Below are positions 1-30,434 of a DNA stretch of 30,434 nucleotides, one piece after another. Each line of letters opens with the position of its first letter. Position 1 is the stretch's first letter. Both the position numbers and the translations under genes were made by a program. This DNA is from a virus: IMG/VR virus record IMGVR_UViG_3300028196_000054, positions 1 to 30,434 of that record. The stretch is one strand, 5' to 3'. Under the pieces are notes generated by a model. The model made no database searches and had not been told where the DNA came from. It was given only the letters and a program-made list of their open reading frames with translations.

Positions 1-467
1 AACAAATCGACTTGATTTTTAAACTTGTCAACAAACTCAAGTCGTTTCAAGTGTCCGGGAATCATTCTTTTATTAGAAGAAATCATCGAGACAAGTTTCA
101 TCTTTTCAAAGAGTTGCCTATCAACTACCCAAGGTGCAGCATTAGTTACCGAGTACATAAACTTTGGATATTTTTTACAAAGTTCTTTATCGCAACTAAT
201 AATCCCATCCACTCTGGAAGCAACAAAGTCATAGTTTGCAAGAATCCAATCATAGTAAGGTTTAATAATTTGCTTTGATTCTAGTAACCAAATGTATGTT
301 GGTCTATCATTTACCTTAGAAAATGGTTCTAATGCTCTCTGATTGACATAAAAGTCAACTTCACCAGAACCATCATATACCCAGTCAGTAAATTTTTGAT
401 CATTTTTATCAGAAGACGAAGGTTCTAATCTATCATTACAATAAAGATTAATCTTGAACTTCTTCAT
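1..467 (-). CDS. Glycosyltransferase, GT10 (fucosyltransferase)-like, 3' end cut off by window edge
   Basis: The minus-strand frame opens at the ATG at 467-465, overlaps the previous gene by 20 bases and stays open to base 1, so only about the first 155 residues are present. Visible segments include YIWLLESK and, near the edge, VSMISSNKRMIPGHLKR. A 'SxISSNK...GH..R' block is characteristic of the nucleotide-sugar-binding part of GT10 alpha-1,3-fucosyltransferases and related phage glycosyltransferases (family knowledge). It is the last gene of a sugar cassette with a GDP-mannose 3,5-epimerase and a PMI-type cupin, so a GDP-linked donor sugar is a reasonable inference. The acceptor is unknown. 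Another retaining or inverting glycosyltransferase family is possible. Confidence 0.62.
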   Translation of the reverse strand, partial: MKKFKINLYCNDRLEPSSSDKNDQKFTDWVYDGSGEVDFYVNQRALEPFSKVNDRPTYIWLLESKQIIKPYYDWILANYDFVASRVDGIISCDKELCKKYPKFMYSVTNAAPWVVDRQLFEKMKLVSMISSNKRMIPGHLKRLEFVDKFKNQVDL

Positions 468-672
468 CAACCTCGTCCTTTTTCTTATTGAAACCAAATG
501 GACCTTCTTTTTCTTCCATCTTAAATCTCAGTGCAACTGTACCAACAGCTTCCATGCATTTCAGAATGTCTTCTGATCTAGCACCTTCACCAAGTTCTTT
601 GGCAACGTACCAGTACTTAGGCCAGAATGTTTCTCCTGCCTTTTCGTAATCTTCAAGTGTTAGTAGTTTCAT
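448..672 (-). CDS. Small hypothetical protein, 74 aa
   Basis: The start codon overlaps the stop of the upstream epimerase gene (TGATG), and the end overlaps the glycosyltransferase start by 20 bases, so it is embedded in a coupled operon. The protein is soluble-looking, with an aromatic patch (FWPKYWYVAKEL) and a highly charged tail rich in K, D and E. I see no catalytic motif, signal peptide or membrane segment. Its place between an epimerase and a glycosyltransferase suggests a role with the sugar cassette, but similar small acidic proteins occur widely in cyanophages without known function. Confidence 0.75.
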   Translation of the reverse strand: MKLLTLEDYEKAGETFWPKYWYVAKELGEGARSEDILKCMEAVGTVALRFKMEEKEGPFGFNKKKDEVDEEVQD

Positions 673-1523
673 CAGTACCCGTACTCCTTTTTCATTTCAT
701 TAAATACATTTTGAATTCCAACCTGGAGAGTTGTTTTAGGTAACCACCAACCAGTGATGAAATTATCTGCCTCGTTTCTCTTATCTTTTTGTACACTATC
801 TTTTGCAAGACCAGGACTAATTTTTATTTCCCTATTGATAATATTAAATTGTCCTTGAATAATACTAGCAACTTCTGAAATAGTCGCAGTATTAAAAGAC
901 GTAATATGAAGAGGGTCTTCTGATTTAAAGTCTGTGAAGTTCTCCATCACAGTCTCTAGTGCCTCACAGCAGTCCTCGGCATACAAGAACTGACGTTCCT
1001 CTGTACCATCTGTCATCATCTCAAAATCACCTTCTTCAAATCCTTTACGGATGAAGTCTGTAATTACATGTGCTTTATCGTGATCATTTTCAATACCATA
1101 AACATTCCAGAACTTAACAGTCAGTCCTTTAAGTGCAGTAGTATAAAGTTCACCAACACGTTTCATTACACCATAAGGTGAGTAACTCATATTACTCATC
1201 TGAGATGATGCAAATACAAATCTCTTATTATACTTCTCTAGCAAACCAAAAACATTTGCCATGAGACGAGTATTATTATCAATAAACTGAAAGGTGTTTT
1301 GATATTTTTTAAGATACCTAGATCCACCTACATCAAAGGCAAGGAAGAATACAAAGTCTGCTTGCTTGATACAGGACTCCAACCAGGTACTAGGGATTAC
1401 TGTGAGGTTATACTGTGGTCCAAGGTTCTTATCATATTCAATAACTTCATGACCTTTCTTACGAAGATATTCAGTTAAGTAAGCACCAATCTGTCCACTG
1501 GAACCTAGATTTAAAATTTTCAT
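672..1523 (-). CDS. NAD(P)-dependent sugar epimerase/dehydratase (extended SDR)
   Basis: A 283-residue Rossmann-fold protein. It begins with the nucleotide-binding glycine motif LGSSGQIG (residues 6-13) and carries the catalytic YGVMK (YxxxK) after an FASSQMS strand, the pattern of extended short-chain dehydrogenases that act on nucleotide sugars. The C-terminal half has a typical substrate-domain segment (ERQFLYAEDCCEAL). These enzymes oxidise the sugar at C4 and then epimerise, dehydrate or reduce it. The exact substrate cannot be read from the motifs. The start at 1523 follows the FkbM-like gene by 8 bases without a clear Shine-Dalgarno site. The neighbouring GDP-mannose 3,5-epimerase makes a GDP-sugar a plausible substrate. 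Confidence 0.85.
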   Translation of the reverse strand: MKILNLGSSGQIGAYLTEYLRKKGHEVIEYDKNLGPQYNLTVIPSTWLESCIKQADFVFFLAFDVGGSRYLKKYQNTFQFIDNNTRLMANVFGLLEKYNKRFVFASSQMSNMSYSPYGVMKRVGELYTTALKGLTVKFWNVYGIENDHDKAHVITDFIRKGFEEGDFEMMTDGTEERQFLYAEDCCEALETVMENFTDFKSEDPLHITSFNTATISEVASIIQGQFNIINREIKISPGLAKDSVQKDKRNEADNFITGWWLPKTTLQVGIQNVFNEMKKEYGY

Positions 1524-1531
1524 AGTTTTTA

Positions 1532-2197
1532 TTAAGCAGTTAATGTTTCACCCACACCTGGGTCTTCACCTTTCAATCTCCAGTAACAATCAAACTCTGG
1601 GTCTTCTGGTGGAATATTTTCTTCAGTCACAATTTTACCGTTATGACAACCTAAACTTGCATGAACAAGATCAAAGTTTTTGGATAGAAGTTCTTTAAAT
1701 CCAGAAAGTCTATTTTCAAGTCCATGGTATATATTTTGTTTGTTGCCATGAGTTTCCAAAAACAACTCACCAATATTCCCGTCATTAACCCAATCTTTGA
1801 TGGTTGTAAGAACATTTAAGTCACTACCTTGGCAATCCGAATAATAAAGATTAATAACCTCTACACCTTCTTTCTTTAAATAGTCCGCAAGATTAATTGT
1901 TTTAACAGTAATCTCTTTTATAACTTCAGCATTATATCCATGAAAGTCTTTAAATTCCTTGATACCATCACCAAGACTACTAGCAACTCGGTTACCAGTT
2001 ACATAGAAATTTGCTTCTCCATCTTCCAATGAACAAGCAGCATTCACAAGAGTAAACTTGGGATTATTTGAATATCTATTAGAAAGAGATTCAAACATTT
2101 CTGGGTCTGGTTCAAAAGCATAAACTTTATCAAAATTACCAGCAACTTGTCCTAAGGAATGCCCAACATTTGCACCAACATAAACTAGTGTAGTCAT
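1532..2197 (-). CDS. FkbM-family SAM-dependent methyltransferase
   Basis: A protein of 221 residues that starts directly with the SAM-binding loop VYVGANVGHSLGQ and has the acidic EPDPE that binds the adenosine ribose, followed by a Ser/Asn-rich central region. This is the layout of FkbM-type O-methyltransferases, often found in glycan clusters. Two adjacent ATGs (2200 and 2197) follow the Shine-Dalgarno AGGAGG, which lies within the end of the upstream gene. I chose the second ATG for its spacing, and it shares a base with the upstream stop. The likely role is methylation of a sugar hydroxyl, inferred from the cassette. The substrate is not known. Confidence 0.83.
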   Translation of the reverse strand: MTTLVYVGANVGHSLGQVAGNFDKVYAFEPDPEMFESLSNRYSNNPKFTLVNAACSLEDGEANFYVTGNRVASSLGDGIKEFKDFHGYNAEVIKEITVKTINLADYLKKEGVEVINLYYSDCQGSDLNVLTTIKDWVNDGNIGELFLETHGNKQNIYHGLENRLSGFKELLSKNFDLVHASLGCHNGKIVTEENIPPEDPEFDCYWRLKGEDPGVGETLTA

Positions 2198-2892
2198 CAT
2201 ACCTCCTGAACAATCCACACAGTCTGAACATGAGGATATGAGTTACCATTCTGTAACAGTTTGGTCATCTTAATTCCCCACTCATCAATGATTTCTTTGT
2301 GTGCTCTAGATTCCCCATACTTAAAAGTATCAAAATCTGGAGTCCCACCCCAGTCATCATAACCTATAATTGTTCCTGGGACAATCAATTTATTCTCCAT
2401 CAAGTAATTAAAAGCATACTTTGTTGGAGAATAAATGTCTAAATCAAAATCAACATAGAATGCTGGTTTCAAATCCTCCTGCTTAGATAGTGTTTCTTCT
2501 ACCAGTCCAGCAACAACATTTACTTTTGTTGGATTATTTCCCATATCCAAAACATTTTGTGCTTTCTCTCTAACTACTTCTGCACATTCTTCTGGTGTTT
2601 TGAGAGTTTCATCATAAGACATTACGTTAAACTCGTCTGGAAGAATATCTGGATTCCATGAGTCCTGGAAAATAGGTTCAGCAGTTTCTTTGGGCATACC
2701 ACTGAATACATCAAATCCATGAAATTTATTCACATGAATTTTATGCTTATTGAAAAGAGCAGAAAGTTCAACCATGGAGTCACCACGGAAGACACCAAAT
2801 TCGTATATATCGAAATTCTTTAAATCTTTTTTATCAAAAGTATTATAGTCATTGATAACAATGTCCATAGTACTGCGTCTCCAACTAGGCAT
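2197..2892 (-). CDS. TylF/MycF-like macrocin O-methyltransferase family protein
   Basis: A protein of 231 residues. IYEFGVFRGDSM is the SAM-binding loop, FHGFDVFSGMP the next strand and loop, and VDFDLDIYSPTKYAF with GTIIGYDDWGG the later metal/SAM pocket region. This order matches the TylF/MycF family, which methylates hydroxyls on deoxysugars. The ATG at 2892 is preceded by GGAGG seven bases upstream, inside the end of the epimerase gene. It is one of two adjacent methyltransferases of different families in this glycan cassette, suggesting that two positions or two substrates are methylated (inference). Confidence 0.82.
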   Translation of the reverse strand: MPSWRRSTMDIVINDYNTFDKKDLKNFDIYEFGVFRGDSMVELSALFNKHKIHVNKFHGFDVFSGMPKETAEPIFQDSWNPDILPDEFNVMSYDETLKTPEECAEVVREKAQNVLDMGNNPTKVNVVAGLVEETLSKQEDLKPAFYVDFDLDIYSPTKYAFNYLMENKLIVPGTIIGYDDWGGTPDFDTFKYGESRAHKEIIDEWGIKMTKLLQNGNSYPHVQTVWIVQEV

Positions 2893-2894
2893 CT

Positions 2895-3953
2895 TCAGTC
2901 CTCCAGTGATTTATAAAGAATTTGTTCTTGAATCCATTCGTATGTTTTACGAATACCTTCTTCAAGTGTTTGAGCATAATCCCATCCAAGTTCCCTACGT
3001 ATCACATCATTATTAGAGTTGCGTCCACGAACTCCAAGAGGTCCATCAATATGAATCTTAGAGACTTCTTTACCGGAAACCTTAGCAGCAGTCTCTACAA
3101 GTTGATTGATGGTAACCATCTCTTCAGAACCAATATTAACTGGTCCCATGAAGTCGGAGTCCATCAATCTTCTAGTTGCTTCGATGCACTCATCGACATA
3201 GAGGAAGGATCTGGTTTGTTCACCGTCTCCCCATACTTCAATAGCACCCCCACCATCTGGGAGATATGCCACTTTTCTACATATCGCAGCAGGAGCCTTT
3301 TCTCTCCCCCCATCCCATGTACCCTCTGGTCCGAAGATATTATGATATCTAGCAACACGGACAGGAATTTGGTGGTTACGATTGTAAGCAAAATATAAAC
3401 GCTCACTAAAAAGTTTTTCCCAACCGTATTCAGAGTCTGGATTGGCAGGATAAGCAGAAGACTCCCGACAATCAGGATTATTGGGATCAAGTTGGTTATG
3501 CTCAGGATACATGCAAGCAGAACCAGAATAGAAAATTTTAGTATCGTTTTTTTCACATCTTTCATTCAATTTACGTTGTTCTTCAAGAACATTTAGATTA
3601 ATACTAACAGAGTTATGCATGATATCTGCATCATTTTCACCACTGAAAACAAAACCAGCACCACCCATATCAGCAGCAAACTGATAGATTTCATCGAATG
3701 GAGCAATGTAACGTTCGGGTACAGAGTTATAAAAGTTTCCCAAATACCCCTTGAATCCAAGAACTCGTTTCACAAAAGTTACGTCACGAAGGTCTCCCTG
3801 AACAAACTCATTTGCTTCTGTCTCAGAGAACTCTGGACGTTTAAGGTCTACTCCTCGGACCCAATACCCTTCAGAACGAAGTCGTCTAACCATATGACTT
3901 CCAATAAATCCACCAGCACCTAGAACAAGTGCTGTCTTCTTATATTCACTCAT
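2895..3953 (-). CDS. gme: GDP-mannose 3,5-epimerase
   Basis: A 352-residue extended SDR that follows the plant GDP-mannose 3,5-epimerase pattern closely. The NAD site LGAGGFIG is at residues 11-18, followed by AADMGGAGFVFS, the active-site block SGSACMYPE (the Cys acts as an acid/base in the family), YGWEK at 176-180 (YxxxK), HNIFGPEGTWDGGREKAPAA, WGDGEQTRSF and GVRGRNSNN. The family converts GDP-D-mannose to GDP-L-galactose or GDP-L-gulose. All the family-specific blocks are intact, so I expect activity. The gene heads the left-hand cassette, immediately downstream of a sigma70-like promoter and a terminator hairpin. No clear Shine-Dalgarno site precedes the ATG. Confidence 0.9.
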   Translation of the reverse strand: MSEYKKTALVLGAGGFIGSHMVRRLRSEGYWVRGVDLKRPEFSETEANEFVQGDLRDVTFVKRVLGFKGYLGNFYNSVPERYIAPFDEIYQFAADMGGAGFVFSGENDADIMHNSVSINLNVLEEQRKLNERCEKNDTKIFYSGSACMYPEHNQLDPNNPDCRESSAYPANPDSEYGWEKLFSERLYFAYNRNHQIPVRVARYHNIFGPEGTWDGGREKAPAAICRKVAYLPDGGGAIEVWGDGEQTRSFLYVDECIEATRRLMDSDFMGPVNIGSEEMVTINQLVETAAKVSGKEVSKIHIDGPLGVRGRNSNNDVIRRELGWDYAQTLEEGIRKTYEWIQEQILYKSLED

Positions 3954-3987
3954 TTTTTAATCAAAAATTTGATAACACGTAGTATAT

Positions 3988-4016
3988 ATTATACTAAAAA
4001 AGAGAGGTCTTGTAAA
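3988..4016 (-). promoter_or_regulatory. Sigma70-like promoter for the sugar cassette
   Basis: On the minus strand TTTACA (4016-4011) and a perfect TATAAT (3993-3988) are separated by exactly 17 bases, 35 bases upstream of the GDP-mannose epimerase ATG. One base departs from the host consensus. T4-like cyanophages use host sigma70-type promoters early in infection (established), so this cassette may be expressed early. The spacer contains one arm of the terminator hairpin. Confidence 0.6.
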
Positions 4017-4025
4017 CCTCTCTTT
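3999..4025 (-). terminator. Intrinsic terminator upstream of the sugar cassette
   Basis: A 10-bp perfect stem (4016-4025 with 3999-4008) has a 7-base loop. On the minus strand the stem ends in a T run of six. It would end transcription from the tRNA/cupin region. It overlaps the -35 element and spacer of the promoter for the next gene. Confidence 0.75.
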
Positions 4026-4102
4026 AATAATATATTCAGGCTCGCCACCAATTTTATTATTTCAGTTGCTAAATTGGAAAACAACCACACGGAAGGGTTC
4101 GA

Positions 4103-4189
4103 TTAAATGAGCTCCACCACTATGTCTTTAACTGGAACATAGAAACCAGGCGGCAACGTAATCACCCGCACCAGTACTTTTAAAGTCAA
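4103..4189 (-). CDS. Possible 28-aa microprotein
   Basis: A short minus frame runs from a TTG at 4189, overlapping the cupin stop codon (TTGA), to TAA at 4105-4103. The peptide contains VLVRVITLPPGFYVPVKDIV, whose strand/turn composition looks more like protein than chance translation. There is no clear Shine-Dalgarno site and the start codon is non-standard, so this is tentative. The region from here to 4026 otherwise shows only a weak 7-bp inverted repeat. Confidence 0.3.
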   Translation of the reverse strand: MTLKVLVRVITLPPGFYVPVKDIVVELI

Positions 4190-4530
4190 TCCGTGACTCG
4201 ATTGTAATCATCTTGCAATCTCACTATATCATGTTCATAGCATTCACCCCTTTGCACTTCAAGAAAAGTAATTCCCTCAGTACCACCTTGAAGTCTATGA
4301 ATAGTTTCTTTAGGTATAAAAAAAGAATCTTCTGGGTATACTTCTTTTAATTCACTATCAATAGTAATAGTTCCTGTTCCGGAAAGTATATACCAAAACT
4401 CATCTCTCTTAAAATGTTTTTGAAGAGAGAATCTTTGAAGGGGTTTAATATGTATCTTTTTTATAACAAGATTATGATGTCTTTCATAATCAAGATACCA
4501 TCCCCAGGGCTTACCTACAATGCTTGACAT
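4186..4530 (-). CDS. Cupin, mannose-6-phosphate isomerase (type II, C-terminal domain) family
   Basis: A 114-residue single-domain cupin. It starts with GKPWGWY, then KPLQRFSLQKHFKRDEFWYILSG (the metal-binding H..R.E pattern), FFIPKETIHRLQGG (the second cupin motif with its His) and EVQRGECYEHDIVRLQDDYNR. These are the conserved blocks of the C-terminal isomerase half of bifunctional PMI/GMP enzymes, which interconvert fructose-6-phosphate and mannose-6-phosphate. The guanylyltransferase half is absent. The product would feed GDP-mannose, the substrate of the epimerase downstream, so the two genes fit one pathway. A TATAAAATA element lies 10-15 bases before the ATG. Confidence 0.85.
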   Translation of the reverse strand: MSSIVGKPWGWYLDYERHHNLVIKKIHIKPLQRFSLQKHFKRDEFWYILSGTGTITIDSELKEVYPEDSFFIPKETIHRLQGGTEGITFLEVQRGECYEHDIVRLQDDYNRVTD

Positions 4531-4591
4531 AGTTTATTTTATACGAGAGGGGGGTCCCGACCAGGGCAGGTTTAGGGTCTATCCGAGACCA

Positions 4592-4664
4592 TGCTTCCTG
4601 TGAGGATCGAACTCACCTTAGGCAAATTATGAGTTTGCTGCATTCACCAGATTGCTAAGGAAGC
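4592..4664 (-). tRNA. tRNA with CAU anticodon (elongator Met, or Ile if lysidine-modified)
   Basis: A 73-base cloverleaf on the minus strand. The acceptor stem GCTTCCT/AGGAAGC is fully paired with discriminator A. The anticodon stem GCAAA/TTTGC encloses loop CTCATAA (anticodon at 4631-4629), and the T arm is GTGAG-TTCGATC-CTCAC. The CCA end is not encoded. The fully paired first acceptor position and the lack of GGG pairs in the anticodon stem argue against an initiator tRNA. Met and minor Ile cannot be separated without identity-element analysis. Confidence 0.9.
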
Positions 4665-4678
4665 AGATGTATATGCTA

Positions 4679-5026
4679 CTAATTATGCTTGAGTAAGTCA
4701 AGTGAATTGTGATTCCATTCACCAAGTGAAACAACTTGGTTTGTTTTGGTAATATACATTTTTACAATTCCATTTTTGTATTCTGGGATTGTCACTACAT
4801 AAAATAATGATTCGTAAATACCTTCTTTTTGTAATTTACCAATTCGATGACATCCATCTTCTAAAAGATAATATCCATTTTCAAAATCTATTATAACTCC
4901 TGGATATTGTGTGTCAACTCTTTCTATAAAATCTTTATGTGGTGGTGGATAACATATATTACTATGTTTTACAATAATAGGTTTCCTATCATCAGATATG
5001 AACTTATATGCTTCAGGGACCTTCAT
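4679..5026 (-). CDS. ParB/Srx-like small protein
   Basis: A 115-residue protein. The segment GYYLLEDGCHRIGKLQKEG (around residues 51-69) matches the 'DGxHR' block of the ParB/sulfiredoxin-like fold, in which the Arg binds nucleotide. It is followed by beta strands (LFYVVTI). Only this block is recognisable, so function is open: nucleotide binding, nuclease, or regulation. Its start overlaps the end of a Phd/YefM-like gene by 14 bases, and both follow a sigma70-like promoter, so they should be co-expressed. A toxin role for this protein is only a hypothesis. Confidence 0.6.
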   Translation of the reverse strand: MKVPEAYKFISDDRKPIIVKHSNICYPPPHKDFIERVDTQYPGVIIDFENGYYLLEDGCHRIGKLQKEGIYESLFYVVTIPEYKNGIVKMYITKTNQVVSLGEWNHNSLDLLKHN

Positions 5027-5204
5027 TATTTAAATCTCTATACATTTCAATTAATTCATTATCAGCAGGAAGCATTATAGCTTTATCTCCATTGGTATTT
5101 TTAACACCAATTGTTTCACCCTGTTCAACTCTTTCAAAAAGTTCTTCCCAGTTTTCTTCCCAATACTCCACAGAATAGTATTCAATATTTGGTTTATTTA
5201 TCAT
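5013..5204 (-). CDS. Phd/YefM-like small protein (antitoxin fold)
   Basis: A 63-residue protein. The core YYSVEYWEENWEELFERV, then QGETIGVKNTNGDKAIML, follows the Phd/YefM antitoxin pattern (SxxExxxxxxxLxxxVxxGExxxxxxxxGxxxxxL), with a charged C-terminal tail. In that family the N-terminus dimerises and binds DNA and the tail binds a toxin. Phage homologues may be stand-alone regulators. The next gene, overlapping by 14 bases, is ParB-like rather than a known Phd partner such as Doc or RelE. Confidence 0.65.
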   Translation of the reverse strand: MINKPNIEYYSVEYWEENWEELFERVEQGETIGVKNTNGDKAIMLPADNELIEMYRDLNNEGP

Positions 5205-5227
5205 AAAACCCAGTAGAACACTTCTAA

Positions 5228-5256
5228 ATTATAACACATCCTACGTTAAATGTCTA
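5228..5256 (-). promoter_or_regulatory. Sigma70-like promoter for the Phd/ParB-like pair
   Basis: Minus strand TAGACA (5256-5251), 17-base spacer, perfect TATAAT (5233-5228) preceded by TGTGT, which resembles an extended -10. It lies 24 bases upstream of the Phd-like ATG. The -35 overlaps the stop codon of the previous gene. This suggests early expression by host RNA polymerase. Confidence 0.6.
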
Positions 5257-5508
5257 TGAGTTTCTTTCTTTATTTTCTCTTGCAATTTTAATACGTTTTC
5301 TCAAATAATCTTCAGTCATCATTTGGTACTTTGCATACTCTGGTTTTATTCTATTCATTACTGTAGACCATCCACTATTTCTATCAGTATGTCTACGTCT
5401 AATAAATGCATCATAAATTAAAAGTTCTGCTTCATCTACTGTCATCCAGGTATGCACTTTAGTCAAATTTATAGCATCTTGTTTTATATAATTAAAAAAA
5501 TCATTCAT
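5254..5508 (-). CDS. Small hypothetical protein, 84 aa
   Basis: A mostly helical, basic C-terminus (DYLRKRIKIARENKERN) and an N-terminal part with VHTWMTVDEAELLIYDAFIRRR. I see no cysteines, membrane segment or known motif. It lies 12 bases downstream of the 2OG oxygenase gene and probably shares its transcript. DNA or RNA binding through the basic helices is possible, but nothing visible proves it. Confidence 0.65.
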   Translation of the reverse strand: MNDFFNYIKQDAINLTKVHTWMTVDEAELLIYDAFIRRRHTDRNSGWSTVMNRIKPEYAKYQMMTEDYLRKRIKIARENKERNS

Positions 5509-5520
5509 AGCAAGATATGT

Positions 5521-6051
5521 TCATTTTAGTACGAGTTTCCAAGCAACTGTTTTACGCAGACCTGTAAATGATCTAGATGTTCCTTCTGCTCTATGGAGAA
5601 TATTCCCAGGGAATATTATTGCTGAGTTAGGAACAAACTCAGAGTAATGATATGTATCACCTATCTCAAATACTGTCTTACCATCCCACTCTTGTTCCCA
5701 ACTATCATTAGCATAAAGAAGAAATGTTCTGCCTTGGTCATTGCCATAATCCTTATGAAAAGTACCAGAAGTGCCAAATGGATGACCATTGCAATAAAGA
5801 GCAGTTAATTCATATTTTTGATTAGTCTTTTCCTCAATGATGTTTAGAAGATATTCGGTGAAGAAAGAGTCGTCACCCAAGTGCATCATCCAAAATGGTA
5901 TATTTCTCTTCGGATGTCCTGGTCGATATGAACCATGACCATATTCCCATTTTGGTTGATTCAATTTCTCAAGTATCAACATGAAATCTTTGGGTGAGAA
6001 AAAATTATCATACCTTACAATATTATTCATTTTTTCACTTTGTTGCTTCAT
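5521..6051 (-). CDS. 2-oxoglutarate/Fe(II)-dependent oxygenase
   Basis: A protein of 176 residues. The iron ligands HKD (His99, Asp101) and His153 (NILHRAEG), plus the 2OG-binding Arg in GLRKTVAWK, form the HxD...H...R set of this superfamily in the correct order on a double-stranded beta helix. I placed the start at the ATG (6051) that overlaps the upstream stop as TAATG; a longer open frame runs to 6090. T4-like cyanophages carry several such oxygenases whose substrates are unknown. Hydroxylation of protein, nucleobase or lipid are all possible. Confidence 0.85.
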   Translation of the reverse strand: MKQQSEKMNNIVRYDNFFSPKDFMLILEKLNQPKWEYGHGSYRPGHPKRNIPFWMMHLGDDSFFTEYLLNIIEEKTNQKYELTALYCNGHPFGTSGTFHKDYGNDQGRTFLLYANDSWEQEWDGKTVFEIGDTYHYSEFVPNSAIIFPGNILHRAEGTSRSFTGLRKTVAWKLVLK

Positions 6052-6188
6052 TAGTCTAATCCCAATTCTTTCAAGTAATCTATCCACCACTGTGGATCTT
6101 TATTTATTCTCCAGTTAGGAATAGGTTTACCTTGCTCTATAACATAGTATTCATACAAAGCATCATTTATAGTCTGTGCGATTTCCAT
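6051..6188 (-). CDS. Small hypothetical protein, 45 aa
   Basis: The frame is open from 6296, but the ATG at 6188 is the convincing start because GAGGAAGAGG lies just before it and the overlap with the upstream gene falls to 26 bases. The Shine-Dalgarno is built from the acidic codons (DDEEEEY) of that upstream gene. The protein contains ALYEYYVIEQGKPIPNW and ends PQWWIDYLKELGLD. It is tryptophan-rich for its size. No function is recognised. It is coupled to the 2OG oxygenase by TAATG. Confidence 0.7.
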   Translation of the reverse strand: MEIAQTINDALYEYYVIEQGKPIPNWRINKDPQWWIDYLKELGLD

Positions 6189-6372
6189 ATTCCTCTTCCT
6201 CATCGTCAACGTCTGCATATACATCTTCCAAGTAGGGTCCTCTTTTCCTTGAAGGTTCTTTTCTGACATAATTCTGTTCTTCGTTAACTGCTTCAACCCA
6301 AACAGTAAGTTTCATTACTATGAATATGATAATAAGTGGTAAAAAACACCCAAATAAGACTATCGAATTCAT
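6163..6372 (-). CDS. Small single-pass membrane protein, 69 aa
   Basis: The N-terminal hydrophobic stretch IVLFGCFLPLIIIFIVM (about residues 4-20) is a likely membrane anchor. It is followed by a charged cytoplasmic-type tail with a basic part (RKEPSRKRG) and a very acidic run (DVDDEEEEY). The start codon overlaps the stop of the 51-aa gene (ATGA), with AGGAGGAG a few bases upstream. Its function is unknown. Small anchored proteins of this kind in phages include lysis accessory and superinfection-exclusion factors, but nothing specific is visible here. Confidence 0.65.
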   Translation of the reverse strand: MNSIVLFGCFLPLIIIFIVMKLTVWVEAVNEEQNYVRKEPSRKRGPYLEDVYADVDDEEEEYGNRTDYK

Positions 6373-6524
6373 TCTTTTTTTTCTCCTCCTAGATAATTCG
6401 ATAGTGGATCTACTTTATTTGCCACTATGGAACATGCTCTTTTATAAAACATATTATCAGTATTACCAGATTCCTCAAAAGTTTCCTTTACTCTTACCCA
6501 ATTTTCGTAGGTGTGCTTATCCAT
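6369..6524 (-). CDS. Small hypothetical protein, 51 aa, start codon inside a hairpin
   Basis: A short minus frame (MDKHTYENWVRVKE...GGEKKE) ending in a TGA that overlaps the next ATG. Well-formed helical composition and coupling at both ends support a real gene. It has a compact soluble helix-rich look with no known motif. Its ATG is the last three bases of one arm of a 21-bp perfect inverted repeat, and no Shine-Dalgarno site is visible, so translation should depend on that structure. Confidence 0.7.
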   Translation of the reverse strand: MDKHTYENWVRVKETFEESGNTDNMFYKRACSIVANKVDPLSNYLGGEKKE

Positions 6525-6580
6525 AGAGTTTATTTGATTATTTGATTATTATATTATTTAATAATCAAATAAACTCTATG
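6522..6580. repeat. 21-bp perfect inverted repeat containing a start codon
   Basis: Arms at 6522-6542 and 6560-6580 are exact reverse complements, with a 17-base AT-only loop. A partial duplication (TTTGATTA twice) allows an alternative inner pairing. On the minus strand the 3' arm ends exactly with the ATG of the 51-aa gene. No T run follows, so it is not a standard intrinsic terminator. Confidence 0.9.
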
Positions 6581-6607
6581 AAAACAAAATATGTTTATTT
6601 CATTACA

Positions 6608-6856
6608 CTACTTAGTATCAAAATCAAGTCTCCTGACCTTTCTCCTACGTCTATTTTCTTGATATTGCAATTCTTTTCTAGAAAAATGACTATCAAGTTT
6701 TCTTTCTAAATCGTTGGTAACAATAACAACCTTGTCTAAATCAGCTGCACTGATTTTATCATCCACAATACTCATCTGATTGGGGCATCCGCAAAATTGT
6801 ACTTTGCTAGTACTTGTTAATTCTGCTCTGCATTCTTTACATCTAATTGTTAGCAT
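6608..6856 (-). CDS. Zinc-ribbon-like small protein, 82 aa
   Basis: It begins MLTIRCKECRAELT and continues VQFCGCPN: a CxxC ... CxC arrangement that could hold one zinc ion. Then comes an acidic/hydrophobic middle and a strongly basic tail (QENRRRRKVRRLDF). The combination suggests nucleic-acid binding, which is inference. GGAGAG lies four bases before the ATG. It sits alone between tRNA-Gly and the 21-bp inverted repeat. Confidence 0.75.
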   Translation of the reverse strand: MLTIRCKECRAELTSTSKVQFCGCPNQMSIVDDKISAADLDKVVIVTNDLERKLDSHFSRKELQYQENRRRRKVRRLDFDTK

Positions 6857-6981
6857 TTTATCTCTCCATTTTATAATTGTAATGCATTAAAAAAATCATA
6901 TTCACGATAAAGAAAATTTAAAATTTAGTTATTACAAACTCCTGAAAGTATATATAAGAACTCAATGTATACTTTTATATA
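6857..6981. other. Intergenic, AT-rich, no gene supported
   Basis: This stretch between tRNA-Gly and the zinc-ribbon gene has no ORF longer than about 13 codons on the minus strand and no hairpin with a T run. A TATATAAG-type sequence occurs near the tRNA end, but I cannot pair it with a convincing -35. Confidence 0.5.
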
Positions 6982-7052
6982 AGCGGGTGACGGGGATCGA
7001 ACCCGTGACAAGAGCTTGGAAGGCTCGCATGTTACCGCTACACCACACCCGC
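6982..7052 (-). tRNA. tRNA-Gly (UCC)
   Basis: A 71-base cloverleaf on the minus strand. The acceptor stem GCGGGTG/CACCCGC is fully paired with discriminator T. The anticodon loop CTTCCAA (anticodon TCC) is closed by GAGC/GCTC with one mismatch at the stem base. The T arm is ACGGG-TTCGATC-CCCGT, and CCA is not encoded. It closely follows bacterial tRNA-Gly(UCC). It would help decode GGA, which an AT-biased phage uses often. Confidence 0.95.
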
Positions 7053-7056
7053 AATA

Positions 7057-7245
7057 TTAACTATTATCACCAATATATTCTAATAGAAGGCAATCAAGGT
7101 TTTCTTTTTGAATCACCCAATCTCTAATTTCATCATATACACAAATTGCATCTACAACTCTTTTTTCATCAACTAATTGATGCATACGATCAATATACTT
7201 ATCAATTACAATATTACAGATAGCATCAGTCTCTTTTTTATTCAT
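7057..7245 (-). CDS. Small hypothetical protein, 62 aa
   Basis: The open frame extends to 7323, but the ATG at 7245 (MNKKETDAIC) overlaps the endonuclease stop by only 8 bases and removes an out-of-frame shadow of that gene. The rest is helical: DKYIDRMHQLVDEKRVVDAI, then IRDWVIQKENLDCLL. No motif is recognised. It ends four bases from the tRNA-Gly, so tRNA and gene probably share a transcript that is processed. Confidence 0.65.
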   Translation of the reverse strand: MNKKETDAICNIVIDKYIDRMHQLVDEKRVVDAICVYDEIRDWVIQKENLDCLLLEYIGDNS

Positions 7246-7666
7246 AGAAATAATCCTTTCTGTAATAACGACCAAGTATATTAGAATTATAGTACTTGGG
7301 GTTACCATTGTCAAGAGATTCACTTAAAACATTATTAATAAACAATTGTCGAGTTTCTTCAAAATTTGTTTTTCCTTTTGTTTCATGTAAAGAAAGAATC
7401 TTTCTCCTAAAGTTTTCTTTTCCAAATTTCTTTACATCTTCTTTTAATTCTGGACAAGACCCATAATACTTTTTCCAATCACTCTCTTGCTTTACCTTTC
7501 GTTTTTTTCCTTTTGGAGTTCTAAATGACCAAAAATACTTTCTCCCAATGTACTGTCGTTGGTTTGTGAGATTGGTAATGTGATAAACAAAACCAAAGTT
7601 GTCCCGAACATCATCAGTATCAAAAGTTCGTTCCAAGAAAGTCCAAGCGTTTTCATAACTACTCAT
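7238..7666 (-). CDS. GIY-YIG-like endonuclease (Seg/homing-type)
   Basis: The segment FGFVYHITNLTNQRQYIGRK carries the two half-motifs of the GIY-YIG fold (VYHI and QYIGRK, with the catalytic Arg after YIG). It is followed by a basic stretch (KGKKRKVKQESDWKKYYGS) and FGKENFRRKIL, a strand typical of these nucleases. The length, about 142 residues, fits a catalytic domain with a small basic extension. T4 Seg and cyanophage relatives make double-strand breaks for gene spread; others act in DNA repair. I prefer ATG 7666 (MSSYEN); an in-frame ATG at 7675 lies nearer the hairpin. The leader forms a long hairpin. Confidence 0.75.
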   Translation of the reverse strand: MSSYENAWTFLERTFDTDDVRDNFGFVYHITNLTNQRQYIGRKYFWSFRTPKGKKRKVKQESDWKKYYGSCPELKEDVKKFGKENFRRKILSLHETKGKTNFEETRQLFINNVLSESLDNGNPKYYNSNILGRYYRKDYFYE

Positions 7667-7678
7667 AGAATACATTCA

Positions 7679-7723
7679 CTGTGGAGTTATTTAGAGTTAC
7701 TATATAACTTTCAAACTCCACAG
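7679..7723 (-). promoter_or_regulatory. Two-part hairpin with late-promoter-like loop, leader of the endonuclease gene
   Basis: A perfect 10-bp outer stem (7679-7688 with 7714-7723) encloses a second 5-bp stem (7695-7699 with 7705-7709). On the minus strand CTAAATA (7694-7688) sits directly before the 3' arm. A late transcript starting just after that motif would lack the 5' arm. It ends about 13 bases before the preferred ATG. Confidence 0.7.
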
Positions 7724-7740
7724 AGTTATTATAGTCATAA

Positions 7741-7768
7741 AAAAACACCCTTGTCAAGGGGTGTTTTT
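7741..7768 (-). terminator. Intrinsic terminator after the 491-aa gene
   Basis: A 10-bp stem (7741-7750 with 7759-7768) of the form AAAAACACCC / GGGTGTTTTT is followed on the minus strand by more T residues. It lies about 20 bases beyond the stop of the 491-aa gene and would separate it from the endonuclease gene. The A/U-rich outer stem also allows some function on the plus strand. Confidence 0.85.
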
Positions 7769-7788
7769 AATCGTTATGTTAGAAAAAA

Positions 7789-9264
7789 TTACTTCTTCTT
7801 ACGATTACCTTCTAATGCTTTCAATACGTCGGTGACGTTAGCAGCAGAACGAGTACCAAATTCTCTACCCATCTTACCAACCATTCTATTCTTATAAGGA
7901 TGCTCTCTGTCCATTCTCTGGGAGACTGTTTCCATTTCTCCACCCTTTCTCTTCATTTTTGATTCGGGTGTTGCTCTAGAATACCAATCCTTATTCAACT
8001 TCTCTGGGTTGTATCCACCCTTCTCTTGCTTATCCTTATCACCTTTTACTTTTGGACGGTCTGATGAACGTCCACCTGTGATAGCACCTCTGAGTTGATT
8101 TGACTGTTGAATGCCTTTGGCTCTAAACTTAGAGAACTTTTCAATGTTCTTTGCTGCTTTCTCTTTGTTTGCAGCTTTCTCTACTGCTTTTTTCTTATCG
8201 ACATCTTTGTAGGCTTCTTCGATATCTTCATCAGTTGCTTCAGAAAGATCATAACCAGCAACTTCGAGATTTTCAACAAATACGTTGTAATCTTCTACAT
8301 ACTCGTTATACTCTTCGATGATTGTTCCTACCCAAGCAGAAGACATTGCTTCCATCATTGTATTTACATCATCGATATCTTCTGCAAAACTATTTTCTAG
8401 AAGATATGATGCGACGATGTTATAAATTAGTTCGTCTTGTGACATTTCCGAAATACTCCCGTTATTGTATTCAGTATCTTCTTTATTTAGTTCTTTGCTT
8501 TCCTTCATTTTACGAGTATCACCTCTCATTGGTTCGTCACCAGCACGACGACGTGCTTTGTTTCCGGCACCTCTATCACCATAACCCATTCCCTTATCTT
8601 TCTTTACACCATCACCACCTCTTGACTTGATGGCTGGGTCTCCAGGTCTTACATCACCACGAACTCCGACATTGTGTGCAATCGCACGGTCAGTAGACCT
8701 ATACTTTCCACCACCCTTCTTAATTGTCTGGAAGGTCTTTTCTCTCATTGCTTTTTGACGAGGACCAGGACGCATTGCTTCATCAATGCCCTCTTCCTTG
8801 TCATCATCACCTTTTGGATCTTCTTTAACTTTTTTCATTGCTTCTTCTTTGGACATACCAGAAGCAATCATTCTTGCGATACGAACATCATCAAAGTCGT
8901 TATCACCATCCTTATCCTGGTCTTCCTTCTTCTCCTCATACATTGAGGAGTATAATTCGGAAATATCATTAACTGTTGATACCGAACCCCACTCAGAATT
9001 ACCAAGAAGTCCACCAGAAGACTTAAGTGGTGTTGTTGATGGGGTAGACGATGTTATTTGTGTTACTACTTGTAAGTCTTCACTTAAAGTAACTTGCTTT
9101 TGAGGAACAGGTGACCCTGTAGACTTGATATGATTTTCATAGATACCAAGACCGTCTGTAATGGTTTTTGCCGTTGTTGGCTTATCTGTTACAGATGCTT
9201 CAGAATCTTCAGTAAAAATACCTGTATATAGATTTTGTAACGCACTTAAATCTTCCTTCTTCAT
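7789..9264 (-). CDS. Probable virion (internal head) protein, 491 aa, lysine-rich, EF-hand-like loop
   Basis: The N-terminus LSALQNLYTGIFTED and an internal segment STVNDISELYSSMYEE (about residues 96-110) both resemble the first residues of the neighbouring 637-aa protein. DKDGDNDFDD (117-126) matches a calcium-binding loop (DxDxDxxxxD). A long basic, glycine-rich, disordered-looking region follows (with AMREKTF and GDRGAGNKARRRAGDEP), then an acidic helical region (EEYNEYVEDYNVFVENLE), and a basic C-terminus. Low complexity and short acidic-ended motifs fit internal head or scaffold-associated proteins of T4-like phages; this is inference. A CTAAATA hairpin leader precedes it. GGTAAGAAA before the ATG supports the start. 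Confidence 0.7.
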   Translation of the reverse strand: MKKEDLSALQNLYTGIFTEDSEASVTDKPTTAKTITDGLGIYENHIKSTGSPVPQKQVTLSEDLQVVTQITSSTPSTTPLKSSGGLLGNSEWGSVSTVNDISELYSSMYEEKKEDQDKDGDNDFDDVRIARMIASGMSKEEAMKKVKEDPKGDDDKEEGIDEAMRPGPRQKAMREKTFQTIKKGGGKYRSTDRAIAHNVGVRGDVRPGDPAIKSRGGDGVKKDKGMGYGDRGAGNKARRRAGDEPMRGDTRKMKESKELNKEDTEYNNGSISEMSQDELIYNIVASYLLENSFAEDIDDVNTMMEAMSSAWVGTIIEEYNEYVEDYNVFVENLEVAGYDLSEATDEDIEEAYKDVDKKKAVEKAANKEKAAKNIEKFSKFRAKGIQQSNQLRGAITGGRSSDRPKVKGDKDKQEKGGYNPEKLNKDWYSRATPESKMKRKGGEMETVSQRMDREHPYKNRMVGKMGREFGTRSAANVTDVLKALEGNRKKK

Positions 9265-9296
9265 TTTCTTACCGGGAAAGTAGTAACAACCGTTAT

Positions 9297-9321
9297 ATAC
9301 TTATATTTAGTATATAAGTAT
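9297..9321 (-). promoter_or_regulatory. Late-promoter-like hairpin upstream of the 491-aa gene
   Basis: Stem 9297-9306 with 9312-9321 (10 bp, AT-rich), loop of five. On the minus strand CTAAATA (9310-9304) spans the loop and the beginning of the 3' arm. The ATG is about 40 bases downstream. It resembles the T4 late motif TATAAATA, with the first bases changed. Confidence 0.55.
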
Positions 9322-9354
9322 TTTTAAGGATTTACATGTGTCCCACGAAGAAAA

Positions 9355-11268
9355 TCAAGAAATAGACTGCTTCCAGTAATCATATGCGGTTTCTTCTTTC
9401 TTAGTTGCTTGATAAGAACGAATTTTTGTTTCACCAGTTTTCTTATCTGGTGCAGCCATATGTGTCTTATACTTCATCGAAGTTGGATTATCTTTCTTTG
9501 CTGCTTCAAACCCCTTATGGACTTTTGCTGCATCATCATACATATGCACCTTCTTTGCACCTGCTTTTTTAGCAATAGCATCAGCAACCTTTACTTTCTT
9601 CTTACCAACATCAAGATCTTTATTTGATCCTTTACTCATTCCACCAGTGTAGTGAATATTTTTCTTATCAACATTAATTCCATGCTTCTTAAGGTGTCCA
9701 TGAAACTCACTTGGATTATCAAACTTAGCACGGGCAGTAACTAAGTGGACGTTCTTACCTCTAGAAACTTTTCTCTTAATATCCTTAACTACTTTTTTAT
9801 TAGATGCAGAAGTTTCTTTGAACTTCTTAGCACTTTGGAACTCACCAAAATCATACTTATGTCCTTTATCTAATTTGTGAGTATTGAATTCCTGGTTACT
9901 TAAACTCTTTACTCTCTTTCCACTTGAATCATTTACATGGACTTTTACATTTGGTTTTCCCTTTTTACCATGGGAAAATAATGTTTCATCTACATCATAT
10001 GCATGAACTGTAGACTTTTTCCTTGTTCCTCTTGCCTTCTCTTCAATATAATCAACGTCTTCTACTGCATAACGAGCATCCGACTTTGATGTATCCATAT
10101 TCTTCTTTGCTGTTTTAGTAGCAGTGGCATACATTACCGATTTATAATCATCACCATATTTCTTTTTAAAATCACTGGCACGTTTTTTAAGACCTTTAAC
10201 GATTCTTTCTTTCTCATTCTTTTCAGCATCATCCAATGCTCTTTCAGAAACAAAGTCCTCGTTCTTCATTTCTTTCCAACGTGAATAGATGCCAGAAGCA
10301 ACACCGTGATCTCCACGTTCTGTTGCTTTCTTTTGCATATCCCATAATTGTTTTTTGGAATATTGATGATTGCTCATTATACTATATGTGTCATCATGTG
10401 ACATACCGCGTTCGTTTGCTTCATATATTTTTGCAGAGAACATTGGAATTCCAGACTTTTCCCATACCTCTGGTCCATATGAGCACTCGGACTTTGTTTC
10501 CATTTTATTACAGAATGGGCAGAACTTTTGATCTTCTGCTCCTTCACCAATTTTAGTTACTACTTTTTTCTTACCATCTACAGATGGAACAAACTCACCA
10601 TAGTTACCCATAGACTTATCGTTCTTATCTACAAAACCAGAAACATTAGTATCAATTCTCTTTGATGCTTTTACTGAGAGTTTCTTTAGATTGCCACCAC
10701 CAATATTTGATTCTTCCCTTTCTTGAATATCACCACCTTCTGATTCAAATGACTGATTCATCATTTGCTTAAGTCTCATATTTCTATCACCAAGTCTACC
10801 TGCCAATCCCTTATTTCCTGTTGGTGATTTTACTTGTTTTTTCGCAAGTGGATTTTTGATATTAAGATTTGGATGCCCAATATATCCGTCACCAGGACGA
10901 CCACCAATAACTTCGTCAAGGTTTTCACCTTCTGATTCGTAACCAGCCATTTGTATTGATGGTTTCTTTTTAGCTAGAGGAGGAAGTTGTGCTCCAGATT
11001 TCTTTAAGAAAGCATCCTTCTCATTAGGATTAGTTGTACTTTTCCCTTTATTATAAATCTTACTACCTCTCATAGCACCTTTGTGCCCTGGTCCAATATC
11101 AAAACTTGCTTCATCTATCTCTTCTTTTGATCGAGGATCCCCACCTCTAGGTTTTTCTGCCTTACCCTTAGGATTTCTATGGTCAGGTTTCATTACTCTT
11201 TTTTCTGATGGGGTAACCTCTTCAGAGATAGTCTTATATAAATTAGCAATATCGTTTACAATAGACAT
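9355..11268 (-). CDS. Large basic protein with C-terminal HAD phosphatase domain, probable virion-associated, 637 aa
   Basis: N-terminal motif MSIVNDIANLYKTISEE, then a long disordered-looking K/G/N-rich region with GPGHKGAMRGSK. A possible zinc site CPFC (about 250-253) with a further Cys follows, then a helical segment KKRASDFKKKYGDDYKSVMY. The HAD domain has AYDVDETLF (DxDxT, about 425-429), VTARA (510-514) and MYDDA (577-580), the complete catalytic set, so phosphatase activity is likely. The substrate is not known: nucleotide or polynucleotide ends are possible. The open frame reaches 11280 through a TTG, but ATG 11268 gives the motif at the very N-terminus. It follows nrdB across a 14-bp inverted repeat and carries a CTAAATA motif 24 bases upstream. 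Confidence 0.75.
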   Translation of the reverse strand: MSIVNDIANLYKTISEEVTPSEKRVMKPDHRNPKGKAEKPRGGDPRSKEEIDEASFDIGPGHKGAMRGSKIYNKGKSTTNPNEKDAFLKKSGAQLPPLAKKKPSIQMAGYESEGENLDEVIGGRPGDGYIGHPNLNIKNPLAKKQVKSPTGNKGLAGRLGDRNMRLKQMMNQSFESEGGDIQEREESNIGGGNLKKLSVKASKRIDTNVSGFVDKNDKSMGNYGEFVPSVDGKKKVVTKIGEGAEDQKFCPFCNKMETKSECSYGPEVWEKSGIPMFSAKIYEANERGMSHDDTYSIMSNHQYSKKQLWDMQKKATERGDHGVASGIYSRWKEMKNEDFVSERALDDAEKNEKERIVKGLKKRASDFKKKYGDDYKSVMYATATKTAKKNMDTSKSDARYAVEDVDYIEEKARGTRKKSTVHAYDVDETLFSHGKKGKPNVKVHVNDSSGKRVKSLSNQEFNTHKLDKGHKYDFGEFQSAKKFKETSASNKKVVKDIKRKVSRGKNVHLVTARAKFDNPSEFHGHLKKHGINVDKKNIHYTGGMSKGSNKDLDVGKKKVKVADAIAKKAGAKKVHMYDDAAKVHKGFEAAKKDNPTSMKYKTHMAAPDKKTGETKIRSYQATKKEETAYDYWKQSIS

Positions 11269-11280
11269 ACCAATGCACAA

Positions 11281-11320
11281 TGGTTTTCAACTATTTAGTT
11301 GTTTTTATAGTTGAAAACCA
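11281..11320 (-). promoter_or_regulatory. 14-bp hairpin at the nrdB end with late-promoter-like motif
   Basis: Perfect arms 11281-11294 and 11307-11320 with a 12-base loop. The 5' arm (minus strand) contains the last codons of nrdB (GGT TTT CAA CTA TAA). CTAAATA (11298-11292) lies at the loop/3'-arm junction. No T run follows, so a simple terminator is unlikely. Candidate roles are mRNA processing or stability and late initiation for the 637-aa gene. Confidence 0.75.
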
Positions 11321-12495
11321 GAGAATGCATCCTTCTTCATATCTTGCTTAATTCCACCAACTACATAAGACTCTACTTCAGTTTCTTGAGGTGCAACCTG
11401 AAGACCCTTAGATGAAATCCAATGCTCAGTCCATGGCAGGGGGTTATTTTTTGCAGGAATATTGTAAATTGGTTTAATCCCAATAGACTTCATTCTGCGA
11501 TTTGCAATCCATTCCACATATTGATGAAGGAGTTTATCGTTTAGACCAATCATAGATCCATCTTTGAATAAGTATTCTGCCCATGATTTTTCTTCTTCAA
11601 CACAATTTCGGAAAGCATTAATTACCCACTCTTCTTCCTCTTTCGCAATTTCTGCCATTTCTGGGTCATCTCCTTGATGCCACTTGTTGATGATGTTTTG
11701 AGTAATTGCAAGATGCTGATTTTCGTCTCGTGCGATGAGAGAGATGATTTTAGCGGATCCCTCCATAAGTTTGAGTTCACCAAACGCAAACGAGCAAGCG
11801 AACGAAACATAGAACCTGATACCTTCGAGTATATTGACATTAGCAACTGCTCTATAAAGTTTGCGTTTTAGTTCACGACGAGATTCTCGGAAACTACCCG
11901 CATTATCTTGTGCATGTTTCCAATCATCAGTATTACCATAGTGCTGTGCTGCTTTAATGAATTCATCATAAGCATGAGTAACACTACTTGCACGTTCTAA
12001 AATTCGTTCATCATCTAGAATAGTATCAAAAACATCCGATGGATTTGAATATATATTCTTAATGATATAAGTGTATGAACGACTGTGAATCATTTCCATG
12101 AATCCCCAGACTTCCATACATGCTTCTAGTTCAGGTAAAGAGCAATATGGAATGAATGCCATGCCAGGACCACGACCTTGAACAGAATCTAAAAGAATTT
12201 GATACTTCAAATTAGAAGTAAAAATATGCTTCTGCTCAGGACGCAATGTTTGATAATCAGAACGATCCTTTTGCAGTGAAACTTCTTCCGGTCTCCAAAA
12301 GTATCCTAGTTGTTGAGTTGTTAATTTATCAAAGACGGGATACTTGTATGAATCATACCTCTGGATACCCAGAGGTTGACCAAAAAACATTGGTTGTTTT
12401 TTACTGTCTGTCTTATTTGTATTAAATACTGTCATTCCTTTGACTATATTGCTAGTGGTCTCGTCTGAGTTTGCTCTAAATTTTACAGGATTCAC
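11305..12495 (-). CDS. nrdB: Ribonucleotide reductase class Ia, beta subunit
   Basis: A 396-residue diiron-tyrosyl subunit. Iron ligands: Asp in LLDSVQGR, Glu and His in MEMIHSRSYTY (the Tyr of SRSY is the radical site), Glu in NILEGIRFY, and Glu and His in ARDENQHLA. The C-terminus AFSGFQL matches the family tail that docks on NrdA. The start is GTG at 12495, with AAGGAG nine bases upstream. Both lie inside the end of nrdA, so the two subunits are coupled and made in step. NrdB supplies the radical for reducing ribonucleotides to deoxyribonucleotides for phage DNA synthesis. No nrdC is seen in the window. Confidence 0.96.
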   Translation of the reverse strand: MNPVKFRANSDETTSNIVKGMTVFNTNKTDSKKQPMFFGQPLGIQRYDSYKYPVFDKLTTQQLGYFWRPEEVSLQKDRSDYQTLRPEQKHIFTSNLKYQILLDSVQGRGPGMAFIPYCSLPELEACMEVWGFMEMIHSRSYTYIIKNIYSNPSDVFDTILDDERILERASSVTHAYDEFIKAAQHYGNTDDWKHAQDNAGSFRESRRELKRKLYRAVANVNILEGIRFYVSFACSFAFGELKLMEGSAKIISLIARDENQHLAITQNIINKWHQGDDPEMAEIAKEEEEWVINAFRNCVEEEKSWAEYLFKDGSMIGLNDKLLHQYVEWIANRRMKSIGIKPIYNIPAKNNPLPWTEHWISSKGLQVAPQETEVESYVVGGIKQDMKKDAFSGFQL

Positions 12496-14776
12496 AGTCT
12501 TCTTCTCCTTCTAAACTTAATAGTTCTGTAATTAATTGGTCTACGTTTTCTTTTTCGTCAGTGATTTCGTCTTTTTTATTATCATATGTGTTTTGATAAT
12601 AAGAAGTCTTCCATCCGTACTTATATGTTTTAAGCAAATCCTGTGCCATGACAGATACAGGGACTTCATTATCAGGATAATTCTCTGGGTTGTAACTCCA
12701 GTTACCTGATATTGCCTGGTCAAAGAATTTTTGCATTACAGAAACTACATTAATATATCCATTATTATTAGGCATTTCCCACAGGAGAGTATAATTATTC
12801 TTTAGTGTTTGATACTGAGGAACAATTTGTTTAAGGGGCCCTTTTTTGGATTTTTTAATGGACAGATAATCTCTTGGTGGTTCGATTCCATTGGTTGCAT
12901 TTGACACAACGGAACTGCTTTCTGAAGGCATTTGTGCGGACAATGTTGAGTGCCTAAGACCGTGGGTAGTGATAGATGCCCTAAGAGACTCCCAATCATG
13001 TGATAACTCCTGGTTAGTAATTTCATCTACATCTGTCTTATATGTATCAATCGGAAGAATACCATCAGAATACTTAGTGCGAGAAAAGTACTCGCAAGCA
13101 CCTTTTTCTTTTGCAATTTCATTTGATGATTTTAAAAGATAATACTGAAAGGATTCTGATAATCCATGTACAGCATCCCATGCTTCCTGGGAGTCATAAT
13201 TATAACCCAACTTGGCAAGATAATGAGCAAGACCAATATATCCTATACCAAGAGACCTACGTGCCTTTGTGGACCTCTCAGCAGCATTTACAGGATAGTC
13301 CTGATAATCAATTAGTTCTTCAAGACTACGGACAGAAAGGTCACATAGTTCTTCAAACTCTTCATCAGATTTTACCTTACCAATATTGATAGCAGAAAGA
13401 ATACAAAGAGCAATCTCACCATTAGAATCATCGATATGATTCAACGGTTTAGTAGGAAGAGTAATCTCTTGGCAAAGATTGGACATCTCAATCTTATCTT
13501 TAAAAGAGGAATGTGAGTTACAGTGGTCAATATTCATCAAATAGATGCGACCAGTTTCTGCACGTTCTTTCAAAAGATCTAGAAAGAGTTCCTGAGCACC
13601 GATAGTCTTTCTTGGAACAGACTGATTTGATTCATAGTCCACATAGCAAGCGTCAAATGTATCAGTACCAAAAGCATCATAGAGACCTGGTACGTCATGC
13701 GGTGAGAATAAGCTAATCTCTCCATTCTGGATGAAACGTTCGTAGAAAAGTTTTGAAATTTGGATTGAGTAGTCAAGTTTCCTCACTCGATTGTCTTCTG
13801 TTCCTTTATTGTTCTTGAGAACAATAATATCTTCTATTTCCTGGTGCCAGATAGGAAAGTGAACTGTAGCAGAACCACCTCTGATGCCGTTTTGTGTACA
13901 ACATCTGACAGTTGCTTCAAACTTTTTAAGGAAGGGGATAACGCCTGTGTGTTGTACCTCTCCGCCTCTGATTTTAGCATTGATGCCACGGATTCTGCCT
14001 GCGTTAATACCGATACCAGCCCTCTGTGCGACGTACCTACCAATAGCCATATCGCTGCTAAAGATACTATCGAGGGTGTCATCAGCATCAACGAGAACAC
14101 AAGATGCAAATTGACGGAGTGGTGTCCGAACTCCCGCCATGATTGGTGTTGGGATGTTGATTTTGTGCTTGCTGATTGCGTCGTAGTATCGTCTGACATA
14201 AGACAGTCTTGTCTCCTTTGGGTATTCTGCAAAAATAGTCAAAGCAATCATCATATACATGAACTGGGGTGTCTCGTAGACTTTTCCAGAACTTCGATCT
14301 TGGACTAGATATTTATCTACAACCTGTCTTAGACCTGCATATGTAAACAGAAAATCACGATGATGATCAATATAGTTTCCTGCTTTAATAAGTTCATCAT
14401 TAGTATACTTATTAAAGATACTTTCATCATACACTGATAATCTTACGCATTTTTCAATGTGTTCAAAGAACTCTGGATGGTCCTTTGTCTTGCCATAAAG
14501 TGATTTCCTTACAGAAAATAAAAGAAGTCTTGCTGCAACAAATTGATAATTTGGATTATCAAGATTAATTAAATCTGAGGCAGAACGAATCAAGATTTCT
14601 TGAATTTCTGCTGTAGTAATTCCATCATAAAATTGAATACCAGACTGCATCTCTACTTGAGAAGCAGATACACCTGCCAAATCTTGACATGCTTCATCAA
14701 CCATCAAATGCATCTTCTCTAAATGGAGAGGTTCTGTCCTACCATTTCTTTTAACGACTCTTGTTCCGTTGGTCAT
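12476..14776 (-). CDS. nrdA: Ribonucleotide reductase class Ia, alpha subunit
   Basis: A 766-residue catalytic subunit. An N-terminal ATP-cone-like region (RVVKRNGRTEPLHLEKMH) is followed by the redox Cys in FASCVLVD, the QRAGIGINAGRIRG block and the active-site SNLCQEI (Asn, Cys, Glu). The second redox Cys is in IALCILSA, then come PSESSSVVSNATNGIEPPR and a C-terminal CESCK shuttle pair. All catalytic residues of the E. coli-type enzyme are present. The ATG at 14776 overlaps the primase stop (ATGA) with GGAAG upstream; the open frame reaches 14788 only through a TTG. Marine cyanobacteria typically rely on a class II enzyme, so a class Ia pair is phage-specific supply (established for cyanophages). 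Confidence 0.97.
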   Translation of the reverse strand: MTNGTRVVKRNGRTEPLHLEKMHLMVDEACQDLAGVSASQVEMQSGIQFYDGITTAEIQEILIRSASDLINLDNPNYQFVAARLLLFSVRKSLYGKTKDHPEFFEHIEKCVRLSVYDESIFNKYTNDELIKAGNYIDHHRDFLFTYAGLRQVVDKYLVQDRSSGKVYETPQFMYMMIALTIFAEYPKETRLSYVRRYYDAISKHKINIPTPIMAGVRTPLRQFASCVLVDADDTLDSIFSSDMAIGRYVAQRAGIGINAGRIRGINAKIRGGEVQHTGVIPFLKKFEATVRCCTQNGIRGGSATVHFPIWHQEIEDIIVLKNNKGTEDNRVRKLDYSIQISKLFYERFIQNGEISLFSPHDVPGLYDAFGTDTFDACYVDYESNQSVPRKTIGAQELFLDLLKERAETGRIYLMNIDHCNSHSSFKDKIEMSNLCQEITLPTKPLNHIDDSNGEIALCILSAINIGKVKSDEEFEELCDLSVRSLEELIDYQDYPVNAAERSTKARRSLGIGYIGLAHYLAKLGYNYDSQEAWDAVHGLSESFQYYLLKSSNEIAKEKGACEYFSRTKYSDGILPIDTYKTDVDEITNQELSHDWESLRASITTHGLRHSTLSAQMPSESSSVVSNATNGIEPPRDYLSIKKSKKGPLKQIVPQYQTLKNNYTLLWEMPNNNGYINVVSVMQKFFDQAISGNWSYNPENYPDNEVPVSVMAQDLLKTYKYGWKTSYYQNTYDNKKDEITDEKENVDQLITELLSLEGEEDCESCKI

Positions 14777-15765
14777 ATTTTCTTCCAATTAGTAAATTTA
14801 AGTTTTGCCTCTAGTCCAGAGAATACATTTGATTCTATCACACACATAACATCAAGTCCAGATAATACCATATCATTGATGTCCTTTTCTTTAATATTTG
14901 ATGGCCAGATTACTACAGAGTTTCCACTATTGATGGTTTTATCAATTCGTTGGAGGATTTCTCTATTACGTGGTTCGTTATCGTAGACCCAAACAGGATT
15001 GCTAATCCCCCAGTCACTAATATTAGCATCAGCTCCACACATAGCAATTGAGTTGCGAATAAACGTACTATCGAATGGTCCTTCTGTAATGAATACTGGG
15101 TCATCTTTTCTGATTTTATCAAGTCCATATAATTTAGGTTTAGTATCATCTAGAATAATAGTAATATATTTAATTTTTGATTCTTTCTGTAAACTTCTTC
15201 CTTGAAACCCAAAGATTTTTCCTTCATATCTTAGAGGAATAATGATTCTTGGTTCTTCGTTATTTAAGTTATCGAAAGTATGTTTTTGTTTATTAGTCCA
15301 AGTTTTGAATTTTTCACAATAATACAAATCACGAAAATATTCCTGTGGGATTTTTCTTTTTTCTAAGTATTGTCTTGCCAGATGTTCTTTATTTAGTTCT
15401 TCAATATTTGGCAAATCGAATGTTTTTTTGGAGAAATCCGGTTTTTCAAATTTAAAATCAGGTTTCTTTGTTTGACTTCCCTTTCCAGTCAAACCTTTCT
15501 TATATCTTTCCATCACATACTGGTCATAAAGAACAGGATCGATGTCCTTTAAGAAATTAGTAAATGTCCTAGATGCACCACAATTGTGACATTTAAAGTT
15601 ATGATCATTCTTTAGTTTATAAAGATACCCTCTTGCCTTATTCCTATGCTTCTGCGAGTCTCCGCAATAAGGACATCTAAAGTTGTAAAGACCTTCTTTT
15701 TTCTTTGCAAATTTCACTAAACGAGAAGAAACCAATCCAATATACTTGGAATCAACAATACTCAT
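14773..15765 (-). CDS. 61: DNA primase, T4 gp61-like
   Basis: A 330-residue protein. The N-terminal zinc site is FRCPYCGDSQ (Cys31, Cys34) and KCHNCGASR (Cys59, Cys62). The middle has the RYEGKIFGFQGRS strand region, and the C-terminal Toprim-type core has FITEGPFDS (catalytic Glu), VYDNEPRN and KDINDMVLSG. The order matches DnaG/gp61 primases, which make RNA primers for lagging-strand synthesis with the gp41 helicase. The start overlaps the upstream stop as ATGA, and its own stop overlaps nrdA, tying primer synthesis and dNTP supply into one translation unit. Confidence 0.92.
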   Translation of the reverse strand: MSIVDSKYIGLVSSRLVKFAKKKEGLYNFRCPYCGDSQKHRNKARGYLYKLKNDHNFKCHNCGASRTFTNFLKDIDPVLYDQYVMERYKKGLTGKGSQTKKPDFKFEKPDFSKKTFDLPNIEELNKEHLARQYLEKRKIPQEYFRDLYYCEKFKTWTNKQKHTFDNLNNEEPRIIIPLRYEGKIFGFQGRSLQKESKIKYITIILDDTKPKLYGLDKIRKDDPVFITEGPFDSTFIRNSIAMCGADANISDWGISNPVWVYDNEPRNREILQRIDKTINSGNSVVIWPSNIKEKDINDMVLSGLDVMCVIESNVFSGLEAKLKFTNWKKI

Positions 15766-16190
15766 CCAATAATCTCAACGTGCGTTCCCTCTATATTACT
15801 GACCTTTTCAGTTGGTGTCAACAATTTGAAGACAGGAGGGAACACTTGTAATACTGTCACAAGGGTTGTCAAGACAGCAGAGGTAGCAATGACAAACCTA
15901 GCATTGCTTTCTGTTTTCTTTTGAACCTTGCTAATTCGCTCATGCATCATATCCATATCTCTCTGTTGCCTTTCCTTCATCTCTTCCAACATACCGATGA
16001 TGAGTTTATCAGCACGTTCAGATTCATCTAAACGATTTTCATGGCGCTCCAAGATTACAGCAACTCTATTGCTGTTTTCTGAAATTGTACCTACTGCTCT
16101 TTCGAGCTTGTCAAGCATCTCTTTAGAGAGATCTTCATAAATGCTCAGTTTACTTTCCAAAACTGCTAATCTACCAAGACCAAGTGCCAT
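15762..16190 (-). CDS. Coiled-coil protein with C-terminal membrane segment, 142 aa
   Basis: Residues 10-95 are strongly amphipathic helix (SKEMLDKLERAVG, RHENRLDESERADKLIIGML, ERISKVQKK). Then VIATSAVLTTLVTVLQVFPPVF (about 100-121) is a likely transmembrane helix, and a short tail follows. The layout resembles XhlA-like phage membrane proteins, whose helical part acts at the membrane during lysis, but the topology and role are inferred. It is coupled to its neighbours by TAATG upstream and ATGA downstream, an odd place for a lysis gene because primase follows directly. Confidence 0.7.
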   Translation of the reverse strand: MALGLGRLAVLESKLSIYEDLSKEMLDKLERAVGTISENSNRVAVILERHENRLDESERADKLIIGMLEEMKERQQRDMDMMHERISKVQKKTESNARFVIATSAVLTTLVTVLQVFPPVFKLLTPTEKVSNIEGTHVEIIG

Positions 16191-16381
16191 TACTTTTTAT
16201 TCCAGAGTTTTCTATATCCTGTACCATAAATGTAATTTTTAGTTTTCCTCCTTTTTACAGGTGGATCATCACCTGCTTCAACTGTTCCTGCGATTTTACC
16301 GGCAGAAACAGAATTAGTTGGCGCAGCAACTGCCATTTCCTCCCTAATGATAAAAATTAATTTATCTATTTTATCCATCAT
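16190..16381 (-). CDS. Small hypothetical protein, 63 aa
   Basis: The start is at the tandem ATGATG (16381/16378) after AAGGAG, overlapping the upstream stop as TAATG; the longer frame to 16408 is not needed. The N-terminal helix MDKIDKLIFIIREEM is followed by a flexible middle (PTNSVSAGKIAGTVEAGDD) and a basic aromatic tail (KNYIYGTGYRKLWNKK). It looks like a small adaptor-type phage protein. I cannot assign a function. It is tightly linked to the coiled-coil gene. Confidence 0.7.
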   Translation of the reverse strand: MMDKIDKLIFIIREEMAVAAPTNSVSAGKIAGTVEAGDDPPVKRRKTKNYIYGTGYRKLWNKK

Positions 16382-16752
16382 TAAACACTCCTTAGGAATT
16401 CCATACATTTTTTATCCACTTCTATATCATGAATAGTAGTGTGTGGGTACTCAGGCAACCTTCCAAGATAAACAACAAATGTTTTAACTATTTCCCAATA
16501 TTCTTTTTCAAGTTTATAAAATAATAACGGTGTAGTTGCATCACCAAAAACATTATAGAGAATTATAAAATGATTAATAAGAAGGTGAGCTTTTAACTCA
16601 CCTTCTTTTTTATATCGTTTCAATAATCTTTTTATCCACTTAAACCTTTTCAGGTCCTCATAAAAATCATCCTTTGTAACAGCAGCAGGATTTTCATAAT
16701 GCTTTATTGCAAATAAAAGATAATTATCTTCGTTCAACTCATTAAATAACAT
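16381..16752 (-). CDS. Conserved-looking hypothetical protein, 123 aa
   Basis: A fully helical, soluble protein with well-ordered blocks: NELNEDNYLLFAIKHYENP, KRFKWIKRLLKRY, HLLINHFIILYNVFGDATTPLL, KTFVVYLGRLPEYPH. The style is that of T4-like cyanophage core proteins of unknown function. A TATAAATT element lies 6-13 bases before the ATG. A striking feature is an 11-bp inverted repeat followed by a T run, readable on the plus strand inside the gene; on the coding strand it encodes KKEGELKAHLL. Confidence 0.75.
   Translation of the reverse strand: MLFNELNEDNYLLFAIKHYENPAAVTKDDFYEDLKRFKWIKRLLKRYKKEGELKAHLLINHFIILYNVFGDATTPLLFYKLEKEYWEIVKTFVVYLGRLPEYPHTTIHDIEVDKKCMEFLRSV
16579..16611 (+). terminator. 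Terminator-like hairpin inside a coding region, plus-strand orientation
   Basis: An 11-bp perfect stem (16579-16589 with 16597-16607) and 7-base loop are followed by T residues up to 16611 on the plus strand. It lies antisense within the 123-aa gene, so it could stop antisense transcripts. On the minus strand the A run precedes the stem and there is no T tail. Confidence 0.5.
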
Positions 16753-16771
16753 ATTCTAATTTATAGTTTAA

Positions 16772-17260
16772 TTATTCAGCAAACTTAGCATCATCAGCAG
16801 CATCACCGGTAATTGAACTACCAGCAACTAATACTTCATGCTTGACTCTAAGATTGCCGTGATTATCAACATAGGTTGTCATTCCAACCCATCCAGCATG
16901 TGATACTGCATATGCAGTGGTGGCAGCAACTCCAACCTCAGTTGCATCTACACCAAAAATTTCAGTAGCAGAATAGTTACTATCTTCTACTGTATATTTT
17001 GGTTGTTCGGACATGTTGTATGCCTGTGTTAATCCCGAACCATCTGTAATACCAGAAGCACTAGCAAGAGTTACTTGAGTAGTAGAATCGACTGACTTAA
17101 TTACACCACTACCATATGATCCCATAGAAATAACTAACCCAGGGACAACACCATTACCTGAATTCCAAGTAGTGCCATTGCCAGTAATAACACCTTCAGT
17201 GGTGATGGTAGTAATATTTCCTGTTGAATATACGGTATCCTGTTTGCCCCAGAGTGCCAT
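16772..17260 (-). CDS. Probable virion structural protein, 162 aa
   Basis: A beta-rich, Gly/Thr/Ser-rich protein (ITTITTEGVITGNGTTWN, GVVPGLVISMGSYGSG) with a conserved-looking C-terminal part (VAATTAYAVSHAGWVGMTTYVDN, then HGNLRVKHEVLVA). It starts MALWGKQD. The repeat-like beta segments and absence of catalytic motifs fit a small capsid-decoration or neck/tail protein. It has the clearest late promoter of the window: a perfect TATAAATA 32 bases before the ATG, with GGAAAGG as Shine-Dalgarno. That supports late, structural expression. Confidence 0.75.
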   Translation of the reverse strand: MALWGKQDTVYSTGNITTITTEGVITGNGTTWNSGNGVVPGLVISMGSYGSGVIKSVDSTTQVTLASASGITDGSGLTQAYNMSEQPKYTVEDSNYSATEIFGVDATEVGVAATTAYAVSHAGWVGMTTYVDNHGNLRVKHEVLVAGSSITGDAADDAKFAE

Positions 17261-17291
17261 GTTAACCTTTCCGTAAAATTTTTCCTAAACT

Positions 17292-17299
17292 TATTTATA
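17292..17299 (-). promoter_or_regulatory. T4-type late promoter (TATAAATA)
   Basis: A perfect match on the minus strand to the T4 late consensus recognised by gp55 with gp33/gp45. The ATG of the probable virion protein lies 32 bases downstream after a GGAAAGG ribosome site, and a terminator lies just upstream. The late unit therefore appears self-contained. Confidence 0.8.
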
Positions 17300-17318
17300 A
17301 AAACATCCACATACAAAA

Positions 17319-17340
17319 GGAGGAGAAAAATATCTCCTCC
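17319..17340 (-). terminator. Intrinsic terminator after the 71-aa gene
   Basis: An 8-bp perfect stem (17319-17326 with 17333-17340) of GGAGGAGA type, with a 6-base loop and a TTTT tail on the minus strand. It separates the 71-aa gene from the late promoter of the virion protein. Confidence 0.75.
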
Positions 17341-17361
17341 CATTATACTTTAAATATTATA

Positions 17362-17577
17362 TTAGTTAGAAGATGCCTCTTCATCCCTTGAAAGAATTGC
17401 CTTTTCAACTACCGCAAGTAGTTCATCGTCCATAGTAGTCTTAGTCAGTTTAACTGCTTTATTAAGAATCACTAGACAAATCTCAACTAACTTTTCACCA
17501 AGTTCCTCGTTCTCGGGAATCTTAGCAACTGCGTCAGAAATAATTTTTGATGCTAATGGAAGTAAAAATGAAAACAT
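17362..17577 (-). CDS. Small hypothetical protein, 71 aa
   Basis: The ATG at 17577 has GAGG six bases upstream; the longer frame to 17589 lacks this. The N-terminus FSFLLPLASKIISDAVAKIP is amphipathic or weakly membrane-seeking. Then come EKLVEICLVILNKAVKLTK and an acidic tail. It is flanked by a weak hairpin upstream (17626-17640) and a terminator downstream, and a CTAAATA motif (17608-17602) sits about 25 bases before the start. That suggests an independent late transcript. Function unknown. Confidence 0.7.
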   Translation of the reverse strand: MFSFLLPLASKIISDAVAKIPENEELGEKLVEICLVILNKAVKLTKTTMDDELLAVVEKAILSRDEEASSN

Positions 17578-17601
17578 AATTAACCTCATATTGTTTTGAA
17601 T

Positions 17602-17608
17602 TATTTAG
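17602..17608 (-). promoter_or_regulatory. Late-promoter-like CTAAATA
   Basis: The minus-strand motif is one change from ATAAATA, 25 bases before the ATG of the 71-aa gene. A weak 5-bp ATTGT/ACAAT pairing surrounds it. The hairpin 17626-17640 (TTTACC/GGTAAA) lies upstream and could be a weak terminator of the 901-aa gene. Confidence 0.45.
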
Positions 17609-17649
17609 GACAATTAATCAAATAATTTACCCCCGGTAAACAATTACAC

Positions 17650-20355
17650 TCAGCAGTTCCACGCTCTAAGTGATTTAGACAGACGATCTTCACCAGTATT
17701 ATTAGATGGTTTCTGGCGCTTACGCATTCCCTTCATTCTAGCACAGAATGATGCTCTTCTCTTGTTACCTTTCTTTTTGGATGGTGCTTTTAAGTCAGAA
17801 CCAGGATTCTCTGCTTCATAAGACTTGCGTCCTTTCTCATTGAGTCCACCTGATTCTGACTTACCGGACTTTTTTGTCCATGCTGCTCCTTCCCATAGAC
17901 CTCCTTGAATTTCAGAAAGAAGGTTAGAGATTTCTGGGTATTCCACAGAATTCTTAATTGTTGTTCCTCTAGTAGATCCACTCTGAGAGGAGACAGATCC
18001 AGGTGCTGGTTTCACAACTTTAGGTGCTGGTGGTTTTGGGACTGAACCAGCTGCTGGTTTCACAACTTTAGGTGCTGGTGGTTTTGGGACTGAACCAGCT
18101 GCTGGTCTCGTAAAACCCTTCATTAGTGGGTTAGGAGTTTTTGGTTTTAGTTGATTACCAAACCTAGAACGAGATGCTGCCATACCATACTTTGCAGCAA
18201 GTTTTGGATCTGACTTACGAAGTTTATCATAAGTTGCTCTAGTTTTTACATCTGCTTGCTGTCTTGCAGTAGGAGATGGTTTAGATAGTGCTGGTGGATT
18301 GTTAGATGCTGGTGGATTGTTAGATGCTGGCTTATTGACGGTAAGCTTTTGACCACTATCAACACCTTGACCAGGCTTGTAGTTGGGGTCTGCCCTACGG
18401 CGACCAGCGGTTTCTGCGCCAATCTCACCTTTGGTTACAGTTTTTCTAGTACCAACACCCTGTCCCCTGCGCCTATTAATATCATCATAAGACTTCTCGT
18501 AACTTACAGCAGAATTTCTTTGTGATGCGTTACCAAACATCTTCTGTCCAAGTCTTACTAATTGACCTAAAGCTCCAGATTTTGGATCATCAGCAATTCC
18601 TTCAGTAATCTTTTTCTTCATCAAAGGATTCGTAGTCTGATTCGTTCCTCTAGTACGATCTCTTTCTTTTTTTGCAGCAGCAAGTTTTGGATTTGCCTTT
18701 GCCCAAGCAGACATGCGGTCTGCCTTGGAGGCATTTGCCATCCTATCTCTAGATGATGCCGCAGGTTTAACAGGTGCTTGAGGTCTGACAGATGCTGCAG
18801 GTTTAACAGGTGCTTGAGGTCTGACAGGTTTAACAGGATTAACAGGTTTATCAGATGCTGCAGGTTTAACAGGATTAACAGGTTTATCAGATGCTGCAGG
18901 TTTAACAGGTGGTTTAGATTTATTTGTACCTGCACCCGTACCAAAAAAATCTGTATTAGTTCTGCGTTCTTTACTATTTTTGTCTATTTGTGTTTGTGCA
19001 GCAGGTGTAGAAGCACGAGTCTTAGAACCATTGTTGGTGGGTAGTTTACCAAAGTCTTTACTGGTCGGGTTTAAGAACGTAGCGACTTTGTTTATTCTCT
19101 CCCGATTTCTAAAAGCTGCAGGATTGTTCTTGGGAGTCTCACGTCTACCTCGGAACAGGTTTCCGAGACTTGTAGTCACACCCTGACCAAGATCCCTACC
19201 CATGTTGGTAAGTGCTCTACCACCTCTATAACCAGCATCGGTCTCTTTGTTTGTTTTTGGAGCAGGTGTTACTTCATACAATGCCAACTTTTTCTCTAAC
19301 AGCTGACCTAAAGAATATTCTTCACCCATAGGAGGATTGATAATAACTTTATTCTTTCCCTTCATTATATCAATAACTTTCTTTTCTTGTTTTTTCTCTT
19401 CTATCTCAGATAGAAATTCTTCAAATAAAATTTCATCTCTCCAACTTGAATAAGATTCCATTGGTTTCTCCCTGTCTTTGATTAGTTTTTCTCTCATTTT
19501 TTTATCCTTTCTTGCCTTCTGCCCAACGGATTCATCAGAAGATGCAGAGGTTTCCCCAGCAGCAGGTAGTTTTTTTGGTCCTGCAGGAGGTAATTTAGGA
19601 ACAGAAGGTGAAAGTTTTTTAGTTTCTGGTGTTCCAGAAATCTTTGCTTGTGGTTTTTCAATCACAGAAACATTTACTTTCTTAACTCTCTGATTATCTT
19701 GTTTTGGTTTTTTAGGAACACCAGCAGAAACAGATTTCTTTGGAGTTGATTCTGATTTCTTTTCAGATCCAGAAGAAGGCATCAATCTCTTTTGTCCTTC
19801 ATCTTTCCTTTTTATTCTATATGGTTGTGAAGTTCTAGCAGTAGTAGATGGTTCTGCGACCATCTTTTTCTTAGGTCTTCCAGGGTTACCTGGTTCTTTC
19901 TTATCTGCTTGCTTTGCTTCTGCTTCCTTCTTTTGCTTATCTAACTTTCTCTTTTTCATAAGTGCTCTTGCACCATGAAAAGCAGCACCAGCAACTCCAC
20001 CAGCAAGTGATGCAACGTTTTCACCTGCCTTCTGCATTGCAGTGGCACCACCTTCTTTAGAACTGATTGTTTGTATCTTCACATTACGTAAAGACTGTTT
20101 TGCTTTCTCCTTACTCTTATCTACATCTTTTTTACCTTGCCCCTTAAGTTTTTCTAATTGTCTTTTTTTCTGATCTTCATACTTCTCTTTCTTAAAAGCA
20201 AGTTGTTGTTTTAAATACTCAGTATAGTCAGATTTCTTTTTCTTATCTTCCTTTTTTTTATCACCTCGCAAGTCCGCAATGACCTTATCTCCTGCTTTCT
20301 TTTTATCAGCAGCAGTCACTTGTTTTTCGTAAAGGTTATAATCCCAACTAGTCAT
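17650..20355 (-). CDS. 901-aa repeat-rich basic protein, probable virion-associated, with DUF6321-like C-terminus
   Basis: Lys/Ala/Pro-rich with long low-complexity regions. The N-terminus is coiled (DYTEYLKQQLAFKKEKYEDQ). The segment WRDEILFEEFLSEIEEKK resembles phage head-targeting peptides ending in acidic residues. Proline-rich repeats follow (KPAASDKPVNPV, VRPQAPVKPAAS, and a 16-residue unit beginning GSVPKPPAPK twice). The last 70 residues (GGLNEKGRKSYE..., RRASFCARMKGM, LSKSLRAWNC) match a recurrent phage C-terminal domain that I believe is the DUF6321 type. Function is not established. Its start overlaps the nucleotidyltransferase stop (ATGA), so both are made together, behind a late promoter. 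A DNA-binding internal head protein is a fair guess. Confidence 0.75.
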   Translation of the reverse strand: MTSWDYNLYEKQVTAADKKKAGDKVIADLRGDKKKEDKKKKSDYTEYLKQQLAFKKEKYEDQKKRQLEKLKGQGKKDVDKSKEKAKQSLRNVKIQTISSKEGGATAMQKAGENVASLAGGVAGAAFHGARALMKKRKLDKQKKEAEAKQADKKEPGNPGRPKKKMVAEPSTTARTSQPYRIKRKDEGQKRLMPSSGSEKKSESTPKKSVSAGVPKKPKQDNQRVKKVNVSVIEKPQAKISGTPETKKLSPSVPKLPPAGPKKLPAAGETSASSDESVGQKARKDKKMREKLIKDREKPMESYSSWRDEILFEEFLSEIEEKKQEKKVIDIMKGKNKVIINPPMGEEYSLGQLLEKKLALYEVTPAPKTNKETDAGYRGGRALTNMGRDLGQGVTTSLGNLFRGRRETPKNNPAAFRNRERINKVATFLNPTSKDFGKLPTNNGSKTRASTPAAQTQIDKNSKERRTNTDFFGTGAGTNKSKPPVKPAASDKPVNPVKPAASDKPVNPVKPVRPQAPVKPAASVRPQAPVKPAASSRDRMANASKADRMSAWAKANPKLAAAKKERDRTRGTNQTTNPLMKKKITEGIADDPKSGALGQLVRLGQKMFGNASQRNSAVSYEKSYDDINRRRGQGVGTRKTVTKGEIGAETAGRRRADPNYKPGQGVDSGQKLTVNKPASNNPPASNNPPALSKPSPTARQQADVKTRATYDKLRKSDPKLAAKYGMAASRSRFGNQLKPKTPNPLMKGFTRPAAGSVPKPPAPKVVKPAAGSVPKPPAPKVVKPAPGSVSSQSGSTRGTTIKNSVEYPEISNLLSEIQGGLWEGAAWTKKSGKSESGGLNEKGRKSYEAENPGSDLKAPSKKKGNKRRASFCARMKGMRKRQKPSNNTGEDRLSKSLRAWNC
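18005..18100. repeat. 48-bp tandem repeat, two copies, in frame
   Basis: Two adjacent, essentially identical 48-base units (18005-18052, 18053-18100) encode the 16-residue unit beginning GSVPKPPAPK. They lie within the 901-aa gene. The near identity suggests recent duplication and likely length variation between relatives. Confidence 0.85.
18761..18909. repeat. 36-bp-type imperfect repeats, in frame
   Basis: About four imperfect 36-base units encode alternating KPAASDKPVNPV and VRPQAPVKPAAS segments within the 901-aa gene. The unit length is a multiple of three, so changes in copy number keep the frame. Confidence 0.8.
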
Positions 20356-21512
20356 TTTTTACGAATTAGCTTTTTTCTATCTTTATTTATCGTTTTAACA
20401 GTATCACCAAATAACCTAACTCGTTCTCCTGGTGTAATTTTTTGCACATGATTAAGATACTCTGTAGTTCCAATTTCATAGAACTCTCTAACATCTTTCA
20501 ACCAACTTTTAAACATTACCTCATCTTCCGTTACACATATAAGATAATTTGCACCTCTCCTTATAACTTCACCAATTAAACCAGTATTTAAGTTCTCAAC
20601 AAAAGAACCAATCTCATATAACCCATTTTCCTTATAATTCCACCTCAATCCATCTTCATCCAACTCTGGAACAATTTTCCATGCTTCTGTTTTAGATGAC
20701 ACATTCATATTTTTTCTTAATGTATCAAACATCTGTTTCGATACTCCAGTATCAACACCAGGTGGGATACCTATTTTAAATTTATCAAAATCATTCATAG
20801 CAACAGAAGTTCTCATGAGTGACGAAGAACCTGGGTCTTCAACATCACTATCTGGATCTTTCATTCCAGAAGAAACTACCTCAACACTGTTAAAGGAATA
20901 AGATTCCCCATTTGCTTTATGAACTAATCCTTGAAATTCACCTAACCTATCTTGACCAACAACAATAACTACTTCGGTATATCCATCATTATAAATGGAA
21001 GATAATATATCAAAGATAGTCTTGCTTTCATCATTATCAACAATATAGTCAGCATAAGATGGAAATAATAATTGAAGATACTGAACCTTATCTGCAGCAC
21101 TCAACGGATTGGACAAGTCGTCCTGTATTCTACTAGGATAAATTCTATACTCATATCCTCTTCTTTTTGCTTCTCTAAAACCTGCTTTCAGTAAAGACTC
21201 ATGATTTTTTGATGGAGGATTAAATCTTCCAATAGTCACAACAACACCATTCTCTTCCGGTACTTCTTCTTGTGGTTCAGGTTGTTGCTGTACTTTCCCC
21301 TTCTTCTTTATTTCTTCACCAGGTATACCGTCCTTAGATACAGTATCACCTTGACCATAATACTTTAACTTACCACCAACAGTTTTTGCTACAAAATTTC
21401 CTTGTGCATCGTACCAATCACCATGACCATTTCCAACAAGTCCACGGTTCTTTGCTTCTGTAGATGCTAAAGTCTCTACTGCTTCTGTGAAAAAATTGGC
21501 AAAACTCTTCAT
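20352..21512 (-). CDS. Nucleotidyltransferase-like protein (NMN adenylyl-/cytidylyltransferase fold) with capsid-targeting-like N-terminus, 386 aa
   Basis: The nucleotidyltransferase core starts VVVTIGRFNPPSKNHESLL (about 90-108) and includes ADKVQYLQLLFP, VVIVVGQDRLGEF and SSSLMRTSVA (the ISSTxxR-type block, 229-236). The usual (H/T)xGH active-site motif reads SKNH, so the His at the last position is kept but Gly and the first residue differ. The N-terminus MKSFANFFTEA resembles T4 internal-protein prepeptides (MKTYQEFIAEA). A second block GNGHGDWYDAQGNFVAK follows. The C-terminal 120 residues are unassigned. A perfect TATAAATA lies 19 bases before the ATG. An NAD-related or other nucleotidyl transfer role in the virion is speculative. 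Confidence 0.75.
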   Translation of the reverse strand: MKSFANFFTEAVETLASTEAKNRGLVGNGHGDWYDAQGNFVAKTVGGKLKYYGQGDTVSKDGIPGEEIKKKGKVQQQPEPQEEVPEENGVVVTIGRFNPPSKNHESLLKAGFREAKRRGYEYRIYPSRIQDDLSNPLSAADKVQYLQLLFPSYADYIVDNDESKTIFDILSSIYNDGYTEVVIVVGQDRLGEFQGLVHKANGESYSFNSVEVVSSGMKDPDSDVEDPGSSSLMRTSVAMNDFDKFKIGIPPGVDTGVSKQMFDTLRKNMNVSSKTEAWKIVPELDEDGLRWNYKENGLYEIGSFVENLNTGLIGEVIRRGANYLICVTEDEVMFKSWLKDVREFYEIGTTEYLNHVQKITPGERVRLFGDTVKTINKDRKKLIRKK

Positions 21513-21530
21513 TATTATACTACTTTTAAG

Positions 21531-21538
21531 TATTTATA
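21531..21538 (-). promoter_or_regulatory. T4-type late promoter (TATAAATA)
   Basis: A perfect late consensus on the minus strand that overlaps the stop codon (TAA) of the preceding nuclease gene. The nucleotidyltransferase ATG is 19 bases downstream. It would drive the nucleotidyltransferase and 901-aa genes together late in infection. Confidence 0.8.
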
Positions 21539-22301
21539 GATTATTATATAACAGATTTCTAAATGACATATCATCTAAATTATACTTACTGGACTGAACA
21601 GTGGCAGATTTCAAAGTCAAAGTTGGACTAAATGTTCTTTTTGAATTACTTGATTTTCCCCTAATGATTAAATCTGCGGAAGAAGGATTAAACTGTGGTA
21701 TTTTTATACCCAATGTTTGATTTAAATTAGCAATATCTTTTCCCATGGTATAAAATCCACTTCCTTTTATTTGAATATAATTAATTCCCTTTGCGTTGTA
21801 ATAGTTTATAATATTAGAAATCACATCTTTTCCAGATGCTATTTTTTTCGTTGGAAATGGGGTACTTTGTCCTGTAGATTCTGATAAAAGTTTGTCATAA
21901 AATAATATTTTACTCATACTATCATCAGTAACTATTTGACGTAAATCTTCACCAGTTATCGATTCATTTGGTAATTTCCAAAGTTCTGTAATTTTTTTCC
22001 CAACATTATATTGAGTAAACATTTGATTATATAATTCAACAATTTGTAGAGGTTCTTGGCCTGTTACTTTAGGAATCCAACTTCTACCATCAAATGTAAC
22101 TGCCTTTTGCCCAAAGTCAGCACCAGTGCTTGTCTTAACTTCAACTAAAAGATTTTGTCTAGGATTACTAGGGAAAGGTATTGTTAAGTCAGGACCACTT
22201 CCAAACCCTGCTGTATTAGGAATTCTTTTGAAGATAGCCTTTAATTTAGTCCGTAAAGACTGTTCATATTGTTTACCAATCAATGCAACATTTGAATGCA
22301 T
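21534..22301 (-). CDS. PD-(D/E)XK nuclease-like protein, 255 aa
   Basis: An early helix (GKQYEQSLRTKLKAIF) is followed by FGSGPDLTIPFPS (Asp38) and LLVEVKTSTG (Glu54, Lys56): the D...ExK signature of restriction-endonuclease-like folds with the expected spacing, including the preceding helix. The rest has aromatic segments (GINYIQIKGSGFYTMG, FNPSSADLIIRG). It could be a structure-specific nuclease in replication, recombination or packaging; the substrate is not visible. The leader is unusual: the start lies right after the nine-T run of a hairpin, and the Shine-Dalgarno AGGGAG is part of the stem. Confidence 0.65.
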   Translation of the reverse strand: MHSNVALIGKQYEQSLRTKLKAIFKRIPNTAGFGSGPDLTIPFPSNPRQNLLVEVKTSTGADFGQKAVTFDGRSWIPKVTGQEPLQIVELYNQMFTQYNVGKKITELWKLPNESITGEDLRQIVTDDSMSKILFYDKLLSESTGQSTPFPTKKIASGKDVISNIINYYNAKGINYIQIKGSGFYTMGKDIANLNQTLGIKIPQFNPSSADLIIRGKSSNSKRTFSPTLTLKSATVQSSKYNLDDMSFRNLLYNNL

Positions 22302-22311
22302 AAAAAAAAAC

Positions 22312-22342
22312 TCCCTAGTTTCATATATTTAGAAACTAGGGA
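22312..22342 (-). terminator. Terminator hairpin overlapping the ribosome site and a late motif of the next gene
   Basis: An 11-bp perfect stem (22312-22322 with 22332-22342), 9-base loop, and nine T residues on the minus strand. It should terminate the mazG transcript. CTAAATA (22332-22326) covers the loop. AGGGAG (22316-22311) is the Shine-Dalgarno of the nuclease gene, with its ATG directly after the T run. Confidence 0.85.
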
Positions 22343-22360
22343 AGAATATTTAGATATTAA

Positions 22361-22771
22361 TTAAACATCACCTTCTTGACGATTCTCAGAATAGTGGACA
22401 TCAAAATCTCCACCAGGATAACGTGCTTTGAGTTTATCAACATTCATCTCAATGACTTCATCAAGAGAAACATTGAGTCCCATACATGCCTGTGCAACAT
22501 ACCACATGACATCACCTAGTTCACGTTTGAGATGAAACAGATTCTCTTCGTTTACTGGTTTACCTTGAAAGATAATCTTCTTTATAACTTCAGTAAACTC
22601 ACCTGCCTCAGCAGACATTCCTACAGCAGCAGTGAGGAGACGATGTGTTTCAAATCCTTCTCCACGAAGTTCTTGAATACGATACTCAAATGCATCAGCA
22701 TTTTTACTTGGTTCTGATGTAACAGCATTCACAAACTCAAGGTATGCATCAGTGTTTACTTTACTAGTCAT
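22361..22771 (-). CDS. mazG: MazG-type nucleotide pyrophosphohydrolase
   Basis: A 136-residue protein with the all-alpha NTP pyrophosphatase motif: SAEAGEFTEVIKK (ExxE region) and KRELGDVMWYV (ExxD region), which hold Mg2+ and substrate. I chose the ATG at 22771, which overlaps the previous stop by 8 bases; the open frame extends to 22849. MazG enzymes hydrolyse nucleoside triphosphates, and the cyanophage versions are discussed as modifiers of host ppGpp or of the dNTP pool (literature view, not readable here). It is the last gene before the hairpin terminator, downstream of gp41. Confidence 0.92.
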   Translation of the reverse strand: MTSKVNTDAYLEFVNAVTSEPSKNADAFEYRIQELRGEGFETHRLLTAAVGMSAEAGEFTEVIKKIIFQGKPVNEENLFHLKRELGDVMWYVAQACMGLNVSLDEVIEMNVDKLKARYPGGDFDVHYSENRQEGDV

Positions 22772-23090
22772 GAAAATCAGGAATAAATGGTTCTTGGCAA
22801 TGTTCGGGCAGTTCTTGTTGTGTTGGAATCTTTTGACCACCAACTTCAATATATTCTACTTCCTGCCAACTGCCTCCAACACCACCGTCCATATTGACGA
22901 CAATATCTTTGGTAGGAAGTTGCTTAGTAGAATTTACATCAATGATATCACCTGGAAGAGGAATGAAACTATAATAATGCCCATCCCATCTAGCATTTCT
23001 CATGTGCATGAGATTGACTGCATCTTTTCCAGTACTGCAGTCGGCAATCTTTTCTCCTCTAGGATTAAATACAGAATAGTATCCGTTCAT
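22764..23090 (-). CDS. Hypothetical protein, 108 aa
   Basis: A soluble alpha/beta protein beginning MNGYYSVFNPRGEKIADCST, with HMRNARWDGHYYSFIPLPGD and a C-terminal charged, Pro-rich part (PTQQELPEHCQEPFIPDF). Its position between the gp41 helicase and mazG, overlapping both, suggests a replication or nucleotide-metabolism role. No catalytic motif is evident and I do not recognise the family. Confidence 0.7.
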   Translation of the reverse strand: MNGYYSVFNPRGEKIADCSTGKDAVNLMHMRNARWDGHYYSFIPLPGDIIDVNSTKQLPTKDIVVNMDGGVGGSWQEVEYIEVGGQKIPTQQELPEHCQEPFIPDFHD

Positions 23091-24472
23091 TAGAATTTAA
23101 ATCCTCCAAACTTGTCACTCATCGATGCATTTTCTTTTTCATTATCATACTCCTCATCTTGACCAGAGTCAAGTAAATCTTTCTGAGCACTTTGCTCAAC
23201 ATCATATAACCTCATCTTTGCTCTATCAATACCAACTACGAATCTTTTATTCATTGTTGGATCGTTATACCGGTTCTTCAATTGCTTCACCATTATTTGG
23301 CCAAGTTGTTCAAGTTCCTCAGTAGAGATAAGGGCAAACATAAGATCAGCAGTAGCAGGGAGACCAAAGGACTCACTAGTGTCAGTAATGTCAACATCAG
23401 AGCTACCATAACCAGAACGAGTGGTCTGGGTGGCAGATACGATAGGGACCTTGGTTTCAACAGCCAACCCTCGAAGCTCTTCTGCAATAGCCTTAATATA
23501 TGAATATGAATTAACAGAAAGATTACCGCGATATCTTTCGGAAGCACATATATTAAGGTAATCAATGAAAACAATATCAGGTCTAAATGACTTCTTAAGT
23601 GCAAGCTCATTAAGAAGTGCTCTAAAATGTCCACTATGTGCGCTCGCAGTTGGGTATTCTTTGATGATTAAAGTACCTTGACTTTTCTTACTAATCTTAT
23701 TTACTTTAGTTTCAAACATTATCTTAGGTAATGTTTCAATATCCTGAATATTGACATTCAAAAGATTTGCATCAATACGTTCAGCAATCTTTTCTTCAGC
23801 CATTTCCATTGTGATATACAAAACATTTTTATTTTGTAAAAGAGCAGCAGCGGCAACATGACACATAAAGAGAGACTTACCCACACCAGTGCCTGCAAGA
23901 GCAATATTAAGAGTTTTATTAGGAAGTCCACCCTTTGTAATCTTGTTGAAGAATTCCAAGTCAAACGGAATCTTCTCCTCAGTCTGGTGGTAGAAATCAT
24001 ATCTTTGCTCATAGTCCTGAAAGTAATCATGACCAATATTATTATCAAATGATACTGCTAACGCATCTTGAAGAATACTTGGTATAGCATCACGACTTTT
24101 CTTTTCATCTTGTCCATCTGCAATCTTAATAGATTCCATAAGTGCAAGATATATTGCTTTATCTCTACACCATTTTTCAGTAGTGTCAGTTAACCACTTT
24201 TCTTCTACCTCAGTATTATCAAGTTTTGAAACATATTCACAAATAGTTCTATAGGTTTCTTCTGTAATGTCAGTTCTCTTTTCTGCTTCAATCAAAAGAA
24301 CTTCTTTAGTTGCAAGTTGTTCATATGCAACAATAAATTTACAAATCTCCTCAAAGACTACTTTCTCATGAAGGTTTTCAAAATATTCATCTCTAATAAA
24401 AGGTAATACTTTTCTGCAGTAATCATTGTTGAAAAGTAAATTCCTAAGAATAGTAGTCTCAATATGTTCCAT
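23090..24472 (-). CDS. 41: Replicative DNA helicase, T4 gp41 (DnaB-like)
   Basis: A 460-residue helicase. The N-terminal helical domain is like DnaB/gp41, and the RecA-type core has Walker A AGTGVGKS (193-200), followed by KNVLYITMEMAEEKIAERI, Walker B PDIVFIDYLN, and a TQTTRSG motif with ATADLMFAL. It translocates on single-stranded DNA as a hexamer and partners the gp61 primase encoded downstream. The start overlaps the preceding stop as TAATG. In T4 gene 40 precedes 41; here that place is taken by a 2OG-type gene. Confidence 0.94.
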   Translation of the reverse strand: MEHIETTILRNLLFNNDYCRKVLPFIRDEYFENLHEKVVFEEICKFIVAYEQLATKEVLLIEAEKRTDITEETYRTICEYVSKLDNTEVEEKWLTDTTEKWCRDKAIYLALMESIKIADGQDEKKSRDAIPSILQDALAVSFDNNIGHDYFQDYEQRYDFYHQTEEKIPFDLEFFNKITKGGLPNKTLNIALAGTGVGKSLFMCHVAAAALLQNKNVLYITMEMAEEKIAERIDANLLNVNIQDIETLPKIMFETKVNKISKKSQGTLIIKEYPTASAHSGHFRALLNELALKKSFRPDIVFIDYLNICASERYRGNLSVNSYSYIKAIAEELRGLAVETKVPIVSATQTTRSGYGSSDVDITDTSESFGLPATADLMFALISTEELEQLGQIMVKQLKNRYNDPTMNKRFVVGIDRAKMRLYDVEQSAQKDLLDSGQDEEYDNEKENASMSDKFGGFKF

Positions 24473-25029
24473 TAGTTATAATGCAAGTACGAAGTAATAA
24501 TATATTTTGGTCTATCAACTGGTTCATTTTCCTTATATGGAAAAGTCCATGTTGAAGGGAATATCACCAATCTTCCCTTTGTTGGATAAATTGTTTTATC
24601 ACGAAATTGCAACTCACCACCATTTTCAACATCATTTAGAAACCAAATAAAACCAAGAAATCTCTTTGACGTGTTTTCATTGTAGGTATCTACGTGAGCA
24701 TTAAAAGCATCATTGCCATCATTATTGTATCGTATAATTTTCAAATGCTCAAATGAATGGTCTTCGGGAAAAACTCTACAGTCCATTGCATCATAATATT
24801 CATCTCTTTTTTGGATTATTTTATTTACAATATGCTGATGAAGAATACCTGTTTGATTTGTTAACTGTTGATTCTCGGTTAAATTTACATAAGTAAAACT
24901 TGGTTTTTTTTCCTTGTCAACTCTTTGATGTTTATCCTTATTTGTTTCAAAAGTTTCAATTAAATAGTCACATATAGTTGGTTCAAGATGACCTTCATCT
25001 ACATGTATAAACTCATTTAAATTAACCAT
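24472..25029 (-). CDS. 2OG-Fe(II) oxygenase-like protein, second metal His not evident
   Basis: A protein of 185 residues. The cupin-like core has AFNAHVDTYN (His112, Asp114), FLGFIWFLNDVENGGELQF, and IFPSTWTFPYKENEP followed by KYIITSYLHY. The HxD pair and the 2OG-binding Lys region fit the prolyl-4-hydroxylase-type family, but at the place of the distal His the sequence reads W-T-F-P-Y-K, so the third iron ligand is not obvious. It may be inactive, or a nearby residue may serve. The start at 25029 overlaps uvsX by 8 bases with AAAAGG upstream. It is the second 2OG-type gene of the window, and the first is canonical. Confidence 0.75.
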   Translation of the reverse strand: MVNLNEFIHVDEGHLEPTICDYLIETFETNKDKHQRVDKEKKPSFTYVNLTENQQLTNQTGILHQHIVNKIIQKRDEYYDAMDCRVFPEDHSFEHLKIIRYNNDGNDAFNAHVDTYNENTSKRFLGFIWFLNDVENGGELQFRDKTIYPTKGRLVIFPSTWTFPYKENEPVDRPKYIITSYLHYN

Positions 25030-26023
25030 AACTAAATTCGCCTTTTGCAATCACATCAAGTTTTTGCATGACTTCTGGAGTAAAGTATTGTTCTGGGTCT
25101 TTTAAAATTGCTTTGGCATAAACTTTCTTGCCGTTCATTTCATAACGACCTGCAACGTTTTTCCAAAGTCCTCCAATCTCACCCAATTCAAGAAGACCAT
25201 AATATCGATCAAGACCACGTTCATCATAATATAGACGTATAGTTACCTCTTTATTCTCCTTACTTAAACGTGACTTAGCAGTCTTTGCTTTGATAAGATT
25301 ACCAATGACTTCTGTTCCATCCTTCTCTTTCTTTTTGCTGAGATAGATGATTGTACTTGCTGCATACTTGAGACCAGAGCCTCCTCCCATTTCCTTTGTA
25401 GGGACATAAGAACCAATGACATCGTAAGTGTGGTTAGTGACGATCATTGGTATCTTAGCCTGTCCCAACTTCAATGTCAACATCCTGAAAGCACCTTTAA
25501 TCAGTTGTGATTTTGTCATATCACGAACCTGTTTATCATCTAAAGCGTCATTAATCTCTTTATTAGTAGAAAGCATCCCCAAAGAATCCAAAACAAACAT
25601 ACAAGGTTTGCGTTCATCTTCAGATTTTTTTAAATAAAGATCAACTGCTTTAAGTGTCTTAGTTCGGAATTCTTCAATAGTGACTACATTAACAACCACC
25701 AATCGGTCTAGTGGAATCCCTCTACTTGCAAGAAGAGACTTGTTAACAGCGGCTTCAGTGTCAAAATATAAGCAATACCCATCAGGATTAGAATCCAAGA
25801 AGTTTTTGACGACGGCAAGAGAGAAGAAAGTTTTGCCAGTACTAGACTCCCCAGCAATGGCAGTAATCTTATCCCCAGAAACACCACCAAATAAACTACC
25901 TGAAACAACTCCGTTAAAGATGTACGAACCCGTGTCCACGTAAGTTTCTGTTTCATCGATGTCCGCTGCCAGCTTTGTGTATTCTCCTCCAATTTCATTT
26001 ACAATATCTTTTAAAAAGTCCAT
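25022..26023 (-). CDS. uvsX: UvsX recombinase (RecA-like)
   Basis: A 333-residue RecA-fold ATPase: Walker A GESSTGKT (58-65), CLYFDTEAAV, Walker B-type CMFVLDSLGML, then IVTNHTYDVIGSYVPTKEM with GGGSGLKYAASTI (the loop-2 region binding single-stranded DNA). These are the conserved blocks of T4 UvsX/RecA, which perform strand invasion for recombination-dependent replication and repair. Its ATG overlaps the stop of the 56-aa gene as TAATG. The position immediately after the polymerase block and before gp41 fits the replication cluster. Confidence 0.95.
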   Translation of the reverse strand: MDFLKDIVNEIGGEYTKLAADIDETETYVDTGSYIFNGVVSGSLFGGVSGDKITAIAGESSTGKTFFSLAVVKNFLDSNPDGYCLYFDTEAAVNKSLLASRGIPLDRLVVVNVVTIEEFRTKTLKAVDLYLKKSEDERKPCMFVLDSLGMLSTNKEINDALDDKQVRDMTKSQLIKGAFRMLTLKLGQAKIPMIVTNHTYDVIGSYVPTKEMGGGSGLKYAASTIIYLSKKKEKDGTEVIGNLIKAKTAKSRLSKENKEVTIRLYYDERGLDRYYGLLELGEIGGLWKNVAGRYEMNGKKVYAKAILKDPEQYFTPEVMQKLDVIAKGEFSYG

Positions 26024-26193
26024 TAAATTACAAATCCAAATTTTTCACGAGCAATTTTTTTATAAGCACCACCAGGATTATCCTCACGAATTTCCCTGAT
26101 GATTTTTAATTTTTGATAGAGAGCAGTATCTCCTCCTAAACGTAATGCAGATATAATCGTATTAAGTTCTTTATCGTTGATAGGTAATTCCAT
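26023..26193 (-). CDS. Small hypothetical protein, 56 aa
   Basis: The start at 26193 overlaps the gp43 stop (TAATG), and the end overlaps uvsX, so it is a coupled linker gene in the replication operon. Helical: LPINDKELNTIISALRLGG, LYQKLKIIREIRE, YKKIAREKFGF. The basic amphipathic helices suggest a small DNA- or protein-binding partner of the polymerase or recombinase; this is only an inference from position and charge. I do not recognise a named family. Confidence 0.75.
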   Translation of the reverse strand: MELPINDKELNTIISALRLGGDTALYQKLKIIREIREDNPGGAYKKIAREKFGFVI

Positions 26194-28691
26194 TAAGAGA
26201 AAAAAGATTCTAGTGTTACAGTTTTTTCGACTTTCCAACCAATAGCATCAAGGATAACCTTCATAGGGTCCAAGAATGCTTTATTGAATTGTAGTTCATA
26301 ATCAATATATTTGTCCAGTCCCAATTCGACTGGAAATTCTTGGATGTAAGAGATAACATTTTCACGAATTGGATTGGGAAGTTTCAAATAACAAAATTTA
26401 ATCTTTTCACCATTTTGGACAAGAGCATATTTCTTATCTAACTTCTTTTCCTTAATATAATGATTAAACAACAAAGCACCACGAACATGGATTGGAGTCC
26501 CCTTTCCATAAATTGTTGCATATGCTCTATGTTTCATTACATCAGATGCAGTTCTAGGAAAAGAAATTTCCTCTGGAGCAAAATTATTAAATTTTTCCCT
26601 AGATTTTTCAATAAAATTAATTACATCATCCTCACTACCATTCATCATCAACTTCAAACCATCCTTAATCATTTGACGACAGGGGGCAGGAGTGGATGAT
26701 TTGACTGCTTCTAAACCCATAATTTTTAGTTTTGGTTCATCATAACGAACACCCTCACTATCCCAGACATTAAGAATGTATCGTTTCTTAGCAGTCCAGA
26801 TTCCACGGTCAGCAATGTTCTCCCGTTTCATCTGCATCTTTTGATCGTATGCATTTACGTAGTTGGCCAATTCTTCGTAAGAACTCTCAATATAAGGCTC
26901 AAGTTCCATCTTACAGATCTTATCAAGGAACCCCACAATCTTCTCACTACTCTCCTTTCTGCCTTTGTATACACGGTCAACCAAAGGACCAAGATTAAGG
27001 TAGATGGAATCAGTATCAGAAGCAATAACATAATCTGAGTTATCCGTTTTCAACAGTTTATTTAGGTAGTGATTCATCTTACTTTCTATCCAACGAATTG
27101 ATACCTGCCCAGACAAAGTAATTGCTTCTGCGTTTGCTAGTTTATAATACCTGAAGTATTGATTACCAATAGCACCATAAGCAGAATTAAGAGAAATCTT
27201 CTTCGCCATTTGAATGTTGTTACATCTAGCGATTTCCTTTTCAAGTGCTTTAGTAGGAGTCTTCTCATACTCTTGCTTTGCCGCAAGCATTCTTTTTTTG
27301 AAGATGACACGTTCTGCATACATTTTCTCCATCAATTCTGGAAGAAATCCCTTGACATCTTTTCTATACATTGCACCATTAGGACACACTGAATAGTCTT
27401 TATACATTTCAAAAGTTATTTCCTTTTCAAGAATTCTATTAACAGTTGCTTGTGGATGTTTTTCCTCAAGTAACGTCTCGGGTGAGATGTTGTACTGCAT
27501 GATAAGATGAGGATAGAGAGAGTTAAGGTCAAAAGAAACAACCCAGTCATACTTTCCTGGAATCGGTTCCTTGACATATGCTCCTGCATATTTTTCATTT
27601 TTTTCACTCCTATCTTTTGGTGGAATTACTATATTCCTTTTCTTCAGATAGTTGTAGATGATAGCATCCCATGTTCTAACTTGAAAGAAAACATCATTAT
27701 AGTTAATCTTTGCATCATATGCCATAGTCATACAAAGTTCAATCAACTTCATTTTATCTTCTAGACGGTCAACAAGTTCAACGTCTTTGATATTGTAGTC
27801 AACAAACTTCTGCCAATTTCCCGTATAGAAGTCCCTAAAGGTCTCAAACTCAGAGTGGTCAAGTTTCTTCTGACCAAGTTCCACAAATGCAATGTGGTCA
27901 AGACGATATGATTCCTGTGCTTTATAAGTAAACTTCTTATAAAGATCCAAATAATCAATCACAGAAACTCCAGCAATCTCATAGGATATTTGCTCTCTAC
28001 CCTGAACAACAAATTCCCGTTTTCGGACATTTTTCCATGGAGACAACCGACGTGCTTCTTTTGTTCCCAGAAGTCTTTCAATCCTTCCTGCAATGTATGG
28101 AATATCATACAATTCACAATTCCATCCAGTAATTGCATCGGGAGTATCATATTCCCAAAATGCAAGGAACTGTTTAATCAAATCTATTTCATCAGAACAT
28201 TTTACATACTTTACATCTTTACGAGTATTATTGTATTCACGTCCATTTGCAAAACAAATAATTTGTTTGGTCTTATAATTCTGAAGAGTGATTGTAAGAA
28301 GTTCTTCAGCACATTCAAAAACATTAGGAAATCCAGATTCAGCAGAAACCTCAATATCAATTGTAACTAATCGAACCTTACTAATATCAAATTTAATTTC
28401 TTCTTCAGGATATCTATCTGAAATATATTGTGCTTTATAATTATCATTCCCATAAACAGAAAATCCTTCTACTTCAGAATACTTCTTAAAAAATTCTCTG
28501 CAATCTAAAATTCCTCCAGGAAGAATTGGTTCAACAAAACTTCCATCGAGAGTTTTAAAATTTGTTTTTTTCTTTGAAGTTACAAAAAGAGTTGGTTGAA
28601 ACTCTTCTTGTGTTTGGAAATACCTACCGTCTTCATAACCACGGACCAAAATTTTATTGAATTTTTCATAGACGTTGGTATAAAATCTCAT
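26193..28691 (-). CDS. 43: DNA polymerase, T4 gp43-like family B
   Basis: An 832-residue replicase. The proofreading exonuclease has VTIDIEV (Asp112, Glu114), ITGWNCELYDIPYI and the YNIKDVEL block. The polymerase has motif A FDLNSLYP (387-394), motif B KKISLNSAYG (497-506) and motif C IASDTDSIYL (Asp559 and Asp561). All catalytic acids for both activities are present. It is somewhat shorter than T4 gp43 (898), as is usual in cyanophages. The start overlaps the upstream stop (ATGA). It is the central replication enzyme and heads the uvsX/gp41 run. Confidence 0.97.
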   Translation of the reverse strand: MRFYTNVYEKFNKILVRGYEDGRYFQTQEEFQPTLFVTSKKKTNFKTLDGSFVEPILPGGILDCREFFKKYSEVEGFSVYGNDNYKAQYISDRYPEEEIKFDISKVRLVTIDIEVSAESGFPNVFECAEELLTITLQNYKTKQIICFANGREYNNTRKDVKYVKCSDEIDLIKQFLAFWEYDTPDAITGWNCELYDIPYIAGRIERLLGTKEARRLSPWKNVRKREFVVQGREQISYEIAGVSVIDYLDLYKKFTYKAQESYRLDHIAFVELGQKKLDHSEFETFRDFYTGNWQKFVDYNIKDVELVDRLEDKMKLIELCMTMAYDAKINYNDVFFQVRTWDAIIYNYLKKRNIVIPPKDRSEKNEKYAGAYVKEPIPGKYDWVVSFDLNSLYPHLIMQYNISPETLLEEKHPQATVNRILEKEITFEMYKDYSVCPNGAMYRKDVKGFLPELMEKMYAERVIFKKRMLAAKQEYEKTPTKALEKEIARCNNIQMAKKISLNSAYGAIGNQYFRYYKLANAEAITLSGQVSIRWIESKMNHYLNKLLKTDNSDYVIASDTDSIYLNLGPLVDRVYKGRKESSEKIVGFLDKICKMELEPYIESSYEELANYVNAYDQKMQMKRENIADRGIWTAKKRYILNVWDSEGVRYDEPKLKIMGLEAVKSSTPAPCRQMIKDGLKLMMNGSEDDVINFIEKSREKFNNFAPEEISFPRTASDVMKHRAYATIYGKGTPIHVRGALLFNHYIKEKKLDKKYALVQNGEKIKFCYLKLPNPIRENVISYIQEFPVELGLDKYIDYELQFNKAFLDPMKVILDAIGWKVEKTVTLESFFS

Positions 28692-28918
28692 TTTGTAAGT
28701 TCTTTGTACTTTTCAAGTAGTTCATTATTTGGTTCAGTAAGAGTCAAGATCTTATCTGAGCATATAGCAAATTCAGTTCCTTTACAAAAACCAGATAACC
28801 ATGGGGCAAGTGTGCCATTAGACTGATCTAAAATAAAAGGTTTAGTAAGTTTACAGTTTGGGTCTCCTATTTCTGCTGGAACTTCTTCAATCAGGCTTAT
28901 TAATATTTGATTGTTCAT
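28688..28918 (-). CDS. Small conserved-looking protein, 76 aa
   Basis: The frame opens further upstream, but MNNQILISLIEEVPAEIG at 28918 starts the ordered part and overlaps the previous gene by 32 bases. It contains CKLTKPFIL, LAPWLSGFCKG and FAICSDKILTLTEP. The pattern suggests a compact beta-rich protein that sits directly before gp43 in related phages. Function unknown; no catalytic motif. No clear Shine-Dalgarno site is visible, so translation is probably coupled. Confidence 0.75.
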   Translation of the reverse strand: MNNQILISLIEEVPAEIGDPNCKLTKPFILDQSNGTLAPWLSGFCKGTEFAICSDKILTLTEPNNELLEKYKELTK

Positions 28919-29276
28919 CAGGTATAGAAGCATCACTACTGGTTCTTCCATCTGAAGTTGTTGCTGTTGCTGTTCTTCTTCCATTCATTCTCTCCTCATA
29001 AGATTTTTTTACTATATCAATTGGTTCGACTATAGTAACAACCCAATCTTTATCTACTGGGATTGTTGTTTCTGCAGATAGTGGAATCCAATTAGTAAAA
29101 GATACAGAAAAATCATCAGATTTTTCAGCATCTACTACAGATTTATTACTGAACAATTTTACTGCTACTGGGTTTTCAAAAATAAGAGCAACAACATTGC
29201 CCTCATCATCAACATATTCTTTGATATCTGCAACTATATCTTCACCAGATTTTAAGATAGCAAGTTTAATAGACAT
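28887..29276 (-). CDS. Small hypothetical protein, Sm-like beta pattern, 129 aa
   Basis: The N-terminal part MSIKLAILKSGEDIVADIKEY with VVALIFENPVAVKLF looks like a short beta barrel of the Sm/Hfq-like kind (LKSGEDIxA...). A longer strand region follows (WIPLSAETTIPVDKDWVVTIVEP), then a disordered Ser/Thr/Asn-rich C-terminal tail (ATATTSDGRTSSDA). An Hfq-like RNA-binding role is possible but unproved. GAAGG lies 12 bases before the ATG. It is the first gene after the strong terminator, and its transcript leads into gp43. Confidence 0.7.
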   Translation of the reverse strand: MSIKLAILKSGEDIVADIKEYVDDEGNVVALIFENPVAVKLFSNKSVVDAEKSDDFSVSFTNWIPLSAETTIPVDKDWVVTIVEPIDIVKKSYEERMNGRRTATATTSDGRTSSDASIPDEQSNINKPD

Positions 29277-29314
29277 ACTCTAAAGCACCTTCATGCAAAT
29301 TTTAGCAATAAAAA

Positions 29315-29351
29315 GGGGAGGTGTCAACTGGTTTTTGCCAGTTACCTCCCC
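29315..29351 (-). terminator. Strong intrinsic terminator between the small peptides and the gp43 transcript
   Basis: A 14-bp stem in two parts (29315-29322 with 29344-29351; 29326-29331 with 29338-29343), a 3-base bulge and a short loop, followed on the minus strand by TTTTT. GC-rich at the base. It would end purM-derived transcription. Confidence 0.9.
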
Positions 29352-29375
29352 GTCTGCGACGACGATATTCAATTA

Positions 29376-29390
29376 TATTTAGTATTTATT
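29376..29390 (-). promoter_or_regulatory. Tandem late-promoter-like motifs (AATAAATA and CTAAATA)
   Basis: The minus strand carries AATAAATA (29390-29383) immediately followed by CTAAATA (29382-29376). The first overlaps the stop of the 24-aa ORF. The strong terminator lies only about 25 bases downstream. Confidence 0.5.
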
Positions 29391-29460
29391 TTTTAGGTGT
29401 CATCCAATATGCTCCGAATGATGTTGCTGAGATTGCTGCGATGATTGCTAGAATTTCCAT
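29386..29460 (-). CDS. 24-aa hydrophobic microprotein
   Basis: The minus frame reads MEILAIIAAISATSF then GAYWMTPKK: one short hydrophobic helix with a basic end, like small membrane peptides. No Shine-Dalgarno of the AGGAGG type is visible on this strand, so support rests on composition and on the adjacent 31-aa peptide of the same type. It ends in a TAA within a late-promoter-like motif. Confidence 0.5.
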   Translation of the reverse strand: MEILAIIAAISATSFGAYWMTPKK

Positions 29461-29473
29461 GGTTCAGGAGGTA

Positions 29474-29569
29474 TTAGGACAGAACAGGATACAGTACACC
29501 CCAACTAAAGAGAGATGCTGCTGTACCAAAAAGTATGGTAGTCATGGTGAAGTTCATAATGGTCTCCAT
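29474..29569 (-). CDS. 31-aa hydrophobic microprotein
   Basis: The minus frame METIMNFTMTTILFGT, then AASLFSWGVLYPVLS, is one hydrophobic segment. In-frame Mets at residues 5 and 9 are alternative starts. A TATAAT (29595-29590) lies about 20 bases upstream, without a matching -35. It is close to the 24-aa peptide and the purM end, so both may belong to one short transcript. Confidence 0.5.
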   Translation of the reverse strand: METIMNFTMTTILFGTAASLFSWGVLYPVLS

Positions 29570-29596
29570 CAGATTACATAATTATATAGATTATAC

Positions 29597-29624
29597 TGTA
29601 TCACTATGATACACTTCTGTATCA
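29597..29624. repeat. Alternating TGTATCA / TGATACA repeats
   Basis: TGTATCA at 29597 and 29618 and its complement TGATACA at 29607, within 28 bases, just after the purM stop. Adjacent units can pair as short hairpins; no T run follows. They may be operator-like or an mRNA end structure. Confidence 0.5.
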
Positions 29625-29641
29625 ACCGCAGCAAAAATTTG

Positions 29642-30434
29642 TTACCAATCAATAACATTTCCAATAATCCAAGACTTCATACCGAATGGTGTATCGACAA
29701 TCAAACTTTGAGTTAGTGTTGCTACCTCTTTTGGTACAACTAAACAGAATCCAATACCAAGATTGAATACATTACGCATCTCACTCTCAGCAATGTCTCC
29801 TGCCTGCTGAATCTTATTGAAGAGTTCTGGTCGTTCCCAAGCAGAGTAATCAACATCAACTGTAAGACCTGCTGGAAGGCATCTAGGAAGGTTCTCTGGA
29901 ATACCACCACCTGTGATGTGTGCCATGCCTAGGATAGGAACCTCATCCAATAGGTGCTGGATTAGACGGGCATAGATTGTGGTAGGTCTCAGCAGTTCTG
30001 GCATCTCTTTATAGTAGATGTAATTTCTCCACAGCATATCATTGATGAGTGTATATCCATTACTATGAAGTCCACTGCTCTCAATACCAATGACTACATC
30101 ACCAGGTCTAATGTTACTGCCATTAACAATATCATTCTTCTCTACGACACCAGTACAGAAACCAGCAAGGTCGTAATCATTTGTTCTGAAATGTTCGGCA
30201 GTTTCTCCACCAATAAGTTCCATCCCTGCCATAGTACAACCAATATTGATACCATATACAATGTCACTGACATTAGTATCGATTGATTTGGCAGAGATAT
30301 AGTCTAGAAAATATAATGGTTTAGCACCAGAACATATAACGTCATTGACGCACATAGCAACGAGATCCTGACCAATAGTGGTGTAATCATTAGCAATCCT
30401 ACAGATATTAATTTTAGTTCCAACACCATCAGCA
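29642..30434 (-). CDS. purM: Phosphoribosylformylglycinamidine cyclo-ligase (AIR synthetase), 5' part outside the window
   Basis: The frame is open to the right edge, so the gene starts upstream of this window; about 263 C-terminal residues are seen. Near the edge is ADGVGTK (the nucleotide-binding loop of the PurM family), then DLVAMCVNDVICSGAKPLYFLDYIS and GCTMAGMELIGGETAEH. Later come DVVIGIESSGLHSNGY and MAHITGGGIPENLPR. All are conserved AIR synthetase blocks. The enzyme closes the imidazole ring in purine synthesis using ATP. Phage copies of purM are common in cyanophages and are thought to boost nucleotides for replication. Confidence 0.96.
   Translation of the reverse strand, partial: ADGVGTKINICRIANDYTTIGQDLVAMCVNDVICSGAKPLYFLDYISAKSIDTNVSDIVYGINIGCTMAGMELIGGETAEHFRTNDYDLAGFCTGVVEKNDIVNGSNIRPGDVVIGIESSGLHSNGYTLINDMLWRNYIYYKEMPELLRPTTIYARLIQHLLDEVPILGMAHITGGGIPENLPRCLPAGLTVDVDYSAWERPELFNKIQQAGDIAESEMRNVFNLGIGFCLVVPKEVATLTQSLIVDTPFGMKSWIIGNVIDW

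Follow-up and report, generated by a model that had tools for sequence, protein, structure and literature searches.

Late-promoter motifs nested in hairpins and terminators at gene boundaries of a T4-like cyanophage: candidate stage filters

In bacteriophage T4, the long early RNA that covers gene e folds and hides the start site of the gene, while RNA from the late promoter is missing the hairpin's 5' strand (PMC3014915). A late promoter joined to a hairpin is also found before the GIY-YIG or HNH genes for I-TevI, I-TevII, I-TevIII, SegB and Aeh1 MobE, which lie in early operons (PMC2988022). What is known of the same logic in cyanophages? Gene e was not found in the four cyanophages examined (PMC3014915), and motA and asi, which serve middle transcription in T4, have no homologues in the cyanophage branch (PMC2984593). 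The late motif published for cyanophages is NATAAATA (PMC2984593). In S-PM2d, psbA has sites for sigma-70 and for gp55, and its leader contains a 36-bp inverted repeat; in the accessible part of that article, the authors suggest a role in mRNA stability or light response, and do not propose a hairpin cancelled by a late start (PMC5931967).

The window, by which we mean the whole stretch of DNA analysed (30.4 kb), is a fragment of a T4-like cyanophage whose nearest database records are Synechococcus phages, e.g., S-SKS1. Its genes, with nrdA, nrdB, primase, MazG, helicase, UvsX and DNA polymerase among them, are all carried on the minus strand. A preliminary description of this DNA had pointed to four genes preceded by an inverted repeat whose loop, or loop edge, contains CTAAATA, and had named T4 gene e and I-TevI as precedents, which are the right ones. 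All four repeats are indeed there (S1 to S4, with perfect arms of 11, 14, 10 and 10 bp), on the minus strand as every gene of the window, and in each of them CTAAATA lies in the loop or overlaps the loop junction. A fifth hairpin, S5, had been missed. The features are as follows, in the direction of transcription.

22361-22849, minus strand: mazG, the gene upstream of S1; the nested terminator fills the slot behind it
22347-22353, minus strand: another CTAAATA, ahead of the S1 hairpin; a transcript begun there would include the whole terminator
22332-22342, minus strand: 5' arm of S1, TCCCTAGTTTC, C-rich, arm of a putative intrinsic terminator
22326-22332, minus strand: CTAAATA of S1 in the terminator loop; +1 predicted at 22320 (from 359 intergenic sites)
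22312-22322, minus strand: 3' arm of S1, GAAACTAGGGA, G-rich; in the late mRNA it would form an SD-like leader
22302-22310, minus strand: terminator tail of S1, nine T, directly before the ATG at 22301
21534-22301, minus strand: gene behind S1, 255 aa, candidate PD-(D/E)XK nuclease by motif only
11281-11320, minus strand: S2, 14-bp hairpin, arms 11281-11294 and 11307-11320, CTAAATA at 11292-11298, ATG at 11268
9355-11280 (ORF limits), minus strand: gene behind S2, 637 aa from the likely start ATG at 11268, no family match
9297-9321, minus strand: S3, 10-bp hairpin, arms 9297-9306 and 9312-9321, overlapping CTAAATA at 9304-9310, ATG at 9264
7789-9264, minus strand: gene behind S3, 491 aa, no family match
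7741-7768, minus strand: intrinsic terminator whose loop contains TTGACA (7752-7757); with the TATAAT at 7728-7733 this makes a sigma-70 promoter that shares DNA with the terminator
7679-7723, minus strand: S4, 10-bp hairpin, arms 7679-7688 and 7714-7723, 25-nt loop, the 3' arm overlapped by CTAAATA at 7688-7694
7238-7675, minus strand: gene behind S4, predicted SegE-type GIY-YIG homing endonuclease (PF19835, E = 3e-53)
6522-6580, minus strand: S5, hairpin, arms of 28 nt with 21 bp perfect, the loop containing TTAAATA at 6555-6561

We think it quite probable that such elements act as stage filters at the boundaries where early/middle transcription of T4-like cyanophages gives way to late transcription, and that they do so in two forms, A and B. 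A gp55-type late promoter, [AC]TAAATA, would be placed so that the start falls past the 5' arm of the hairpin. RNA reading in from upstream genes would hold both arms and fold, leaving the downstream gene off, while RNA begun at the late promoter would lack the 5' arm, stay unfolded and allow the gene to be expressed. In form A (S2, perhaps S3 to S5, and the homing endonuclease genes of relatives), a stem set against the start codon would block translation. In form B (S1), a terminator with a U-run directly before the ATG would end the read-through RNA, and any RNA escaping termination would have its SD-like sequence tied up in the 3' arm; in late RNA of this form the terminator would be cancelled and the 3' arm would serve as leader, typically AAGAGGGGAUUUUUUAUG. 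The predicted +1 positions (22320, 11286, 9298, 7682 and 6549 for S1 to S5) all fall 3' of the element's own 5' arm. The start codon follows the 3' arm by 10 nt at S1, 12 at S2 and 32 at S3; at S4 the distance is 3 or 14 nt, according to which start codon is taken. The SD-like 3' arm lies inside the stem at S1 and the AUG inside it at S5, the stem is close to the start at S2 and S4, and at S3 the start is 32 nt away. That early RNA would close and late RNA would open had been expected in the preliminary description, and predicted folding of the two transcript versions agrees: the computed cost of opening the start region falls at all five sites from 12.9-17.8 to 1.4-8.1 kcal/mol (16.2 to 3.1, 17.0 to 8.1, 17.8 to 4.4, 12.9 to 1.4 and 16.6 to 2.7 kcal/mol for S1 to S5), a model result that is partly circular because the sites were picked for their stems.

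The promoter itself had been assumed at the beginning, and this assumption has held up well. Motif statistics were taken from 323 sequences (2.46 Mb), made up of the window and fetched loci, one of which (L001) was itself cut from the window. [AC]TAAATA behaves there as a T4-type late promoter, both by its enrichment between genes and by a purine bias at the predicted start: A or C precedes TAAATA at 85% of intergenic sites vs 37% of those in genes, and the sixth base after the motif, the predicted +1, is a purine at 81% of 359 intergenic sites vs 57% of 170 in-gene sites (Fisher p ~1e-8, computed from rounded percentages). CTAAATA is one position off NATAAATA, and across the window it occurs ten times on the coding strand and not once on the opposite strand. 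That it stands behind 40 of 280 terminators, vs 2-6 for permuted heptamers, also speaks for a promoter. A blast search with a short T4-like promoter string gave no match. On these statistics, the reading of [AC]TAAATA as a probable late promoter is well supported. Downstream of nrdB at several other loci (L033, L040, L055, L060, L071 and L076), TTAAATA is followed immediately by GGGGG...CCCCC and ATG, and the gene after it encodes a conserved protein of ~53 aa (phrog_566 for the relative L346). There the promoter spacer itself would be the 5' arm, and the promoter reading is uncertain at such loci because TTAAATA shows no purine bias at +1.

S1 is the best-supported element of the window. It reads TCCCTAGTTTC, the loop TAAATATAT, GAAACTAGGGA, a G, nine T and ATG, and the C of its motif is the final base of the 5' arm. 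An 11-bp stem with G-C pairs, then one base, then nine T is the composition of an intrinsic terminator, and S1 is probably such a terminator, not just a sequestering hairpin. The second CTAAATA upstream of the hairpin counts against the switch model. What does the gene behind it encode? The 255-aa protein has no Pfam match, and its relatives were not recovered with a single-sequence query; they were recovered with an alignment query. E13, D38 and E54-x-K56 are invariant in an alignment of 13 homologues, which suggests a PD-(D/E)XK nuclease. Its predicted structure reaches pLDDT 32 from the single sequence and 66 from the 13-row alignment, and the best hit of a fold search, HinP1I (E = 0.16, TM 0.22), is not significant.

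Most of the 21 loci with relatives of this gene, down to ~30% identity, retain a stem whose loop carries CTAAATA and behind which T and ATG follow; the exceptions are L396, with a terminator and then the motif, and L406, which has neither. The layout also extends beyond this gene. It was found behind mazG at roughly 27-31 of 63 loci, as counted by eye, and the genes occupying this slot vary, forming groups of 255, 310, 380 and 512 aa without detected mutual similarity. In the isolates P-TIM40, S-H25 and P-SSM3 the motif stands behind mazG without a nested hairpin. Exact CTAAATA is present in 8 of 135 nonredundant terminator loops, where 105 permutations give a mean of 0.26. Among the matches listed from IMG/VR, TTTCTAAATANNAGAAA extends to a stem of at least 9 bp at 23 of 107 sites, and the permuted control loop TTTCTATAAANNAGAAA does so at none of 106; the comparison is of the fraction of sites with an extended stem, not of total pattern counts. 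G outnumbers C in the 3' arm of every one of the 39 form B elements, vs 35 of the 106 remaining terminators. Late leaders are predicted to be 12-19 bases long and mostly of the type AAGAGGGGAUUUUUUAUG, and an SD core of at least 4 bases is present in 29 of 35 of them. From this we infer that the form B 3' arm may double as a ribosome binding site that is locked in read-through RNA, though its richness in G could have a different cause. A third geometry, predicted to have the same outcome as form B, is seen at L124, L156 and L658, where ATAAATA stands directly before a small terminator and the 5-base promoter spacer is the 5' arm.

Form B is like an ordinary intrinsic terminator in its G-C-containing stem and U-run, and unlike it in the late promoter in the loop, in a 3' arm that is always G-rich, and in that one class of transcripts would cancel the terminator. 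Is it then necessary to think of a switch at all? The rival explanation that survives best is compact insulation only: ordinary terminators, or stabilisers of upstream mRNA 3' ends, would share space with a late promoter by chance, with no sequestration and no timing. In its favour, packing appears to be general. A terminator followed by a late promoter is the most frequent arrangement among 280 terminators, the late motif standing directly behind 40 of them vs 2-6 for permuted heptamers. Early sigma-70 promoters also share DNA with terminators, as at 7741-7768 in the window: none of the 180 permutations of TTGACA is as frequent in terminator loops as TTGACA itself (6 vs a mean of 0.28), and 10 of the 12 terminator loops containing TTGAC show a correctly spaced -10-like box. 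Insulation leaves unexplained, however, why exact CTAAATA lies within the loop instead of beside the stem, why the G/C polarity is reversed in all 39 of 39 elements, and why, in form A, the stems before homing endonucleases reach to the start codon and have no U-run. We therefore regard insulation alone as unlikely.

A further rival explanation is that the repeats are DNA operators, bound by a dimeric protein such as the endonuclease itself, which would repress the late promoter. I-TevI does bind an operator overlapping its own late promoter (PMC2988022), and a nuclease-type gene lies behind both S1 and S4. A protein operator should, however, keep its sequence, and the arms of S1 behave differently. 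When 19 elements, of which S1 and its homologues make up 13, are aligned on the C of CTAAATA, the pairs k = 4 to 10 show three to six Watson-Crick or wobble types each; the arms are wholly changed between homologues and complementarity is retained. The layout is, moreover, common to non-homologous downstream genes, and we give the operator very little credence. Returning to the terminator with a nested promoter, we lean, with less assurance than for the stage filters themselves, towards a general cyanophage element, the self-cancelling terminator. A stage-specific promoter would lie in its loop and its 3' arm would turn into the Shine-Dalgarno sequence of the late mRNA, so that one short element would be terminator, promoter, translational lock and ribosome binding site, persisting at one boundary while the gene behind it is exchanged.

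Among the sites of the window, compensatory change of pairs (three to six types) is demonstrated for S1 only, and the others differ in how far they are conserved. The 5' arm of S2 overlies the last codons of nrdB; of two close relatives, one has an identical S2 (L163) and the other keeps 13 of 14 pairs (L164), and at the same position more distant relatives have a terminator and then ATAAATA. The S3 stem is A/T only except for one G-C pair, and the start region is outside its arms. It is identical in L163, L164 and L243, so that a covariation test is impossible there, and it is absent in the more distant L209-L212. At S4, relatives retaining the promoter miss the 3' arm, and the pairing is unique to the window. 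The gene behind S4, a probable homing endonuclease by its family profile match, may have its true start at the ATG at 7664, judging by relatives, and it also has a perfect sigma-70 promoter, TTGACA-18-TATAAT, just upstream. S5 is the longest hairpin of the window, with the start codon (6524) of a 51-aa ORF at the end of its 3' arm, and is absent in three relatives with a similar ORF start (L163, L164 and L243). S4 and S5 were rejected as conserved switches after these comparisons, and the want of evolutionary support for S3, S4 and S5 counts against the switch model. The U-run is absent at S2, S3 and S4, and they are not terminators. A single uniform device behind all four sites was also abandoned as an explanation, S1 being the putative terminator and S2 to S4 differing in conservation and layout.

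Hairpins spanning the predicted start were scanned at 557 nonredundant intergenic late-motif sites of these phages, a stem being counted if its 5' arm is lost at the predicted start. Stems of -18 or lower are found at 16 of the 557 sites vs 0.1 in shuffles, and vs 4 of 579 motif-free intergenic controls (p = 0.006). At a threshold of -16 the contrast is weak (21 of 557 vs 11 of 579 motif-free controls, p = 0.07), so that the excess is partly a general hairpin content of intergenic DNA. The strongest stems without a U-run, i.e., form A, end 0-6 bases ahead of the AUG, and 8 of 12 form A genes match GIY-YIG, HNH or NUMOD vs about 4 of 39 control late-motif genes, both figures being tallied from member counts. 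S-SKS1, a phage of Synechococcus WH7803, is among those with form A hairpins. The same scan recovers the T4 gene e site (7 bp), and no promoter-in-terminator element is among the strongest hairpin-spanning sites of T4. T4 has TATAAATA and a clear SD in the stem, whereas the cyanophage stems of form A are longer (8-17 bp), often end at the AUG and contain little SD. Form A resembles the I-TevI group in preceding mainly the same kinds of genes, and differs from it in that the cyanophage endonucleases are free-standing and the hairpin sequences unrelated; no description of these endonuclease hairpins was found in the literature searched.

In the window, CTAAATA is flanked by perfect arms of 10 bp or more at four sites. 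Over 300 dinucleotide shuffles of the window the mean is 0.013 such sites and the maximum 1, and shuffling of the flanks alone gives 0.017. These figures are optimistic because the layout was defined after being seen, but tests on other genomes, independent of the window, agree. The preliminary description had named an occurrence no higher than in shuffled AT-rich sequence as grounds for refutation, and the outcome is the opposite. Chance palindromes in A/T-rich DNA, to which a nearly all-A/T S3 and the non-conserved pairings of S4 and S5 might point, are thus a highly improbable account in view of four sites against 0.013 expected and of the enrichment and covariation in relatives, and are refuted for S1 and for form B generally, not for S3, S4 and S5 singly. 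Of the earlier proposal, the principle of a hairpin around a late promoter has proved real and wider than four sites, while the four sites are not one device, and a 'phage-wide' timing system is too strong a term: stems of -14 or lower spanning +1 occur at ~5% of the 557 late-motif sites, and most late promoters of these phages have no such hairpin. The device is a local solution that recurs at certain boundaries between early and late transcription and does not amount to a rule for the whole phage.

A late promoter in a terminator loop with the 3' arm as leader was not found described in the largely open-access literature searched, and the nested terminator seems to be a new version of the known T4 device, widespread in viruses of marine cyanobacteria. 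If this is true, abundant marine phages would silence late and possibly harmful genes inside early operons without a repressor, and a T4 control principle would be extended to a distant branch. The nested terminator is compact, recognisable from sequence and testable with reporters, and should help the prediction of operons and start sites in cyanophages.

Three further elements of the window may be recorded here. A wcaG RNA (RF01761, 52 bits) lies at 4106-4195 on the minus strand, and a tRNA gene (RF00005) at 6982-7052 on the same strand. Late motifs in tandem, ATAAATACTAAATA, lie at 29376-29389, and behind them comes a GGGGAGG...CCTCCCC hairpin with TTGACA inside.
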